NCBI RefSeq assembly: GCF_020177265.1
Contig: NZ_JAIVMC010000003.1
Coordinates: 372,001-436,000, forward strand
Reading direction: 5' to 3'
Source: Pseudooceanicola marinus
Lineage (GTDB): Bacteria > Pseudomonadota > Alphaproteobacteria > Rhodobacterales > Rhodobacteraceae
Length of the DNA stretch: 64,000 nt
How positions within the stretch are numbered: the stretch's first letter is position 1; each line of letters begins with the position of its first letter. Below the pieces are notes generated by a model, which did not search any database, had not been told where the DNA came from, and was given only the letters and a program-made list of their open reading frames with translations. Both the position numbers and the translations under genes were made by a program. Shown piece by piece: positions 1 to 64,000 of this stretch.

Positions 1-611
1 TTCACCCTAGGGGCAATTTCGCGGCCTCCCTGGTGCTGCCGCTGCAGGCTGGCCCGCAGGAGATGGCCCTGCGCAGCTTCACCACATCCTTGGCCCTGCA
101 TGACGCGCTGGTCGCCCTGACCGGCCGGGCCGAGGCCTTCGCGCTGAAGTGGCCCAACGACGTGCTGCTGCACGGGGGCAAGCTGGCGGGGATCCTGCTG
201 GAGACGCTGAGCCGGGGCAATCGCCCGGCGGCACTGAACATCGGCATCGGCATCAACCTGGCCCAGGCCCCGGAGGCGGGGGAGGTCGAGGCACGCGCGC
301 TGCGGCCCGTATCGCTGTCGGGGGAACTGGGCGTCGCCGTCCCGCCCGAGGACATGCTGAACGCCCTGGCGCCCGCCCATGCCCATTGGGAAGCGGTGCT
401 GACCACCCGCGGCTTCGCGCCGGTGCGCGACGCCTGGCTGGCCCGCGCCGCGCGCCTGGGCGAAGAGGTGACGGCACGTTTCGGCACACATGAGCTGACG
501 GGCATATTCGAAACGGTGGACGCGCAGGGGCAACTTGTGCTTTCCACCGGCGGCAAGCGCCATGCGGTGGCGGCGGCGGATATCCACTTCGGAACCGACA
601 GCCCCGCCTGA
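1..611 (+). CDS. birA: Biotin--[acetyl-CoA-carboxylase] ligase, 5' partial
   Basis: Joins biotin to the carboxyl-carrier protein of acetyl-CoA carboxylase through biotinyl-AMP; cytoplasmic. The reading frame is already open at the left edge (first full codon at 3) and begins HPRGNFAASLVLPL, the substrate-binding RGN-aSL motif. The N-terminal part, including the GRGR biotin loop, therefore lies outside the window. Further on are KWPNDVLLHGGKLAGILLE, the lysine-containing KWPND motif of the family, and GIGINL. The C-terminal domain (ARAARLGEEVTARFG...) is the usual small SH3-like cap. No HTH can be judged because the N-terminus is missing. The stop is 14 nt before coaX, so the two are probably co-transcribed. 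Family assignment is firm; only its length is unknown. Confidence 0.95.
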   Translation, partial: HPRGNFAASLVLPLQAGPQEMALRSFTTSLALHDALVALTGRAEAFALKWPNDVLLHGGKLAGILLETLSRGNRPAALNIGIGINLAQAPEAGEVEARALRPVSLSGELGVAVPPEDMLNALAPAHAHWEAVLTTRGFAPVRDAWLARAARLGEEVTARFGTHELTGIFETVDAQGQLVLSTGGKRHAVAAADIHFGTDSPA

Positions 612-625
612 GGGGGAGGGAACCC

Positions 626-1405
626 ATGCTTCTGGCAATCGACTGCGGCAACACCAACACCGTGTTCTCCATCTGGGATGGCGAGCGGTTCCTGTGCACG
701 CTGCGCACCTCGACCGAACATCAGCGGACGGCGGATCAGTATTACGTCTGGCTGTCCACGCTGCTGGCGCACCACAAGATCCCGATGGACATCAACGCGG
801 TCATCATCTCCTCGACCGTGCCGCGCGTTGTCTTCAACCTGCGGGTCCTGGCGGATCGCTATTTCAACTGTCGCCCGCTGGTGGTGGGCAAGCCCGAGTG
901 CGGCCTGCCGGTGGAGCCGCGGGTGGACGAGGGCACCCAGGTCGGCCCGGACCGGCTGGTGAACGCCGCCGGCGCCTATGACCGCTACGGCGGCGACCTG
1001 ATCGTCGTCGATTTCGGCACCGCCACCACCTTCGACGTGGTGGGGCAGGACGGCGCCTACGTGGGCGGTGTCATCGCGCCCGGCGTCAACCTGTCGCTTC
1101 AGGCCCTGCACGAGGCCGCCGCCGCGCTGCCCCATGTGGACGTCACCAAGCCGCAGAAGGTGATCGGCACCAACACCGTCGCCTGCATGCAAAGCGGGGT
1201 CTTCTGGGGCTATGTCGGCCTCGTCCGGGGCATCTGTGACCAGATCAAGGGCGAATATGAACGGCCCATGACGATTATCTCGACCGGGGGGCTTGCACCC
1301 CTGTTCCAGCAGGGCGATACGCTGTTCGACCATTTCGATGAGTTCCTGACCATCCACGGCCTCAGGATCATCCACGACCACAACCAGTCATTGGGGACCG
1401 CATGA
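626..1405 (+). CDS. coaX: Type III pantothenate kinase
   Basis: Phosphorylates pantothenate, the first step of coenzyme A synthesis; cytoplasmic. The 259-residue length is normal for CoaX. Visible motifs are MLLAIDCGNTNTVFSIW at the N-terminus (ASKHA-fold phosphate-1 loop D-x-G-N-T), DRLVNAAGAYDRY, DFGTATTFDVV (phosphate-2) and GGVIAPGVNLS. The start at 626 is supported by the GGGAGGG purine run just upstream. The last codon overlaps the start of rnj by ATGA, so translation of the two is coupled; birA-coaX-rnj is a recurrent order in Rhodobacterales. Type III kinases are insensitive to CoA feedback, which is family knowledge and not visible here. Confidence 0.97.
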   Translation: MLLAIDCGNTNTVFSIWDGERFLCTLRTSTEHQRTADQYYVWLSTLLAHHKIPMDINAVIISSTVPRVVFNLRVLADRYFNCRPLVVGKPECGLPVEPRVDEGTQVGPDRLVNAAGAYDRYGGDLIVVDFGTATTFDVVGQDGAYVGGVIAPGVNLSLQALHEAAAALPHVDVTKPQKVIGTNTVACMQSGVFWGYVGLVRGICDQIKGEYERPMTIISTGGLAPLFQQGDTLFDHFDEFLTIHGLRIIHDHNQSLGTA

Positions 1406-3075
1406 GCAACGAACGGCTGATCTACCTGCCTCTGGGCGGCGCCGGCGAAATCGGCATGAACGCCTACGTCTACGGCTATGGCGAACCCGGGCAGGAGCGG
1501 CTGATCCTGGTCGACATGGGCGTGGCCTTCCCGGATATGGACACCACTCCGGGGGTCGACATCATCTTTGCCGATATCTCCTGGCTGGAACAGAACCGCG
1601 ACCGGCTGGAGGCGGTGTTCATCACCCACGCACATGAGGACCACGTCGGTGCCGTCGGCCACCTGTACGACCGTCTCGGCCAGCCGAAGATCTACGCCCG
1701 TGCCTTCACCGCCAACATCGCTCGTGGCAAGCTGGCGGAATACGGCGTGGCGGACGATGCGGTGACCACCGCCTCCGCCTGGCCGGAACAGATCAAGGTG
1801 GGGCCGTTCAAGATCGGTTTCCTGCCGATCTCCCACTCCATCCCCGAAAGCTCGGGCCTGGTGATCGACACCAACGAGGGCCGCGTGCTGCACACCGGCG
1901 ATTTCAAGCTGGACCGCAACCCGCTGGTCGGCGAGGCTTGGGATCCGGATCTCTGGGCCGACGTGGCCAAGGGCGGCGTCAAGGCGCTGGTCTGCGACAG
2001 CACCAATGTCTTCAGCCCGAACCCCGGCCGGTCCGAGGCCGAGGTGGGCCCCGAGGTCGAGAAGCTGATCGCCGAAGCCAAGTACATGGTTGTCGCCACG
2101 ACCTTTGCCTCCAACGTCGCCCGCGTTCGCACCCTGGCCGAGGCCGCAGAACGCGCAGGCCGGTCGATCTGCCTGATGGGCCGCGCGATGCGTCGCATGG
2201 TCGAGGCGGGTCTGGAAACCGGCGTGTTGTCCAGCTTCCCCACCGTGGTCAGCCCGGAAGAGGCCCGCGACATCCCGCGCGAGAACCTGATGCTGCTGGT
2301 CACCGGCAGCCAGGGCGAACGCCGGGCAGCCTCCGCCCAGCTGGCGCGCGGCAAGCATCACGGCATGACCCTGAAGGAAGGGGATCTGTTCCTCTTCTCC
2401 TCGAAGACCATTCCGGGCAACGAGAAGGGCGTCATCGCCATCATGAACCAGCTGAGCGAGCTGGGCGTGGATGTGGTCGACGACAGCTCGGGCCGTTACC
2501 ACGTGTCCGGTCATGCCAACCGTCCGGACCTGGAAACCATGCACCGCGTGACGGATCCCCAGATGGTGATCCCGATGCACGGCGAACATCGCCACCTGCG
2601 CGAACACGCCAAGATCGCCATGGCCGCCGGCCGGGGCGCCGAGGTCTGTGTGAACGGCATGATGCTGGACCTGTCGGGCAATGCCCCCAAGGTGGTCGAG
2701 CATATCGAGACCGGGCGCACCTACCTCGATGGGTCGGTGCAGATCGGCTACCTGGACGGGATTGTGCGCGACCGGATCCGCATGGCCCTGAACGGCCATG
2801 TCACCGTGACCGCCGTGCTGGATGAACAGGACGAACCCCTGGGCGATCCCTGGTGCGACCTGATGGGCCTGCCGGAAACCGGCAAGTCGAAATCGCCGCT
2901 GTCGGACATCCTGGAACATGACCTTAGCCAGTTCCTGGGCCGGGCCGATGCCAAGACCCTGCGCGATGACGACAAGCTGGAAGAGGCCCTGCGTCGCATC
3001 GTGCGCAACTCCGCCAATGACGAGATCGGCAAGAAGCCCGAGGTCACGGTTGTGGTGTCGCGCCTGACCGCCTGA
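1402..3075 (+). CDS. rnj: Ribonuclease J
   Basis: Metallo-beta-lactamase/beta-CASP ribonuclease with 5'-to-3' exonuclease and endonuclease activity, acting in mRNA turnover and rRNA 5'-end maturation. The 557 residues match the family. The zinc motif HAHEDH is at about residues 75-80; downstream are the second-site histidine in ISHSIPES, the aspartate of HTGDFKLD, and the beta-CASP elements GSQGE and SGHANRPDL with IPMHGEHRHL. The start codon overlaps the coaX stop (ATGA). The last 32 bp overlap the 3' end of the oppositely transcribed PilZ gene, so the two mRNAs are complementary at their ends. Very secure assignment. Confidence 0.96.
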   Translation: MSNERLIYLPLGGAGEIGMNAYVYGYGEPGQERLILVDMGVAFPDMDTTPGVDIIFADISWLEQNRDRLEAVFITHAHEDHVGAVGHLYDRLGQPKIYARAFTANIARGKLAEYGVADDAVTTASAWPEQIKVGPFKIGFLPISHSIPESSGLVIDTNEGRVLHTGDFKLDRNPLVGEAWDPDLWADVAKGGVKALVCDSTNVFSPNPGRSEAEVGPEVEKLIAEAKYMVVATTFASNVARVRTLAEAAERAGRSICLMGRAMRRMVEAGLETGVLSSFPTVVSPEEARDIPRENLMLLVTGSQGERRAASAQLARGKHHGMTLKEGDLFLFSSKTIPGNEKGVIAIMNQLSELGVDVVDDSSGRYHVSGHANRPDLETMHRVTDPQMVIPMHGEHRHLREHAKIAMAAGRGAEVCVNGMMLDLSGNAPKVVEHIETGRTYLDGSVQIGYLDGIVRDRIRMALNGHVTVTAVLDEQDEPLGDPWCDLMGLPETGKSKSPLSDILEHDLSQFLGRADAKTLRDDDKLEEALRRIVRNSANDEIGKKPEVTVVVSRLTA

Positions 3076-3538
3076 TCAGCGCCCCGCGGGCGGCCTGTGC
3101 TGCCGCCTGCGCCGCTCCCTCACGCCCGTGTCCACGGGCGGTGACGCGGGCGAAATCGAGGTCATCGCCCGCCGTGACCAGTGGCGGGTCGCCCGCATGG
3201 GCCTCCTCCAGTTCCGCCAGCAGGTTCAGAAGCCCCGGCGCCCGATGTGCGACGGGGGCGAATTCCAGCCCCATGCGGCGGTCCGAGGACCAGCGCGGGC
3301 TGGCGCGGAAATGCCCCACATCCTCCAGTCGGAACAGCATGCGGCCCGGGGTGCCAGTCGAGGCGCCGTAGTTGGCGACATGCATCGGCAGGCAGATCCC
3401 CGCGCCCCCCAGAGAGATGTCCACCAGCATGGCGGAGATCGTCAGATCCCCCAGGGTCAGCGAGCAGGGGCGCCGCAGCGGATAGCGCGGAAAGCGCCGC
3501 CGGTTCTGCTGGTTCTGCGGCGGTAGAACGATGCTCAT
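3044..3538 (-). CDS. PilZ domain protein (probable c-di-GMP binding)
   Basis: A 164-residue protein whose N-terminal half is a PilZ domain, the c-di-GMP receptor fold. It shows the RxxxR motif in RRRFPRYPLRR (about residues 14-22) and the D-x-S-x-x-G motif in DISLGGAG (about residues 41-48), both needed for ligand binding. The C-terminal 60 residues have no recognised domain and are rich in Ala, Arg and Gly. I chose the start at 3538 because a GGAAAGGG-type ribosome site precedes it; a longer frame upstream has no such signal. Its 3' end runs 32 bp into rnj on the other strand. The output it controls cannot be told from the context. Confidence 0.85.
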   Translation of the reverse strand: MSIVLPPQNQQNRRRFPRYPLRRPCSLTLGDLTISAMLVDISLGGAGICLPMHVANYGASTGTPGRMLFRLEDVGHFRASPRWSSDRRMGLEFAPVAHRAPGLLNLLAELEEAHAGDPPLVTAGDDLDFARVTARGHGREGAAQAAAQAARGALIRRSGATPQP

Positions 3539-3665
3539 GCGCGTGGCCCTTTCCCGTGATGCCCTTCGGCCTGCCACAGCATCGGGAGGAGGGGTTACCT
3601 TTCCCTGAAGACCTGCCGCCGGAGTGAGGCGAATTCACCGGATCGCAGACGGGGCAGGGGTCACG

Positions 3666-3690
3666 AAAAAGGCCGCCCGAAGGCGGCCTT
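3666..3690 (-). terminator. Rho-independent terminator of the DEAD-box helicase gene
   Basis: Perfect 9-bp stem AAGGCCGCC/GGCGGCCTT with a TTCG tetraloop (minus strand), followed by five T residues. It lies 26 bp beyond the helicase stop codon. Confidence 0.9.
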
Positions 3691-3715
3691 GTCGATAACG
3701 ATGGAGGGGGGCGCC

Positions 3716-5272
3716 TCAGCTGGCGCGACGCTCGTCAAAGGACAGAGCGATGAAGCTGGGCAGGTGGTCACCCATGCCGACCACGGCCTTGTCGTTGCCA
3801 CGGCCCTTGCCGCCGCGCGAGGACGACCCGCGCGACCGGTCGGAACCGCCGCCGCGGTTGTCCTGACGATCGTTGCGCTCGGCCTTCGGCTCATTGCGGG
3901 GCTGCTCGGCGGCCTCTGCCTTGGCGGGGGCCGCGGGGGCCTTGTCCTCGGCCTTGGGCGCCTCTGCAGCGGCCTCGGTCACGGCGTCGGGGGCGGGGGT
4001 CTGCTCTTCCTTGGGCTTGCGCGAGCGCGAACGGGTGCGCGACCGGCTGGGCTTGCCCTCGGGCTTGGCGTCCTTCGCCTCTTCACCGGCGGCCTCGGGA
4101 GCCTCCGCCTTCGGGGCGGATTTCACGCCCGGCAGTTCTAGGCGCGGGATCTCGCGCTCCACCAGCTTCTCGATGTCGGCCAGGTTCTTCTCGTCGCGGG
4201 GCACGCAGATCATCACCGCCTTGCCCTTGCGCCCGGCGCGGCCCGTGCGGCCGATGCGGTGCACGTAGTCCTCGGAGTGGGACGGCACGTCGAAGTTGAA
4301 CACGTGGGAGACCGAAGGCACGTCGAGACCGCGCGCGGCCACGTCGGAGGCCACCAGGATCTTCAGCGAGCCGTCGCGGAAGCCGTCCAGCGTCTTGGTG
4401 CGGTGCGACTGGTCCAGGTCGCCGTGGATCGGCGCGGCGTCATAGCCGTATTTCTTCAGCGACTTGGCGGTGACATCGACATCGGTCTTGCGGTTGCAGA
4501 ACACGATGGCGTTGGTCAGGGCCTCGCCTTCCATGTCGATCAGCTGACGCAGGATGCGGCGCTTTTCGCTGCCTTCGCGGTCCTTGCGGCTGGGTTTGTA
4601 CATCACCACCGATTGCTCGATGTTCTCGCCGGTCGTGGCCTGGCGGGCAACCTCGATCCGCTCAGGCGCAGAGAGGAAGGTGTTGGTGATGCGCTCGATC
4701 TCCGGCGCCATGGTGGCGGAGAAGAACAGGGTCTGCCGGGTGAAGGGCGTCAGCGAGAAGATGCGTTCGATGTCGGGGATGAAGCCCATGTCGAGCATCC
4801 GGTCGGCTTCGTCCACCACCATCACCTCGACGCCGGTCAGCAGCAGCTTGCCGCGCTCGAAATGGTCCAGCAGGCGGCCGGGGGTGGCGATCAGCACGTC
4901 GACGCCACGGTCGATCAGCGCGTCCTGCTCCTTGAAGGACACGCCGCCGATCAGCAGGGCCTTCGTCAGCTTCATGTACTTGGTGTAGGTGTCGAAGTTC
5001 TCGGCCACCTGGGCGGCCAGTTCCCGGGTGGGGCAGAGCACCAGCGAACGCGGCATGCGGGCGCGCGCGCGGCCCTTGGCCAGGCGGGTGATCATCGGCA
5101 GGGTGAAGGAGGCGGTCTTGCCGGTCCCGGTCTGCGCGATGCCCAGCACGTCCTTGCCCTTCAGCGCATGGGGAATCGCCCCGGCCTGGATGGGCGTCGG
5201 GGTTTCATACCCGGCGTCGGCGATGGCTTTGAGGACCTTCGGGTCCAGGTCGAGGTCAGAAAACTTGGTCAT
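3716..5272 (-). CDS. DEAD-box ATP-dependent RNA helicase (RhlE/DbpA-like)
   Basis: RNA helicase of 518 residues, likely acting in ribosome assembly or RNA decay. In order: a Q motif (FSDLDLDPKVLKAI...PTPIQ, residues 4-29), Walker A AQTGTGKT (about 46-53), PTRELAAQ, TPGRLLD, the DEAD box in VVDEADRML, SAT, and HRIGRTGRAG in the second RecA domain. A low-complexity tail follows from about residue 385, mixing Ala/Glu/Pro with an RSRTRSRSRK arginine-serine stretch and RGGG-type repeats, which typically bind RNA. The start at 5272 was chosen because the Q-motif protein begins there; the open frame continues 40 codons upstream without family similarity. The subfamily (RhlE, SrmB, DeaD) is not resolved. 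Confidence 0.93.
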   Translation of the reverse strand: MTKFSDLDLDPKVLKAIADAGYETPTPIQAGAIPHALKGKDVLGIAQTGTGKTASFTLPMITRLAKGRARARMPRSLVLCPTRELAAQVAENFDTYTKYMKLTKALLIGGVSFKEQDALIDRGVDVLIATPGRLLDHFERGKLLLTGVEVMVVDEADRMLDMGFIPDIERIFSLTPFTRQTLFFSATMAPEIERITNTFLSAPERIEVARQATTGENIEQSVVMYKPSRKDREGSEKRRILRQLIDMEGEALTNAIVFCNRKTDVDVTAKSLKKYGYDAAPIHGDLDQSHRTKTLDGFRDGSLKILVASDVAARGLDVPSVSHVFNFDVPSHSEDYVHRIGRTGRAGRKGKAVMICVPRDEKNLADIEKLVEREIPRLELPGVKSAPKAEAPEAAGEEAKDAKPEGKPSRSRTRSRSRKPKEEQTPAPDAVTEAAAEAPKAEDKAPAAPAKAEAAEQPRNEPKAERNDRQDNRGGGSDRSRGSSSRGGKGRGNDKAVVGMGDHLPSFIALSFDERRAS

Positions 5273-5455
5273 TTGTATCCGATCTATACGGACACATCTT
5301 GGCCCGTAGCGTCTAACGTCGTGGGGCGATGTGCCCCCGCGCGCCTCACGGCATCGCGATTTACGTGCCGTCGCATACCTCAGACGGGCCAAAAGGTCAA
5401 CGAGCGTGGGATCTTGTGGCGCCGTCTGACACGAAACAGAGGGTTTCGCGCTGCC

Positions 5456-6418
5456 TCAGGCGCCCACATCGGGAAAATGGCGGGCCCGCAGGGCGGCAAA
5501 GTCCGTTGTCACCTCGCGCAGCAGGCCCTCGGCAGCCAACCTATCGCGCAGGGCAGGGGTGTCGGCGCAGACCTCGTCGAAGAAGCGGCGCAGGCCGGTC
5601 TCCCCCTCGCTGTCCTCAAGGGTCGACAGCAAGCTGTGCAGGTTGACCGACCCCGCGTCGGCGCGGCGCGACGGCTTCAGCTCTGCCCGGTAGGCGCCGC
5701 GGTCCAGGCGGAAGCGGTAGTGGGACTGCCAGTCCGACCAGGATGTTGCGTGGAAATGCGCCACCGGAATCTCCGGCAGTTCCTGCTGGCCCGGGTCGGC
5801 CTCGCCCGCACTGAGGACGCGGTGGATTCGGAACCGGACATCGGGCAGCCCCTTGCGGACGAAGAGCTTCCCCGCGACATGCGACAGCATTCCGCCGTTC
5901 AGGTAGGCGCCGAACTCGGGGTAGACCCGTTCCGTTTCCGCATGGCGTTGTGCCAGGGCTAGGGAAAAGGCGCGCAGATGCACTGGCCCCTCCGCGTCAG
6001 GGCCCTCGGGGCGCGCCAGCACCTCCATCGGGCGCATGCGGGCCGAGAGGACCGCGGGCGGCAGGGCCGCCAGGATCTCGGTCACCGGCCGGTCGGGCAG
6101 CAGGAACTCGTCCACGTCGATATGCGCCAGCCAGTCGTGCCGGTTCTTGGCGTTGTAGCAATGGCTGGCGTTCAGGGTCTGGCGCATCTGGTGCTTGTCG
6201 GGGCAGCCGTTCCGCGCCACGCGCCGCCAGTAGCGGTCGTCGCATTGCACTGCGCGGATCTTCGGATGGGCCTTCAGGATCGGATAGACCGGGTCCTGCG
6301 GGTCATCCAGGTAGATGTGCAGCCGCGCCACGCCCAGCTCCAGGTGCCAGGCGGCGAAGGACAGCACCTCCTCGACCGGCGCCTTGGCGGTGGCGACGAC
6401 GGCCCAGCTGTCGCTCAT
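5456..6418 (-). CDS. Glycosyltransferase family 2-like protein (DVDEF type)
   Basis: 320 residues with the features of the GT2-related group common in Rhodobacterales (Pfam Glyco_tranf_2_4-like, from memory). The metal/nucleotide-sugar aspartates are in HIDVDEFLLPD (residues 99-109); the N-terminal strand pattern WAVVATAKAPVEEVLSFAAWHLELG matches the group. No membrane segment is visible, so it is probably a soluble or peripheral enzyme. The start ATG overlaps the stop of the upstream gene (ATGA, 6415-6418), so the pair is translationally coupled, and the two proteins are clearly paralogous. The sugar donor and acceptor cannot be deduced. Confidence 0.8.
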   Translation of the reverse strand: MSDSWAVVATAKAPVEEVLSFAAWHLELGVARLHIYLDDPQDPVYPILKAHPKIRAVQCDDRYWRRVARNGCPDKHQMRQTLNASHCYNAKNRHDWLAHIDVDEFLLPDRPVTEILAALPPAVLSARMRPMEVLARPEGPDAEGPVHLRAFSLALAQRHAETERVYPEFGAYLNGGMLSHVAGKLFVRKGLPDVRFRIHRVLSAGEADPGQQELPEIPVAHFHATSWSDWQSHYRFRLDRGAYRAELKPSRRADAGSVNLHSLLSTLEDSEGETGLRRFFDEVCADTPALRDRLAAEGLLREVTTDFAALRARHFPDVGA

Positions 6419-8166
6419 GCCGGTTGCTCCTCCGGCAGATGCCCGAAGACCCTGCGGCAGCAATCGTCCAGCTCCAGGTCGCGGGTCAGCAACATGCCGT
6501 ATTGCCCCAGCCTCTCCCGCAGTTCGGGGGTATCCGCGCAGACCTCCTCGTAGAGCTGGTGCAGCCCGGTTTCCCCCTCGCTCTCGCGCAGGAATTCGAC
6601 CACGTCGTAAAGGCTGAAACGGTCGTCCTTCTTGCGGTAGGACCCTTCGGTCAGGCGGAACTCCAGCTTGTCGCGGAATTCGTCCCAGGACCGGACATGG
6701 GCATGGCCCACGTAGCCGCCCAGCAGGATCGCGCGGTTCTGCACGTTGGCCCCGTTCAGGGTCAGGTGATGCACAGACAGGCGCACATCCTCCAGCCCGG
6801 TGCGCACGATGACCTTGCCGGTCACATGGCTGAGGAAGCCGCCCTTCAGGTGGCCGCCGAAGGTCGGATAGACGGCGGCCAGGGCGTATTTCTCATGCCC
6901 CGCGTCCCGATCGGTCAGCTTGAAGTGCCGCTCGGACCCGGCCAGCATCTCGGCGGGGCGGATCTGCAACGCGGCGATCTTGTCGGGCAGATGGGCCAGC
7001 ACCCAGTTCATCGGCTGCGGCGGCATCAGGTATTCGTCAACGTCGATATGGGCGAGGAAATCCAGCGCGCTGGCGCGGTAGGCCAGGGTGGCATTGCGCA
7101 GCTGGCGCAGCTGGTGCGTTTCGGGACGGGGCCTGTCCTGCGCCTGCCAGTAGGCCTCGTCGCATTGGGTCACGCGCACCCGCGGCTCGTCCGCGAAGAA
7201 CTGCGCCACGGCGGGGTCGGGCTGATCCAGGTAGAGGTCGATCTGCGCCGCGCCTTCCTCCAGGTGATAGGCGACGAAACGGGCGATCTGCGGCAGCGGC
7301 GCCTTCACCGTACTCACGATCCCCCAGCGGAGCTTCTTCGGGTCGTGTTCGATGCGCAGCCCGGCAGTGGAGGCCACGCGGCTGCGGTCCGTCACCTTCT
7401 TGATCTCGAACAGTTTCTTCGCCTCGCGCGCGGCCTTGGTCTGCCGCGCCTCGCGCATCAGCTTGAACCGGCGGAAGACGGTGCGGTCGTCCCCGTCCAA
7501 GAGCAACAGCAGGCGCTGCGCCAGGGGCCAGATCACCGCATCCTCCGAGGCGTCCTGCCACAGCCGGCCCAGCATGTTCACGTCCAGCCCGCCGGAATGG
7601 ATCGCATAGGCGTCCATCTTCAGCGCCAGGCGGCGCGGGCGCTTGCGGATCTCGGTGAAAGCCTCCCAGGGCTCCATGCCGGAATGCAACCGCTCGGTTT
7701 CATACAGCTTGATGGTGGAGAAAAGCACGGTCAGCGCGTGACCGAGGCGCCGCTGCACCTCCGTCTCGCCATGGTCGGCAAAGGTGGTCACGGCCGAAAT
7801 CAGCCAGCGCGCGTCCAGGTGTTCCAGCAGGAACTCCGGCTCTTCGCGCCACATGCGCAGGAACAGCGGCGCGGTCTGGGGGGGCTGATCCCGGCGCCGA
7901 AGGCTGGCGATCAGCAGCCCGTGCAGGGCCAGCAGCTCCGGCTCGCCCTCGAACTGGGCCGACAACTCGCGCAGCTTGTAGGCGAAGGTGCTGTCGGAAG
8001 AGCGGAAGGGCTCTTCGACCGGATGCACCAGCTGGGTCTTCAGCGGGGCGAAGTCCAGATCCTCGGGGGGCAGGGCCTCGCCAGGGCCGAAGGTCATGGG
8101 CGCGCGGCGCCCTTCCATCTGGGTGATAACGCGGCGAAAACCGCCGTATGTCGAGGAGCCGCTCAT
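6415..8166 (-). CDS. Two-part glycosyltransferase family 2-like protein
   Basis: 583 residues. The C-terminal 300 residues (from about 285, RWGIVSTVKAPLPQIARFVA) are a paralogue of the downstream protein, with the catalytic-type motif HIDVDEYLMPP at about residues 372-382 and the shared ends SEGETGL and EVCADTPELRERL. The N-terminal 280 residues are mainly helical by composition, contain no motif I recognise and are absent from the neighbour. They might be a helical scaffold or acceptor-binding module. Alternative starts at Met17 or Met24 are possible. The gene lies 36 bp downstream of the prfC stop on the same strand, so it may be transcribed upstream-to-downstream with prfC. Confidence 0.78.
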   Translation of the reverse strand: MSGSSTYGGFRRVITQMEGRRAPMTFGPGEALPPEDLDFAPLKTQLVHPVEEPFRSSDSTFAYKLRELSAQFEGEPELLALHGLLIASLRRRDQPPQTAPLFLRMWREEPEFLLEHLDARWLISAVTTFADHGETEVQRRLGHALTVLFSTIKLYETERLHSGMEPWEAFTEIRKRPRRLALKMDAYAIHSGGLDVNMLGRLWQDASEDAVIWPLAQRLLLLLDGDDRTVFRRFKLMREARQTKAAREAKKLFEIKKVTDRSRVASTAGLRIEHDPKKLRWGIVSTVKAPLPQIARFVAYHLEEGAAQIDLYLDQPDPAVAQFFADEPRVRVTQCDEAYWQAQDRPRPETHQLRQLRNATLAYRASALDFLAHIDVDEYLMPPQPMNWVLAHLPDKIAALQIRPAEMLAGSERHFKLTDRDAGHEKYALAAVYPTFGGHLKGGFLSHVTGKVIVRTGLEDVRLSVHHLTLNGANVQNRAILLGGYVGHAHVRSWDEFRDKLEFRLTEGSYRKKDDRFSLYDVVEFLRESEGETGLHQLYEEVCADTPELRERLGQYGMLLTRDLELDDCCRRVFGHLPEEQPA

Positions 8167-8202
8167 GGCGCGACAATGCCCATTGGGCGGCCCCCCTGCA
8201 AG

Positions 8203-9810
8203 TCAGACCATCATCTCTTTCGTGGCCGACAGGGTGATGTCCGGGTAATCCCGGTCCACCCGGTCGATGTCCCACTGCAGGCGCGTCAGGTAGACGACGT
8301 CGCCGTCATGGTCGTAGGAAATGTGCTGCTTGTTGGCGTTGACGAACTTGTCGACCGCCAGGCGGTCCCCCTTCACCCAGCGGGCGGAGGTGAACTGCGA
8401 CGGCTCGAACCGCACCGGCAGGCCGTATTCCATCTCGATCCGGCTGCCCAGCACCTCGAACTGCAGTGCGCCCACGACACCGACGATGAAGCCGGAGCCG
8501 ATGGCGGGCTTGAAGACCTTGGCGGCGCCTTCCTCGGCAAACTGCATCAGCGCCTTTTCCAGGTGCTTGGCCTTCATCGGGTCGCCCGCGCGGACGCTTT
8601 GCAGCAGTTCCGGTGCGAACGACGGGATGCCGCTGACGCGCAGCGCCTCGCCCTCGGTCAGAGTGTCGCCGATGCGCAGCTGCCCGTGGTTCGGAATGCC
8701 GATGATGTCGCCGGCCCAGGCCTCCTCGGCCAGTTCCCGGTCGGAGGCCAGGAAGAGCACGGGGTTGGAGATCGACATTGGCTTCTTGGTGCGCACATGG
8801 GTCAGCTTCATGCCGCGTTTGAAGTGGCCCGATGCCATGCGCAGGAAGGCCACCCGGTCGCGGTGCTTGGGGTCCATGTTGGCCTGCACCTTGAAGACGA
8901 AGCCCGCGACCTTGCTTTCCTCCGGCGCGATCTGGCGCGGCTCGGCCGCCTGAACCTGCGGCTCGGGGCCATAGGTGCCGATGCCCTCCATCAGTTCCTT
9001 CACTCCGAAGGAGTTGATCGCGGAGCCGAACCAGATCGGCGTCAGCGTCCCTTCCAGCAGGGCCTGGCGGTCCAGCGGCGGCAGCAGCTCGCGCGCCATC
9101 TCGACCTCTTCGCGGAGCTTCTCCAGCAGGTCGGCGGGGATGTGTTCATCCAGCTTGGGATCGTCCAGCCCGTCGATGCGGATGGATTCCGCCACCCGGT
9201 TGCGGTCGGCGCGGTCCATCAGCTCCAGCCGGTCGTTCAGCATGTCGTAACAGCCGAGGAAATCGCGGCCCATGCCGATGGGCCAGCTGGCCGGCGTCAC
9301 GTCGATCGCCAGGTTTTCCTGGATCTCGTCGATGATGTCGAAAACCTCGCGGCTTTCGCGGTCCATCTTGTTGCAGAAGGTCAGGATCGGCAGGTCGCGC
9401 AACCGGCACACCTCGAACAGCTTCTGGGTCTGGCTTTCCACGCCCTTGGCCCCGTCGATCACCATGATCGCAGCGTCCACCGCCGTCAGGGTGCGATAGG
9501 TGTCTTCGGAGAAGTCGCTGTGGCCGGGGGTGTCCACCAGGTTGAAGCGGAATTCCTTGAAATCGAAGGACATGGCCGAGGCCGAAACGGAAATGCCCCG
9601 GTCCTTTTCCATCTGCATGAAGTCCGACCGCGTCCGCCGCGCCTCGCCCTTGGCGCGCACCTGGCCGGCCATCTGGATGGCGCCGCCGTAGAGCAGGAAC
9701 TTCTCCGTCAGGGTCGTCTTCCCGGCATCCGGGTGAGAGATGATGGCGAAGGTCCGGCGCCGGGCGATCTCGGGCGGCAATTGGGGGCGGTTGGAAGCGG
9801 TATCGAGCAT
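8203..9810 (-). CDS. prfC: Peptide chain release factor 3
   Basis: GTPase that recycles RF1/RF2 from the ribosome after peptide release. 535 residues, as in the family. G1 is ISHPDAGKTTLTEK (about residues 25-38), G3 DTPGHSDFSEDT, and G4 FCNKMDR; the RF3-specific RRRTFAIISHPDAGK opening and FKVQANMDPKHRDR are present. The start at 9810 gives the family N-terminus; the open frame continues 63 codons upstream but that stretch has no similarity. Transcribed on the minus strand ahead of the tandem glycosyltransferases. Confidence 0.97.
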   Translation of the reverse strand: MLDTASNRPQLPPEIARRRTFAIISHPDAGKTTLTEKFLLYGGAIQMAGQVRAKGEARRTRSDFMQMEKDRGISVSASAMSFDFKEFRFNLVDTPGHSDFSEDTYRTLTAVDAAIMVIDGAKGVESQTQKLFEVCRLRDLPILTFCNKMDRESREVFDIIDEIQENLAIDVTPASWPIGMGRDFLGCYDMLNDRLELMDRADRNRVAESIRIDGLDDPKLDEHIPADLLEKLREEVEMARELLPPLDRQALLEGTLTPIWFGSAINSFGVKELMEGIGTYGPEPQVQAAEPRQIAPEESKVAGFVFKVQANMDPKHRDRVAFLRMASGHFKRGMKLTHVRTKKPMSISNPVLFLASDRELAEEAWAGDIIGIPNHGQLRIGDTLTEGEALRVSGIPSFAPELLQSVRAGDPMKAKHLEKALMQFAEEGAAKVFKPAIGSGFIVGVVGALQFEVLGSRIEMEYGLPVRFEPSQFTSARWVKGDRLAVDKFVNANKQHISYDHDGDVVYLTRLQWDIDRVDRDYPDITLSATKEMMV

Positions 9811-9930
9811 GTTGCGGCGTATATCAGGGATCGGAAAAAGGGCAAGCGCGCTGCGTGGCCGTGCGGCTGGCCGCCCATGGCTGGCGGCAGCGAAAGCCGG
9901 GGAGCGTGGTGCCTGCGGCGACTGCCGCGC

Positions 9931-9960
9931 AGATGAGTATTTGCGACAAGGTGAAGACAG
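9931..9960 (+). repeat. Degenerate copy of the recurrent intergenic element
   Basis: GAGTATTTGCGACAAGGTG with GAAGACAG following. It matches the core GAGTATTT and the CAA-x-x-TGAAG tail I remember from other Rhodobacterales intergenic regions, but lacks the C-run and hairpin seen in the full copies. No plus-strand gene is nearby. Confidence 0.45.
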
Positions 9961-10062
9961 GCGCGGGCGGCCGGGGCCGCCGGCATCCGTCGGATCCAAC
10001 CGGCACGACGGAGCATCTTCTTCGGCGCCCCGGCCCGCCGGAGGCGCCCCTTCCCCCCATAC

Positions 10063-10118
10063 GTTGGCCGGAAATACTCCGGGGGAGTCTCCGGCACGGA
10101 GACGGGGGCAGCGCCCCC
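10063..10118 (-). repeat. Recurrent intergenic hairpin/GGAGTATTT module, copy 1
   Basis: Read on the minus strand: a GGGGGC-GCT-GCCCCC hairpin (10104-10118), a short GTCTCC/GGAGAC hairpin, then CCCCCGGAGTATTTCCGGCC. It begins 13 bp beyond the stop of the Hint gene. It is nearly identical in layout to the copy at 35286-35340. Confidence 0.7.
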
Positions 10119-10131
10119 ACTTCCCGGGTCG

Positions 10132-11184
10132 TCAGTGGCGCCGGTCGGTGGGCGGCGTCACCCCGCGCAACGCGTCGCGCAGCAGCTCCAGAGCATCGGG
10201 GCGATCCAGCGTCTTGGGCGCCACCTCGAACCGCAGGTGCGCCTGGTCTGCATGGCGCGGCAGGGCGTTCTTCAGCACGCGGCCCAGTTCCGGGTCCAGC
10301 TCGGGCGGCAGGGCGGCCATGGTGCGGGTGTCCAGCAACAGGGTCTCGGCGGCGATGCCCTCGGCATAGATGATCTCGTGCCGGTCGAAGAGCAGCTGAA
10401 AGTAGTCCACGAAACCGCCGTCCTGGCGATAGATCGTCTCGCCATCGACCAGGTGACGGGCGCGCACCAGCACCTCCTTGCGGCCCAGGCCCAGCCGGTC
10501 CTGGCGTTGGTAGATGAACAGCCGGTGTTCGGGGCTGACCACCAGGTCGTTGCTGTTCGACAGGGCACCGGCCTTGATGACGATGGGGGCAAACTCGCCC
10601 GTCGCGCGGTGGGTCTGGTGGCCGATCCAGCGGATCTCCTGCGGGCCGTCGTCGCGGGTCAGCACCCGGTCACCGACCTGCAGGTCCTCGATGGCGCGCT
10701 GCGCCCCCGAGGCCATGGTGATCATCGTGCCCCGGGTGAAGGAGACACAGCCCACCTCGGCGAACTTGCGCGGTGCGCCCTGGCGGTCGATGCCGACCAG
10801 CCGGTAGTCGTGGCGCGGTATCAGCGGCGCCAGGGGGAGGGCGTAAACCTCGTCCACGTCGCCCTCGTCATCCACCGCGACCAGCACCAGCACCTCGGTC
10901 GTCTCGCCGTCCGGGGACATGAAAATCAGACAGCTGTCGAGGTGCAGCGCCTGGCCCGCCGCGCCGGTGGGCGAGCCGGCTGCCACCTGCATGGCGCCAT
11001 CGGCCCGCATCTCCACCATCATCCGGGCCTGCAGGGCGCGGCCATCGAACCAGTAGATGTCATCCGGCACCAGGTCGTCGGCAAAGGACAGGGCATCGCC
11101 CTCGTTGACGCCATGGACGACTTCGAGCGCGGCGGATAGAAACACCGGGATGGCGGTAGCCGGTTGGCTGGGCAGGTTGGTCAT
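10132..11184 (-). CDS. Hint (Hedgehog/intein) domain protein
   Basis: 350 residues. From about residue 161 it carries a Hint_2-type domain: the nucleophile position in GCVSFTRGTMITM, then IEDLQVGDRVLTRDDGPQEIRWIGHQ, PIVIKAGAL and NDLVVSPEHRLFI. Such domains in Rhodobacterales are typically in secreted or surface proteins of unknown role; whether this one self-cleaves is unknown. The N-terminal 160 residues have no signal peptide I can see and no recognised domain. It is flanked downstream by the recurrent module at 10063-10118 and upstream (11185-11334) by a short region shared with the divergent SDR gene. Confidence 0.82.
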   Translation of the reverse strand: MTNLPSQPATAIPVFLSAALEVVHGVNEGDALSFADDLVPDDIYWFDGRALQARMMVEMRADGAMQVAAGSPTGAAGQALHLDSCLIFMSPDGETTEVLVLVAVDDEGDVDEVYALPLAPLIPRHDYRLVGIDRQGAPRKFAEVGCVSFTRGTMITMASGAQRAIEDLQVGDRVLTRDDGPQEIRWIGHQTHRATGEFAPIVIKAGALSNSNDLVVSPEHRLFIYQRQDRLGLGRKEVLVRARHLVDGETIYRQDGGFVDYFQLLFDRHEIIYAEGIAAETLLLDTRTMAALPPELDPELGRVLKNALPRHADQAHLRFEVAPKTLDRPDALELLRDALRGVTPPTDRRH

Positions 11185-11334
11185 GGCGTTCAGGTTACCT
11201 CCGGTCTCGGTCCTGCCGAAAGGCCTAAGCGGCGATTGTGGCGGGATACGGGCGAGTAACGGATCATTTCGCGGAAAGTTTCCAGTTGGTTAACCGCAAT
11301 TGGGTCGGCTGCCGCAGCACAGGAGGACGACGAC

Positions 11335-12114
11335 ATGGATCTGGGAATCAAGGGAAAACGCGCGTTGGTCACCGCCTCGTCCAAGGGCCTGGGGCGCGGT
11401 TGCGCCCTGGCGCTGGCCGAGGCGGGCGTGGATCTGGTGCTGAACGCGCGCGGCGCCGAGGCGCTGGAGGCGACGGCGGAGGAGATCCGCACCTCCTACG
11501 GGGTCGAGGTCACGGCGGTGGCCGCCGACATCGTCAGCGAAGCGGGCCGCGCCCAGGTGCTGGAAGCCGCGGGTCAGGTGGACATCCTGGTGACCAACGC
11601 CGGCGGCCCGCCCCCCGGCATGTGGACCGACTGGGAGCGTGAGGATTTCATCAAGGCGCTGGATGCCAACATGCTGACGCCGATCGCGCTGATGAAGGCA
11701 CAGCTGCCCGGCATGATCGACCAGGGCTGGGGCCGGGTGGTCAATATCACCTCGCAATCGGTGAAATCCCCGATCGGCGTGCTGGGCCTGTCGAACTCGG
11801 CCCGCGCCGGCCTGACCGGCTATGTCGCCGGCACCGCGCGTCAGGTGGCGCCGCATGGCGTGGTCATCAACAACCTGCTGCCCGGCATCCATGACACCGA
11901 CCGCGCGGCTTCGCTGGACGGCGCGGTGGTGAAACAGCAGGGCATCACCATGGAAGAGGCCCGCGAGGCCCGCATGGCGAACATCCCGGCGCATGCCTAT
12001 GGCACGGCCGAGGCCTTCGGCCAGACCTGCGCCTTCATGTGCTCCGCCCATGCGGCCTTCATGATCGGGCAGAACGTGCTGCTGGACGGCGGCGCCTTCA
12101 ACTCGACCTTCTGA
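11335..12114 (+). CDS. SDR family oxidoreductase lacking the canonical YxxxK
   Basis: 259 residues with a Rossmann fold. The nucleotide loop is TASSKGLGRG (residues 13-22), the NAG motif appears as TNAGGPPP, and the active-site serine is in VNITSQS. The usual Tyr-x-x-x-Lys is replaced by GLSNSARAG, so neither the Tyr nor the Lys is present. A subgroup of 3-oxoacyl-ACP reductase-like SDRs (BKR_like_SDR_like in CDD, from memory) shares this imperfect tetrad. Catalysis and substrate are therefore uncertain. A GGAGGA ribosome site precedes the start (11325-11330). The gene appears to be transcribed alone or with the ABC ATPase 118 bp downstream. Confidence 0.88.
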   Translation: MDLGIKGKRALVTASSKGLGRGCALALAEAGVDLVLNARGAEALEATAEEIRTSYGVEVTAVAADIVSEAGRAQVLEAAGQVDILVTNAGGPPPGMWTDWEREDFIKALDANMLTPIALMKAQLPGMIDQGWGRVVNITSQSVKSPIGVLGLSNSARAGLTGYVAGTARQVAPHGVVINNLLPGIHDTDRAASLDGAVVKQQGITMEEAREARMANIPAHAYGTAEAFGQTCAFMCSAHAAFMIGQNVLLDGGAFNSTF

Positions 12115-12149
12115 GGTCTGAGGCGATCTGCCCCGCCTTGCGCGGGCCA

Positions 12150-12186
12150 GCCCGTCCCGCCCGCGATTGCGCGGGCCGGGGCGGGC
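12150..12186 (+). terminator. Strong G/C hairpin after the SDR gene
   Basis: A roughly 16-bp imperfect stem, GCCCGTCCCGCCCGCG against CGCGGGCCGGGGCGGGC, with a short loop. There is no T-run after it, so it could terminate transcription inefficiently or simply insulate the downstream ATPase gene. Confidence 0.4.
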
Positions 12187-12232
12187 TGCTATTGGGGCGG
12201 AACCTGACGTAATCCATCGGAAAAGAGCCAAA

Positions 12233-13324
12233 GTGCCCGAGCAGCAGACCCCGCGCCTGGAGATCCGCAACCTCTGCCGGTCCTACGACGGGCGCGCGGT
12301 GGTGCAGGATGTCTCGCTGTCGGTAATGCCGGGGCAGGTGACCTGCCTGCTGGGGCCATCTGGCTGCGGCAAGTCCACCACGCTGCGGATGATCGCCGGT
12401 GTCGAGATGCAGGACAGCGGCACCATCCATGTGGACGGCAGCCTGATCTGCGACACGCAGTTCCGTATCCCGCCCGAACGGCGCCGGATCGGCCTGATGT
12501 TCCAGGATTTCGCCCTGTTTCCCCATCTGACCGTAGCGCAGAACGTCGCCTTCGGCCTCGACGGCGGCAAGGCCGAACAGCGCGCCCGTGTGGAGGAGCT
12601 GCTGACCCGTGTCGACCTGATGCGCCACATCGACAGCTACCCGCACCACCTGTCGGGCGGCGAACAGCAGCGGGTGGCCCTGGCCCGGGCTCTGGCGCCG
12701 AAGCCGCGCGTGATGCTGATGGACGAACCCTTCTCCGGTCTCGACAACCGGCTGCGGGACGAGATTCGGGACGAGACGCTGGACGTGCTGAAGGAAGAAG
12801 GCGCCGCCGTCCTGCTGGTCACCCATGAGCCGGACGAGGCGATGCGCATGGCCGATGAGATCGCGCTGATGCGCGGGGGGCGGATCGTGCAGCAGGGCGC
12901 GCCCTACAACATCTACAACGCTCCGCGCGACAAGGCGGCGGTAGCTTTCTTCAGTGACATCAATGTCATACGGGGCACTGTTCAGGGGGCGTTGACGGAA
13001 ACGCCCTTCGGTCGCTTCCTGGCGCCGGGCCAGCCCGATGGCGCCGAGGTGGAGATCGTGATCCGCCCGCAGCACCTGCGCATCGATTTCGACCGCAGCG
13101 GCCAGGGACCTCTGCCCACGGCGGAACATGGCACCCCGGCGCGCGGCGTCGTGCAGCGTGCCCGATTCATGGGCAACGAATCCCTGGTGGAATTCCGCAT
13201 GGATCACGACGGTTCGGTGCTGAAGGCCACGGTGCCCAATGTCTTCCTGCCCAAACCGGGCAAGGCGCTGTGGCTGACGATCCGCCGCGACCGCTGCTTC
13301 GTCTTTCCCGCGGGGCAGGGCTAG
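12233..13324 (+). CDS. ABC transporter ATP-binding protein, FbpC/PotA-type with TOBE domain
   Basis: 363-residue nucleotide-binding subunit of the CUT1/FbpC/PotA group. Walker A is GPSGCGKSTT (about residues 43-52), the Q-loop FQDFALFPHLT, the signature LSGGEQQRVALARAL, Walker B VMLMDEPFSGLD and the H-loop VTHEPDEA. The C-terminal 120 residues are a TOBE-like domain (IVIRPQHLRIDF...). I chose the GTG at 12233 because similarity begins a few residues after it; an in-frame ATG at 12167 adds residues that fall in the upstream hairpin. No permease or binding protein is adjacent, so its partner is elsewhere; ferric iron or polyamine uptake are only guesses from the family. Confidence 0.9.
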   Translation: MPEQQTPRLEIRNLCRSYDGRAVVQDVSLSVMPGQVTCLLGPSGCGKSTTLRMIAGVEMQDSGTIHVDGSLICDTQFRIPPERRRIGLMFQDFALFPHLTVAQNVAFGLDGGKAEQRARVEELLTRVDLMRHIDSYPHHLSGGEQQRVALARALAPKPRVMLMDEPFSGLDNRLRDEIRDETLDVLKEEGAAVLLVTHEPDEAMRMADEIALMRGGRIVQQGAPYNIYNAPRDKAAVAFFSDINVIRGTVQGALTETPFGRFLAPGQPDGAEVEIVIRPQHLRIDFDRSGQGPLPTAEHGTPARGVVQRARFMGNESLVEFRMDHDGSVLKATVPNVFLPKPGKALWLTIRRDRCFVFPAGQG

Positions 13325-13480
13325 GGCCTCCGCCGCCCCCAAGGCATATGGCGCGCGAAAACGCACGCTGGCTCAAAAATCCGGGTGGGGCGTGCATTGG
13401 TTCTTTCAACCCGCCGCGCGAGATATTAGATAGTCTACCACCAAGGAGGCGAGGCCTCCGATCCAGGGGAGAGCTGCAAA

Positions 13481-13696
13481 ATGCTGAACAACATCGGTCC
13501 CATGGGCCTTCTGCTCATCGCCGTCGTGGTGCTGGTCCTCTTCGGACGTGGCAAGATTTCCTCGCTCATGGGCGAAGTCGGCAAGGGCATCACCGCCTTC
13601 AAGAAGGGCGTGAGCGACAGCACCGAAGAGCTCGAAGAGCAGAAGTCGACCGAGGCGCGCGACGTGACGCCGGAAGAAACCAAGGACAAGGCCTGA
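13481..13696 (+). CDS. tatA: Sec-independent protein translocase subunit TatA
   Basis: 71 residues: one N-terminal membrane segment (about residues 3-21, [18 protein letters not shown]) followed by the FGRGK hinge and an amphipathic helix [16 protein letters not shown], then a short acidic tail. TatA forms the translocation pore for folded twin-arginine proteins in the inner membrane. It is preceded by an AT-rich stretch (GATATTAGATAGTCTACC, 13420-13438) in a 156-bp gap, a plausible promoter region, and is followed after 7 bp by tatB. A likely client in this window is the RRDFLK-tagged flavoprotein at 44219. Confidence 0.95.
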
Positions 13697-13703
13697 TCAC
13701 GGC

Positions 13704-14357
13704 ATGTTCGGAATGGGCGGCACGGAGATCCTGCTGGTCGGGATCGTAGCCTTGATCGTGGTCGGACCGAAGGAATTGCCGGGGCTGTTTCGCTCCGTCG
13801 GGCAGTTCGTCGGCAAGGCCCGGGGCATGGCGCGTGAGTTTTCGCGCGCCATGGAAGATGCGGCCGACCAGTCGGGCATGAAGGACGCCACCGACAGCCT
13901 GAAAGGTGCCAGCAACAGCCTGAAGGGCCTGTCGAATCCGAAGAAATACGGGCTCGACAAGGTGAAACAGGCGGCCAACCCGTTGAAGTGGGAAGAGGGC
14001 AGCGAAACCGCCAAGCTGGCGGCGGAGCGGGCCGAGGCCGCCAAGAAGATCCACGAGTCCACAGCAAAGGCCGCGCAGACGCGCCTGGACGCCGAGGCCG
14101 CCGCCGCGAGCGAGACCGCCAAGACGACCACCGGTCAGGGACTGGCCGTGCCGGAGCTGCCCAAGGCCCCCGTGCCTGCGCCCAAGGCGCTGCGCATCGA
14201 CCCGGAGCCCGCCGCGCCCGCCCAGGCCGACGGCCTGCGCCAGACCGCCGGTCAACGGGCCGCAGGGGCCGCGCGCAAGCCCGTTCCCGCGCAGCCGCGC
14301 CGCAATCAGAAGGCCGGTGTCGCCGCCGCCCGCCGCCGCCCCGTCCGCAAGGGCTGA
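13704..14357 (+). CDS. tatB: Sec-independent protein translocase subunit TatB
   Basis: 217 residues: a short periplasmic start [10 protein letters not shown], one membrane helix with the TatB-type [15 protein letters not shown] turn, the amphipathic helix [16 protein letters not shown], and a long Ala/Lys/Pro-rich tail of about 130 residues that is poorly conserved in the family. TatB sits with TatC in the signal-peptide receptor complex. It lies between tatA (7-bp gap) and tatC (25-bp gap), clearly one operon. Confidence 0.94.
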
Positions 14358-14382
14358 GGCGCATTGACGAGGAACCCCATCC

Positions 14383-15297
14383 ATGGCTGACCAGATCGAG
14401 CAGGACGAGCTTGAAGACAGCTCCGCGCCGCTGATCGAACACCTGGCGGAGCTGCGCACGCGGCTGATCCGCTGCGTGCTGGCCTTTGTCGTGGCCATGG
14501 TGCTGTGCTTCTCCATCGGGGGGCAGCTTCTGGATTTCCTGCTGGTGCCGATCGAGAAGACGATGCGCGCGCTCGGCAACCCGAACCCGGTGATGCAGTA
14601 CACCGCGCCGCAGGAATACTTCTTCACCCTGGTGCGGATCTCGATGGTGGGTGGCCTCGTGCTGGCCTTCCCGATCATCGGTCACCAGATGTGGCGCTTC
14701 GTGGCGCCCGGTCTCTACAAGAACGAGAAATCGGCTTTCCTGCCCTTCCTCATCGCCTCGCCGGTGCTGTTCCTGATGGGCGCGGCCTTCGCGCAGTATG
14801 TCGTGGTGCCGATGGCGATGGCCTTCTTCCTGGGCTTCGCCGACGTGCCGTCGCTGGTCGCTGCGCTGGCCTCCGGGGCGGGGGACCTGGGCGAGGCGGT
14901 GGAAAGCACCGGCATCGACATCGTGTTCAACGGCAAGGTCAACGAAAGCCTCGACATCACGCTGAAGATGATCGTGGCCTTCGGGCTCTGCTTCCAGCTG
15001 CCCGTGCTGCTGACCCTGATGGGCAAGGCCGGCCTGGTCAGCGCCGAGGGCCTGAAGGACGTGCGCAAATACGCCATCGTCGGCATCCTGGTGCTCGCCG
15101 CCCTGGTGACGCCCCCCGATGTGGTGACGCAGGTCGTCCTCTTCGTCGTGGTCTATGGCCTCTACGAGATCTCCATCTGGCTGGTCCAGCGGGTCGAGAA
15201 GAAGCGCGAGGCCTATCTGAAGGCCGAGGGGCTGTGGGATGAGGACATCCACGGCAAGGGCGCGGATGACGACGACGAGGTCGAAGAGACCAAGTAA
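14383..15297 (+). CDS. tatC: Sec-independent protein translocase subunit TatC
   Basis: 304 residues with six hydrophobic segments. Family signatures are PLIEHLAELRTRLIR at the cytoplasmic N-terminus (receptor surface for the twin-arginine peptide), APQEYFFTLVRIS, FVAPGLYKNEK, and FQLPVLLTLMGKAGLV. The acidic C-terminal tail (DDDDEVEETK) extends beyond the last helix. TatC recognises the twin-arginine motif in the inner membrane. Co-transcribed with tatA and tatB, and probably with the ATPase gene that starts 17 bp downstream. Confidence 0.96.
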   Translation: MADQIEQDELEDSSAPLIEHLAELRTRLIRCVLAFVVAMVLCFSIGGQLLDFLLVPIEKTMRALGNPNPVMQYTAPQEYFFTLVRISMVGGLVLAFPIIGHQMWRFVAPGLYKNEKSAFLPFLIASPVLFLMGAAFAQYVVVPMAMAFFLGFADVPSLVAALASGAGDLGEAVESTGIDIVFNGKVNESLDITLKMIVAFGLCFQLPVLLTLMGKAGLVSAEGLKDVRKYAIVGILVLAALVTPPDVVTQVVLFVVVYGLYEISIWLVQRVEKKREAYLKAEGLWDEDIHGKGADDDDEVEETK

Positions 15298-15314
15298 ACG
15301 GTCGAGGGGGACGC

Positions 15315-16154
15315 ATGAGCGAGGATCTGACGCGCATTGCCGCGGCGCTGGAACGCATGGCGCCCGCGCCGTTGGAGGCCCCCGATCTCGACAGTGCCGA
15401 TGCCTTCGTCTGGCACACCGCGCCGGAACGGTTGGAACCCATTGCGCAAGTGTCCCGCGTGGACCTGTCGCTGCTTTTGGGCATCAACCGGTCGCGTGAC
15501 ACCCTGCTGGCCAACACCCTGCAATTCGCCCGTGGTTATGGCGCCAACAACGCGCTTCTCTGGGGCGCGCGCGGGATGGGAAAATCGTCGCTGGTGAAGG
15601 CGGTCCATGCCGAGGTGCTGCGCCAGGGCCTGGACCTGAAGATCATCGAGCTGCAACGCGAGGATCTGCCCTCGGTCAGTCGCCTGCTGTCGCTTCTGGC
15701 GGGCAGCGATCATCGTTTCCTGCTGTTCTGCGACGACCTGTCGTTTTCCCATGACGACCAGCATTACAAGTCGCTGAAGGCCGTGCTGGATGGCGGCATC
15801 GCCGGGCGCCCCGAGAACGTGCTGTTCTACGCCACCTCCAACCGCCGCCACCTGATGCCCCGCGACATGATCGAGAATGAACGCAGCTCGGCCATCAACC
15901 CGGGCGAGGCGGTCGAGGAAAAGGTCTCGCTGTCGGACCGGTTCGGCCTCTGGCTGGGCTTCCATCCCTGCGACCAGGACGAATACCTGGCGATGATCGA
16001 CGGCTATTGCGCGGCCCACGGGCTGACCGTCGACCCGGACAGGCTGCGCGCCGAGGCAATCGAATGGCAGGCGACGCGCGGCGGGCGCTCGGGCCGGGTG
16101 GCCTGGCAGTTCTTCCTCGACCTGGCGGGGCGGCACGGCGTCGCGGTGCGCTGA
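15315..16154 (+). CDS. DUF815-family AAA-type ATPase
   Basis: 279 residues. Walker A is WGARGMGKSSLVKA (about residues 85-98) and Walker B LLFCDDLSF (about 136-144), with YATSNRRHLMP as the sensor-like strand and SLSDRFGLWLGF near the end. These are hallmarks of the DUF815 family of uncharacterised P-loop ATPases. It begins 17 bp after tatC and is likely the last gene of that operon. I infer no link to Tat function beyond co-transcription, since the family also occurs beside surE/pcm/secD genes in related genomes (from memory). Confidence 0.9.
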   Translation: MSEDLTRIAAALERMAPAPLEAPDLDSADAFVWHTAPERLEPIAQVSRVDLSLLLGINRSRDTLLANTLQFARGYGANNALLWGARGMGKSSLVKAVHAEVLRQGLDLKIIELQREDLPSVSRLLSLLAGSDHRFLLFCDDLSFSHDDQHYKSLKAVLDGGIAGRPENVLFYATSNRRHLMPRDMIENERSSAINPGEAVEEKVSLSDRFGLWLGFHPCDQDEYLAMIDGYCAAHGLTVDPDRLRAEAIEWQATRGGRSGRVAWQFFLDLAGRHGVAVR

Positions 16155-16237
16155 GACCCCTGGACAGTTGACGCAGGGCAGGGCGCGCGGCACCCTTCCC
16201 CCGACTGCCCCGTATGGGGCCGGACCCGGGGGATCCC

Positions 16238-17860
16238 ATGCTGCGCCTGTTCTTTGTCTTTCTGTTGATGGCTCTGGCCGTGCCCGCGCTGGCGCAGCCC
16301 CTGATGAAGAACTTCGCCGAAGTGGCCGTGCGCGGCGAGGTGGCGCCCGAGGCCAGCGCCAATTCCTACGCCCTGATCATCGCCAATTCCGCCTATCACG
16401 ACGAGGCGATCAGCGACCTGGCGGTCACCGCCAATGATGCCCGCGCCATGGAAAAGCTGTTCCTGGGCATGGGCTATCCGGCGGGCAACGTGGCGCTGCT
16501 GGAAAACCTCGACCGCGACCGGCTGGAGGAGGAGGTGCTTCTGTTCGCAGGCCGCCTGCGTCCCGATGCGACGGTGGTGGTCTACTACTCGGGCCACGGG
16601 CTGACCTTCGAGGGGGATCCGCAGAACTACCTGGTGCCGGTGGACATGGATCCGAACGTCGGCACCACCGCCGTCGCCCTGCGCCAGCAGATATTCAAGC
16701 GCCGCGCGCTGCCGCTGGAAAGCGCGGTTCTGGACATTCTGAAATCGGTGGACCCGGCGGGGATCGTGGTCTTCTACGACGCCTGCCGCAATGCACCCTT
16801 TGCCGTCGATCCCAATGCCCGCAAGAGCGTCGGCGGCGGCGACAGTTTCGTGCCGGCCCGGGTCGACGGCACGGCGATCTTCTATTCCGCCAAGCGCGGG
16901 CAGGAAAGCATCGCGAAGCTGGCCGGTGACGGGGATGAGGTGAACCTGTCGCTCTACACCCGCGTGCTGGTCAGCGAGCTGTCGGCCAATCCCGCCATCC
17001 GACTGCGCGACCTGCATCCCGTTCTGAACGGTCGCGTGGCCGCCCTGGCGCGCGAAGGCACCAACGGCAGCCGCAGCCAGGACCCGTCGATGGAGCAGGA
17101 GCTGGACTATTCCCGCGCCCCCCGTCGTGAGTTCTGCCTGGCCTCCGTCCTGCGCGGCGGCGAGGCGGTCTGTACCGGGCCGGAGGCGCAGCCGACGGCC
17201 CAGGTCACGGCCCCGGCGGCCATGCCCGATGTCGAGGCGGCCTTCTGGGCCGAGATGCGCGCCCGGCACACGGCCTTCCACTATCGCCAGTACCTGCAAA
17301 GCTATCCCGAGGGCCCCCATGCCGCAGAGGCGCGGCAGCTGATTTCCCTGCTGGAGGCCGAGGCGGCCAATGCGGACATGCTGCGCGATTGGCAGGCGGC
17401 ACAGCAGATGGATGAGCCGGAAGGCTATCGGCATTTCATCAGCCGCTATCCCGACACGGCCCAGGCGCGCCTGGCCGAGCAGTTCATCACGCTGCGCGAG
17501 GCGGAAATGGCACGGGTCGCCGACGCCGGTGCCTGGGATGCGGCGCAGCGTATCGGCACGGTGGAGGCCTACCGTGAGTATCTGGCGGCGTTCCCGGAGG
17601 GCAGTTTCCGTGCCGCCGCCCGGGATCGGATCGAGGCGCTGACCCCGCGCTTTCGGGTCTGCTACGTGGACGACGTGCGTCCGCCCGATGCCTGGTTGTC
17701 CCTGCGCACCGCGCCGACCCGGGGGCAGACGATTGCGAACATGCCCTCCGGCACGGCGATGGAAATGCTGGGCCCGGTGCAGGGGGACTGGCACCAGGTG
17801 CGCACGGCCTATGGCACCGGCTGGGTCAGCTGGAAGGTGGCGCGCTGGATCCGCTGCTAG
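16238..17860 (+). CDS. Exported caspase-like (C14) protein with SPOR-like repeats and SH3b domain
   Basis: 540 residues. Residues 1-19 (MLRLFFVFLLMALAVPALA) are a Sec signal peptide, so the protein is periplasmic or extracellular. A caspase/metacaspase domain follows: catalytic His in VVYYSGHGL and catalytic Cys in VVFYDACRN, preceded by ALIIANSAYHD. Three tetratricopeptide-like repeats of about 45 residues come next (each with a Y-x-x-Y/F-x-x-x-P pattern: YRQYLQSYPEG, YRHFISRYPD, YREYLAAFPEG). The C-terminal 65 residues resemble a bacterial SH3 domain (LSLRTAPTRG...MEMLGPVQGDWHQV...GWVSWKV). The start at 16238 was chosen for the signal peptide and an upstream GGGGGAT site. Arg/Lys-specific cleavage is typical of metacaspases, but the substrate is unknown. 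It is convergent with dgt, 12 bp away. Confidence 0.88.
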   Translation: MLRLFFVFLLMALAVPALAQPLMKNFAEVAVRGEVAPEASANSYALIIANSAYHDEAISDLAVTANDARAMEKLFLGMGYPAGNVALLENLDRDRLEEEVLLFAGRLRPDATVVVYYSGHGLTFEGDPQNYLVPVDMDPNVGTTAVALRQQIFKRRALPLESAVLDILKSVDPAGIVVFYDACRNAPFAVDPNARKSVGGGDSFVPARVDGTAIFYSAKRGQESIAKLAGDGDEVNLSLYTRVLVSELSANPAIRLRDLHPVLNGRVAALAREGTNGSRSQDPSMEQELDYSRAPRREFCLASVLRGGEAVCTGPEAQPTAQVTAPAAMPDVEAAFWAEMRARHTAFHYRQYLQSYPEGPHAAEARQLISLLEAEAANADMLRDWQAAQQMDEPEGYRHFISRYPDTAQARLAEQFITLREAEMARVADAGAWDAAQRIGTVEAYREYLAAFPEGSFRAAARDRIEALTPRFRVCYVDDVRPPDAWLSLRTAPTRGQTIANMPSGTAMEMLGPVQGDWHQVRTAYGTGWVSWKVARWIRC

Positions 17861-17872
17861 GGCCGGGGGCGT

Positions 17873-19219
17873 CTAGTTGCCCGACAGCATCTGCGCGATG
17901 CGCAGCGCGTAGCGATCGGTCATGCCGGAGGTGAAATCGGCCAGCCCGTGCAATGCGGTTTCCGGGCTGTCGACCTCCGACAGGTCCAGCGACAGTGCCC
18001 GGCGCAGCTGTTCCATCGGACCGGAGAGCCGGTCGGCCTGCCAGTCCTTCGCCGCCAGCTCCTCGTAGACCGGCAGCACGCCGGTCAGCACGTTCTGCAC
18101 GATGCGGCGGCCCGAAACCTCCAGCTCCGTCTTGCGCGGCGAGGTGAAGAGACGGTTGCGCGCCAGGCGCTTGATCGCGGCAAACTCCGCCGCGCGGTCC
18201 GAGGCGTCGATCAGCGCCTTCGGGAACTGCCCGGCCATGATGGCGTCGTAGTGCCGGTCGAAGGCCTCGACACAGGCGGTGACGGCGGCACCGATGGCCA
18301 CGGCGCGCAGTGTGGCGACGTGGTCGGCCTCGCTCTGGTCCGGGCGGCGGTTCTTGGGCGTGCCGCCGATCAGCGCCTCCAGCGGCGCGCGGACCTCATC
18401 ATAGCGCAGGTCGCGGGTGGTGAACCCGTCTTCCAGGTCGACGATGTTGTAGCAGATGTCATCGGCCGCCTCGACCACCAGAACCAGCGGGTGACGCCGC
18501 CACCAGGGCGCCTGTGGCAACCCCTCGCGCGGCAGGCCGAGGGTTTCGGCCACATCGGCGAAATAGGCCGCCTCGGTGGAGAAGACGCCGAATTTCTTCA
18601 GCCCGTCATAGCTGCCGCGCGTGCCCTCGGGCAGGGCGGCGCGGGTGGCGGCGGTCAGCGGATACTTGGTGAAGGCGCCCAGCACGGCCTTCGACAGGCG
18701 CATGCCGCCGCGACCGCGGTACATTTCCAGCCGGGTCAGGATGCGGAAGCCCTGGGCGTTGCCCTCGAACGCCGTGAACTCGTCCCGCAGACCGGCGTCC
18801 AGATCACCGCAGAGGCCCGTGCCCGTGTCGAACCGTTCGGCGAACCAGTCGCCGATGCTTTCCTCGCCGGAGTGGCCGAAGGGCGGGTTGCCGATGTCAT
18901 GGGCCGCGCAGGCCGCCTGCACCACGTTGGCCAGGGTGTATTCCTCGCCCGACGCCAGCGCGCCTCGTTCGACCAGGCGTTCGCCGATGCGCATCGACAG
19001 CGACCGGCCAACGCTGGCCACCTCGATCGAGTGGATCAGCCGGTGGTGGATATGATCATGCTGGTAAAGCGGGTGGACCTGGGTCTTGTTCGCCAGCCGG
19101 CGGAAGGGCTCGGAAAAGACGATCCGGTCGTAGTCCTGCACGAAGACGGATCGTCCCGGCGTGCCCCGGTAGCCGTCGTCGCCCAGCCGTTGTGCCGACA
19201 GAAGCCGTTCCCAATCCAT
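17873..19219 (-). CDS. dgt: Deoxyguanosinetriphosphate triphosphohydrolase (dGTPase, HD domain)
   Basis: 448 residues. Cleaves dGTP (and in some homologues other dNTPs) to the nucleoside and triphosphate, adjusting nucleotide pools. The HD metal site is visible as HRLIHSIEVASVGRSL with the downstream AAHDIGNPPFGHSGE; the N-terminal YRGTPGRSVFVQDYDRIVFSEPFRRLANKTQVHPL is the family signature. The length matches the longer dGTPase-like subfamily. Transcribed on the minus strand towards the caspase gene. Secure assignment to the family; the preferred dNTP is not determinable. Confidence 0.95.
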   Translation of the reverse strand: MDWERLLSAQRLGDDGYRGTPGRSVFVQDYDRIVFSEPFRRLANKTQVHPLYQHDHIHHRLIHSIEVASVGRSLSMRIGERLVERGALASGEEYTLANVVQAACAAHDIGNPPFGHSGEESIGDWFAERFDTGTGLCGDLDAGLRDEFTAFEGNAQGFRILTRLEMYRGRGGMRLSKAVLGAFTKYPLTAATRAALPEGTRGSYDGLKKFGVFSTEAAYFADVAETLGLPREGLPQAPWWRRHPLVLVVEAADDICYNIVDLEDGFTTRDLRYDEVRAPLEALIGGTPKNRRPDQSEADHVATLRAVAIGAAVTACVEAFDRHYDAIMAGQFPKALIDASDRAAEFAAIKRLARNRLFTSPRKTELEVSGRRIVQNVLTGVLPVYEELAAKDWQADRLSGPMEQLRRALSLDLSEVDSPETALHGLADFTSGMTDRYALRIAQMLSGN

Positions 19220-19294
19220 TGCCCGCGCCTTTGCTTCTTGCTGCGTCCAGTTCGCCGAAGGGCATGGCCGCCGTCAGGCGACCGTGCCCGCCGG

Positions 19295-20503
19295 TCAGGG
19301 CAGGTAGTCCTTGGGATCCACGGTCTCCAGGCCGCGCCGCACCTCGAAGTGCAGGTAGGCGTCGGAGCCGGAGGGCAGCGTGGCGATCTGCTGGCCGCGG
19401 CTGACGCTGTCGCCCTTGGCGACGGAGATGCCGGCGATGTTGGAATAGAGGCTGAGCAGGTTGTCGTCGTGTTTGACCACGATGACCGAACGCTGGTCGG
19501 TGTCCTCGATGATCGCCGCGACCGAGCCGTTGCCGGCGGCTTTCACCGGCGTGCCGGGGTCGGCGGCCAGGTCGATGCCGTCGCTGCGGCCCTTCTCGTA
19601 GTCGCGGATGATGCGCCCGCGCAGCGGGTAGTCGAAGGTGGTCGTTGCCGGGGCCTGTTCCGACGACAGGTCGGGGGCCAGATCCTCGCGCGCCTCGGCT
19701 GCCTGTTGCTGCGCCTGCTGCTGCGACGGCGGGGTCTCTTCCGGCAGGGGCTGCGAGGCGGAGGGCGGCACGGGGGTCGCCGATCCGGTGCCCGGTTCCT
19801 CGACCGCAGGGGCGCGGTTGGCAGGGCTGCCGTCTTCGGCCACCAGCGGGATCAGCAGGTACTGGCCTTCGCGGATGGTGAACTGGCTGTCCAGCCCGTT
19901 CCAGTCCGACAGGGCCCGCACCGACACGCCGTAGAGGCGGGCGATGGTATAGGCCGTCTCGCCCCGCTGGACGCGGTGACGGATGGGTTCGTTGCCGACC
20001 TGGCGGGCGGGCTCGCCCGGGGTGGCGGGGGGCAGGGTGGCCACCGAGACCTCGTTGCCCGACGCGCGGTCGATGGCGGAGCCGGCCATGGCCGAGATGT
20101 CGACCGCGCCGGGGTTCATGATCGGGCCGGTGCCGGAGGCGCCGGTGGCGGGCGAGGGTTCGGCCACGCGCGTCGGCAGGGCCAGGATCTCGCCATCGCG
20201 CAGGCGGCTGTCGACCTCCAGCCCGTTGTAGCGGGCCAGTTCCGCCGGGTCGGTCCCGATGCGCAGGGCCACGTCGCCCACGCGATCATCGCGCCGGGCC
20301 ACGACGACCTGGTAGTTCGGGTAGGAAATGATGCCGCGGTTGTCGGGGCTGGGCCGGGGGGCGGCTGCATTCAGCGCGGCGTCCCGCGTCGAGAAGGTGT
20401 CGAACCCGCTGCGCAGGTCGCTGTCGAAGGTGCATCCGGCCGCAACGGCCAGCAGGCAGGTGGCCGCGAGAAGGCGGGCCGGGCTGCGTTTCTGTCCGGT
20501 CAT
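19295..20503 (-). CDS. LysM/M23 lipoprotein, NlpD-like (degenerate peptidase)
   Basis: 402 residues. An N-terminal lipoprotein signal (LLAATCLLAVAAGC) is followed by two LysM peptidoglycan-binding modules (about residues 95-140 and 190-235) and an A/Q/E-rich linker. The C-terminal M23/LytM domain begins at FDYPLRGRIIRDYEKG. In active LytM enzymes an H-x-x-x-D motif binds zinc; here the corresponding segment is GRSDGIDLA, so the His is missing, as in EnvC/NlpD amidase activators. The inferred role is activation of a periplasmic cell-wall amidase during division. The ATG at 20503 has a GAGGA ribosome site 9 bp upstream; an in-frame ATG at 20518 is possible. It follows surE-pcm, matching the surE-pcm-nlpD order known from gammaproteobacteria. 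Confidence 0.88.
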   Translation of the reverse strand: MTGQKRSPARLLAATCLLAVAAGCTFDSDLRSGFDTFSTRDAALNAAAPRPSPDNRGIISYPNYQVVVARRDDRVGDVALRIGTDPAELARYNGLEVDSRLRDGEILALPTRVAEPSPATGASGTGPIMNPGAVDISAMAGSAIDRASGNEVSVATLPPATPGEPARQVGNEPIRHRVQRGETAYTIARLYGVSVRALSDWNGLDSQFTIREGQYLLIPLVAEDGSPANRAPAVEEPGTGSATPVPPSASQPLPEETPPSQQQAQQQAAEAREDLAPDLSSEQAPATTTFDYPLRGRIIRDYEKGRSDGIDLAADPGTPVKAAGNGSVAAIIEDTDQRSVIVVKHDDNLLSLYSNIAGISVAKGDSVSRGQQIATLPSGSDAYLHFEVRRGLETVDPKDYLP

Positions 20504-20641
20504 CTGTTCGATCCTCATCCGTGCGCCCCTGGCGGGGCCTGTCCCCTCCGGTCTGCGGCCGGAGTATCGCGGGCCTTTGGGCCCATGGCGCCGGCTGGCT
20601 CCGGCGGCGGTGTCGGGGCCCGTCTGCGGAACCCCGGTTGT

Positions 20642-21295
20642 TCAGTCCTTGCCCATCCCCTCGACCAGCGGCACGAAACGGACGGGGCGCAATTCGTCGT
20701 AGTCGAGGCCCGTCTCCGTCTTGCGCACGCGGATCAGGCTTTGCACGTGGTCCGACTGGCCCACGGGCAGGACCATGATACCGCCGGGCTTCAGCTGAGC
20801 CAAGAGCGGCCCCGGCGGGTCTTCGGCGGCGGCGGTCACGAGAATGCGATCAAAGGGCGCGTGGTCCGGCAGCCCGAAGGAGCCATCGGCGGCGAAGGTG
20901 GTGACGTTGACCAGCCCGAGGGCGTCGATCACCTTCTTCGCCTCGCGCACCAGGCGCGGGTGGCGGTCGACGGTGTAGACGCGGCGCGCCAGGTGCGACA
21001 GCACGGCCGCCTGGTAGCCGGATCCGGTGCCCACCTCCAGCACCTTGTCGCGCGGCTGCACGTCCAGGGCCTGGGTCATCAAGGCGACGACGGAGGGCTG
21101 CGAGATGGTCTGGCCGCAGGCAATCGGCAGCGGCATGTCTTCATAGGCGCGATCGGCGAAGAGGCCGCGGATGAAGGCGCCGCGGTCGACCTTCTCCATG
21201 GCCTCCAGCACGCGTTTGTCGGTGACCCCGCGGGAACGGAGCGCGAAGAGGAACTGCATCTTTCTTTCCGCGGTGGAAATGTCGTTGTCGCTCAT
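20642..21295 (-). CDS. pcm: Protein-L-isoaspartate O-methyltransferase
   Basis: 217 residues. Methylates isoaspartyl residues from S-adenosylmethionine, starting repair of damaged proteins. SAM motif I is [18 protein letters not shown]; the substrate loop [13 protein letters not shown] and the [13 protein letters not shown] strand are typical. I chose the start [12 protein letters not shown] at 21295; upstream codons have no similarity. It sits between surE and the NlpD-like gene on the minus strand; the 97-bp gap to surE and 138-bp gap to the M23 gene leave room for internal promoters. Confidence 0.95.
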
Positions 21296-21392
21296 GCGGG
21301 TGGGCCGGCGGTGCGGCGCTCTCCTCTTGTCGGCGTGGGGCACGGTCGGCAGAGGATCGCCCAAACCGGGCCGCAGGAAAAGGGGGGCTGGC

Positions 21393-22175
21393 CTATTCGA
21401 TGGCGCGAAGACCCTCCAGCAGGTCGTGGGCAGTCAGATCCGCCCGCATCGGCGTCACCGAGATGTAGCCGGCCATGTTGGCATCCACGTCGCCGCCCGG
21501 GGTGGCCGGGCTGTGCTGGTCGCCACCCTTGGCCCAGAGGAAGCGACGGCCCGAAGGCGAGGTGTCGGGGATGACGGAAAACCGCGTTTCGGGGCGGTAG
21601 CCCTGGGGCACGACCCGCACGCCCTTCACGCCGGCGGCGGGCTGGGCGGGGAAGTTGATGTTGTAGAAGGTGTTGTAGCTGCCCGAGACGGGGTCGTGCT
21701 GCGCCAGAACCTTGCGCACCACCTCGGCGCCGTGCTGGGCTGCGGCCTCGAAGGGGTCGTCGAGCTGGTAGTTGGCGGGGCCGTAGTACTGCGACAGGGC
21801 CATGGCTGTCAGCCCCTGCAGCGCGCCTTCCATGGCGCCGCCCAGGGTGCCGGAATAGACCGCGTTCTCGCCCGAGTTGTTGCCCCGGTTCACGCCCGAC
21901 AGCACCAAGTCGATGGTCTGACCGGCCAGCACGTCATGGACGCCGGCCAGCACGCAGTCGGCGGGCGAGCCTTCGGCGGCGAAGCGGCGCGGGCCCATTT
22001 CCGAGATCATCGTGGGATGGGCGTAGGAGATGCAGTGGGCGACGCCCGACTGTTCGAAGGCAGGCGCGACGACCCAGACCTCGCCCTCGGGGCCGGCGAG
22101 CTCCGCCGCGATGCCTTCCAGCACCTTCAGCCCCGGCGCGTTGATACCGTCGTCGTTGGTGATGAGAATGCGCAT
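21393..22175 (-). CDS. surE: 5'/3'-nucleotidase SurE
   Basis: 260 residues. Metal-dependent phosphatase acting on nucleoside monophosphates and short polyphosphate. The metal-binding motif [11 protein letters not shown] begins at residue 5, and the [25 protein letters not shown] region carries the conserved Asn/Ser residues (shown in two parts: SGVNRGNN, then [10 protein letters not shown]). The end of the frame ([15 protein letters not shown]) is the usual C-terminal strand. Start at 22175 places the DDG motif correctly. First gene of the surE-pcm-nlpD-like series. Confidence 0.96.
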
Positions 22176-22317
22176 GCCTGTGCTCCTGCCCCTGTCCGCC
22201 TGGTTCGCGCCCTGCATAGGGGAGGGGGGGCAGAGGGGCAAGCGGTCGTGGCGGCGGCGCTGGCGGGCCCGTGGCCCGGGCGCGACAGGCCGGGGCGGGC
22301 GTGGCCCTGGCGAGGGC

Positions 22318-22390
22318 GGGGGCTCTGCCCCCTTGGGCCCGGGCGGGCTCAATTCCCCCCCCTGGGGATATTTTGAGCCATCAAATAGAC
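22318..22390 (+). repeat. Recurrent intergenic hairpin/GGATATTTT module, copy 2
   Basis: Plus strand: GGGGGCTCTGCCCCC hairpin (22318-22332), GGGCCCGGGC tract, C-run, then CCTGGGGATATTTTGAGCCA and ATCAAATAGAC. It occupies the gap between the SDR gene (minus, stop at 22440) and surE (minus, start at 22175), oriented against both. The rest of the 264-bp gap is G/C-rich with nothing else recognisable. Confidence 0.7.
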
Positions 22391-22439
22391 AGGGGCGGGG
22401 CGCGTCAGGGTCGTGAGGTGCCCAGTGGCCGGAGGGACG

Positions 22440-23096
22440 TCAGGCGATCTCGGCCAGCAGGCGACGTGCCTCGGCGCCGGGATCGGCCAGGGGCGCGCGG
22501 TCTTCGCCGGGGAAGAAACGGGCGCGGGTGGCCGTGGGCATGGGGTTCGGGGTCATGACATGGACGCGAGGACCAGTGTTCACAGTCTCCGCCGCCCAGG
22601 AACGGGCCATGGCGATCTGCGCGGCCTTGGTGGCGCCATAAGAGGCGAAGAATTTCGCCGCCGGCGCCCCCGGGTCGTCGAAGAACAGCGCCTGGCCGTC
22701 GCGCCCGAGCAGGGGCGCGATATAGGGCACCAAGTGTCCCATGGCGCTGACGTTGGTGGCCACCGACTTCGACCAGTCCTTTGAATCCACATGCGAGGCG
22801 GGCGTCAGCGGCGCCGCGTGGATCGCCGTATGGGCCCAGATCGAGAGCGTGCCCCAGCGGTCGTAGATCGACCGGCAGAGCTGGGCCATGGCCTCGGGCA
22901 GGCAGATGTCCATCGGCGCCAGGGTGGCCGAGCCGCCGATGCCCTTGATCCGGTCGTCGAGCTCTTCCAGCCCGCCGACGGTGCGCGCCACGGCGACGAC
23001 ATGGTGATCGCGCGCCAGTTCCAGCGCGAGCGCCGCGCCGAGGCCACGGGAGGCGCCGGTCACCAGCGCGACGGAGGTCTTTTCGGTCTGTTCCAT
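22440..23096 (-). CDS. SDR family NAD(P)-dependent oxidoreductase
   Basis: 218 residues. The cofactor loop is VTGASRGLGAALALELA (about residues 11-27) and the catalytic pair is in FASYGATKAA (Tyr and Lys in YGATK). The strand that normally carries the active-site Ser reads ALFFDDPGAP, with no Ser at the expected position, so the tetrad may be incomplete. The start at 23096 (MEQTEKTSVALVTGAS) is preferred over a longer frame beginning at 23132. Substrate unknown. It precedes surE on the minus strand by 264 bp. Confidence 0.87.
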   Translation of the reverse strand: MEQTEKTSVALVTGASRGLGAALALELARDHHVVAVARTVGGLEELDDRIKGIGGSATLAPMDICLPEAMAQLCRSIYDRWGTLSIWAHTAIHAAPLTPASHVDSKDWSKSVATNVSAMGHLVPYIAPLLGRDGQALFFDDPGAPAAKFFASYGATKAAQIAMARSWAAETVNTGPRVHVMTPNPMPTATRARFFPGEDRAPLADPGAEARRLLAEIA

Positions 23097-23169
23097 GCGC
23101 CGGGGTGTGCGGCTTTTGCGGGCGTCGGTCAAGAGGGCGCGCGGGTCGGGGCCTGCGGCGGATTGCGCC

Positions 23170-23424
23170 TCAGCCGCCGGGGACGAGCAGGCGGTAGGTC
23201 TTGCCGCGTTGCAGGACGTGCACCACGCCGGGCGCGATGGCGGCGACCTGCAGCCCGGCCACCTCGTCGCCCGGGCGGGCGCGGGCGATCTCGCCGCCGG
23301 GCAGGCGCAGCAGGGCTTCGGGGACGGGTTTGCCGGTCAGGGTGCCGATGAGGGACAGTTCGCGCATCGGCAGGCTGTCGGGTTGGGTGGCGGTGGCCGC
23401 CGGATCCCGGGGGGCGTCGGTCAT
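23170..23424 (-). CDS. Small protein resembling the GspC/PilP homology region
   Basis: 84 residues. The pattern LSLIGTLTGKPVPEALLRLP, GGEIARARPGDEVAGLQVAA and IAPGVVHVLQRGKTYRLLVP resembles the HR (homology region) beta-domain of type II secretion GspC and type IV pilus PilP proteins (L-x-G...G-d-x-v-x-g..v..I....v.v...G). It has no membrane segment or signal peptide, and no secretion gene is near. I regard the match as structural resemblance only. It lies on the minus strand, 73 bp upstream of the SDR gene start at 23096. Confidence 0.65.
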   Translation of the reverse strand: MTDAPRDPAATATQPDSLPMRELSLIGTLTGKPVPEALLRLPGGEIARARPGDEVAGLQVAAIAPGVVHVLQRGKTYRLLVPGG

Positions 23425-23489
23425 TCAGGCTCTCCAGTACTTGCGAGAGGAGGTCCTGACACGGGGCACGGGCGATGCAAAGAGGTCCC

Positions 23490-23523
23490 GCGTCCCCCCG
23501 CCGGGGCATCGGCGGCGGGACGC
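23490..23523 (-). terminator. G/C hairpin downstream of the DUF2199-like gene
   Basis: GCGTCCC and GGGACGC arms extended by CCGCCG/CGGCGG around a short loop, 55 bp beyond the stop at 23578. No T-run follows on the minus strand, so termination is only likely. Confidence 0.45.
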
Positions 23524-23577
23524 CCGGAGGCCTTGTTTTACAGGCGGCAGCTTGCCTGCCGGGCGCGGGTCCAGCGC

Positions 23578-24111
23578 TCAGTCGGCGGAGAGCTGCGCGC
23601 GGATGTCGTGATCCGTCGCAGCGTAGAGGTCGAGGAGCTGATCGAAGGAAATGCCCTCGTCCTGCGCCTCGGCCAGGGGGCCATCGGTCGCCACCAGCAG
23701 CGGCCGCGCGCCCTCTCCGCCGGGTTGCAGCTCGACCTCGGCGCCGAGGCTGCCTGGGAAAAGCGGCAGGTCGTTGGCCAGCTGCCCGGTGCCGGGCACG
23801 AAGGGCGCGCCGTCGGTGATGTGATCGAGGTAGCCGTAGAAGGTTTCCGCGCCGACCTCGACCCAGGGCGCGATGAACAGAGTATCATCGGCGCCCCGGA
23901 TCGGCAGCGGCAGGATGACGTGCAGGAAGCGGCTGTCGCCCAGGCGGCACAGTTCCGGCGCCAGTCGGTCGGGGCCGGCGACGACCTCGGGCGCCTCCTC
24001 GGTGGGTTCGGCGTGGGGCCAGGCGGCGGGCATGTCGAAGCCGATGTCGAAGACGCCGCCGAACTTGTCCTGGAGGCGGCGCCAGCGGGCGTCGAGAGCG
24101 AGGAGAGACAT
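23578..24111 (-). CDS. DUF2199-like protein
   Basis: 177 residues. The central part (FLHVILPLPIRGADDTLFIA then PWVEVGAETFYGYL) matches the pattern of DUF2199, a small family of unknown function. Members I remember begin with a C-x-x-C pair; this protein begins LLALDARWRRLQDKFGGVFD and has only one Cys, so the zinc-type N-terminus is absent. The start at 24111 has an AGGA site 10 bp upstream; the frame stays open further upstream but reads through the divergent gene's promoter and coding region. Function unknown. Confidence 0.72.
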   Translation of the reverse strand: MSLLALDARWRRLQDKFGGVFDIGFDMPAAWPHAEPTEEAPEVVAGPDRLAPELCRLGDSRFLHVILPLPIRGADDTLFIAPWVEVGAETFYGYLDHITDGAPFVPGTGQLANDLPLFPGSLGAEVELQPGGEGARPLLVATDGPLAEAQDEGISFDQLLDLYAATDHDIRAQLSAD

Positions 24112-24264
24112 GGGCGGGTCCTTTCGTTTGAGCCTGTGTAGCAGGGGGGCTGGCAGGATCAACTGTTGCGGCGGGGGGCCTGTTCCATTGCGGCCGCGGA
24201 GACGGCGACACACATGGGGCGTAACCGCTTTACAGGGTATGAGACCCCCGGCTAACGTCATGCC

Positions 24265-24531
24265 ATGACGGACGTGAGAGACTTTTGCGAAGCCGAGGTT
24301 GACCTGGGAGAGGGCGTGACGTGGGAACGCCGCTCGATTGACGATGTCCTCGAACTTGATGTCAGGCCGAGACTGCGCTGCCCGGAATGCCATGGGCAAC
24401 TGAGAGCCCACAAGGCAGGCACAACGGGGCAGCGCGCACATTTCGAGCATCGAACGGGGCATGTCGGTTGCTCGTCAAAGCCCGGGACCTTCTGCGGAAC
24501 GCGCTCGTTGCACCCGGACGCTTTGCAATAA
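24265..24531 (+). CDS. Small putative zinc-binding protein with CPxC...HFxH...C pattern
   Basis: 88 residues. The centre reads LRCPECHGQLRAHKAG, then RAHFEHRTGHVGC, then a short SKPG...LHPDAL end. A C-x-x-C pair followed by H-F-x-H-x(5)-C is the pattern of the N-terminal zinc-binding part of CoiA-type competence nucleases, where CP.C...G...HF.H recurs; no nuclease core follows here. The base composition is visibly less G/C-biased than the neighbours, so recent acquisition is possible. It faces the DUF2199-like gene divergently and purF convergently. I do not know its function. Confidence 0.6.
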   Translation: MTDVRDFCEAEVDLGEGVTWERRSIDDVLELDVRPRLRCPECHGQLRAHKAGTTGQRAHFEHRTGHVGCSSKPGTFCGTRSLHPDALQ

Positions 24532-24604
24532 TCTCCGCGTAGAAGACGCGGCTCGTTGGTGGTCGCCGACGGCTATTCAAACACCTCCCGTCAGACGCCC
24601 AAAG

Positions 24605-24630
24605 AAAAAGGCAGCCCGGAGGCTGCCTTT
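24605..24630 (-). terminator. Rho-independent terminator of purF
   Basis: Perfect 10-bp stem AAAGGCAGCC/GGCTGCCTTT with a 4-nt loop and a run of five T on the minus strand, 25 bp after the purF stop codon. The A/T-flanked symmetry means it may also stop plus-strand transcription from the 24265 gene. Confidence 0.92.
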
Positions 24631-24654
24631 CATGATGGATCTGACTGACGCGCC

Positions 24655-26220
24655 TTACTCGGCGGCCTTCAGCTGGAAGCCCTTCTCGATCTGGTCGGAG
24701 GGCGCCACCGGATATTCGCCGGAGAAACAGGCGTCGCAATACTGCGGGCAGCTGTTGTCGCGGCCCGCGGCCTCGCCCGCGGCACGGTAGAGACCGTCCA
24801 GCGAGATGAACTTCAGGCTGTCCACCTGCAGGTGGTCGCGCATCTCCTCCTCGGACATGGTCGCGGCCAGCAGCTTCTCCCGTTCCGGCGTGTCGACGCC
24901 GTAGAAGCAGGGCCAGGCCGTCGGCGGAGAGGCGATGCGGAAGTGCACCTCGGCCGCGCCGGCGTCCAGGATCATCTCCTTGATCTTGCGCGAGGTCGTG
25001 CCGCGCACCACCGAGTCGTCGACCAGGATCACCCGCTTGCCCTTGATCAGCGCACGGTTGACGTTCAGCTTCAGCCGGACGCCCATGTTGCGGATCTGCT
25101 CGGTCGGTTCGATGAAGGTCCGGCCCATGTACTGGTTGCGGATGATCCCCATGGCATAGGGGATCCCGCTTTCCTGGCTGAAGCCGATGGCGGCCGGAGT
25201 GCCGCTGTCAGGCACGGGGCAAACCAGATCGGCCTCGACCGGGGCCTCGCGGGCCAGTTCCACGCCGATCTGGCGGCGGGTTTCATAGACCGACCGGCCG
25301 CCGATGATCGAATCGGGGCGGGAGAAATAGACATGCTCGAAGATGCAGAACTTCGACGGCTGCGGGCGGAAGGGCATGCGGCTTTCGACGCGGCCATCCT
25401 CGGTGATGATGACCATCTCGCCCGGGGCCACTTCGCGCACCAGTTCGGCGCCGATGATGTCCAGCGCGCAGGTTTCCGAGCTGAGGCAGTAGGCATCGCC
25501 CACCCGGCCCAGCACCAGCGGCCGCACGCCCAGCGGGTCGCGCACGCCGATCAGCTTGGTCCGGGTCATGGCGATGACGGAAAAGGCGCCTTCGACCCGG
25601 CGCAGGGCATCTTCCATGCGGCTAGGGATGTCCTTCTGCAGCGAGCGGGCCATCAGGTGAATGATGCATTCGCTGTCCGAGGAGGACTGGAAGATCGAGC
25701 CGCGCTCGATCAGCTCGCGGCGCAGGGCCTCGGCGTTGGTGATGTTACCGTTATGGGCAATCGCTGCGCCGCCGCGGGAAAACTCGCCGAAGAAGGGCTG
25801 CACGTCGCGGATCACCGCGGCCTTCTTGCCGGCGGTGGAGTAGCGCACGTGGCCGATGGCCAGCGGCCCCGGCAGCGTCTGCATCACGTCCTGGGAGGTG
25901 AAGTTGTCGCGCACGTAGCCGAAGCGGCGGGCGGAGTTGAAGCCGAACTCGGGGTGGTGGCAGACGATGCCGCCGGCTTCCTGGCCGCGGTGCTGCAACG
26001 CGTGCAGGCCGAGGGCGACAAAGTTGGCCGCGTCGGTCACCCCGGTCATGCCGAAGATGCCGCATTCCTCCTTCAGCTTGTCGTCGTCGAAGGGGTGGGC
26101 GTGAAACCGTTTCTGGGCGGCAAGCGAGGCGGGGGGCGCGTTACGGGCGGCCTTGGTCATCTGTGCGACGTCCTGGGCTGAGGGCTTGGGCTGCAAGGGA
26201 GATGCTCCGAATCCGGTCAT
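24655..26220 (-). CDS. purF: Amidophosphoribosyltransferase
   Basis: First committed step of purine synthesis: glutamine plus PRPP gives phosphoribosylamine. The nucleophilic Cys is in EECGIFGMTG (about residue 53), so the preceding residues form a propeptide, presumably removed. ALQHRGQEAGGI, GHVRYSTAGKK and SSSDSECIIHL are glutaminase motifs; VILVDDSVVRGTTSRKI is the PRPP-binding site. The start may be the ATG at 26220 or the one at 26160; both have purine-rich sites upstream. The 521- or 501-residue length fits. Follows cvpA on the minus strand, the classical cvpA-purF arrangement. Confidence 0.96.
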   Translation of the reverse strand: MTGFGASPLQPKPSAQDVAQMTKAARNAPPASLAAQKRFHAHPFDDDKLKEECGIFGMTGVTDAANFVALGLHALQHRGQEAGGIVCHHPEFGFNSARRFGYVRDNFTSQDVMQTLPGPLAIGHVRYSTAGKKAAVIRDVQPFFGEFSRGGAAIAHNGNITNAEALRRELIERGSIFQSSSDSECIIHLMARSLQKDIPSRMEDALRRVEGAFSVIAMTRTKLIGVRDPLGVRPLVLGRVGDAYCLSSETCALDIIGAELVREVAPGEMVIITEDGRVESRMPFRPQPSKFCIFEHVYFSRPDSIIGGRSVYETRRQIGVELAREAPVEADLVCPVPDSGTPAAIGFSQESGIPYAMGIIRNQYMGRTFIEPTEQIRNMGVRLKLNVNRALIKGKRVILVDDSVVRGTTSRKIKEMILDAGAAEVHFRIASPPTAWPCFYGVDTPEREKLLAATMSEEEMRDHLQVDSLKFISLDGLYRAAGEAAGRDNSCPQYCDACFSGEYPVAPSDQIEKGFQLKAAE

Positions 26221-26357
26221 TCCGTCGCGCCCCTCTTACGCCGGGTGACGCGCAGTGTCACGAAAGGATCACATGGAATCTTGTGTCAGTCCATGTCGGG
26301 ACGATCACGACAGGGATCAAGGGGCAGAATGTGACCTTTGCCGGGCCGCTCGGGGCC

Positions 26358-26921
26358 TCAGCCCTCGACGGCGGTGCAGGTGGAGGCCAGCTCTTCGTAC
26401 TTGGTGGTGATCCAGCCGAGGGCGCGCTCGGGGTCTTCGCTCTCGATCTTGTTGGTCAGCTTGTCGAAGACCACGGCCGAGCGCGAGTCGTCGACCATCG
26501 GCACCGCCTGGCTGGTCAGCATCGTCTTGTAGACGAAGAAAGCCAGTGCCACGAGCAGGACGCCGCGCGCCACGCCGAACAGGAACCCGGCCGCCTGGTC
26601 GATGCCGCCGAGGAAGCTGCGCTGCACCACCGAGGCGAAGGCCGGGGTGAAGAGCGAGGCCACGGCCAGCGCCAGGGCGAAGATCACGCCGAAGGCCGCG
26701 ATGATGGTCAATTCGCAGCTGTCGCCCAGGTATTCCCCGATCACCGGGATTTCCTTCATCAGCGGCTGCAGCTGCGGCGCGAAGACGAAGGCCACGACGG
26801 CGGCGACGATCCAGCCCAGAATGGCCAGGGCTTCGCGGACCATGCCGCGCGAATAGGCCAGGATGGCCGACAGCAGGATGACCGCCGCGACGATTCCGTC
26901 GATCAGAGTGAAACCTTCCAT
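26358..26921 (-). CDS. cvpA: CvpA family inner-membrane protein
   Basis: 187 residues with four hydrophobic segments (about residues 6-22, 30-48, 68-90 and 108-128). The start FTLIDGIVAAVILLSAILAY followed by SRGMVREALAILGWI is the CvpA family signature. CvpA is linked to purF expression and envelope stress in other bacteria (established for E. coli), but its molecular role is unclear. It lies between radA (71 bp upstream) and purF (137 bp downstream), transcribed in the same direction. Confidence 0.93.
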   Translation of the reverse strand: MEGFTLIDGIVAAVILLSAILAYSRGMVREALAILGWIVAAVVAFVFAPQLQPLMKEIPVIGEYLGDSCELTIIAAFGVIFALALAVASLFTPAFASVVQRSFLGGIDQAAGFLFGVARGVLLVALAFFVYKTMLTSQAVPMVDDSRSAVVFDKLTNKIESEDPERALGWITTKYEELASTCTAVEG

Positions 26922-26992
26922 ACGCCCGCGTCCCCGCCTTGCTATTCCTGAGCGGGACCGCCTTTGGCGAACGATCCCAGGGTGTTAACGCC

Positions 26993-28360
26993 TCATCCGG
27001 CGCCGAAAACCTCTCCGACGAAGCTGGTCAGATCGCTCATTTGCATCAGACGCAGCCCCTGATCGCCGCCGGGCTTTCCCCCGGCAGGGGCGATCGCGGA
27101 CGAGAAACCAAGTTTCGCCGCCTCTTTCAACCTGTTTTCGGTCTGGCCCACGGGCCGCAGCGCGCCGGAGAGCGAAATCTCTCCGAAAACCACGCAGTCG
27201 GCGGGCAGGGCGCTGTCCTCGCGGGCGGACAGAAGGGCCGCCGCAACAGCCAGATCCGCGGCCGGTTCGCTGACCTTCATGCCGCCGGCGACGTTGAGGT
27301 AGACATCGAGCCCCGCGAAGGGGATGCCGCAGCGCGCCTCCAGCACGGCCAGGATGGTGGCCAGCCGCCCGCCGTCCCAGCCCACGGTCGACCGCCGCGC
27401 CTGGCTGTGCGGCGAGGGCGCGACCAGCGCCTGGATCTCCACCAGAACGGGCCGCGTGCCCTCGATGCCCGCGAAGACGACCGAGCCGGAGCTGGGCTGA
27501 CCGCGCTCGCCCATGAAGAGGGCAGAGGGGTTGGACACCTCGCTGAGGCCGCCGCCGGTCATCTCGAAGACGCCGATCTCGTCGGCGGGGCCGAAACGGT
27601 TCTTCACCGCGCGCAGGATGCGGAACTGGTGGCCGCGCTCGCCCTCGAAATAAAGCACGGTATCGACCATGTGTTCGACCACGCGGGGGCCGGCGATCTG
27701 ACCTTCCTTGGTGACGTGGCCCACCAGGATGACGGCGGCACCGCGTCGCTTCGCGAAGGTCGTCAGCTCATGCGCGGCGGCGCGCACCTGGCTGACCGAG
27801 CCGGGGGCGCTGTCGACGGTGTCGGACCACATGGTCTGGATCGAATCGATGATGACCAGATCTGGCCGTTCGTCGTCCAACGTGGTCAGGATGTCGCGCA
27901 GCGCGGTGTCGGCGCCCAATTTCACCGGCGCGTTTTCCAGGCCCAGCCGGGCCGCGCGCATGCGCACCTGGGCTGAGGCTTCCTCGCCCGAGATATAGAA
28001 GGTTTTCAGGCCCTTGTTGGCAAAAGCTGATGCGGCCTGAAGCAGCAGGGTGGACTTGCCGATGCCCGGATCCCCGCCCACCAGAACGGCAGAGGCCGGA
28101 ACCAGGCCGCCGCCCAGAACGCGGTCCAGCTCATCCAGGCCGGACGAGGTGCGCGGCGGCGGAGTTTCCCGCGCCGACAGGTCGGTCAGCGCGACCTTCT
28201 GGCCGCGCATCGACCCCAGCCCCTTGCCCTTGGGGCCAGTGGACAGGGGCACGTCCTCGGTGATCGAGTTCCAGGCGCCGCAGGCCTCGCAGCGGCCCGA
28301 CCACTTGGGGAAGGAGGCGCCGCATTCGGAGCAGGAGAAAGTGGTGATGGGTTTTGCCAT
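26993..28360 (-). CDS. radA: DNA repair protein RadA
   Basis: 455 residues. RecA-like helicase that promotes branch migration in homologous recombination. An N-terminal C4 zinc finger (CSECGASFPKWSGRCEACG, residues 10-28) is followed by Walker A GGDPGIGKSTLL (about residues 94-105), the RadA-specific KNRFGPADEIGVFEM motif and a C-terminal Lon-protease-like domain (GLDVYLNVAGGMKVSEPAAD...). The start at 28360 is fixed by the zinc finger. First of the radA-cvpA-purF series. Confidence 0.97.
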   Translation of the reverse strand: MAKPITTFSCSECGASFPKWSGRCEACGAWNSITEDVPLSTGPKGKGLGSMRGQKVALTDLSARETPPPRTSSGLDELDRVLGGGLVPASAVLVGGDPGIGKSTLLLQAASAFANKGLKTFYISGEEASAQVRMRAARLGLENAPVKLGADTALRDILTTLDDERPDLVIIDSIQTMWSDTVDSAPGSVSQVRAAAHELTTFAKRRGAAVILVGHVTKEGQIAGPRVVEHMVDTVLYFEGERGHQFRILRAVKNRFGPADEIGVFEMTGGGLSEVSNPSALFMGERGQPSSGSVVFAGIEGTRPVLVEIQALVAPSPHSQARRSTVGWDGGRLATILAVLEARCGIPFAGLDVYLNVAGGMKVSEPAADLAVAAALLSAREDSALPADCVVFGEISLSGALRPVGQTENRLKEAAKLGFSSAIAPAGGKPGGDQGLRLMQMSDLTSFVGEVFGAG

Positions 28361-28499
28361 GCCCCGGTTCTGCCCGAGCGGCGGCGGCCGGGCAAGGGGC
28401 GATGTGAACAAAAGGGGATCGCCGCGCGCCTTGCTGGCTTTCTTGCGCCCGCTCCCGGCTTGTCCTCGCCGACGGTATCCCGGGGGCGGGCTCCCGCCG

Positions 28500-28901
28500 T
28501 CAGCCGCGCGGCCCGCCCACGGGGCCGAGGAGCCAGGCCCAGCCGAGCAGGCCTATCAGGGCGACCAGCAGCACGATCGTCATGACATCGGCCACCCGCC
28601 AGCGGGCATGCGGCAGGTTGCGCGCCCAGTCCCACAGAACCGAGACCGCCAGACCCAGGGTGATCAGCGTGCCGAGCGGCGGTTGCAGCGCCGCCGGGCG
28701 CAGGCCCAGGGTCCAGCTGACGGCCCAGAGCACCCAGAGAACCCCGGCGATCAGCCCCAGGCGGAAGCCGTCGCCTGATTCATGCGCCTGCAGCCGCTGC
28801 CACAGGGAGATCGCCGCCAGGATGGGGATGGTCCAGATCAGCAGGGCCGCCGCCCAGCCCCAGCCGTTCAGGGCGCCTTCGGTCAGACCGGGAAGATGCA
28901 T
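28500..28901 (-). CDS. Hypothetical four-helix membrane protein
   Basis: 133 residues with four hydrophobic segments (about residues 16-34, 46-64, 76-90 and 105-127) and short charged loops such as QRLQAHESGDGFR. There are no motifs I recognise and no Cys. It lies between mlaF (95 bp upstream) and radA (139 bp downstream) on the minus strand and may be in the alr-mlaEF transcript. The gap to radA contains only short G/C hairpins. Confidence 0.65.
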   Translation of the reverse strand: MHLPGLTEGALNGWGWAAALLIWTIPILAAISLWQRLQAHESGDGFRLGLIAGVLWVLWAVSWTLGLRPAALQPPLGTLITLGLAVSVLWDWARNLPHARWRVADVMTIVLLVALIGLLGWAWLLGPVGGPRG

Positions 28902-28995
28902 CCGGGGACTCCCTTCGTCACGTGCAGGTCACGCCCTTGGTAGCGCCAACACCGCCCCGGGAAAAGGCGACAGCGCCGCACAGCCCGCCCGAAGG

Positions 28996-29742
28996 TCAGC
29001 GCAGGGCGGCGATCGGCCCGGTGGCAGAGCCGGTGATGAACTGTTCGACGTAAGGATCGCCGGAGGCGTCCAGCTCGGCCACCGGGCCGGACCAGCGGAT
29101 CTTGCCCCCGTGCAGCATGGCCACCTCGTCCGCGATGGCGCGGACCGATCCCATGTCGTGCGTGATGGTCAGGGCGGTGGCGCCCATCTCGGCGGTGATC
29201 TCGCGGATCAGGTCGTCGATGACGCCGGCCATGATCGGGTCGAGCCCGGTGGTCGGCTCGTCGAAGAAGATGATCTGCGGCTCGGCCGCGATGGCGCGGG
29301 CCAGGCCCACGCGTTTCTGCATGCCGCCGGACAGCTCTGCCGGGAACTTGTCGGCCACGTCCGGCGACAGGCCGACGCGGCGCAGCTTTTCTATGGCGAT
29401 CTCGCGCGCCTCGGCCTTGGGGCGTTTCAGCGCGCCGCGCAGCAGGCGGAAGGCGACGTTCTGCCAGACCGGCAGGCTGTCGAACAGCGCGGCGCCCTGG
29501 AACAGCATGCCGAAGCGGGCCAGAAAGGCATCGCGGTCGCCCTTGGTCGCGTCCTGGCCATCCACCAGGATGCGCCCGCCGTCGGGCGTTTCCAGCCCGA
29601 GAATACATTTCAGCAGCACCGACTTGCCGCTGCCCGAGCCGCCGATGATGACCATCGACCGGCCCTGCGGCACGGTCAGGTCGACGCCGGCCAGCACCTT
29701 GTGGGGGCCAAAGCTTTTCTGCAGGTTTTCCAGCTGGATCAT
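28996..29742 (-). CDS. mlaF: ABC transporter ATP-binding protein, MlaF-like
   Basis: 248 residues. ATPase of the Mla-type phospholipid transport complex in the inner membrane. Walker A is IGGSGSGKSVLLK (about residues 37-49), the Q-loop LFQGAALFDSLPV, the signature ELSGGMQKRVGLARA, Walker B IIFFDEPTTGLDPI and the H-loop ITHDMGS. The ATG overlaps the mlaE stop by ATGA. The MIQLENLQKSFG start is preferred over upstream in-frame codons that lie within mlaE in another frame. No MlaD, MlaC or MlaB gene follows, so the complex must draw on genes elsewhere. Confidence 0.93.
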   Translation of the reverse strand: MIQLENLQKSFGPHKVLAGVDLTVPQGRSMVIIGGSGSGKSVLLKCILGLETPDGGRILVDGQDATKGDRDAFLARFGMLFQGAALFDSLPVWQNVAFRLLRGALKRPKAEAREIAIEKLRRVGLSPDVADKFPAELSGGMQKRVGLARAIAAEPQIIFFDEPTTGLDPIMAGVIDDLIREITAEMGATALTITHDMGSVRAIADEVAMLHGGKIRWSGPVAELDASGDPYVEQFITGSATGPIAALR

Positions 29743-30536
29743 ACCGAGAAGAAGACCCCCGTCAGGATGAAGTTCGCGGTCAGGATCAGCACCGAGGCGC
29801 TTTCGACCGAGGACTTGGTGGCCTCGCCCACGCCTTGCGCGCCACGGCCCGACCGCATGCCCGCGTAGCAGCCCATCAGGGTGGAGATGAAGCCGAAGGC
29901 CACGCCCTTCACCAGCGAGGAGATCACGTCGAGCGGTTCGAGGAAATCCCAGGTGTTGCGGATGTAGACCGCCGGGTTGAAGCCCAGGGATTTCACGCCG
30001 ACGGTGAAGCCGCCAAGGATGCCGATCACGTCGCCCAGCCCCACCAGGAGAGGGACCACGATCAGCCCGGCCAGCACGCGCGGCACGGTGAGGTATTTCA
30101 TCGGGTGGGTCGAGAGGGTCACCAGGGCGTCGATCTGTTCGGTGACCTTCATTGTGGCGATCTCGGCCGCGATCGAGGAGGTTACGCGCGCCGCGATCAT
30201 CAGGCCGACCAGAACCGGGCCCAGTTCGCGCACCATGCCAAGCGCCACGATCTGCGGCACCACCGCCTGGGCGTCGAAGCGCGAGCCGCCGGCGTAGATC
30301 TGAAGCGCCAGCGCGCCGCCGGTGAAGAAGGCGGTCATGCCCACCACCGGCAGCGACAGCCAGCCGATACTGCCAAGCGCCACGACGAACTCGCGCCCGT
30401 AGAAGGGCGGGGTCAGCAGGTGGCGGAAGAACGACAAGGCGAACAGCGTCACCCGGCCGATCATGGCCAGCAGACCCAGGACGGCCCCGCCGAGGCCCGC
30501 GAGGGCGCGGACGGGAAGGGAGGGGGCGTCGCGCAT
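29739..30536 (-). CDS. mlaE: ABC transporter permease, MlaE family
   Basis: 265 residues with about five membrane segments. Family motifs are GRVTLFALSFFRHLLTPP at the N-terminus, ALGMVRELGPVLVGLMIAAR, AAEIATMKVTEQIDAL and VPRVLAGLIVVPLL. Permease of the system that moves phospholipids between outer and inner membranes in Gram-negative bacteria; the direction is debated. The start overlaps the alr stop by one base (TGATG) and its end overlaps mlaF (ATGA), so the three genes form one translationally coupled operon. Confidence 0.95.
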   Translation of the reverse strand: MRDAPSLPVRALAGLGGAVLGLLAMIGRVTLFALSFFRHLLTPPFYGREFVVALGSIGWLSLPVVGMTAFFTGGALALQIYAGGSRFDAQAVVPQIVALGMVRELGPVLVGLMIAARVTSSIAAEIATMKVTEQIDALVTLSTHPMKYLTVPRVLAGLIVVPLLVGLGDVIGILGGFTVGVKSLGFNPAVYIRNTWDFLEPLDVISSLVKGVAFGFISTLMGCYAGMRSGRGAQGVGEATKSSVESASVLILTANFILTGVFFSV

Positions 30537-31585
30537 CAGGCCGCGGCGCCGGTGAAGCTGCGCGCGTAGCGGCCACCCAGCGAGGTCAGGATCTCGTAGC
30601 CGATGGTGCCTTCGTTGGCGGCCAGCCGGTCCACGCCCTGAACGTCGTTGAGAAGCGCCAGGTAGTCGGGTACTTCGGTCAGCGCGGTCACGTCGACGGT
30701 GATCAGGTCCATCGAGATGCGACCCACCAGGGGGCAGGCGGTGTCGCCCGCGTAAAGCATCGTGCCCGGGGCCATCAGCCGGTGAAGGCCGTCGGCATAG
30801 CCCGCGGCGACGGTGGCGATGGTCGACGGGCGGTCCGCCACCCAGGCATTGCCGTAGCCCACCGACTCGCCCGGTTCGATCTGGCGGGTCTGGATGACGG
30901 GCAGGTCCAGGTGCACCACCGGCCTGGCGTCGGCATAGGGCAGGCCGCCGTACATGCCGCAGCCGGCGCGGGTCACCTGGAAGTGATAGTCGGGACCGTT
31001 GATGATGCCCCCCGTGGCGGCCAGCGAGCAGGGCGCCTCGACGCCCGCGACCATCTCGCGGAAACAGTTCAGCTGCTGGCGATTCATCGGATGCTCTGGC
31101 TCATCCGCGCAGGCCAGGTGCGACATCACCAGAACTGGGTCCAGCGCCAGCGCCTCATCGCGCAGGGCGGCCCAGTCGGCGGGCTCCAGCCCCAGACGGT
31201 TCATCCCGCTGTCTAGCTGGATGCCGAAGGGCGCCTCGGGCAGGGCCTCGCGGTGGCGGCGGAACTGCTCGACCGAATTCAGCATCGGCGTCAGCCCGGC
31301 CTGCGCCAGCAGGGCGGTATCGCCATCCATATGGCCCGAAAAGACATGGATCGCCGGCCCGTCGCCGAGCGCCTGGCGCACGGCCAGGCCCTCTTCGGCG
31401 GCGGCGACGAAGAAGGTGCGCGCGCCGGCTTCGGCGAGGGCGCGGGATACGGGCGCGGCGCCGAGCCCGTATCCGTTGGCTTTGACGACGGCGCCGGTTT
31501 CGACAGCCGGCGCGGACATGGCGTCGAGCGCGCGCCAGTTGGCCCGGAGCGCGTCGAGATCGATGAGGAGACGAGAGGTGGTCAT
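30536..31585 (-). CDS. alr: Alanine racemase
   Basis: 349 residues. PLP-dependent interconversion of L- and D-alanine for peptidoglycan. The PLP lysine is in [11 protein letters not shown] (about residue 35), with [10 protein letters not shown], the [11 protein letters not shown] strand and the C-terminal catalytic Tyr region [23 protein letters not shown] is conserved. The ATG at 31585 is preferred over a longer frame starting at 31621, and follows an AGAGGT site with little spacing. First gene of the alr-mlaE-mlaF operon. Confidence 0.95.
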
Positions 31586-31820
31586 GCCCCTTTTCTTGAT
31601 CCGACCGCCGGGCAGAGGCAAGGGGAAAAGCCGCGTCCCCCGTCGATGGCGCGGCTGGGCAGACGGCGCACAGGGGGGCTTGGTTTCCCCAGGGTCACCT
31701 GTCTTGGCCGCTAAGTCACCACAATTTTCCCCAAATTCAGCCCCGGGCAGGTTCTACGACTTTCGTCTAGGGACTGTATGTGTGTGGCCGGCTGCCGGTC
31801 GTCAGAATGATAGAGACAGT

Positions 31821-32471
31821 ATGTTAAAGAATTTCAGAAAGCCCGCGACCGATGTCCGCCCGCGGCGGATCGTGCCGCAAGCCAAGAAGCCGACGGTGCA
31901 GGACACCTCCGACACCTGGGTCGAGGTCCCCAAGGACTACACGGCAGCGGCCAAGTGGACCCCCAGTATCGGCGAATATTTTCCCAACTTCTCCGGGATC
32001 TCGACGGAAGGGCGCATCACCTTCCACCCCTATGTCAGCGGGCGCTGGACGATCTTCTTCAGCATCGCCGACGCTTTCTCGGAAACCTGCACGCGCGAGC
32101 TTTGCGCGCTGGCGCCGGTGCAGGATGACCTGCGTCGCGAAGGCGTGCGGCTCATCGGCGTGGCCCGCAACCCGGTCGAGGAACTGGACCGCTGGCGGGA
32201 CGAGATTCACCTGCGCAGCGGCCACAGGGTGAGCATTCCGATCATCGCCGACACCGACGGTATCCTGACCAACACCTTCGGCATGATCCACCCGCTTCAG
32301 GCGGAGGCCTCGGCGATCCGCAAGACGATCATCATCGACCCCAACCTGCGGGTTAGCATGCTGTTCGAATATCCCCTCTATATCTCGCGTTCGATGGAAG
32401 AGACGCTGCGCACGCTGGACGCCGCGCGGGGCTTCTACGAGGAGCAGGACGCCGTGATCGGCGGCTACTAG
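31821..32471 (+). CDS. Peroxiredoxin (AhpC/TSA, Prx6-like)
   Basis: 216 residues. Thiol peroxidase that reduces peroxides using a conserved Cys. The active-site region is FSIADAFSETCTRELCALAP, containing the peroxidatic Cys in the T-C-T-R-E-L context, with a second Cys five residues on. GVRLIGVARNPVEELDRW and the later IIIDPNLRVSMLFEYP are Prx6/1-Cys-type features. A 30-residue N-terminal extension rich in Lys/Arg (KNFRKPATDVRPRRIVPQAK) is unusual. The upstream 235 bp up to alr are more A/T-rich than average (TTCCCCAAATTC, GACAGTATG) and should hold the promoter shared divergently with alr. Confidence 0.87.
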   Translation: MLKNFRKPATDVRPRRIVPQAKKPTVQDTSDTWVEVPKDYTAAAKWTPSIGEYFPNFSGISTEGRITFHPYVSGRWTIFFSIADAFSETCTRELCALAPVQDDLRREGVRLIGVARNPVEELDRWRDEIHLRSGHRVSIPIIADTDGILTNTFGMIHPLQAEASAIRKTIIIDPNLRVSMLFEYPLYISRSMEETLRTLDAARGFYEEQDAVIGGY

Positions 32472-32507
32472 GCGACACCACGATCTGCCCGCATGGGGCA
32501 CGGGTGA

Positions 32508-32540
32508 CGGGGCCGGAGGAGAGAAACCTTCGGCCCCGTT
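32508..32540 (+). terminator. Hairpin after the peroxiredoxin gene
   Basis: 9-bp stem ACGGGGCCG/CGGCCCCGT with a 15-nt loop, 37 bp after the stop codon and followed by the T-containing TGCGTTGTCT. Confidence 0.6.
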
Positions 32541-32662
32541 GCGTTGTCTGGTCCCTGACGCCGGGGATACCGCCCTTCACGCACGGACACGAGGCCGTGG
32601 GGTCGCTGTTTTCTGGGGCGCGCGCCCTCGACGGGCGATGCGAAGGGCATAGCTTGAACGTT

Positions 32663-32691
32663 GGACCAAGGGCTGTCGCCCTGTCTGGTCC
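32663..32691 (+). promoter_or_regulatory. Two-part hairpin upstream of the sugar dehydrogenase gene
   Basis: GGACCA/TGGTCC outer stem and AGGGC/GCCCT inner stem with a TGTC loop and a 3-nt bulge, ending 35 bp before the start codon. The right arm TGTCTGGTCC occurs a second time at 32546-32555. It could be a 5' UTR element; there is no direct evidence for function. Confidence 0.35.
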
Positions 32692-32725
32692 GCAATGACG
32701 AGACGCCCCGCATGAGGACCCCGCC

Positions 32726-33919
32726 ATGACATCCATCCGCCTTTCCGCCCTTCTTCTGACCGGCGCCGCGCTGGCCGCCCCCGCGAGCGCACAGGATTTC
32801 AACGCCGCGCCGCCCAATGCCGCCGATCAGCAACCCGCCTTCGAGGGCCAGACCCGTGCGCCGGTGCTGGAGGACGAAGTGACCTTGGACCGTGCCGTGG
32901 TGGTGGACGGGCTGGAACATCCCTGGGGCATGGAACAGCTGCCCGATGGCCGCTGGCTGGTGACCGAACGCCCGGGGCGGTTGCGCATCGTTACGCCCGG
33001 TGGCGAGGTGTCGGACCCGGTCGAGGGGCTGCCGCAGGTCGATGCCCGCCGCCAGGGCGGCCTGTTGGACGTACAGGTGCGCGACGATTTCGACGAGACC
33101 CGCCGGGTCTGGTGGAGCTATGCTGAACCGCGCGAGGGGGGCGAAACCGGCACCGCCGTTGCCACCGGCCTGCTGTCCGAGGACGGCAGCGCGATGGAGG
33201 AGGTCGAGGTGATCTTCCGCCAGATGCCCGGCTGGGCCTCGAGCATGCACTACGGCTCCCGTCTGGTCTTCGACGGCTCCGGCGCGCTTTTCGTCACCAC
33301 CGGGGAACGGTCCCTGCCGGAGCCGCGCCAGCTGGCGCAGGATCCCTCGACACATCTGGGCAAGGTGCTGCGGATCGACCCGATGGGCGGCGCCATGCCC
33401 GGCAATCCGCAGATCGAGGGCGGCGCGCCCGAGGTCTGGTCGCTGGGCCACCGCAATATCCAGGCCGCGGCCCTGGGGCCGAACGGGGCACTCTGGACGA
33501 TCGAACACGGGCCGCGGGGCGGGGATGAGCTGAACCGGCCCGAGCCGGGCGGCAACTACGGCTGGCCCGTCATCACCTACGGGATCGACTACAACGGCAG
33601 CCCCATTGGCAACGGCGAGACGGCCTCGCCCGAGATGCAGCAGCCGCTGTATTACTGGGACCCGGTGATCGCCCCCTCCGGCATGGACTTCTACGAGGGC
33701 GAGATGTTCCCCGATTGGCAGGACAGCATCCTGGTGGGCGCCCTGGCGGGCCAGGCGCTGGTGCGGCTGGAACTGGATGGCACCAGCGTGAAGGGCGAGG
33801 CGCGGTATCTGCAGGGGCAGGGCCGGGTGCGCGACGTGGACGTGGCCGCCGATGGCGCCGTGATGATCCTGACCGATGCCGGTAATGGCGCCCTGGTCCG
33901 GCTGACGCCGTCGGAGTGA
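32726..33919 (+). CDS. PQQ-dependent sugar dehydrogenase (YliI/aldose dehydrogenase-like), exported
   Basis: 397 residues. Residues 1-22 are a Sec signal peptide ending APASAQD. The beta-propeller domain begins VVVDGLEHPWGMEQLPDGRW with the family motif LVTERPGRLRI; later ones are GWASSMHYGSRLVFDGSG, SLGHRNIQAAALGP and EHGPRGGDELNRPEPGGNYGWP, which match the GSDH/sorbosone dehydrogenase family (Pfam GSDH from memory). Periplasmic oxidation of aldoses with electrons passed to the quinone pool is the usual role. Substrate unknown. Convergent with pepT, with the strong hairpin at 33926-33950 between them. Confidence 0.9.
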   Translation: MTSIRLSALLLTGAALAAPASAQDFNAAPPNAADQQPAFEGQTRAPVLEDEVTLDRAVVVDGLEHPWGMEQLPDGRWLVTERPGRLRIVTPGGEVSDPVEGLPQVDARRQGGLLDVQVRDDFDETRRVWWSYAEPREGGETGTAVATGLLSEDGSAMEEVEVIFRQMPGWASSMHYGSRLVFDGSGALFVTTGERSLPEPRQLAQDPSTHLGKVLRIDPMGGAMPGNPQIEGGAPEVWSLGHRNIQAAALGPNGALWTIEHGPRGGDELNRPEPGGNYGWPVITYGIDYNGSPIGNGETASPEMQQPLYYWDPVIAPSGMDFYEGEMFPDWQDSILVGALAGQALVRLELDGTSVKGEARYLQGQGRVRDVDVAADGAVMILTDAGNGALVRLTPSE

Positions 33920-33925
33920 TCCGGC

Positions 33926-33950
33926 CCCGGGCGGGGTCTGCCCGCCCGGG
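33926..33950. terminator. Bidirectional hairpin between convergent genes
   Basis: Perfect 10-bp stem CCCGGGCGGG/CCCGCCCGGG with a 5-nt loop, 6 bp after the sugar dehydrogenase stop and 23 bp before the pepT stop. No T-run on either side. Confidence 0.6.
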
Positions 33951-33973
33951 AACGTATCGGGGCCGTCGCGCCC

Positions 33974-35212
<1,239 letters not shown>

Positions 35213-35285
35213 GGGGGACTCCTTCGGTTCGCGCGAAGGGTTGGGCGGCGGGACCGGAGTGTCAAGGCGGCAGAGGGCGGCAAGA

Positions 35286-35340
35286 GGGGGCGCTGCCCCC
35301 GTCGCCGCTGGCGACACCCCCGGAGTATTTCTGGCAATCG
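35286..35340 (+). repeat. Recurrent intergenic hairpin/GGAGTATTT module, copy 3
   Basis: Plus strand: GGGGGC-GCT-GCCCCC hairpin (35286-35300), GTCGCC-GCT-GGCGAC hairpin (35301-35315), then CCCCCGGAGTATTTCTGGCA. It lies between divergent genes (pepT and 35502), so it is not downstream of any plus-strand gene, which argues against a plain terminator role. Confidence 0.75.
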
Positions 35341-35414
35341 GATTGGGGGAGGGGCGTTGCGCCCCGGGCAGCGGGCGAGGATCTGCTTTGATGTGGGTCA
35401 TATTTCAAAGGGTT

Positions 35415-35429
35415 GCGGGATAATCCCGC
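35415..35429. promoter_or_regulatory. 15-bp perfect palindrome GCGGGATAATCCCGC
   Basis: Seven-base arms GCGGGAT/ATCCCGC around a central A, 5 bp upstream of the GTGAC-N3-GTCAC site and 72 bp before the 35502 gene. It may be a second operator or a terminator-like hairpin for the module upstream. Confidence 0.35.
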
Positions 35430-35433
35430 CTTG

Positions 35434-35446
35434 GTGACCATGTCAC
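35434..35446 (+). promoter_or_regulatory. Putative Crp/Fnr-type activator site, copy 1 (GTGAC-CAT-GTCAC)
   Basis: Perfect palindromic half-sites GTGAC/GTCAC with a 3-nt spacer, 56 bp before the start at 35502. A TATCGT hexamer at 35469-35474 lies 31.5 bp from the site centre, where a class II activator would place the -10. The same site occurs before cydA and the DUF2892 gene. Confidence 0.6.
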
Positions 35447-35501
35447 TGAGGGGCGCGCGAAAGGGGCGTATCGTCGGATCAGATATCCAATGGAGGATCC
35501 G

Positions 35502-36713
35502 ATGAAACCGCAAGTGACCCGTCCCGCAGATCGCTGGTCGCCGCTGTATTTCCTGGCTTCGGTCGGGGCCGGTGGCCTGGCCGTGACCTTTTTCATGTAT
35601 CTGATGTTCTGGGTGAAACACCCCGGTCAGCCGGTGCCCGTTTTTGAGGACATCCAGGCGGCGCTGGCCACCGCAAGCCCGCTGTTCTCGGCGACCATCT
35701 ATCTGGCGCTGGCCGGGATCGCCGTCTTTGCCGCCATGAACCTGTACCTGCTGGTGTGGAACCTGCGGCGCACCGGCGCCTTCCTGCGCTCCGAGACCGG
35801 CGCGGCCCTGGCCGCCGGGCAGGGGCAGACCCAGATGACCGCGCTGCCGCTGGCGCTGGCCATGTCGATCAACGGCATGTTCATCTTAGGGCTGGTCTTC
35901 GTGCCCGGCCTCTGGGGCGTGGTCGAGTATCTCTTCCCGCTGGCCCTGATCGCCTTTGCCGCCGTGGGCGTGCTGGCGCTGCGCCAGGTGGGGCGGTACG
36001 TGGTGCGGGTGATCGGCCATGGCGGTTTTGACTGGAAGGCCAACAACTCGCTGTCGCAACTGCTGCCGGCCTTTGCCCTGTCGATGGTGGGGGTCGGCCT
36101 GGCCGCCCCGGCGGCGATGAGCACGGTCAAGGCCACCGCCGGTGTGGCACTGGTGCTGGCCAGCTTCTTCCTGGTGATCGCGGTGATCTACGGGGCGGTG
36201 AAACTGGTGCTGGGGGTGCGCTCGATGCTGGAGCATGGGGTGGCCGTGGAACAGGCGCCGACGCTGCTGATCGTGGTGCCCATGGTGACCGTCCTGTCGA
36301 TCCTGCTGGTGCGTCTGGACCATGCCCTGCACGTCCATTTCGGCGGCCATTCGACCCCGGCGGACATGCTGGTCTTCCTGACCCGGGCGCTGTCGGTGCA
36401 GCTGGGCTTCACCCTCTTCGGCCTGACGATCCTGTCGGCCACCGGCTATATCCGCCGCTTCCTCACCGGGTCCGAGACCTCGGTCGGGTCTTACGCGCTG
36501 ATCTGCCCCGGTGTGGCCCTGTCGGTGCTGATGCACTTCTGGATCAACAAGGGTCTGGTGGCGGTCGGCCTGATCGCCAAGTTCAGCACCGCCTACTGGG
36601 TCCTGAGCGGGGTGGCCGTGGCGCTGCAGCTGTCGATGATCCTGCTGCTGCTGGTGCTGAATCGCCGCCACTTCCTGGCGCGGCGCGCCCCGGCCCAGGT
36701 GCCCGCGGAATGA
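35502..36713 (+). CDS. About 10-TM membrane protein, TsoY/SLAC1-like, one cysteine
   Basis: 403 residues with about ten hydrophobic segments. The opening RWSPLYFLASVGAGGLAVTF, then FMYLMFWVKHPGQP, and later VFVPGLWGVVEYLFPLALIA are what I remember of the TsoY family of (seleno)proteins, related to the TehA/SLAC1 channel fold; I could not check this. The only Cys is residue 335 in SYALICPGVA, a candidate for the position that is Sec or Cys in that family. The ATG at 35502 has GGAGG 5 bp upstream, whereas the ATG at 35490 has none. It heads the cyd block and has the shared palindrome upstream, so it likely belongs to the same regulon. Transport substrate unknown; sulfite or another sulfur oxyanion would fit. 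Confidence 0.6.
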   Translation: MKPQVTRPADRWSPLYFLASVGAGGLAVTFFMYLMFWVKHPGQPVPVFEDIQAALATASPLFSATIYLALAGIAVFAAMNLYLLVWNLRRTGAFLRSETGAALAAGQGQTQMTALPLALAMSINGMFILGLVFVPGLWGVVEYLFPLALIAFAAVGVLALRQVGRYVVRVIGHGGFDWKANNSLSQLLPAFALSMVGVGLAAPAAMSTVKATAGVALVLASFFLVIAVIYGAVKLVLGVRSMLEHGVAVEQAPTLLIVVPMVTVLSILLVRLDHALHVHFGGHSTPADMLVFLTRALSVQLGFTLFGLTILSATGYIRRFLTGSETSVGSYALICPGVALSVLMHFWINKGLVAVGLIAKFSTAYWVLSGVAVALQLSMILLLLVLNRRHFLARRAPAQVPAE

Positions 36714-36741
36714 TCCGCGCGCCCCGGTCGAAGTGATCCCC

Positions 36742-36776
36742 GACCCCGCCCGGCCTGCTGCCCGGGCGGGGTCTTT
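36742..36776 (+). terminator. Rho-independent terminator after the 35502 gene
   Basis: 12-bp stem GACCCCGCCCGG/CCGGGCGGGGTC with an 8-nt loop and TTT following, 29 bp after the stop. The downstream Crp/Fnr gene therefore probably has its own promoter, or the terminator is partial. Confidence 0.85.
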
Positions 36777-36807
36777 ACCCATGACCCGCAGCCCAGGAGC
36801 CGCTGCC

Positions 36808-37629
36808 ATGCCCCATGTTTCCCATGCCTTCGGGACCCCGCCGGAGACCTCTGTCCGGTCCGGGCCGCAGGTCCCCCCGGACGCGCCCTGTCCTGACGCC
36901 CCCGACGCCGCGGCTGCCCGCGACCTGGTGGCGGCCGTGCGCGCGGCGGGCGGACGCCAGCAGGAGGCCGCGGCCGGGGCCCTTGCCTTCCGCTGGTTCG
37001 GCCCGCCGCGGGGCTTCGTCCTGCTGGTGACGGGGCGCCTGTCGGTGCGGTTTCACACGCGCAACCGGCTGGTGCCCATGGCGGAATGCCGGGCCAACGC
37101 GGGGCAGGACTGCATGCCGGTGACGGCGGCGATCCTGTCAGGCATCGGCCTGTCGGTTGCGGCCCACTGCCTGGAACGAACCCGCTGGCTGACGCTGGAT
37201 CCTGCGGCGTTCCGTCGCCTCGTGGCGGAGGACGCAGCCTTTCGCCGGGCGTTGTTTGCCCAGCATGCAAGGCGTTTGCCCTATTTCTTCCAGCGGGTGG
37301 CGGGGCCTGTCACCCTCAGCATGGAACAGCGCGTGGCGGAATGGCTACTGGCAAATGCGCGCGCGGATACGGTAGAGACGACGCACCAGGCCATGGCCGC
37401 CGATCTGGTCACCGCGCGCGAGGTCATTTCCCGCCGCCTGCGGGCGTTCGCCCGCCAAGGCTGGATCGAGCAGGGGCGCGGCACGATCCGTCTGACCGGG
37501 GCAGCGGCGCTCAGCCGCGTCGCGCGGGGCCAGACCGCCTGGGGCAGCACGGCGGGCCAGCGGCCCGAGGACAACAGGACGCGCGAGCGGGAGGCCAGCG
37601 CCGACAACAGCAGGACCGGGCGCCCCTGA
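36808..37629 (+). CDS. Crp/Fnr-family transcriptional regulator, divergent type
   Basis: 273 residues. The C-terminal winged helix is visible in THQAMAADLVTAREVISRRL and AFARQGWIEQGRGTIRLTG, with the E-x-x-S-R recognition pattern. The cyclic-nucleotide-like barrel is poorly conserved at the start, but CRANAGQDCMPVTAAIL aligns with YRVNAGESCVLTTACML of the regulator at 46856, preserving one Cys. The N-terminal 60 residues are Pro/Ala-rich and unique. I chose the ATG at 36808 because AGGAG lies 8 bp upstream; an ATG at 36781 has no such site. It lies 30 bp before cydD, presumably regulating the cyd genes. The inducing signal is not known. Confidence 0.82.
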   Translation: MPHVSHAFGTPPETSVRSGPQVPPDAPCPDAPDAAAARDLVAAVRAAGGRQQEAAAGALAFRWFGPPRGFVLLVTGRLSVRFHTRNRLVPMAECRANAGQDCMPVTAAILSGIGLSVAAHCLERTRWLTLDPAAFRRLVAEDAAFRRALFAQHARRLPYFFQRVAGPVTLSMEQRVAEWLLANARADTVETTHQAMAADLVTAREVISRRLRAFARQGWIEQGRGTIRLTGAAALSRVARGQTAWGSTAGQRPEDNRTREREASADNSRTGRP

Positions 37630-37659
37630 GCCCCGGCGGGGCAGAAGAGGCGAGGCCAG

Positions 37660-39408
37660 ATGCAGGACGTTGCGTTGCCGGACGGTGCCGGGCTTGAGCC
37701 CGAAACGGCACAGGCCGTGCCCGAGGCCACCCCGCCCGGAGACCGCCGCGCCGCCCGCGCCGCCATGCAGGCTCGCATCATCGCCCCGGTGAAGCCCCTG
37801 TTGCGGCGGGCCGGACTTCTGAGCATCCTGTCGGGTCTTCTCTGGCCGGTGCAGGCCGCTGCCATCGCCTGGGCCGTCTCCGGCTGGGCCGGCGGAGCCC
37901 TCGCGCTGGAGCGCAGCCTCTGGGCGGCCGGGATCTTCCTGCTCTGCGGGCTGATCCGTGCAGGCCTTGACCGGGTGGCAGGCGGCCTCCTCTACCGCGC
38001 CGCGGATGAGACGATCGCGCGAGAACGCGAGGGGCTGATCGGCCGCGAGGCGCGGCGTCCGGGCGGGGCAGGCTCCGCCGCCGTGGCCGCGCTGGCGGTG
38101 CAGAAGCTGCCGCTGCTGCATCCTTGGATCACCCGCTACCATGTCGCCATGCTGCGCACCTCGGTCATTCCGCTGGTCTACCTGGCCGTGGCCTTCTGGT
38201 TCTCTTGGGCCATCGGGGTCGTCCTGCTGGTCGCCGGGCCGCTGATCCCTGTCTTCATGGCCCTGGTCGGCATGGCCGCCGAGGACGCCAGCCGCCGCCA
38301 GATGGATGAGATCGGCGACATGAACACCATGCTGATGGACCGGCTGTCGGCCCTGTTGGACATCCGCCTGCTAGGCGCGCGCGCCCGCGCGGCCGAGGAT
38401 TTCGAGACCCGCGCCGACCGCCTGCGCGAGAAGACCATGGCGGTGCTACGCATCGCCTTCCTCAGCTCCACCGTGCTGGAGCTCTTCGCCGCCATCGGCG
38501 TGGCCATGGTCGCGGTCTTCGTCGGCTTCACCCTGCTGGGCGAGGTCGGCTGGGGCAGTTGGGGCAACGGGCTGACGCTTTATGAAGGGATCTTCCTGCT
38601 GCTGATCGCGCCAGAGTTCTTCCAGCCGCTGCGCGATCTGGCTGCCGCCTGGCACGATCGCGCCTCGGGCGTCTCGGTCGTGGAGGAGCTGGAGGCGATG
38701 GACGCCGCGCCGCGTGTCGCCTTGCTGGGCGAGGGGACGCAGGCCGCGCCGCTGGCCGGGCCGCTGTCGGTTTCGGTGCGAGGCGGGGTTGCATCCCTGC
38801 CGGGCCGGGCGTTGCCCCTGCCGGACCTGGACCTGAGCGCGGGGCAGAGCCTGGCGCTGGTCGGGCCCTCTGGCGTGGGCAAGTCCACGGCGCTGTCGGC
38901 GCTGGCCGGGCTGGTGCCGCTGGTCGAGGGCCGGATCGAGGTCTGCGGGCAGGAGCTGAACGCCGGCACCGCCGACGGCTGGCGCGCGCGCCTCGCCGTG
39001 GTGCCGCAGCGGGTGCATTTCCCGGATCTTCCCCTGGGCGACTGGCTGTCGGGCGGGCGTGCGGTGGACGAAGGCACGATGACCGAGGCGCTGGAGCTGG
39101 CCGAGGCCCGCGCCGTAGTCGACCGCCTGCCCGAGGGCCTGCAAACGCGGTTGGGTGAAAGCGGCGGCGGTGTTTCGGGCGGCGAGGCGCGGCGGCTGAT
39201 GATCGCCCGCGCGGTGCTGCAGGGCGCCGATCTGGTGCTGGCGGATGAACCGACGGCGGACCTGGACGCGCTGACCGCTGACCGGGTGACCCGCGCGCTG
39301 CGCCGCCTTCAGGGGCAAGGGGCGGCGCTGATCGTGGCGACCCATGACCCGGCGCTGGCCGGGGCGATGGACGCGCAGATCGTCATGACCGGGGAGGCAG
39401 AGGCATGA
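37660..39408 (+). CDS. cydD: Cysteine/glutathione ABC exporter subunit CydD
   Basis: 582 residues: a membrane domain of about six helices in the first 330 residues and a C-terminal ATPase with Walker A VGPSGVGKSTALS, signature GVSGGEARRLMIARA, Walker B LVLADEPTADLD and H-loop VATHDPAL. CydDC is required for assembly of cytochrome bd, probably by maintaining the periplasmic thiol balance and heme loading (known in E. coli). The annotated N-terminus is longer than usual; an internal start at residue 36 (MQARIIAPVKPLL) would be closer to the norm. It overlaps cydC by ATGA. Confidence 0.93.
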   Translation: MQDVALPDGAGLEPETAQAVPEATPPGDRRAARAAMQARIIAPVKPLLRRAGLLSILSGLLWPVQAAAIAWAVSGWAGGALALERSLWAAGIFLLCGLIRAGLDRVAGGLLYRAADETIAREREGLIGREARRPGGAGSAAVAALAVQKLPLLHPWITRYHVAMLRTSVIPLVYLAVAFWFSWAIGVVLLVAGPLIPVFMALVGMAAEDASRRQMDEIGDMNTMLMDRLSALLDIRLLGARARAAEDFETRADRLREKTMAVLRIAFLSSTVLELFAAIGVAMVAVFVGFTLLGEVGWGSWGNGLTLYEGIFLLLIAPEFFQPLRDLAAAWHDRASGVSVVEELEAMDAAPRVALLGEGTQAAPLAGPLSVSVRGGVASLPGRALPLPDLDLSAGQSLALVGPSGVGKSTALSALAGLVPLVEGRIEVCGQELNAGTADGWRARLAVVPQRVHFPDLPLGDWLSGGRAVDEGTMTEALELAEARAVVDRLPEGLQTRLGESGGGVSGGEARRLMIARAVLQGADLVLADEPTADLDALTADRVTRALRRLQGQGAALIVATHDPALAGAMDAQIVMTGEAEA

Positions 39409-41015
39409 GGGCGCTCTGGCGGGTTTTGAAACTGTTGCTGGGCGCCAGCCCCAAGGCCATGGCGCGCGGCGCCGCGCTGGCCGTCACCGTTCTGCTGATG
39501 GGGGTGGCCCTGCTGGGGCTGTCGGGCTGGTTCATCACCGCGACCGGGCTGGCGGGACTGGCCGGGATCGGCATCGCCTTCAACGTCTTCCAGCCCTCGG
39601 CGGGGGTGCGGCTGCTGGCCCTGGGTCGGACGGCGGCGCGCTATGGCGAACGGCTGTTGACCCATGACGCCACGCTGCGGGCGCTGGCCGCGCTGCGGGT
39701 GGACCTGCTGCGCCGTCAGGCGCGGGCCGGGGGGCGGGCGCTGGCGCGGCTGCGCAGCGAGGCCACGCTGACCCGGATCCTGGCGGATGTGGATGCGCTG
39801 GACGGGCTGGTACTGCGCCTGGCGCTGCCGGTCTTCGCGGCGCTGCTGACCCATGCGGTCGTCTTCGCGATGTTGGGCTGGCTGGCGGGCTGGCCCGTGG
39901 CGCTGACCGTGGCCGCGATTTACCTGCCGCTGGCGGCGCTGGTGCTGGCACTGCTGGCGCGGGCGGGCATGGCCCCTTCGCGGGAGGGCGAGAGCGAGGC
40001 GCAGGCCCTGCGCCGGGGGATGATCGACATGATCCGGGACCGCGAGGCGCTGATCCTGGGCGGCCAGCTGGCGGCCCGGGAAACGGCGCTGCGGGCGGGC
40101 GACGCACGGGCGCGCGCCGCCTCGGGGGCGCTGGATCGCGCCGAACGGCGCGCCGGCGCGCGGCTCTCGGCGCTGGTGGCGCTATCGGTGGCAGGCGCGC
40201 TGGTGGCCGGCGGCTGGCTGGCCCAGACGGGCGGGCTGGACCCGGCTCGCGCGGCCATCGGCATCTTCGTGGCGCTGGCCCTGGCCGAGACCGTGCTGCC
40301 GCTGCGCCGGGGCTTTGCCGAGCTGGGCCGCATGGTCGATGCGGCCTCTCGCGTCGATCCCGGCGCGTCTGCGCTCGGCGACGACAGGGAAGGACAGGAG
40401 ACGGACCGGGCAGAGGCGCCGATCCTGTCGGTCGACCGCCCCGAGGCGCGGTTCACGCTGCAACGGGGCGAGGCGCTGGCGCTGGAAGGGCCCTCGGGCG
40501 TGGGCAAGACCACGCTGCTGCTGCGCATCGCGGGCCTGATGGCGGGCGAGGGGATCGCAGTTGCGGGCCATGGGCCCGAAGACTGGACTGAGGACGCCCT
40601 GCGCGCCCGGGTCGCTATGCTGCCGCAACGCTCCGCCCTGATCGCCGGGACGATCCGCGACAACCTGGCCCTGGCCGCGCCCGAGGCCACGGATGAGACG
40701 TTCTGGCAGGCGCTGGAGGTCGTGGTCCTCGACACCGTGGTGCGTGATCGCGGCGGGCTGGACGCGCGTCTGGGGGAGAGTGGCACGGGCCTCTCGGGCG
40801 GGCAGTCGCGGCGCCTGGCCCTGGCGCGCTGCGTGCTGCGCGCGCCCGATCTGCTGCTGCTTGACGAACCGACCGAGGGGCTTGACCCGGCCACCGCGGC
40901 CCGCGTGCTGGGCAACCTGCGCGCCGCGCTGCCCGACAGCGCGATCCTTGCGACATTGCACCGTGGCGGGGATCACGTAATCTTTACCGAGCGACTCACC
41001 ATTTCCCGCCCCTGA
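39405..41015 (+). CDS. cydC: Cysteine/glutathione ABC exporter subunit CydC
   Basis: 536 residues. Membrane domain in the first 300 residues (LLMGVALLGLSGWFITATGL), then an ATPase with Walker A EGPSGVGKTTLLL, signature GLSGGQSRRLALARC, Walker B LLLLDEPTEGLDP. The start overlaps the cydD stop (ATGA). Partner of CydD in the heterodimeric exporter. The stop codon lies within the left arm of the hairpin at 41011-41036. The 187-bp gap to cydA carries two copies of the shared palindrome, so cydA has its own promoter. Confidence 0.93.
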   Translation: MRALWRVLKLLLGASPKAMARGAALAVTVLLMGVALLGLSGWFITATGLAGLAGIGIAFNVFQPSAGVRLLALGRTAARYGERLLTHDATLRALAALRVDLLRRQARAGGRALARLRSEATLTRILADVDALDGLVLRLALPVFAALLTHAVVFAMLGWLAGWPVALTVAAIYLPLAALVLALLARAGMAPSREGESEAQALRRGMIDMIRDREALILGGQLAARETALRAGDARARAASGALDRAERRAGARLSALVALSVAGALVAGGWLAQTGGLDPARAAIGIFVALALAETVLPLRRGFAELGRMVDAASRVDPGASALGDDREGQETDRAEAPILSVDRPEARFTLQRGEALALEGPSGVGKTTLLLRIAGLMAGEGIAVAGHGPEDWTEDALRARVAMLPQRSALIAGTIRDNLALAAPEATDETFWQALEVVVLDTVVRDRGGLDARLGESGTGLSGGQSRRLALARCVLRAPDLLLLDEPTEGLDPATAARVLGNLRAALPDSAILATLHRGGDHVIFTERLTISRP

Positions 41016-41036
41016 GGCGGTCGTTTTTGCCTCAGG
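41011..41036 (+). promoter_or_regulatory. cydC-cydA hairpin overlapping a Fnr-like box
   Basis: 8-bp stem CCTGAGGC/GCCTCAGG with a T-rich loop (41019-41028). The TTTTTG of the loop can alternatively pair with CAAAAA at 41038-41043. TTGCCTCAGGTCAA (41027-41040) also matches 7 of the 10 fixed positions of a Fnr box. Either a terminator for cydDC or a regulatory element. Confidence 0.35.
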
Positions 41037-41069
41037 TCAAAAACTGAACTCGAGATTCCAGTAGGTATT

Positions 41070-41082
41070 GTGACGACGTCAC
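41070..41082 (+). promoter_or_regulatory. Putative Crp/Fnr-type activator site, copy 2a (GTGAC-GAC-GTCAC)
   Basis: Perfect GTGAC/GTCAC palindrome, 120 bp before the cydA start. Its centre is 21 bp (two helical turns) from that of copy 2b, so two dimers could bind on one face of the DNA. Confidence 0.6.
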
Positions 41083-41090
41083 CGCCCTTG

Positions 41091-41103
41091 GTGACGAAGT
41101 CAC
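41091..41103 (+). promoter_or_regulatory. Putative Crp/Fnr-type activator site, copy 2b (GTGAC-GAA-GTCAC)
   Basis: Perfect palindrome; a TATGCC hexamer at 41127-41132 lies 32.5 bp from its centre, the spacing also seen at the DUF2892 promoter. Likely the proximal activator site of cydABX. Confidence 0.65.
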
Positions 41104-41202
41104 ACAGGAATTCAGTCCGGCGGGGCTATGCCCGGGACAATTGGAGAGTGGCCGAGTCGTGTTTTCTCCCCCGCGGCGCTCTCCCAAGCAAGGAGGCCAG
41201 AG

Positions 41203-42801
41203 ATGGAGCTCGACATCGTTGAGCTGTCACGACTGCAATTTGCAATGACAGCCATGTACCACTTTCTCTTCGTGCCGCTGACGTTGGGTCTTTCGATCCT
41301 CGTGGCGATCATGGAGACGGTCTATGTCATGACCGGACGACCGATATGGCGCCAGATGACCAAGTTCTGGGGGACGCTGTTCGGCATCAACTTCGTCCTC
41401 GGCGTTGCCACCGGCATCACCATGGAATTCCAGTTCGGGATGAACTGGAGCTACTACAGCCACTACGTCGGCGACATCTTCGGCGCGCCTCTGGCGATCG
41501 AGGGGCTGATGGCCTTCTTCCTGGAGGCGACCTTCGTTGGTCTGTTCTTCTTCGGCTGGGACAAGCTTTCGAAGGTTGCGCACCTGATCGTCGCCTGGCT
41601 GGTCGCGCTCGGCTCCAACTTCTCGGCGCTGTGGATCCTGATCGCCAACGGCTGGATGCAGAACCCGGTGGGGGCGGAGTTCAATCCCGACACCATGCGG
41701 ATGGAGATGACCAGCTTCTTCGACGTGCTGTTCAACGAGGTGGCCCAGGCCAAGTTCGTGCACACCGTCAGCGCGGGCTACGTCACCGCATCGGTCTTCG
41801 TGCTGGGGGTCTCGGCCTTCTACATGCTGCGCGGGCGCCACTTGCGCCTCGCGAAACGTTCGATCACCGTCGCCGCCAGCTTCGGCCTGGCCTCGGCCCT
41901 GTCGGTCGTCGTTCTGGGGGACGAGTCGGGCTATTCCGCCAGCCACACCCAGAAGATGAAACTGGCCGCCATCGAGGCCATGTGGGAGACCGAGGAAGCC
42001 CCGGCGCATTTCACCCTGGTCGGCATCCCCGACAAGGAGGCGCGCGAAACCCATTACGCGGTGCATATCCCCTGGGCCATGGGTCTGATCGGCACCCGTT
42101 CGCTGACCGAGGAGATCCCCGGGATCAACGAGCTGGTCGACGAGGCGCATGATCGCATCGAAAGCGGCATCATCGCCTATGACGCGCTGATGACCATCCG
42201 CGCTGAACGCGATGCCACCCCCGCCGATGTCCGCGCCACCTTCGAGCAGCATTCCGAGGACCTCGGCTTTGCCATGCTCTTGATGCGCTATACCGACGAT
42301 CCGCGCACCGCCACGCCCGAGATGATCGACCAGGCGGCCGAAGATACCATCCCCGGCGTATTCCCCCTGTTCTGGGCCTTCCGGATCATGGTGGGTCTCG
42401 GCTTCGGCTTCATCGGCATGATGGCCTATTTCTTCATCCGGTCGAGCTTCTACGGGCAGAGCTACCCTCGCTGGGCCCTGCATGCGGCCGTCTGGCTGAT
42501 CCCGGCGCCCTGGATTGCCGCCGAGCTGGGCTGGTTCGTGGCCGAGTTCGGGCGTCAGCCGTGGACCGTCGACGGGGTCCTGCCGACCGCGCTGTCGGTC
42601 AGCCACCTGTCGGTCGGTGACCTGCTGCTGACGCTTGCCGGCTTCGTCACCTTCTACAGCGTGCTCTTCATCATCGAGATGGGTCTGATGATCAAATACA
42701 TCCGCAAGGGCCCGACCGAAGATGTCGAGGAAACCGAAATCTGGGAAGAGCGGCACGCGGCCCGGCTTCAGGCCGATCCCGCCATCGCTGCCGCGGAGTA
42801 A
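41203..42801 (+). CDS. cydA: Cytochrome bd ubiquinol oxidase subunit I
   Basis: 532 residues, about nine membrane helices. Binds hemes b558, b595 and d and oxidises quinol, reducing O2 to water. The heme b595 ligand His is in MYHFLFVPLTLGLS (about residue 19). The Q-loop carries GDESGYSASHTQKMKLAAIE with the Lys and Glu equivalent to E. coli K252 and E257, and the loop is long, as in the E. coli-type (L-subfamily) enzymes. WIAAELGWFVAEFGRQPW is the family signature. The start at 41203 has AGGAGG 6 bp upstream; a longer frame from 41128 lacks a site. It is followed after 5 bp by cydB. Confidence 0.97.
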   Translation: MELDIVELSRLQFAMTAMYHFLFVPLTLGLSILVAIMETVYVMTGRPIWRQMTKFWGTLFGINFVLGVATGITMEFQFGMNWSYYSHYVGDIFGAPLAIEGLMAFFLEATFVGLFFFGWDKLSKVAHLIVAWLVALGSNFSALWILIANGWMQNPVGAEFNPDTMRMEMTSFFDVLFNEVAQAKFVHTVSAGYVTASVFVLGVSAFYMLRGRHLRLAKRSITVAASFGLASALSVVVLGDESGYSASHTQKMKLAAIEAMWETEEAPAHFTLVGIPDKEARETHYAVHIPWAMGLIGTRSLTEEIPGINELVDEAHDRIESGIIAYDALMTIRAERDATPADVRATFEQHSEDLGFAMLLMRYTDDPRTATPEMIDQAAEDTIPGVFPLFWAFRIMVGLGFGFIGMMAYFFIRSSFYGQSYPRWALHAAVWLIPAPWIAAELGWFVAEFGRQPWTVDGVLPTALSVSHLSVGDLLLTLAGFVTFYSVLFIIEMGLMIKYIRKGPTEDVEETEIWEERHAARLQADPAIAAAE

Positions 42802-42806
42802 GAACC

Positions 42807-43967
42807 ATGATCCTTTACGAACTTATCAGCTATGACGTGCTGCGGGTGATCTGGTGGGTGCTTCTGGGCGTCCTCCTGATCGGCTTTGCCCTGACCGACG
42901 GTTTCGACATGGGGGTCGGCGCGCTGCTGCCCTTCGTGGCCAAGACCGATGTGGAACGCCGGGTGGTGATCAACACCGTCGGCCCGGTCTGGGAAGGCAA
43001 CCAGGTGTGGTTCATCCTTGGCGGTGGCGCCATCTTCGCCGCCTGGCCGCCGCTCTACGCGGTCAGTTTCTCGGGCTTCTACCTGGCGATGTTCGCCGTG
43101 CTGGCCTGCTTCATCCTGCGGCCCGTGGGGTTCAAGTACCGCTCCAAGCGCGAAAGCGCGCGCTGGCGGCGGAACTGGGACTGGGCGCTGTTCGTCGGCG
43201 GGGCCGGTCCGGCGCTGCTCTTCGGGGTGGCCGTGGGCAATGCCATGCTGGGCGTGCCCTTCCACCTGAACGACCTGCTGATGCCGATGTATGACGGGAC
43301 CTTCTACGGCAAGTTCCTGGGTCTGCTGCGGCCCTTCGCGATCCTGTCGGGCGTGGTCAGCTTCGCCATGCTGATGATGCACGGCGCCGCCTGGCTGGCG
43401 CTGAAGACGGAAGGGGAGATCAACGCCCGCGCCCGTCGCATGGGGTCTGTCGCGGGGATCGTCGCCATCGTCGCCTATGCCCTGGCCGGTGTCTGGCTGG
43501 CCTTCGGGGTGGACGGCTTCACCCTCACCTCCGACGTGGTGGCCAATGGCCCATCGAACCCGCTTTACAGCGAGGTTGCGCGCGGCGGGTCCTGGCTTTC
43601 GGCCTATGCCGAGCGGCCCTGGATCGCCATCGCGCCCGTGCTCGGCTTCCTCGGGATGGTGCTGGCGGTGCTGGGCCTGCGGTCCCAGCGTGAGGTCTCG
43701 ACCCTGCTGTTCTCGAAGCTGGGGATCCTCGGCGTCATCAGCTCGGTCGGGCTGACGATGTTCCCCTTCATCCTGCCGTCCACTGTGGATCCGGCCTCCT
43801 CGCTGACGGTCTGGGACGCCTCGTCCTCGCACCGCACGCTGTTCATCATGCTGGTCTGCGCGCTGATCTTCATGCCGCTGATCCTGGCCTACACCGCCTG
43901 GGTCTACAAAGTCCTCTGGGGCAAGGTGACCGAAGATGACGTGACCGGCCCGTCGCACAGCTACTGA
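42807..43967 (+). CDS. cydB: Cytochrome bd ubiquinol oxidase subunit II
   Basis: 386 residues with about eight to nine hydrophobic segments. Family motifs are WWVLLGVLLIGFALTDGFDM, GVGALLPFVAK, VGPVWEGNQVWFILGGGAIF (in GPVWEGNQVW) and the C-terminal SSHRTLFIMLV. It completes the oxidase with CydA; it binds no heme in well-studied enzymes but stabilises the complex. It begins 5 bp after cydA and is followed after 19 bp by cydX. Confidence 0.96.
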   Translation: MILYELISYDVLRVIWWVLLGVLLIGFALTDGFDMGVGALLPFVAKTDVERRVVINTVGPVWEGNQVWFILGGGAIFAAWPPLYAVSFSGFYLAMFAVLACFILRPVGFKYRSKRESARWRRNWDWALFVGGAGPALLFGVAVGNAMLGVPFHLNDLLMPMYDGTFYGKFLGLLRPFAILSGVVSFAMLMMHGAAWLALKTEGEINARARRMGSVAGIVAIVAYALAGVWLAFGVDGFTLTSDVVANGPSNPLYSEVARGGSWLSAYAERPWIAIAPVLGFLGMVLAVLGLRSQREVSTLLFSKLGILGVISSVGLTMFPFILPSTVDPASSLTVWDASSSHRTLFIMLVCALIFMPLILAYTAWVYKVLWGKVTEDDVTGPSHSY

Positions 43968-43986
43968 CACGAAAGGAACAGATCAA

Positions 43987-44115
43987 ATGTGGTATTTTGC
44001 CTGGCTTCTGGGCCTTCCGCTGGCCGCCATCTTCGCCGTGATGAATGCGATGTGGCTGGAAATGCAACGCGACCGCCGTCTTGCCGACGAACATGACGAG
44101 GCAGGCGGGAACTGA
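43987..44115 (+). CDS. cydX: Cytochrome bd small subunit CydX
   Basis: 42 residues, one membrane helix: MWYFAWLLGLPLAAIFAVMN then AMWLEMQRDRR. The MWYFAW start is the CydX (YbgT) signature. CydX is needed for stability and activity of the bd oxidase at the heme d site. An AGGAA site lies about 10 bp upstream. The tail (ADEHDEAGGN) is acidic. It ends 103 bp before the flavoprotein gene. Confidence 0.95.
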   Translation: MWYFAWLLGLPLAAIFAVMNAMWLEMQRDRRLADEHDEAGGN

Positions 44116-44218
44116 CGACACCGCCCCGGCCGGGGACCCCCGTGGGGACGGGGCCGGCCGGGGCATTTCGAAGGGACCGGGGCCGTGGGGGGACCCGAAC
44201 GTGGTGGAGGAGAGCGGC

Positions 44219-45517
44219 ATGGTAGACCGCAGAGATTTCCTGAAACTGGCGGCGCTTGGGGCGACCGCCGGCATGGCGACGGGCACACAGGCCGCGCCGC
44301 AACCTGATCCGGTCGAAACGACCGCCCGGATCGTCATCATCGGCGCGGGTGCCGCCGGCACGGCGCTGGCCAACCGGTTGGTGCGGCGGCTGGACGGGGC
44401 GCAGATCACCCTGATCGACCCGCGCCGCGATCACCTCTATCAGCCGGGGCTGTCGCTGGTGGCGACGGGGCTGAAGCCCGCCGGTTACGTGGTGTCCAAA
44501 ACCACAGACTGGCTGCCCGACGGCGTGGATCTGATCCCCGACCGCGTGGCCGCGGTCGACCCCGAGGCGAAGACCGTCGCCACTGAGGGCGGCGAGGTCC
44601 TGGACTACGACTGGCTGGTCGTGGCCCCGGGGCTGGTGCTGGACCACGACGCGATCGAGGGGTTCTCGCTGGATCTGGTGGGCCGCGACGGCATCGGCGC
44701 GCTGTATGCCGGGCCAGACTACGCCGCGAAGACCTGGGAGGCGGCTGGCCGTTTCACCGAAGAGGGCGGGGTGGGCATCTTCACCCGGCCCGCGACCGAG
44801 ATGAAATGCGCCGGTGCGCCGCTGAAGCACACCTTCCTGATCGACGATATCGCCAAACGCCACGGCGCCGCGCGCGAGGTGGTCTATGCCGCGCCGCAGG
44901 GCAGCCTCTTCGGCGTGCCGATCGTGGCGGAAAAGGTGCGGATGCTGTTCGAGGATCGCGGCATCGACACGATGATGCAGTCGACCCTGGTCGCCGTCGA
45001 ACCGGGCGCCAAACGTGCCACCTTCCGCACCGAGACCGGGCTGGAGGAACGCGACTACGACTACCTGCACGTCATCCCGCCGCAGCGCGCGCCGGATTTC
45101 GTGGTGCAATCGGGCCTCGCCTGGGCCGACAAATGGGTCGATCAGGGCTGGGCCGAGGTCGACATGCACAACCTGCGCCACCTGCGCTATCCCGAAATAT
45201 TCGCCCTGGGCGACGTCGCGGGCGTGCCCAAGGGCAAGACGGCGGCATCGGTGAAATGGCAGGTGCCGGTGGTCGAGGATCACCTGGTTGCCGCCATCGA
45301 GGGCAAGGAGGGGACGGGCTATTACGACGGCTACACCTCTTGCCCGTTGATCACCCGCGTGGGCCGGGCAATGCTGGTGGAGTTCGACTACCACAACAAC
45401 CTGACCCCCAGTTTCCCGGGCGTGATCGCGCCGCTGGAAGAGCTGTGGATCAGCTGGCTGATGAAGGAAGTCGCGCTGAAGGCCACCTATAACGCCATGC
45501 TGCGCGGCCGCGCCTGA
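44219..45517 (+). CDS. Tat-exported sulfide:quinone reductase-like flavoprotein (type II)
   Basis: 432 residues. A twin-arginine signal is visible at residues 3-28 (DRRDFLKLAALGATAGMATG), so the folded FAD protein is exported by TatABC. The FAD loop is IVIIGAGAAGTALANRL. The two redox-cysteine contexts of type II SQRs are present: MKCAGAPLKH and DGYTSCPLITR with MLVEFDY following; I recall nearly the same segments in human SQOR. Predicted reaction: sulfide oxidation to persulfide/sulfane sulfur with two electrons to quinone at the periplasmic face. The start ATG has GGAGGAG upstream. It lies between cydX and the small membrane genes, in the bd oxidase operon. Flavocytochrome c-like or other FAD oxidoreductases are the alternatives. 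Confidence 0.82.
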   Translation: MVDRRDFLKLAALGATAGMATGTQAAPQPDPVETTARIVIIGAGAAGTALANRLVRRLDGAQITLIDPRRDHLYQPGLSLVATGLKPAGYVVSKTTDWLPDGVDLIPDRVAAVDPEAKTVATEGGEVLDYDWLVVAPGLVLDHDAIEGFSLDLVGRDGIGALYAGPDYAAKTWEAAGRFTEEGGVGIFTRPATEMKCAGAPLKHTFLIDDIAKRHGAAREVVYAAPQGSLFGVPIVAEKVRMLFEDRGIDTMMQSTLVAVEPGAKRATFRTETGLEERDYDYLHVIPPQRAPDFVVQSGLAWADKWVDQGWAEVDMHNLRHLRYPEIFALGDVAGVPKGKTAASVKWQVPVVEDHLVAAIEGKEGTGYYDGYTSCPLITRVGRAMLVEFDYHNNLTPSFPGVIAPLEELWISWLMKEVALKATYNAMLRGRA

Positions 45518-45532
45518 GGAGGAGGACAGACC

Positions 45533-45889
45533 ATGAAGGACATGACATTCAGTACCCTGATCGCCGTCTTCGAGGAGATTTTCGGACGCGGGCTGTTCTG
45601 GGCCATGGTGGCCGTCGCCGCAGTGGTGACGCTGGCCTATCTCTACGTGCTGATCCGCGACCGCGCGGTCAGCTGGCGCAAGTTCCTGCTGGCGCAGCTG
45701 TCGATGCCCGTGGGCGCGGTGGCCGCGGTGATCTTCGTGCAGGCGGTGACCCATTCGGGGTTCGAGGACATCGGCGGGCCGATCGACGTGATCGTCCTGC
45801 TGGCGGTGGCCGTGGTCGGGGCCATCGGCATGGCGATCCTCGTCTACACGGCGCAATCCCTTCTGACTGGACGGAGATCTGCGGAATGA
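45533..45889 (+). CDS. Small membrane protein (DUF5368-like)
   Basis: 118 residues with three hydrophobic segments (about residues 22-41, 55-75 and 84-106). It begins MKDMTFSTLIAVFEEIFGRG; I associate this with the Rhodobacterales family DUF5368 from memory. There is a strong GAGGAGGA site upstream. The stop overlaps the start of the next gene by ATGA. Conserved position in the block suggests a role in bd oxidase or SQR function, which is inference only. Confidence 0.75.
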   Translation: MKDMTFSTLIAVFEEIFGRGLFWAMVAVAAVVTLAYLYVLIRDRAVSWRKFLLAQLSMPVGAVAAVIFVQAVTHSGFEDIGGPIDVIVLLAVAVVGAIGMAILVYTAQSLLTGRRSAE

Positions 45890-46848
45890 CCGACGCCACC
45901 AGCGCCCCGCAGCCCTCGCGGCTGGAACATTTCCCGATTTCCTTCTTCGGCATGTCCATGGGCCTGTTCGGCCTGGCCCTGGCCCTGCACGCGGGCGGCC
46001 TGACGACTCCCGCCCACTGGGTCGGGGCAGGGGCGCTGGTGGTCTTTGCCGCGCTGGTCCTGGCGCTGGCCGCCAAGGCCGCGCTGCACTGGGAGGCGCT
46101 GAAGGCCGAATGGCACCACCCGGTGCGGCTGGCCTTCTTCCCGGCCACCTCGATCTCGCTGATCCTGCTGGCGACCTTCCTGCGGGAGGTCTCGCCGCCC
46201 GTGGCAGAGGGCGTCTGGCTGGTCGGAGTGGCGGTGCAGGCGGTGCTGACGCTGGTCGTCATTTCCGCCTGGATCTCGGCCCGGGCCTTCGGGCCGCAAC
46301 AGCTGTCGCCGGCCTGGTTCATCCCGGCCGTGGGCAATGTCATCGCCCCGCTGGCCGGCGTGCCCCTGGGCTATGTCGAGCTCAGCTGGTATTTCTTCGC
46401 CGTCGGCATGATCTTCTGGGTCGTGCTGCTGACGCTGGTCTTCAACCGGCTGATCTTCCACGATCCGCTGCCGGGCAAGTTGCGCCCGACTCTGGTCATC
46501 CTGGTGGCCCCGCCCGCCGTGGGGTTCCTGGCCTGGGTGCAATTGCAGGGCGGGCAGGTGGACGCCATGGCACGGATCCTGCTGAACGTGGGCTATTTCT
46601 TCACCGCGCTGGTGGCGATCCAGGTGCCGGCGCTGCTGAAACTGCCGTTCGCCCTCAGCTTCTGGGCGCTGTCCTTCCCGCTGGCGGCGATCACCACGGC
46701 CAGCTTCCGCTTCGCCGCGCTGACCGGCTCGGGGGTCCACCTCGGCCTGGGCTATGTCCTGCTGGCGGTGCTCGTGGTGACCATCGTGGCGCTGATCCTG
46801 CGCACCGCGCGGGCCGCCGCCGCCCATCAGATTTGCATACCGGAGTGA
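45886..46848 (+). CDS. SLAC1/TDT-family anion channel or transporter
   Basis: 320 residues, about ten hydrophobic segments. Matches the tellurite-resistance/dicarboxylate/SLAC1 (TDT) fold: RLEHFPISFFGMSMGLFGLA, then AWFIPAVGNVIAPLAG and the WYFFAVGMIFWVVLL helix. Family members carry anions including sulfite (yeast Ssu1) and C4-dicarboxylates. Export of sulfite or another sulfur oxyanion fits the neighbouring SQR but is inferred. Coupled by ATGA to the gene before, and 7 bp from the regulator that follows. Confidence 0.85.
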   Translation: MTDATSAPQPSRLEHFPISFFGMSMGLFGLALALHAGGLTTPAHWVGAGALVVFAALVLALAAKAALHWEALKAEWHHPVRLAFFPATSISLILLATFLREVSPPVAEGVWLVGVAVQAVLTLVVISAWISARAFGPQQLSPAWFIPAVGNVIAPLAGVPLGYVELSWYFFAVGMIFWVVLLTLVFNRLIFHDPLPGKLRPTLVILVAPPAVGFLAWVQLQGGQVDAMARILLNVGYFFTALVAIQVPALLKLPFALSFWALSFPLAAITTASFRFAALTGSGVHLGLGYVLLAVLVVTIVALILRTARAAAAHQICIPE

Positions 46849-46855
46849 GACGGAG

Positions 46856-47569
46856 ATGAGCCAGACCGCCAATCTCGACACCGACGACAGGACCGAGGCC
46901 AGCCTGACCAACTGGATCGACCGGTTTGACGGACTGAAATCCCTGCCGGAAGACACCCGCACCCGCCTGGCGCGGGGCAGCCGCGTGCGCCGCTTCCCCG
47001 AGGGCGCGGTTCTGTTCGAGCCGGGGCAGGAGGCCGACCGTCTGCTGCTGTTGTTGTCGGGCACGGTGCGGGTCCAGCAAAGTTCCGACCAGGGGCGGGA
47101 GGTCTTCCTCTACCGGGTGAACGCCGGCGAAAGCTGCGTTCTGACCACCGCCTGCATGCTGGCCTTCGAGGATTACGCGACCACCGGCATCGCGGAGACC
47201 CCGGTGCTGGCCGCCGAGATCCCGCGCGGCACCTTTGACGCGCTGGTGGCCGAAAGCCGGGTGTTCCGCGAGTTCGTCTTCCGCGCCTATGCGCGGCGCA
47301 TCACCGATCTGTTCACCCTGATCGACGATATCGTCTTCCAGCGGCTGGATGTGCGCCTGGCCGGGCGGCTGGTCGAGTTGGCCGATGCCGATGGCGTGGT
47401 GCATGCCACGCATCAGGTGCTGGGCACCGAGCTGGGCACCGCGCGGGAGGTCATCAGCCGCCTGCTGTCGGATTTCCAGAAACGGGGGCTGGTGAAACAG
47501 GCGCGCGGTGCGGTCTGCCTGCTGGACCGGGAGGCGCTGGAACGGCTGGCGCGGGGTGGCGAGCGCTGA
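46856..47569 (+). CDS. Crp/Fnr-family transcriptional regulator
   Basis: 237 residues. An N-terminal cNMP-like barrel (VRRFPEGAVLFEPGQEADRL, then LLLLSGTVRVQ) leads to YRVNAGESCVLTTACMLAF with two Cys. The C-terminal HTH is THQVLGTELGTAREVISRLL, with the E-x-x-S-R recognition pattern. No Fnr-type N-terminal four-Cys cluster is present, so an iron-sulfur oxygen sensor is unlikely; the two Cys at about 81 and 87 could sense a thiol or sulfur signal. It lies at the end of the cyd-SQR operon and 26 bp before a copy of the shared palindrome, so it is the leading candidate for the factor that binds it. Confidence 0.88.
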   Translation: MSQTANLDTDDRTEASLTNWIDRFDGLKSLPEDTRTRLARGSRVRRFPEGAVLFEPGQEADRLLLLLSGTVRVQQSSDQGREVFLYRVNAGESCVLTTACMLAFEDYATTGIAETPVLAAEIPRGTFDALVAESRVFREFVFRAYARRITDLFTLIDDIVFQRLDVRLAGRLVELADADGVVHATHQVLGTELGTAREVISRLLSDFQKRGLVKQARGAVCLLDREALERLARGGER

Positions 47570-47594
47570 TCATCGCCGGATCACGTGGGGTTTG

Positions 47595-47607
47595 GTGACA
47601 AGATCAC
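47595..47607 (+). promoter_or_regulatory. Putative Crp/Fnr-type activator site, copy 3 (GTGAC-AAG-ATCAC)
   Basis: One mismatch to the shared palindrome. A CATGAT hexamer at 47631-47636 lies 32.5 bp from its centre, and the start codon of the DUF2892 gene is 61 bp downstream. Confidence 0.55.
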
Positions 47608-47667
47608 CGTGGACCCTGGGGGATCGGTGGCATGATGGCGCCCTGACATCCCCGAAAGGAATGCGAT

Positions 47668-47877
47668 ATGTCCGTGAACATGGGAAAGATCGACCGCGCC
47701 CTGCGCCTGGTCATTGCCGCGGTGCTGGTCTGGCTGGCCTTCGGCAGCGCCGTGGCGGCCGCCGGCCTGCTGCACTGGCTGGCCCTGATCGTGGCCGCGG
47801 TGATGGTGCTGACCGCCGTGATCGGTAACTGTCCGCTCTACAGCCTGATCGGCCTGAAGACCTGCAAGAGCTGCTGA
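47668..47877 (+). CDS. DUF2892 (YgaP-type) membrane protein
   Basis: 69 residues: SVNMGKIDRALRLVIAAVLV, then WLAFGSAVAAAGLLHWLALI, and IGNCPLYSLIGLKTCKSC at the end. This is DUF2892, the transmembrane hairpin also found at the C-terminus of rhodanese-like YgaP. It has two hydrophobic segments and three Cys in the last 16 residues, one of them in the conserved NCPLY. Its place next to the sulfur-linked block and the shared operator upstream suggest it belongs to the same response. Confidence 0.9.
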   Translation: MSVNMGKIDRALRLVIAAVLVWLAFGSAVAAAGLLHWLALIVAAVMVLTAVIGNCPLYSLIGLKTCKSC

Positions 47878-47913
47878 CGGCGCCTTGGCGCAAGGCGGCC
47901 AAACTGATGACAG

Positions 47914-47940
47914 GGGCCGGGCGATCAGCCCGGCCCTTTA
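47914..47940 (+). terminator. Rho-independent terminator of the DUF2892 gene
   Basis: 9-bp stem GGGCCGGGC/GCCCGGCCC, GATCA loop, followed by TTTAT; 36 bp after the stop codon. Confidence 0.9.
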
Positions 47941-47963
47941 TCGTTTAAGGGCTCCGGCCAAAG

Positions 47964-47987
47964 AAAAGGCCGCCCCGAGGGGCGGCC
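47964..47987 (-). terminator. Rho-independent terminator of the DUF1194 gene
   Basis: Stem GGCCGCCC/GGGCGGCC with a CTCG loop on the minus strand, followed by TTTTC; 28 bp after the stop at 48016. Confidence 0.88.
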
Positions 47988-48015
47988 AGGCTGGGAGGAG
48001 GGACGGGAAACAGGG

Positions 48016-48855
48016 TCATGGTTCCCACTGGTTGCGGAAGCGTTCCCAGGTCTTTTCGCCTGCCAGGCAATCGGCGGCGGGGCTGCGCCCGGCGGCGGGG
48101 CGGGTCAGCACGGTGCCGGCGGGGATGACACGGGGCTGGGCGGCGGCGATCTCCAGCACGATCTTGCGGCGGACGGCATCGGCGAACTCGTCCCAGCTGC
48201 GCACGGGGATCATGAAAGCGCCATGGCCGCCGATCACGCAGTCGCGGTAATAGGCATCCAGATCGTCCAGTGACCAGCGCGAGCCGACCCCTTCCTCGGT
48301 CATCAGCGGCAGCCCGTTGATCGTCACGCCCTGGGCCAGCAGCCGGTCGCGGGCCGGTTCCACCGGCGTCCCGGAATTGTTCGGCCCGTCGCCGGAGATG
48401 TCCACGACGCGGCGCAGCCCCTGAAACCCATTGGTGCGCAGCGTATCGGCGGCATAGTCCAGCGCCGAGGAAATCGAGGTGCGTTGCATCCCCACCGGAC
48501 GCGCCTGCATCAGCAGGGTCGCGACACGGGCCGCCTCCTCGGGGCCGGCGATGGTGGTCCAGTCGACCACGACGCGGTGCGATCCCGGACCCGCCCATTC
48601 GACGTAGGTGATGGCGATCCGGCCCAGGAAACCGTCCCCGATGACCCCCAGCACGGCGTCCGAGGTCAGCGCCTCGGCGTAGCCGCGCCTCTGGATGTCC
48701 AGTTCGTTCGGGGTCATCGAGCGGGACACATCGACCATCAGGGCCAGTTCCACGTCGACCTCGACCACGGTGGGGTCATAGGCGAACAAATCGGCGCTGT
48801 CGGCCAGCGCAGGGGCGGGGAGAAGGAGGAGGGAGAGAAGATGTAACAGGCGCAT
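48016..48855 (-). CDS. DUF1194 protein, exported VWA-like domain
   Basis: 279 residues. Residues 1-19 (MRLLHLLSLLLLPAPALAD) are a signal peptide. The VWA-like fold shows the MIDAS motif DVSRSM in ALMVDVSRSMTPNELDIQRR, and the RVVDISGDGPNNSG segment matches DUF1194. These proteins are periplasmic and of unknown function. It is transcribed leftwards and ends in the terminator at 47964-47987. The promoter should be in the 350-bp A/T-richer region upstream. Confidence 0.88.
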   Translation of the reverse strand: MRLLHLLSLLLLPAPALADSADLFAYDPTVVEVDVELALMVDVSRSMTPNELDIQRRGYAEALTSDAVLGVIGDGFLGRIAITYVEWAGPGSHRVVVDWTTIAGPEEAARVATLLMQARPVGMQRTSISSALDYAADTLRTNGFQGLRRVVDISGDGPNNSGTPVEPARDRLLAQGVTINGLPLMTEEGVGSRWSLDDLDAYYRDCVIGGHGAFMIPVRSWDEFADAVRRKIVLEIAAAQPRVIPAGTVLTRPAAGRSPAADCLAGEKTWERFRNQWEP

Positions 48856-49206
48856 GACAAACTGTCCGGTGACTTGGGCAGAGCTGTCCAGTGCGCGTGC
48901 TGCGTTGCAGCATATGTGAACGGTAACTGCCGCGTGAGATGCGCAAGAAACTAGCTAATTTACCTTAACGGGAGCTTGTGGCCTGCGGACTTTCGACAAT
49001 TGTCCATATTTCTAGGCTCGACTCAATTCACTTTCCTTGAACAATCAAGTGAGTGTGGAAATGCTGCGCATGCGAAGTGATCCCCGGTGCGGCCTTGCCG
49101 CAGGGGGGGGCGGACGGGCATAGGGCGCGCCGAAGGGCGCGGCCCGAAAGGCCGGTCTTTGTCCCGAAGATCAAAACCTTGGGCGCGCCCCGCGGCGCTG
49201 CCCGGA
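48856..49206. other. Intergenic region between the DUF1194 gene and dnaB
   Basis: 351 bp with no credible gene. The part 48940-49060 is clearly more A/T-rich than its surroundings and contains a perfect GACAATTGTC palindrome (48995-49004) and CTTGA-ACAA-TCAAG (about 49036-49049). The rest (49095-49195) is G/C-rich, with short GGCGCGCC-type repeats downstream of dnaB. It should hold the DUF1194 promoter. Confidence 0.6.
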
Positions 49207-50691
49207 TCAGTAGTCGCCCTGGCCGTTCTGCCAGGGTTTCACCAGGTTGCCGAAGCGGGTGAAGCGGCCCTCGAAGGCCAGTTCCACCGTGCCGATCGGG
49301 CCGTGACGCTGCTTGCCGATCACGACCTCGGCCTTGCCGTGCAGACGTTCCATCCGCTCCTGCCAGGCGGCCATTTCCTCCAGCCGGTCGTCCGAGGGCT
49401 TTTCCCGTTCGACGTAGTATTCCTCGCGGAACACGAACATCACCACGTCCGCATCCTGTTCGATCGAGCCCGATTCCCGAAGGTCCGACAGCTGCGGCCG
49501 TTTATCGTCGCGGCTTTCCACGGTCCGCGACAGCTGAGACAAGGCGATGACGGGGATGTTCAATTCCTTCGCGATCGCCTTCATGCCCATCGAGATCTCT
49601 GCAATCTCCTGCACCCGGTTGTCGGCGGTGCCGCGGCAAAGCTGCAGGTAGTCGATGATCAAGAGGTCGAGGCCATGGGTCCGCTTCAGCCGCCGCGCCC
49701 GCGCCGCCAGCTGCGCGATCGGCAGGGCGGGCGTGTCATCGATATAAAGCGGGCAGGCCTCCAGCGACTTGGCGGCCTCGACGAAGCGGCGGAATTCCTC
49801 TTCGGTCATGTCCCCCTTGCGGATCTGTTCGGACGGCACCTCGGCCGCCTCTGACAGGATCCGCGCGGCCAGCTGTTCGGCCGACATCTCGAGCGAGTAG
49901 AAACCGACGACGCCGCCTTCGATGGCGCCTTCGGTGCCGTCATGGCGCAGGCCGCGCTTGTAGGCCTTGGCAACGTTGAAGGCGATGTTGGTGGCGAGCG
50001 AGGTTTTCCCCATCGACGGACGCCCGGCAAGGATCAGAAGGTCGGAGGGGTGAAGCCCCCCCAGCTTGCGGTCCATGTCGATCAGCCCGGTGGAGATGCC
50101 GGCCAGGCCGCCTTCACGCTGATAGGCGGCATTGGCCACGTTCACCGCGTCGGTGACGGCCTTCAGGAAGGAAACGAAGCCCGATTCCGAGGTGCCCTGT
50201 TCGGACAGCTTGTAGAGCTTCTGTTCCGCCTGGACGATCTGTTCCTTGGGGTCGTTGTCCACGTCGACCTTGGCCGCCCCGTCCGAGATGTCACGCCCCA
50301 GGCGGATCAGTTCGCGCCGGATCGCCAGGTCATAGATCATCTGGGCGTAGTCGCGCACCGCGTAGGACGACACGGCGGCGCCCGCGAGTTTCGCCAGGTA
50401 GGCGGGGCCGCCCAGTTCCTTCAGGCCCTCGTCGTCGGAGAGGAAGGCCTTCAGCGTGACCGGAGAGGCCAGCTGGTTCTTGGCGATCCGCGCCGCCGCG
50501 ATCTCGTAGATGCGGGCATGGACCGGGTCGTAGAAATGGGTGGCGTTGATGATCTGGGCAACGCGGTCGTAGACGTCGTTGTTGGTCAGGATCGCGCCCA
50601 GAAGCTGCTGTTCGGCCTCGACTGAATGGGGCAGGGCCTTCGACAGCTCTGCATCTTCGCCGGTCGCGTTGAAAGTGGTGATCTCGTTCAT
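49207..50691 (-). CDS. dnaB: Replicative DNA helicase DnaB
   Basis: 494 residues. Hexameric 5'-3' helicase of the replication fork. The N-terminal domain begins LPHSVEAEQQLLGAILTNND; Walker A is AGRPSMGKTSLATN, Walker B region LDLLIIDYLQL, and VIALSQLSR and SDLRESGSIEQDADVVMFV are family motifs. The start at 50691 is placed just before the conserved N-terminus. No intein is present. A perfect DnaA box lies about 180 bp upstream. Follows pyrE on the minus strand after a hairpin. Confidence 0.97.
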   Translation of the reverse strand: MNEITTFNATGEDAELSKALPHSVEAEQQLLGAILTNNDVYDRVAQIINATHFYDPVHARIYEIAAARIAKNQLASPVTLKAFLSDDEGLKELGGPAYLAKLAGAAVSSYAVRDYAQMIYDLAIRRELIRLGRDISDGAAKVDVDNDPKEQIVQAEQKLYKLSEQGTSESGFVSFLKAVTDAVNVANAAYQREGGLAGISTGLIDMDRKLGGLHPSDLLILAGRPSMGKTSLATNIAFNVAKAYKRGLRHDGTEGAIEGGVVGFYSLEMSAEQLAARILSEAAEVPSEQIRKGDMTEEEFRRFVEAAKSLEACPLYIDDTPALPIAQLAARARRLKRTHGLDLLIIDYLQLCRGTADNRVQEIAEISMGMKAIAKELNIPVIALSQLSRTVESRDDKRPQLSDLRESGSIEQDADVVMFVFREEYYVEREKPSDDRLEEMAAWQERMERLHGKAEVVIGKQRHGPIGTVELAFEGRFTRFGNLVKPWQNGQGDY

Positions 50692-50870
50692 GCCTGTCCC
50701 CGGATCTGCCCTGGTTTCGGGATCTGCGCGATCCCGCGGCGGTGGCCCGGATCGCTCCGGCACCAGCCGCGGGACGGACCTGCCTCGGCCGTCCGTGCTG
50801 TGCCGCCGGATCGTCCCCCGTGGACAGAGGTCTTAGACCGCCCGGGCGCCTCGCGACAATCTGGAAAAGC

Positions 50871-50879
50871 TGTGGATAA
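50871..50879 (-). promoter_or_regulatory. Perfect DnaA box (TTATCCACA) upstream of dnaB
   Basis: Minus strand TTATCCACA is the consensus R1-type DnaA box. A single perfect copy sits about 180 bp upstream of the dnaB start. No cluster of boxes or AT-rich unwinding element is present, so it looks regulatory and not an origin. Confidence 0.6.
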
Positions 50880-51009
50880 GCTGTGCATGACTGAAGCCTA
50901 CCATATGCGGTGGGTCCTTGCATCGGCTTCCGCCAGATTTCGCAAAGGCCCTGAGCGCAGCGGGCGACAAAGGCGCCTCAGCTGGCGGCATTCCGCCCGT
51001 GAATGCGGC

Positions 51010-51032
51010 AACGGCCCCGCGCGGGGGCCGTT
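51010..51032 (-). terminator. Hairpin downstream of pyrE
   Basis: 9-bp stem AACGGCCCC/GGGGCCGTT with a 5-nt loop, 47 bp beyond the pyrE stop; no T-run, so termination is only probable. Confidence 0.55.
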
Positions 51033-51078
51033 CCGGTCGATCCGGCGCCGCGCCTGCGGCAGCGCGGCGAGTCGCGGC

Positions 51079-51756
51079 TCAGCCCTTGCGGGCCTCCTGC
51101 CAGGCGCGCGGCGCCTTGAGGAACTCCTCGACCTCGTCCAGGGTGTCGGCATCGAAGGCGCCGCGGGCACGGGCCTCGGCCAGCACGTCCCACCAGGTGC
51201 ACAGGTGATGCAGGGTCACCCCATGCTCGGCCAGGCGTTCGGTCGTGCCCTCGAAGATGTCGTAGTAGAAGATGACGGCGGTGTGGTTGCAGCTGGCCCC
51301 GGTGTCCCGGATGGCATCGACGAAGGACAGTTTGGAACCGCCGTCGGTGGTCAGATCCTCGACCAGCAGCACGCGCTGGCCCTCGGTCATCACCCCCTCG
51401 ATGCGGGCGTTGCGGCCATAGCCCTTGGGCTTCTTGCGCACGTAGGTCATCGGCAAGGCCATGCGTTCGGCCACCAGCGCGGAGAAGGGGATGCCCGCGG
51501 TTTCACCGCCCGCGATGTTGTCGAAGGCCTCAAGGCCGGCGTTGCGCATCACCGTGCAGGCCATGAAATCCATCAGCGCGGAGCGGATGCGCGGGAAGGA
51601 GATCAGCTTCCGGCAGTCCACGTAGGATGGCGACGGCAGGCCCGAGGCCAGGGTGAAGGGCGTCTCGGTGTTGAAATCCACCGCCTTGATATCCAGAAGC
51701 ATGCCGGCCGTCAGGCGCGCGATCTCTTCTTTTGACGGGTAGGAACTGGGGATCAT
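51079..51756 (-). CDS. pyrE: Orotate phosphoribosyltransferase
   Basis: 225 residues. Converts orotate and PRPP to OMP in pyrimidine synthesis. The PRPP motif is [49 protein letters not shown] and [10 protein letters not shown] are family features. The start at 51756 has an AGAGGA site about 10 bp upstream; the open frame to 52137 upstream lies inside pyrC in another frame. The recurrent intergenic module lies between pyrC and pyrE, ending about 30 bp before this start. Confidence 0.96.
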
Positions 51757-51786
51757 CGTCGGTGTCCTCTCATTGCGCTTATGTTC

Positions 51787-51841
51787 ATCCGGCAGCTGAA
51801 AATACTCCCGCCGGAGGCTCGGGGCGCCCGCAGGGCGTCCC
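51787..51841 (-). repeat. Recurrent intergenic hairpin/GGGAGTATTTT module, copy 4
   Basis: Minus strand: GGACGCCC-TGC-GGGCGCCC hairpin (51822-51841), CCGAGCCTCCGGCGGGAGTA and TTTTCAGCTGCCGGATGAA. It lies between the pyrC stop and the pyrE start in the direction of transcription, so here it could act as an intercistronic terminator or attenuator. Confidence 0.7.
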
Positions 51842-51857
51842 GAACGGGGCGCGCCGG

Positions 51858-52910
51858 TCAGTCGGCGCTGACCGCGCTGACGTGCCAGGCGGGGGTGAAG
51901 CCGGGATCGAAGACGGTCACCGGGCCCCCGGCCTGGGTCTCGATCTTGGCGGGATAGTCGATGGGCGAACGCTCCAGCGTCAGGGTGCCGGGGTTCGGCG
52001 CCAGGCGATAGAAGGCGGGACCGTTGAGGGAGCTGAACCCCTCCAGCTTGTCCAGCGCGCCTTCCTCCTCGAAGACATGGGCCAGGATCGCCATTGTGTT
52101 GGTGGCGGTGAAACAGCCCGCGCAGCCGCAGCCGCATTCCTTGGCCGGGTCCACGTGCGGCGCACTGTCGGTGCCCAGGAAGAAGCGCGGATCACCGGAG
52201 GTCGCAGCCTTGCGCAGGGCCTGCTGATGGGTGGCGCGTTTGGCCACGGGCAGACAGTAGTAATGCGGCTTGATGCCGCCCACCAGGATGTGGTTGCGGT
52301 TGATCACCAGGTGGTGCGTGGTGATCGTGGCGCCCAGGCCGGCATTGGCCGAACGCACGTAGTCGGCGGCGTCGGAGGTGGTGATATGTTCCATCACCAC
52401 GCGCAGTTCCGGGATTTCGCGGCGCAGCGGATCCAGCACGGTGTCGATGAAGACGGCCTCGCGGTCGAAGATGTCGACCTCCGGGTTGGTCACCTCGCCG
52501 TGGGTGCAGAGCGGCAGGCCGATCTCGGCCATACGTTCCAGCACCGGCACCACCTTGCGGAAATCGGTCACGCCGGAGGCGGAGTTGGTGGTGGCGCCCG
52601 CGGGGTAAAGCTTCACTGCCTTCACCAGGCCCGAGGCAGCGGCGGCGGCCACGTCTTCGGGGTCGGTGTCCTCGGTCAGGTACAGCGTCATCAGCGGCTC
52701 GAAGGACATGCCTTCGGGCAGGGCGGCCAGGATGCGGTCGCGATAGGCGCCCGCCTGGGCGCCGGTGACCACGGGGGGCACCAGGTTCGGCATGATGATG
52801 GCGCGGGCGAAATGGCGCGCGGTTTCAGGCAGGACGGCCCGAAGCATCTCGCCGTCGCGCAGATGCAGGTGCCAGTCGTCGGGGCGGCGGATCGTGAGGC
52901 TCTGGGTCAT
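51858..52910 (-). CDS. pyrC: Dihydroorotase
   Basis: 350 residues, the E. coli PyrC-type length. Third step of pyrimidine synthesis. Zinc ligands are in [13 protein letters not shown] (His-x-His); [13 protein letters not shown] contains the carboxylated-lysine region preceded by [19 protein letters not shown] and VVMEHITT carry further His; [10 protein letters not shown] is the catalytic Asp region. Transcribed with pyrE, 101 bp downstream, separated by the module above. Confidence 0.95.
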
Positions 52911-52949
52911 GCCCGCGCTTTACGACATGCGCGCCGCGCGCGCCAGATA

Positions 52950-53924
52950 TTAGTCGTCGGTGATCCGCGCGGCCTCTTCCATCTCTCCGGCGACGCCGGG
53001 CAGACGCCGCAGCCGGCGGCGGAAGCGCGGCAGGTTCATCCGCCGGGTCACGTTCTGGCACAGCGCCTGGATCAGCGGCTCGCGTTCGTCGACCTCCAGC
53101 TGGGACAGGAGGTTGCGCAGGTAGGGCGGATAGCGCCGGCGGCGGCGATAGAGCGTGGCGAAGCTGTGCCGGTCCAGCCGGTCGGTGCCCACGAGGCGCA
53201 GCAGCGTGTGCAGCATCCCCATGCGCAGCAGTGCCCCCTGCAGGGCCCCGCCCATGTGGCGCAGCCGAAGCAGGGTGACATTGGGCCGGGCGAAAAGGGC
53301 GGCATGCATCGCGTCCAGCCGGTCCATCGGATCGTAGAGGACGAAGGCCTTTCCGGCGGCATCCAGCATGTCGGGGGCGTAGCCATAGCGCGAGGTGAAA
53401 TCGAGGCGGCGCATCTCGCGGAACCGCTCGTCCCATTCCGTCATCGCCGGGTCCAGCGTCGCCTGGGGCTGCACCGCCAGAACATGGGCGCCCGGAGCGG
53501 CGACCGAGAAGGCACAGGCGGCATAGGCGCAGGGCCCCGCGCCGTAGAAGATCACCTGCTCGAACTCCTCGAAGAAGCCCCGGTCGACCAGGTCGTCGAA
53601 ATAGGCATAGACCGCCTCGTCACGGAACCAGGTGTCGCCGTCGGACGCCAGGCACAGGTGCGACCAGCCCGCCTCGCGCACCAGGCGCCATCCCAGCGGT
53701 TGCGCTTCCTCGGTCAGGCCCTGGATGCCCGCCTGGGTCTCGAAGGTGACCAGCAGGGTCGGTCCGGCAGAGATGAAGGCCGCGAAATGCCGCTTGCCCA
53801 GCTCGCGGAACCCGCCGCGCGAACTGGCGATGCCGGCCAGCCGGTTCAGCCAGTCGGACTTGCCCAGCCCCTGCAGGGAGGCCGGCAGTTCTTCGGGCGT
53901 CTTGGCGGTGCTTCTGGCGGACAT
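52950..53924 (-). CDS. Uncharacterised protein, alpha/beta-hydrolase-like elbow
   Basis: 324 residues. A strand-turn-helix reading VIFYGAGPCAYAACAFSVAA resembles a nucleophile elbow region but has Pro-Cys and not Ser at the centre. The C-terminal part is Arg-rich (TLYRRRRRYPPYLRN, RMNLPRFRRRLRRLPG). Homologues in Rhodobacterales are often annotated phosphoadenosine phosphosulfate reductase (from memory), but I see no PP-motif or active-site Cys of that enzyme. The start at 53924 has an AGAGG site upstream. It lies between pyrC and the glycosyltransferase cluster, transcribed with them. Confidence 0.6.
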   Translation of the reverse strand: MSARSTAKTPEELPASLQGLGKSDWLNRLAGIASSRGGFRELGKRHFAAFISAGPTLLVTFETQAGIQGLTEEAQPLGWRLVREAGWSHLCLASDGDTWFRDEAVYAYFDDLVDRGFFEEFEQVIFYGAGPCAYAACAFSVAAPGAHVLAVQPQATLDPAMTEWDERFREMRRLDFTSRYGYAPDMLDAAGKAFVLYDPMDRLDAMHAALFARPNVTLLRLRHMGGALQGALLRMGMLHTLLRLVGTDRLDRHSFATLYRRRRRYPPYLRNLLSQLEVDEREPLIQALCQNVTRRMNLPRFRRRLRRLPGVAGEMEEAARITDD

Positions 53925-54035
53925 GGAACCTCTGTGACAGGGGGCGGCCTGTGCCGCTGGATGGCTTTCCACTCTAGCCGGGGATTTGGGCGAAATTGAG
54001 ATATTTCGGGCCGTAGGGGAAGGGCCTTCGCGGGG

Positions 54036-55124
54036 TCAGGCGTCGCCCCGCCGGTCCGGCGCCGTTCCGGTCGCCTGCGGGTCGCCCTGTCGGCGCGCCT
54101 CGTTGGCGAAGCGGGCGAGATACCGCGCCGCTGGTAGGGGCAGGGGCCGGGTCGGCGGCGTCAGCAGCAGCCGCCCCATGAGGGCGCGGAAGGGCTCATC
54201 CAGCATCAGCTGCTTCAGCCGGCCATGGCGCCAGGCGACGGCGGCGGCGTGCAACTCGGCCAGGCGCGCGTCCTGCATCAGCCGCGCGCGCTCGGCCTCC
54301 ATCGCCGGGGCGAGGCGCAGGATGGTCCGGTCCTCGTCGCTGGCAAAGTTGCGTTCGACCCAATAGTCGAGATCGAGCATGTGATCGGCATGGACGGCGC
54401 GACCCCGGTCGGCCTTCAGCACATAGCTTTCCATCGCGCCCAGGGCATAGTGGTTCAGCTGGGCCAGCCCGTAGTTCGGCCGCCCGAAGGTCGAAAAGAT
54501 CCGCTCTGTGCGGAATTTCTCCGGCAGCGCCCGCCCGTGGCTGTCGTACCAGTGCGCCTCGTTCAGCCGGTCCTTCACCGGGGATCGGGGTCGGTGCACG
54601 CCGACCTTCCGGTAGGTGCCGTCGTTGCGATAGAGCGTCTTGAACATCGACGCCCGCCAGGGCCAGTGCAGCACCTCGGGCGCGGCGCGCAGGAAGGTCT
54701 GGGTGACCGGCCGATCCTCATAGTGTACCACGCCGCCATTGCCGAAAAGGCGCCAGGTCAGGGTGATCGCCGTGGCCTCCGGCAGGGCCGCCAGCAGGGC
54801 GGGCAGGGTGCCGTCGCCTGCGTGAATGTTGACGAACTCGTCGATGTCGAAGGGCAGGATCCAGTCGGCGTCGCGCACGATCTGCAGCTTTTCGCACTGC
54901 TTCAGCGCCGTGAACTGGATGCCGCGCGCGTCATAGGGGCCGTCGTTGCGGATATGGGTCAGCTCGCCGCGCTCCGCCAGCCGGTCCAGCATCGCATCGG
55001 TGCCGTCCTGGCAGTCGTTCGAGAAGACCAGGAAATCGGTGAACCCCACGGCGCGGTGATGGGCCAGCCATTCCAGCAGGAAGGCCGCCTCGTTGCGGAC
55101 GCAGAGGATGGCGAGGAAGCGCAT
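54036..55124 (-). CDS. Glycosyltransferase family 2-like protein (DIDEF type)
   Basis: 362 residues. Begins FLAILCVRNEAAFLLEWLAH, with VRNEA and then FTDFLVFSNDCQDGTDAML, followed by the acidic motif PFDIDEFVNI (residues 91-100). ITLTWRLFGNGGV and GLAQLNHYALGAMESYVLKA are shared with the paralogue at 55152. No signal peptide. The gene follows the fusion gene by 27 bp in the same operon. The sugar specificity is unknown; a sulfated surface glycan would fit the neighbours. Confidence 0.85.
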   Translation of the reverse strand: MRFLAILCVRNEAAFLLEWLAHHRAVGFTDFLVFSNDCQDGTDAMLDRLAERGELTHIRNDGPYDARGIQFTALKQCEKLQIVRDADWILPFDIDEFVNIHAGDGTLPALLAALPEATAITLTWRLFGNGGVVHYEDRPVTQTFLRAAPEVLHWPWRASMFKTLYRNDGTYRKVGVHRPRSPVKDRLNEAHWYDSHGRALPEKFRTERIFSTFGRPNYGLAQLNHYALGAMESYVLKADRGRAVHADHMLDLDYWVERNFASDEDRTILRLAPAMEAERARLMQDARLAELHAAAVAWRHGRLKQLMLDEPFRALMGRLLLTPPTRPLPLPAARYLARFANEARRQGDPQATGTAPDRRGDA

Positions 55125-55151
55125 CAGCGGCCCATCCCGGGCAGGCGGGGA

Positions 55152-57524
55152 TCAGCTTTCCACATCGAGGGCCAGCGCGTAGGCCACGCGCTCCGTTTCC
55201 GTCAGTTTCAACTGCAGCGCCTGGGTATAGAGCTCTTCGAATTCGGGCATCCCGTGCAGTTCGGCGGCCTTGGCGCGGTGCCAGGAGAAACCTGCGCCGT
55301 GCAGGGCGCGCAGCCGGTCGTCATCCATGAGGCGCGCCAGTTCCTCGCGCACGCGGGGGATGTTGCGCTGGATCGTCACGTCGCGGTTGTCGGACCAATC
55401 CATGCGCACCCAGTAGTTCAGCCCGATGGAGCGGTCGACGTGCAGGGCGCGTCCTCGCTGCCGCTTCACCAGGTAACTTTCGGCCGAGCGCAGCGCGTAG
55501 TGGTTCAGTTGCAGCAGGTCATAGCCCACGGTCTTCTTCGACGAGCGCCAACCGTTCTTCAGCACGTCCCTGGTCATCGGTTGGCCCGAGCCATTGACCC
55601 AATGCACCTGCCCCTCGGCCCCCTCGGACAGCTTGTTGGGGCGGTGGCAGGAGATTTTCTGATAGGCGCCCATGTTGCGGAACATGGTTTTGAAGCCCCA
55701 GACCGTATGAGGTTTCGGGCAGAACTTCGGCGCCGCATGGTCGAACTGGGCGATCACCAGATCGTCTTTCAGGGTGGTCACCCCGTTGTGGCCGAACAGG
55801 CGCCAGGTCATGGCAATGTTGGTGGCATCCGGCACGCGGGCGAAGAAATCATCCAGCGTGCCATTGCCGCAGCGGATGTTGACGAATTCGTCCACGTCGA
55901 AATGGGCGATCCATTCGGAGTTCTGGATCACCGGCTCTTCCAACGCGCTGTCCAGCGCCCATTGCTGGGGCGAGTTGCCCTTCCAGTTGTCGTTGTTGCG
56001 GTGCTGGACGACGCCCAATTCCTGCAAGCGATTCAGGATCTCGGAGGTGCCGTCGGAACAGTCGTTGGTGTAGATCAGGAAATTGTCGAACCCCACGGCG
56101 CGGTGATAGGCGACCCATTCCAGGATATAGGGCGCCTCGTTCTTCATGCAGCCCAGCACCACGCGGCCCGAGTTGCCTGCGGGCAGGTCGCGGGGGGCGA
56201 TGGGATCATAGGGCGGCAGCTCTGCCTCTTCATCCACCTGGCCCAGTCGGTTGTGCGGCGCAAAGGCCCCGCCTTTCAGCGCATCGAAACGGGCCACGGC
56301 CTCGGGCGGCAGGATGGCGCGGGCCTCGGGCGACAAGCTTGTGCCTGCGGACGCGGTGTCCGTCTTGGGCGCGGGGGCCTCGCCGGTCATCGCCTTGGCC
56401 TCGGCGATCTTGCCGTCGCGTTCCTCTTTCGTGGCTTTGGCGATCCGCCAACGGAAGGAGAGCAGGTATTGCGAGGCGCGATAGCCGAACAGGGGATCGG
56501 CCTCCACCCAGTCGCCTGCGGGGGTAGGCAGGGCCAGATGGTCTGCCTCCAGCGCCGGGTGGTCCGCGACCAGCGCGGTATTGCCCGCCGCGAAGCGGGC
56601 GCAGAGGCCGGACAGCGTGGCGGGGTCGGTGACCGGGCCGTCCACCGCGATCTCGCGCAGGAACCGCATCCACAGCTGCCGGGGCAGGATGGCATCATGT
56701 TTGCCCAGGTAGGCCAGCAGCAGGTCGTTCATCTGCCGTGCCCGGGTCAGGGTCGCGGCGGGCTCTTGCCCCGGCGCCGGGGTCACAGGGCCGCGCCCGA
56801 TCTGTTCTTCGATGCCGAAGGCCGCACGGATCTCTTCCGTGATTGCTTCGGAATGGAAAACCTCCGGCACGTAAGGCCGCAGGGTCAGGGCGCCTGCGCC
56901 AAAGACGCTCTCCCAATGGGTCTGAAGGGCGGCATAGTCGAGCCAGAAGAGCGGGCGCTGGATGGCGGGGAAAGAGCCGCGCAGCGGGTCGGCCTCGGGT
57001 GTCTGATCCAGGCAGGCCTGCCACCAGTTCGCCTCGGCGCTGATGCCCTGTTCCACGGCCAGCGAGGTGGCCCGCCCCTCCATCACCTGTGCCGCATAGG
57101 CCCGCGCCATGGTCGAGGCCTGATCGCCCACATGCATCAGCAGCGAGATGTCATCCGAGATCGGGCGCAGCAGGTCGCGCAGGGTTTCCAGCTCTGACAC
57201 CCGGGTCAGGGCGCTGGCGGCCTGGGTCATCGACAGGATCAGCGTCTGGGCCCCCGCCGCCTGAGCCTCGCGTGCCAGATCGCTGGCCACTTCCTCGCGC
57301 AGGGCGCGCTGTTTCTCTTCCAGGATGAAGCCGCGGTTGAAGCGCAGAGGGTCCACCTGATCGGGGTCGGTGACGGCCATGAACAGCCGCGCATGGTTCT
57401 TTTTGCCGACCGAGCGGGCATAAAGAACGCCCTTGGCCGCCAGCTGCTCGCGCTTGTCGTGCAGCGCGGTTTGCAGAGCCAGGGCGCCAGTGCCCTCGGT
57501 GCCGATATGCAGGATGATCTTCAT
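55152..57524 (-). CDS. Fusion of sulfotransferase-like and glycosyltransferase domains
   Basis: 790 residues. The first 380 begin MKIILHIGTEGTGALALQTA, the position and shape of the P-loop-like HIG..KTGT element of sulfotransferase-related domains, but with GTEGTG and not the usual K-S-G-T. Whether it binds PAPS is doubtful. An Ala/Lys/Glu-rich linker follows. From about residue 450, GRVVLGCMKNEAPYILEWVA and then FLIYTNDCSDGTSEIL open a GT2-like domain with HFDVDEFVNIRCG at about 541-553 and MTWRLFGHNGV. The start at 57524 overlaps the stop of the sulfotransferase gene (ATGA). Coupled expression and the order suggest stepwise building and sulfation of a glycan. Confidence 0.75.
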   Translation of the reverse strand: MKIILHIGTEGTGALALQTALHDKREQLAAKGVLYARSVGKKNHARLFMAVTDPDQVDPLRFNRGFILEEKQRALREEVASDLAREAQAAGAQTLILSMTQAASALTRVSELETLRDLLRPISDDISLLMHVGDQASTMARAYAAQVMEGRATSLAVEQGISAEANWWQACLDQTPEADPLRGSFPAIQRPLFWLDYAALQTHWESVFGAGALTLRPYVPEVFHSEAITEEIRAAFGIEEQIGRGPVTPAPGQEPAATLTRARQMNDLLLAYLGKHDAILPRQLWMRFLREIAVDGPVTDPATLSGLCARFAAGNTALVADHPALEADHLALPTPAGDWVEADPLFGYRASQYLLSFRWRIAKATKEERDGKIAEAKAMTGEAPAPKTDTASAGTSLSPEARAILPPEAVARFDALKGGAFAPHNRLGQVDEEAELPPYDPIAPRDLPAGNSGRVVLGCMKNEAPYILEWVAYHRAVGFDNFLIYTNDCSDGTSEILNRLQELGVVQHRNNDNWKGNSPQQWALDSALEEPVIQNSEWIAHFDVDEFVNIRCGNGTLDDFFARVPDATNIAMTWRLFGHNGVTTLKDDLVIAQFDHAAPKFCPKPHTVWGFKTMFRNMGAYQKISCHRPNKLSEGAEGQVHWVNGSGQPMTRDVLKNGWRSSKKTVGYDLLQLNHYALRSAESYLVKRQRGRALHVDRSIGLNYWVRMDWSDNRDVTIQRNIPRVREELARLMDDDRLRALHGAGFSWHRAKAAELHGMPEFEELYTQALQLKLTETERVAYALALDVES

Positions 57525-58165
57525 TCCGCGTGGTCCTCGGCTGGACGGTCGGTGTTCGCGTTTGCGCGCCCCCACCAAGGCAGGTCGAAGCCCAGGAATT
57601 CCTGCAACCTGGCTTGTGCCTCCGGCTCGGCCACGTCGAATTGCAGGAACCCTGGGTCGCCGGCAAAGATCGCCTCAAGATGCGCATAATGCCCGTCGAT
57701 CCAGCGCGCCAGCTGGGCCTCATCCCCGCCGAAGCCCACGGGCAGGCCGGGCAGGGCGTTGCCTTCCAGCCGGGCGGCCATGTTGGTCCAGCGCATCATC
57801 GAATTGGCCAGCTTGGCGGCATCGCGACGGGTGGCGGTGAATTTCACCTGGGGGTGCCGCTCGCGGATCGCCATCAGCAGGGCATGGTCCATCTGCGGCC
57901 AAGCCTGCCGCCCGCCATGCAGGAAGGACGCCTCGGCCACCGCGTCGAACTCGCCCAGCTCCGCCAGCGGGTCGCCCGCGCCATAAAAGCCGCGATAAAG
58001 CACCTGACCGACGAAGTTGCGCGTCAGCCCCGGGTCGCGGGCCTGGCCGCGCCGGATGCGGTGATCGGCGACGTTCAGCCCGGCGGCGGTCATCGCCTCG
58101 GCAAAGCTGGTGGTGCCCGATTTCGGCAGGCCCAGGTTGATGACACGCATGCGGTGTTGGGCCAT
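57521..58165 (-). CDS. Sulfotransferase family protein
   Basis: 214 residues. The 5'-PSB loop for PAPS is MRVINLGLPKSGTTSFAEAM (residues 6-25; PKSGTTS at 14-20). Later TATRRDAAKLANSMMRW fits the 3'-PB region with the conserved Arg/Ser. Transfers sulfate from PAPS to a sugar or other hydroxyl; the substrate is unknown. The start ATG at 58165 overlaps the stop of the gene before (TGATG) and a GTG three bases upstream is an alternative. Coupled to the fusion gene after it. Confidence 0.85.
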   Translation of the reverse strand: MAQHRMRVINLGLPKSGTTSFAEAMTAAGLNVADHRIRRGQARDPGLTRNFVGQVLYRGFYGAGDPLAELGEFDAVAEASFLHGGRQAWPQMDHALLMAIRERHPQVKFTATRRDAAKLANSMMRWTNMAARLEGNALPGLPVGFGGDEAQLARWIDGHYAHLEAIFAGDPGFLQFDVAEPEAQARLQEFLGFDLPWWGRANANTDRPAEDHAE

Positions 58166-59193
58166 CACAGCCTCCCCAGATCGGCCAGCAGGGCCTCTTC
58201 CATCGGCGGCAGGGTCGGCGTGGCCCGCAGTTGGTCACGCATGGCGCGATAGGCGGGCTGGGCCAGCAGGTCGTCGCGGCGGGCGCGGTGCAGGGCGCAG
58301 GCCTCTTCGTGCAGATCGGCGACGCCGGGCAGGGCCTTCAGCCGCTCGATCTCGGCGTTGAGGGCGGGCAGGTAGCGGGCGATGGAGAGGTCTTGCCAGG
58401 CCACATCGGCCCGCTCGCGCCAGTAGCTGTCATCAAAAGCGCGGTGCTCGCGGTTCACGTCGCCGCGGTCGTTCTTCACCAGATAGCTGTCGAGGGACCG
58501 CAGGGCGTAGTGGTTCAGCGTCGCGAAGGCGCGCGCGCCCTTGGCGGGGAACTTGCGGATGCGGCGAGGGTTGTCGGCCAGCAGGAACTTTTCCGGCACC
58601 GCGCGGCCCGCGCCATCGGTCCAGCGGGGCCGCTTGGCAGGCGCCAGCCGTTTGCCGAAGAAGGGCCGGTGCGCGCCGTAATAGCGCAGGGGAAAGTCCT
58701 GGCGCACAAGGGTTTTCACCTCGATCGCCGTTTCGCCGCACCAGATGTCGGGGTTGTGGGATCGGGTGAACTGCTCGATGACAGGGCGGTCCTCGAACCC
58801 CTCGATCCCGTCATTGCCGAAGAACTGGAAGGTCACGGAAATCGCCTGCGGGTCGCCGCAGGCCGCGATCAGCGCGGGGATCGTGTGATCGCCCACATGG
58901 ATGTTCAGGAACTCGTCCACATCGGCGATCCAGACCCAGTCGGCTCCGGTGACAAGGCTTTGCTTCGCCGCGTCCTTCAGCGCCTCCATCTGGTAGTTGC
59001 GCCCCTGGGCGGGGTTGGGCAGGTGCCACAGCAGGTCGTGCCCTTGCAGGCAGTCCAGCAGCCGGTCGGTCGCATCTGTGCAATCGTTGGAATAGAACAG
59101 GAAATCGGTCACCCCGATCACCCGGTTGAAGGCGATCCATTCCAACAGGAAGGGCCCCTCGTTCTTCACGCAGGTGACGGCGGTCACGCGCAT
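58165..59193 (-). CDS. Glycosyltransferase family 2-like protein (DVDEF type)
   Basis: 342 residues. MRVTAVTCVKNEGPFLLEWI opens the domain, with FLFYSNDCTDATDRLLD, then WVWIADVDEFLNIHVG (DVDEF at 91-95). FATLNHYALRSLDSYLVKND is shared with the other family members of the cluster. GGAGG lies 9 bp upstream of 59193. First gene of the leftward operon running through the sulfotransferase, the fusion protein, and the next glycosyltransferase. The upstream 256-bp gap to the divergent MoxR gene holds its promoter; I see no clear hexamers. Confidence 0.85.
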   Translation of the reverse strand: MRVTAVTCVKNEGPFLLEWIAFNRVIGVTDFLFYSNDCTDATDRLLDCLQGHDLLWHLPNPAQGRNYQMEALKDAAKQSLVTGADWVWIADVDEFLNIHVGDHTIPALIAACGDPQAISVTFQFFGNDGIEGFEDRPVIEQFTRSHNPDIWCGETAIEVKTLVRQDFPLRYYGAHRPFFGKRLAPAKRPRWTDGAGRAVPEKFLLADNPRRIRKFPAKGARAFATLNHYALRSLDSYLVKNDRGDVNREHRAFDDSYWRERADVAWQDLSIARYLPALNAEIERLKALPGVADLHEEACALHRARRDDLLAQPAYRAMRDQLRATPTLPPMEEALLADLGRL

Positions 59194-59449
59194 GGGCAGG
59201 CCTCCATGTTGGCCGGGCCACAAGGGCCGCAAGGCTGTCCGATCATCTGCACTCCGCCCTTCACCGCTGCTTCTGGCGCGGTCCCCGACCTGACGGCCGA
59301 ATGTGGTTCTTCTTGGGCGGAAAGATCGCAATTTCCGGCCTTTGCGTCAATCTCGCCCCGGCGCCGCAGGGGCCGGACGCGCGACGTGACGCTTGACGGC
59401 GCCTGCCGCGAATGCAGGCTGGTCGGGAGGAGAGAGGGAGGATGCCATC

Positions 59450-60391
59450 ATGGCCGAGGAGCGGATCGCGCTGCCCGCCGATATCGACGCGCTGACGGCG
59501 CTGCTGGCAGGGCAGGAGTATGTGGCGGGCCGCCCGCTGGCGACGGTGGCCTTCCTGGCTCTGCGCCTGGGCCGGCCGCTGTTCCTGGAGGGCGAGCCCG
59601 GCACCGGCAAGACCGAGATCGCCCGCGCCCTGGCTACCGGGCTGGGGCGTCGTCTGATCCGCCTGCAATGCTACGAGGGGCTGGATGCCACCCAGGCGCT
59701 CTGCGACTGGAACTTCCCGGCGCAGATGATCGCCATCCGCACGGCGGAGGCCGCGGGGGAGGCCGGCGGCGCGCTGGACCGCACTGCCCTGCAGGAGGAG
59801 CTCTTCGGCCCCGACTTCCTGATCGAGCGCCCGCTGCTTCAGGCCCTGCGTCCTGCGCCCGAGGGCCAGCCGGTGCTGCTGATCGATGAGCTGGACCGCA
59901 CCGATGCCCCCTTCGAGGCCTTCCTGCTGGAGATCCTGTCGGACTACCAGGCGACGATCCCCGAACTGGGCACCATCCGCGCCCCCGAACCGCCCATCGT
60001 CATCCTGACCTCCAATCGCACGCGAGAGGTGCATGACGCGCTGAAGCGGCGCTGCCTCTATCACTGGGTCGACTATCCGGCGCTGGACCGCGAACTGGCG
60101 ATCCTTGCGGCCCGCGTGCCCGAGGCCTCGGCGCAGCTGTCACGCGAGATCGTGGGCTTCGTCCAGCGCCTGCGCACCGAGGACCTGTTCAAGAAACCGG
60201 GCGTTGCCGAAACCATCGACTGGGCGAAATGCCTGCTGGCGCTGGACGTCATCAGCCTCTCTCCGGAGGTGATCGCGGATACCATCGGCGCGATCCTGAA
60301 ATACCAGGACGACATCGCCCGGCTGGAAGGTTCGGAGGCGAAACGCCTGCTGGACGAGGTGCGCGCCGCCCTGCCGATGGAAGGCCCCTGA
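59450..60391 (+). CDS. MoxR-family AAA+ ATPase
   Basis: 313 residues. Walker A LFLEGEPGTGKTEIARALAT (about residues 44-63), Walker B VLLIDELDRTDAPFEAFLLE and VILTSNRTREVHDALKRRCL as sensor and arginine-finger region mark a MoxR ATPase. MoxR proteins act with a VWA partner as chaperones that insert metal or assemble an enzyme; the partner here is the VWA gene at 62286. The start at 59450 has GGGAGG 8 bp upstream. CoxD-type MoxRs belong to carbon monoxide dehydrogenase maturation, but no cox structural genes are in the window. Confidence 0.9.
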   Translation: MAEERIALPADIDALTALLAGQEYVAGRPLATVAFLALRLGRPLFLEGEPGTGKTEIARALATGLGRRLIRLQCYEGLDATQALCDWNFPAQMIAIRTAEAAGEAGGALDRTALQEELFGPDFLIERPLLQALRPAPEGQPVLLIDELDRTDAPFEAFLLEILSDYQATIPELGTIRAPEPPIVILTSNRTREVHDALKRRCLYHWVDYPALDRELAILAARVPEASAQLSREIVGFVQRLRTEDLFKKPGVAETIDWAKCLLALDVISLSPEVIADTIGAILKYQDDIARLEGSEAKRLLDEVRAALPMEGP

Positions 60392-60400
60392 TCCATACGA

Positions 60401-60446
60401 TGGCTGAAAATACTCTGCAGGGGGTGCGGGGGATGCAAAATCCCCC
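60401..60446 (-). repeat. Recurrent intergenic hairpin/GAGTATTTT module, copy 5
   Basis: Minus strand: GGGGGAT/ATCCCCC hairpin with a 5-nt loop (60428-60446), then CCCCCTGCAGAGTATTTTCA and GCCA. It lies 18 bp beyond the beta-barrel stop and just after the MoxR stop on the other strand. Confidence 0.7.
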
Positions 60447-60464
60447 GTGACGCAGCGCGCGCCC

Positions 60465-61979
60465 TCAGAACGCCATCTGGTAGGTGACCGACACGCTGCC
60501 GCCGGTGAAGCCGGGGCCCGGATCCTCGCCGCGGTTCCAGGGAAAGCGGTTGTTGCTGTAGTTCTGGTAAGACACCAGCCAGTCGTCGTTGATCCGGTAG
60601 CTGGCCGTATAGGTGTAGTCGGGCTGATAGGTGTCCTGGGCATCGGCCAGGTAGAGATGCGTCGAGGCCCCCAGGCGCAGCTTTTCGGCCACCAGGTAGC
60701 TGCAGGACAGGCTGAACGCCGTCCGGTCCGGGCGCGGCAGGCCCAGGGAGGCGCTGCAGGGCAGCTCCTTCTCCGTTCCCACTGGCAGGGGTGGCAGGCG
60801 ATAGGTGGCGCGCAGGGTGCCATCCAGCAGGCCGGCCAGATCGCCACTGCGAAAGCGGGCGGAATAGTTGCTGTAGCTCAGGGTGATGCTGTCGCTGAAG
60901 CGATAGGAGAGGGCATAGGTGTAGTCGGGATCCCAGGACCGCTGCTGATCGGGATTGAAATAGCCGATCAGGCTGGTGCGCAGGGTCAGCTTCTCGGTCA
61001 GCCGCGCCCCGCAGCCGAGGCTTGCACGCGGTTTGGCCACGCCCCGGCTGTCTGACCCGCCGCTGGATGCCAGGCCCGCCAGGCCCGCGCTCACCGTGAC
61101 GGAGCAGGAGATGTCGAACCGCTCGATCAGAGAGGGGCGCGCCTTGGGCGTGCCCTCTGCGGAGATCGCGGAGGTTGGTCCAGAGACCGGTGCCGGGCGG
61201 GCCACGTCGGGCAGGCGGGCGGCGCCGACGCCGGGCGCTCCGTCCGGCGCATCAGGCTGCGGGGCGGCGGCCACGGCGCAGGCATCGGGCATGAAGGGAT
61301 CGGGCGCCGCGCAGGTAGCGTCGGTGCTGTCGACCCGTTCGGGCGCCGCGCCGGTCTCGGCGGTGCGGGTCTGATCGGGGGCTGTCCCGGCGGGCGGGGT
61401 CGGTATGGCGGGCGGCGGCGTCCCGGCGGCGTCGGACAGGGGGACGGCGGGCAGGCTTGCCGGCTCGGGCTCGGTCGGCTGCTCCGGGGGCAGGGGCGGG
61501 GCCGTGCCGGCCAGCAGCCATGCCGCCAGGTAGCGGGCAACGCTGTCCAGGTCGGTCCGGGCGGGCAGTTCCGGGCGCGCGCCGCGCCCCACCTCGACGG
61601 TGAAACCCGTGCCGTCGCGCCTGCGGATGTGGCAGGCCACGCCCGCCTCGCAGGTCAGCTCTGCCGCGATGGTCTTGCGATCCGCGCCCTGCAGGACGCG
61701 GGCGGTGCCGTCCGGGAAGAAGACGTAGTGCCATTCGCCCAGCTGTCCGCGCTGTTGGCGGGACCAGTGCAGGGCGTTGGGAATGTCCTGCACGATCTCG
61801 CGGGCATCGGGGGCGGCGGGATTGGCGGTGTTGACGAAGGGCGGGCCGGGGCGCGTCGGATCCGGCGCCGCCGTCTGTGTTGCCGTCTGGGCCGCTGTCT
61901 GGGTCGGCGCGACACAGACCAGGCCGCCGGCAATCGCGGCCCAGGTCGGGACAGCACGCCACGGCCGCCGCGCGATCAT
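60465..61979 (-). CDS. Putative outer-membrane beta-barrel protein with signal peptide
   Basis: 504 residues. An N-terminal signal peptide (RRPWRAVPTWAAIAGGLVCV...AAQ) is followed by a 110-residue folded domain (IPNALHWSRQQRGQLGEWHY...), a Pro/Ala/Glu-rich linker of about 150 residues, and a C-terminal barrel-like region of about 190 residues with alternating strands (YTYALSYRFSDSITLSYSNY, YTASYRINDDWLVSYQNYSN), ending with Phe in SVTYQMAF, the outer-membrane signature. GAAGGG lies 8 bp upstream of 61979. It lies on the opposite strand between the MoxR and VWA genes. A continuous open frame to 63455 exists in this frame but crosses the VWA gene and is a shadow. Confidence 0.72.
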   Translation of the reverse strand: MIARRPWRAVPTWAAIAGGLVCVAPTQTAAQTATQTAAPDPTRPGPPFVNTANPAAPDAREIVQDIPNALHWSRQQRGQLGEWHYVFFPDGTARVLQGADRKTIAAELTCEAGVACHIRRRDGTGFTVEVGRGARPELPARTDLDSVARYLAAWLLAGTAPPLPPEQPTEPEPASLPAVPLSDAAGTPPPAIPTPPAGTAPDQTRTAETGAAPERVDSTDATCAAPDPFMPDACAVAAAPQPDAPDGAPGVGAARLPDVARPAPVSGPTSAISAEGTPKARPSLIERFDISCSVTVSAGLAGLASSGGSDSRGVAKPRASLGCGARLTEKLTLRTSLIGYFNPDQQRSWDPDYTYALSYRFSDSITLSYSNYSARFRSGDLAGLLDGTLRATYRLPPLPVGTEKELPCSASLGLPRPDRTAFSLSCSYLVAEKLRLGASTHLYLADAQDTYQPDYTYTASYRINDDWLVSYQNYSNNRFPWNRGEDPGPGFTGGSVSVTYQMAF

Positions 61980-62244
61980 GCGCGGCGCCCTTCGCAGTTC
62001 GGGGCGGAGGCCAGGGGTGCCGGTGTCACTGCTGTTGCCGTTTCGGTTGCCGGGGCCTTGTTGTCGGTCGGCCCTTCTGAGGGAATTTTGCCAGAACCGG
62101 GCGCTTTTTGCGACTGCCTTTTTCCGTCCCCCGCCGGGCCGCGAAGTTTCGCGCGTCCGGTGACCGGAAGGGCGGCAGGGCGGATCACCCCCTCCCTTTG
62201 ACGGGCGCAGGTTCTTCGCTAGGCTGTCGGCGGGAGGATCCATC
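61980..62244. other. Divergent promoter region between the barrel and VWA genes
   Basis: 265 bp without a gene, A/T-richer than usual in places (GAATTTTGCCAG, CTTTTTGCGACTGCCTTTTT). Contains the plus-strand promoter candidate at 62198-62225 and, presumably, the barrel promoter. Confidence 0.5.
62198..62225 (+). promoter_or_regulatory. Sigma-70-like promoter candidate for the leader ORF and VWA gene
   Basis: TTGACG at 62198-62203 and TAGGCT at 62220-62225 with a 16-bp spacer; transcription would start near 62232, just ahead of the GGAGG at 62233-62237. Confidence 0.45.
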
Positions 62245-62289
62245 ATGACACCGACAGCCCTGTGCCCGGCGTGGCCGGCGGAGCGATGA
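62245..62289 (+). CDS. 14-codon leader ORF coupled to the VWA gene
   Basis: MTPTALCPAWPAER, preceded by a strong GGGAGG site (62232-62237) 7 bp upstream of the ATG. Its TGA overlaps the VWA start ATG (ATGA at 62286-62289). The VWA gene itself has only a weak ribosome site, so its translation probably depends on termination of this leader. Alternatively, a frameshift within the leader could have removed an in-frame VWA start; the frame at 62245 is not that of the VWA gene. Confidence 0.5.
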   Translation: MTPTALCPAWPAER

Positions 62290-63545
62290 GCGTGGCTGCG
62301 CCCCTCGACCTGCCGGACCAGCCGCGCCTGGTGGAGAACCTGGCGCATTTCGCCCGGGCCCTGCGCCGGGCCGGCCTGCCCGTGGGGCCGGGTCAGCTGA
62401 TCGAGGCCATCCGCGCGGTCGCGGCGACGGGTTTCGCCGAGAAGCGCGATTTCTTCTGGTGCCTGCACGCCTGTTTCGTCACCCGCCCGGAGGAAAGCCG
62501 CGCCTTCACCCAGGTCTTCCGGCTGTTCTGGCGCGATCCGCGCTACATGGAGCACATGATGACGATGATGCTGCCCAGTCTGCGCGGCGTGGCGGAGGAG
62601 CGCGCGCCGCAGGCGGCAGAGCGCCGCGCGGCGGAGGCCCTGCTGGCCGATGCCGACCGCGACTTGCCGCCCCCGCAGGCGCAGGAGGAGGCGCAGGAGG
62701 TCCAGATCGACGCCCGCGCCACCGCCTCGGAGGAGGAGAAGCTGCGGCAGCTCGACTTCGAGCAGATGAGCGCCGAGGAGATGGCGCGCGCCCGCCGCAT
62801 GCTGGCCGAGCTGGCACTGCCGGTGCCGCCGATCCGCACCCGGCGCCTGCGCGCGGTGGCGGCGGGGGATCGGATCGACCGCCGCAGGCTGCTGCGGGAG
62901 GCCGGGCGCAGGGGCGGCGAGATCCATCGTCTGCCCCGCGCCGCGCCCCGGACCCGCTGGCCGGACCTGGTGGTGCTCTGCGACATCTCCGGGTCCATGT
63001 CGGCCTACAGCCGCATGGTCCTGCATTTCCTGCACGCCGTGGCCAACCGCGAGGGGCAGGGGTGGGCGCAGGTGCACGCCTTCACCTTCGGCACGCGGCT
63101 GACCAATATCACCCGCCAGCTGCGCCAGCGCGATGTCGACGCGGCCCTGGCCGCCGCTGCCGGCCAGGCGCGGGACTGGGAGGGCGGTACGCGCATCGCC
63201 GAAAGCCTGCATGCCTTCAACCGTGACTGGGCGCGGCGGGTGCTGGCGCGTGGGGCCGTGGTGCTGCTGATCACCGATGGGTTGGACCGCGACGGCGCCG
63301 AGGGGCCGGATCTGGGGCGCGAGACGCAGCGCCTGCGCCTGATGTCGCGACAGCTGATCTGGCTGAACCCGCTGCTGCGCTGGCAGGGATTCGCGCCGCG
63401 GGCAAAAGGGGTCGCGGCGATGCTGCCGCATGTCGACAGCCTGCGCGCCGGGCACTCCGTCGCCTCCCTCCAGGCGCTGGCAGAGGCTCTGACGCGCCCT
63501 GGCGACGATGGTGAAAAAGCCCGCCTTCTCAGGTCCTTGGGCTGA
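62286..63545 (+). CDS. VWA domain protein, CoxE-like MoxR partner
   Basis: 419 residues. The N-terminal half is helical with a Glu/Arg/Ala-rich central part (LPPPQAQEEAQEVQIDARAT). The VWA domain begins at about residue 225 with the MIDAS motif VVLCDISGSMSAYSR, then WEGGTRIAESL and VVLLITDGLDRDGAEG. This is the CoxE/YehP-type VWA protein usually encoded next to a MoxR ATPase. The start at 62286 overlaps the leader ORF; a GTG at 62262 is an alternative start. Soluble and cytoplasmic. Confidence 0.88.
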   Translation: MSVAAPLDLPDQPRLVENLAHFARALRRAGLPVGPGQLIEAIRAVAATGFAEKRDFFWCLHACFVTRPEESRAFTQVFRLFWRDPRYMEHMMTMMLPSLRGVAEERAPQAAERRAAEALLADADRDLPPPQAQEEAQEVQIDARATASEEEKLRQLDFEQMSAEEMARARRMLAELALPVPPIRTRRLRAVAAGDRIDRRRLLREAGRRGGEIHRLPRAAPRTRWPDLVVLCDISGSMSAYSRMVLHFLHAVANREGQGWAQVHAFTFGTRLTNITRQLRQRDVDAALAAAAGQARDWEGGTRIAESLHAFNRDWARRVLARGAVVLLITDGLDRDGAEGPDLGRETQRLRLMSRQLIWLNPLLRWQGFAPRAKGVAAMLPHVDSLRAGHSVASLQALAEALTRPGDDGEKARLLRSLG

Positions 63546-63653
63546 GGTTATCCAATATCATTCAGTCGTCATTGAACCGCAACCCGTCCTTGGGTGTTGG
63601 TGTGGGGACAGAGGACGCACCACGCGTCCGCCGACGACAGAAGGACTGTTCGA

Positions 63654-64000
63654 ATGACGAGTCGTGTTTTCCGCAACGGGACGGCCCTGGCGCTGAGCCT
63701 GGCGATGGCCATTCCGCACGGTGCCGTGGCGCAAAGCGCCCAGGGCCTGAACAACGGTCAGGGCAATGGCCGAGCTGCCGAAGCCTGCGAGGGGCTGGAC
63801 GCCGACGCGCTGCAGGACTGCCTGCAGGCGCAGGAGCGCGCTGAGGGCCAGGAACAGGGCCAGCAAGCGGCTCCGGAGGCTGAACCCTCCGATGAAGACC
63901 GGCTGCGCCAGGCGCTGGAAGGCGAGCAGGAGGAGTCTGACGCCCCGGCAGAGGAACAGGCGCCGGCGGCTGAGGCCGAGCCTGAACTTCAGGCCCCTGA
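63654..64000 (+). CDS. Exported acidic Q/E/A-rich protein, 3' partial (possible OmpA-family N-terminus)
   Basis: The first 115 residues are visible; the frame is open at the right edge. It begins MTSRVFRNGTALALSLAMAI then PHGAVAQ, a signal peptide with cleavage after about residue 27. Two Cys (EACEGLDADALQDCLQAQ) lie about ten residues apart, followed by a low-complexity Glu/Gln/Ala/Pro-rich segment. Rhodobacterales OmpA-family proteins often have such an N-terminus with a Cys pair and an A/E repeat before the C-terminal OmpA domain (from memory), but that domain is not in view. AAGGA lies 8 bp upstream. Confidence 0.7.
   Translation, partial: MTSRVFRNGTALALSLAMAIPHGAVAQSAQGLNNGQGNGRAAEACEGLDADALQDCLQAQERAEGQEQGQQAAPEAEPSDEDRLRQALEGEQEESDAPAEEQAPAAEAEPELQAP

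Follow-up and report, generated by a model that had tools for sequence, protein, structure and literature searches.

Introduction

Human SQOR is a type II sulfide:quinone oxidoreductase (SQR). According to the respective papers, E. coli bd oxidases are insensitive to H2S (PMC8657789), bd-I is classed as a high-affinity oxidase (PMC6431628), and a cydDCABX operon of the Brucella type occurs in alphaproteobacteria (PMC5322542). A literature search on cyd with SQR found nothing about a combined unit, including in the available text of PMC5322542 and PMC6431628; nor did searches find a publication on DUF5368 or one joining SLAC1/TehA proteins with selenoproteins and sulfide.

In this study, a cluster of twelve genes was analyzed in 64,000 nucleotides of DNA (the window) of a Pseudooceanicola-like genome using open reading frames and profile matches. 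We propose, with a probability of about 0.6, that it encodes a low-oxygen sulfide-oxidation module, in which a Tat-signal SQR (SQR-A) with a DUF5368 protein would pass electrons through quinol to cytochrome bd-I, accompanied by anion channels and FNR-type control.

Gene Content and Organization of the Cluster

All twelve genes are located on the + strand in the order first described, and profile matches were obtained for each member named in the original prediction. The features are the following:

35388..35401, +, FNR-box-like site with one mismatch, 5' of tsoY (chance-level in the window)
35490..36713, +, tsoY-family gene, predicted SLAC1-fold protein with ten transmembrane helices (start perhaps 35502)
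36733..37629, +, Crp/Fnr-family regulator 1 (Crp1; Crp/Fnr HTH profile; true start may be internal)
37660..39408, +, cydD (best match 421.9 bits, cut-off 435)
39405..41015, +, cydC (TIGR02868, 288.2 bits, cut-off 329)
41027..41040, +, FNR-box-like site with one mismatch, 5' of cydA (chance-level in the window)
41203..42801, +, cydA (PF01654, 579 bits; start taken from the FNR-box analysis)
42807..43967, +, cydB (TIGR00203, 445 bits, cut-off 117)
43987..44115, +, cydX, 42 aa (TIGR02106, 59.5 bits, cut-off 31.6)
44219..45517, +, SQR-A, Tat-signal sulfide:quinone oxidoreductase-like flavoprotein (Pyr_redox_2; catalytic Cys197 and Cys375)
45533..45889, +, DUF5368 membrane protein (PF17336, 170 bits)
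45886..46848, +, SLAC1/TDT anion channel-like protein (PF03595, 179 bits)
46856..47569, +, Crp/Fnr-family regulator 2 (Crp2; Crp/Fnr profile; Cys94-x5-Cys100)
47668..47877, +, YgaP-like transmembrane protein (YgaP-like_TM; PF11127, 72 bits)
47912..47938, +, terminator-like hairpin with an 11-pair stem, directly past the last gene, closing the unit

The PF11127 gene is presumably the one first described as DUF2892. The sequence GGAGGAGAG stands directly 5' of the SQR-A start at 44219. Terminator-like sites numbered 14 in the region versus 5.5 expected from shuffles, and a sigma-70 scan gave 0 sites versus 0.7 expected.

The PF01654 match of CydA, together with CydB and CydX scores above their cut-offs, identified the oxidase as bd-I; against the E. 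coli CydA equivalog, CydA reached 738.9 bits, below the cut-off of 968. CydD and CydC are best matches to their families, each slightly below the curated equivalog cut-off.

Conservation in Related Genomes

Loci were counted among the best 80 of 363, a sample in which close relatives are favoured. The whole order was found gene for gene in P. marinus (L002), whose SQR is 98% identical, so that this locus almost duplicates the window. Most of the set is retained in L003, L005, L007 and L008, with SQR identities of 76–79%, and the gene order is beyond chance. DUF5368 follows the Tat-signal SQR in all 79 usable loci from the best 80 of 363. All five cyd genes (cydDC-cydABX) lie upstream of SQR-A in 36/69 loci from the same best 80 of 363, and a same-strand cydA upstream is absent in the other 33. 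Within 10 kb of SQR-A, SLAC1 was found in 22, Crp2 in 12 and TsoY in 10 of the 63 loci (from the best 80 of 363) with 8 kb available on either side. The original prediction had treated the twelve genes as one unit, all of whose members should co-occur in relatives. Of this, the association of cyd with SQR and that of SQR with DUF5368 held; the fixed core is SQR-DUF5368, and the 12-gene set, of which SLAC1, Crp2 and TsoY each occur in a minority of these 63 loci, is not a fixed unit.

Presence sets of 196 genomes of the order, compiled by hand, were compared by Fisher tests, which ignore kinship. SQR-A occurs in 34 genomes, and DUF5368 scored above its cut-off in the same 34, within 30 bases of SQR-A in every one. 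With kinship ignored, bd-I (31 genomes) shares 17 genomes with SQR-A versus 5.4 expected, the genes being adjacent in 8 of these 17, and TsoY (52 genomes) shares 26 with SQR-A versus 9.0 expected. On a tree of 58 SQR-A rows from the best 80 of 363 loci (the rest were removed by a length and motif filter), cyd adjacency changed 15 times, at least 11 of the changes being forced; some rows labelled as lacking cyd, e.g., L024, have short upstream contigs.

SQR-A and Its Neighbours

SQR-A combines the FAD disulfide-reductase fold with the two catalytic cysteines of sulfide:quinone oxidoreductases. Both cysteines were present in 84/84 rows, i.e., the window and 83 genes including a second SQR type, in agreement with the SQR-like identity assigned earlier. 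Human SQOR was the closest solved structure (207 bits, both cysteines aligned). Against NF049943, the selenoprotein subtype of type III SQR, SQR-A scored 201 bits (cut-off 525), and no in-frame stop was found. An RRxF motif precedes the FAD motif in 66/81 genes; 14 further genes without RRxF comprise nine SQR-A with RR and another residue, four of the second SQR type and one unclear case. Because of its twin-arginine signal, SQR-A is probably periplasmic.

The window's genome also holds a second, DUF442-type SQR (39%), and the second type adjoins SQR-A in several loci; its DUF442-like start was recognized by eye in L003, L005, L010 and L049, and L142 is the one locus in which the fusion was checked by profile. 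Among the best 80 of 363 loci, the neighbours of SQR-A include peroxiredoxin (18), Blh-type sulfur dioxygenase (18), DsrE-like (17) and SulP (11) genes, as counted with a custom GC3-based gene caller that misses or misplaces genes. These neighbours and the second SQR support the sulfide role first proposed for the cluster. The DsrE-like gene of other loci has no match in the window's genome, an absence that says little.

SQR-A might instead act on another periplasmic substrate (an organic persulfide, a polysulfide or a redox protein), bd only draining electrons and the sulfur neighbours reflecting thiol stress. The Tat signal and constant DUF5368 partner, which set SQR-A apart from the human enzyme, would fit such a role, as would a second SQR in the same genome and the peroxiredoxin and LysR neighbours, suggestive of oxidant stress. 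However, the unbroken retention of the sulfide-oxidising cysteine pair and the closeness of sulfur dioxygenase and SulP genes make this quite improbable, and sulfide is preferred as the substrate.

The DUF5368 model had a pLDDT of 83.4 and a pTM of 0.59, and its best PDB match an E value of 4.5.

TsoY and the SLAC1/TDT Protein

Two anion-channel-like membrane proteins had been predicted, and both assignments were upheld, for SLAC1/TDT by profile and for TsoY by predicted fold only. In the SLAC1/TDT protein (45886–46848), which matches PF03595, Phe264 aligns with the helix-9 gate residue Phe262 of TehA (numbered from the alignment), and F264 and P265 are invariant in 25/25 rows.

TsoY belongs to family NF047644 (499 bits, cut-off 150). 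No Pfam match was obtained for it, and hhalign against SLAC1 gave a probability of 1.2% (0.1% in a global run). Its predicted fold is that of the ten-helix SLAC1/TehA proteins, the model of residues 9–394 matching TehA 7–310. The invariant cysteine is encoded at 36504–36506 (Cys334, counted from Lys at 35505). The best ungapped helix-9 register puts Cys334 at the position of the gate Phe (shuffle p 0.28, not significant alone); Cys334, which is Sec in selenoprotein relatives, probably substitutes for the gate Phe. In partial hhalign runs of helices 8–10, TsoY helix 10 paired with SLAC1 helix 9 (5% and 27%); this pairing was set aside because the structural match covers TsoY 9–394 and TehA 7–310, and it still counts against the Cys334-gate register.

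TsoY and bd-I genes are adjacent in 4 of the 17 genomes holding both. Among 43 loci centred on TsoY, of which 40 belong to the order and three do not, an SMC-like gene was near 17, SQR near two and SLAC1 near one; these counts come from the same GC3-based gene caller, and SMC- and cobalamin-type names of neighbours were assigned by eye. There is a serious, if less than even, possibility that TsoY lies here by chance and serves some unrelated purpose, e.g., as a metal or halide channel: most order-derived TsoY loci lack sulfur genes, and none were seen beside TsoY in L140 and L141, from genomes outside the order. On the other hand, TsoY is present in 26/34 SQR-A genomes, SLAC1 or peroxiredoxin adjoins it in 6/6 genomes from a distant family, four belonging to one genus, and a DsrE-like gene lies beside it on an Aliarcobacter plasmid. 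A tentative and rather doubtful proposal is that TsoY proteins are SLAC1-fold anion channels in which a reactive Cys/Sec replaces the gate Phe, the pore passing sulfur anions and being opened, closed or driven by a persulfide or selenylsulfide, and that, together with the Tat-exported SQR, DUF5368 and bd-I, these channels make up a periplasmic unit for sulfide oxidation under oxygen control.

Regulation

In the window, FNR-like sites are present only with one mismatch; they number 2 versus 1.99 expected by chance, and are therefore weak evidence. Exact FNR boxes in relatives, with gene starts extrapolated from tblastn, were found before cydA in 23/38 and before SQR in 27/79 cases (SQR loci from the best 80 of 363), compared with 108/8000 random windows; 19 of the SQR loci with a box lack an upstream cydA. 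TsoY had such boxes in 2/12 cases, and none were found for SLAC1 (0/26), DUF5368 (0/79), Crp2 (0/12) or CydD (0/34). The boxes before cydA and SQR suggest low oxygen as a cue, and regulation in the relatives looks oxygen-linked.

FNR proper has four conserved cysteines for its 4Fe-4S cluster. Neither regulator was accepted as FNR proper, each having only two well-conserved cysteines: Cys94-x5-Cys100 in Crp2 (12 rows), and Cys119 and Cys127 in Crp1 (8 rows; Cys146 in 5/8, Cys53 in 4/8).

The boxes at both cydA and SQR, the latter also in the 19 loci just named, and the absence of an upstream cydA in 33/69 loci (from the best 80 of 363) would also fit a grouping of cyd and SQR-A mainly as quinone enzymes that FNR controls during microoxic life. 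In that case, SQR-A would do no more than detoxify sulfide, and sulfide, bd and oxygen would not be joined in a dedicated pathway. Such a low-oxygen regulon is judged unlikely, since many sulfur-oxidation neighbours crowd SQR-A and cyd–SQR adjacency changed repeatedly on the tree.

Proposed Function

In the low-oxygen sulfide-oxidation module preferred here, SQR-A would be exported by the Tat system and sit on the periplasmic side of the inner membrane, where DUF5368 probably anchors or assists it; there it would oxidise sulfide to sulfane sulfur with reduction of ubiquinone. Cytochrome bd-I, matured with CydDC, would re-oxidise the quinol, as an oxidase of a type with high oxygen affinity and unblocked by sulfide. 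The SLAC1/TDT protein and the SLAC1-fold TsoY may let sulfur anions such as sulfite, hydrosulfide or persulfide through the membrane, and the invariant TsoY cysteine could detect these species in transit or react with them. Under FNR-type control, cyd and SQR would be linked to low oxygen, and the two Crp regulators, each with its conserved cysteine pair, may respond additionally to sulfur or redox state.

A sulfide-resistant oxidase type is tied, in many alphaproteobacteria, to a sulfide-oxidising enzyme, with signs of low-oxygen control, a pairing that fits life at oxygen–sulfide boundaries. Testable roles are obtained for two families of unknown function: DUF5368 would constantly accompany a Tat-signal SQR as its partner, and TsoY would be a protein of SLAC1 fold, probably with Cys/Sec at the gate.

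Comparison with Known Systems

SQR-A and human SQOR share the FAD fold, the catalytic cysteine motifs and a similar length to the C-terminus, whereas only SQR-A has the twin-arginine signal and the constant DUF5368 partner. Flavocytochrome c sulfide dehydrogenase (FccB), also a sulfide flavoenzyme, is the next-best solved relative, with a far weaker match (78.6 bits); no gene for a cytochrome subunit was seen in the cluster. The TDT protein resembles the SLAC1/TehA channels by profile. For TsoY the resemblance lies in the predicted fold, and it differs from them by the lack of a sequence match and probably by Cys/Sec at the gate Phe. Selenoprotein TsoY (NF047643) is homologous, and its UxxV motif, as given in PMC13188914, fits Cys334-Pro-Gly-Val337; the window protein has Cys for Sec (50 bits, cut-off 250), its frame containing no UGA or other internal stop. 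The Brucella-type operon, according to PMC5322542, has the same cydDC-cydAB order and small CydX; unlike it, the operon of the window has tsoY and a Crp gene before it, and SQR-DUF5368 with an anion channel gene after it.

Gene Cluster and SQR-A Protein

A run of twelve genes on the + strand of the window was assigned by profile, in gene order, to the TsoY family (NF047644), Crp/Fnr, CydD, CydC, CydA, CydB, CydX, an SQR-like flavoprotein (sulfide:quinone oxidoreductase-like, SQR-A), the membrane-protein family DUF5368, SLAC1, Crp/Fnr and a YgaP-like transmembrane protein, which bears out the gene set of the original prediction. The features referred to below are:

35490-47877, + strand, run of twelve genes
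36733-37629, + strand, Crp/Fnr regulator Crp1
44219-45517, + strand, SQR-A
46856-47569, + strand, Crp/Fnr regulator Crp2
47912-47938, terminator-like hairpin closing the twelve-gene run

The closest named relative among the fetched loci was L002 (Pseudooceanicola marinus), with an SQR identity of 98%. The top solved relative of SQR-A was human SQOR (207 bits), with which its catalytic cysteine pair, within KCAGAP and YTSCPL, is aligned. Both cysteines were present in 84/84 aligned rows, which include a second SQR type of these loci. From position 44219 the N-terminus reads MVDRRDFLK, preceded by GGAGGAGAG, and from this signal we infer that SQR-A is exported. An RRxF motif ahead of the FAD motif was found in 66/81 SQR genes; the 14 other genes printed were nine SQR-A with RR and another residue, four of the second type and one unclear.

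Conservation of the SQR-A Neighbourhood

The best 80 of 363 loci were compared. DUF5368 was found within 200 bases downstream of SQR-A in all 79 loci having at least 400 bases there, and the SQR-DUF5368 pair is the fixed core of the arrangement. Of the 69 loci that extend 8 kb or more ahead of SQR-A, 36 carry cydD, cydC, cydA, cydB and cydX together on that side and in the same orientation. The arrangement tying SQR to a bd-type oxidase is real and recurrent. This oxidase type is known to resist sulfide (PMC8657789). Among the 63 loci with 8 kb on either side, SLAC1 was near SQR-A in 22, Crp2 in 12 and TsoY in 10. On a plasmid of Paracoccus denitrificans PD1222 (NC_008688.1, 7833-17179) the pair occurs without adjoining cyd; an ArsR regulator, YeeE/YedE genes and a sulfur transferase (TIGR01244) lie a few genes away.

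Across 196 genomes of the Rhodobacterales, SQR-A (62-100% identity) and above-cut-off DUF5368 were found in the identical 34 genomes, spaced by at most 30 bases in every one. In tests that ignore kinship, 17 of the 31 genomes with bd-I CydA (at least 72%) and 26 of the 52 with TsoY also held SQR-A (5.4 and 9.0 expected, respectively), and at genus level SQR-A and bd-I, each in 26/88, were common to 19 (7.7 expected). The bd-I genes adjoin SQR-A in 8 of the 17 genomes holding both. In a tree of 58 SQR-A rows, some mislabelled owing to short contigs, the cyd-adjacent label switches 15 times, and supported branches force at least 11 of these switches; therefore, the link was not inherited once and then frozen.

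Clustering of neighbours across the 80 loci gave a peroxiredoxin in 18, a metallo-beta-lactamase with a match to the dioxygenase half of Blh in 18, a DsrE-like secreted protein (a weak assignment) in 17, SulP in 11 and a BLH/DUF442 phosphatase-like protein in 5, as well as Rrf2 (16) and LysR (13) regulators. In L003, L005, L010, L012 and L049 a further SQR gene, whose product shows 36-38% identity, is present downstream. These sulfur-gene neighbours and this second SQR support sulfide as the probable substrate of SQR-A.

The DsrE-like family (L066:14047-14487 and 16 other loci) had no Pfam match; all 17 members contain CGPA and VCAIYLP motifs with one cysteine in each, and the gene is immediately 5' of SQR-A in 10/17 and immediately 3' of SLAC1 in 10/17.

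Regulation

Exact FNR boxes (TTGAY-N4-RTCAA; consensus given as TTGAT-N4-ATCAA by PMC5398030) were searched within 260 bases ahead of estimated gene starts. They were found ahead of cydA in 23/38 loci and of SQR in 27/79, and in 108/8000 random windows from the same loci. Boxes ahead of these two genes account for 51 of the 71 exact boxes found in the 80 loci. The SQR box sits 73 to 105 bases ahead of the start in 23/27, and in 19/27 cydA is absent upstream. The FNR-like sites of the window (35388 and 41027) have one mismatch and do not exceed chance across the entire window. Because of the exact boxes in relatives, low oxygen is the best-supported cue across the family, and is not proved for the genome of the window. 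In Crp2, C94 was kept in 12/12 rows and C100 in 11/12; in Crp1, C119 and C127 were both kept in 8/8. The close cysteine pairs of these two differing regulators may form a thiol/persulfide switch, so that sulfide could be a further cue.

The original prediction of a sulfide-tolerant respiration module with two anion-channel-like proteins as putative exporters is partly supported: its cyd-SQR link stands, the fixed core is SQR-DUF5368, and regulation in relatives looks oxygen-linked.

TsoY Neighbourhoods

In another family of the phylum, TsoY was found in 6 of 148 genomes, four of one genus, with SLAC1 (2) or a peroxiredoxin (5) as neighbour in all six. One of these, L142 (G378, outside the order), carries in 1-9200 SulP, a DUF442-SQR fusion, a sulfur dioxygenase, a tetrathionate reductase-family octaheme cytochrome, TsoY, SLAC1 and a peroxiredoxin. 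In a different phylum, the Aliarcobacter plasmid NZ_CP099557.1 (about 4200-8600) carries this neighbourhood in decayed form: SulP and a DsrE-like gene are accompanied by fragments of SLAC1 and by a tsoY with a frameshift. Two results count against a sulfur link: L140 and L141, two further TsoY genomes outside the order, had no query genes within 14 kb of TsoY, and of 43 TsoY-centred loci, 2 had SQR nearby and 1 had SLAC1, compared with 17 that had a gene judged by eye to be SMC-like. Outside the cyd cluster (L112-L131, L160-L179), tsoY is frequently near SMC-like or cobalamin-type genes, also named by eye. The new element is TsoY itself, as a predicted SLAC1-fold protein carrying a conserved thiol or selenol site.
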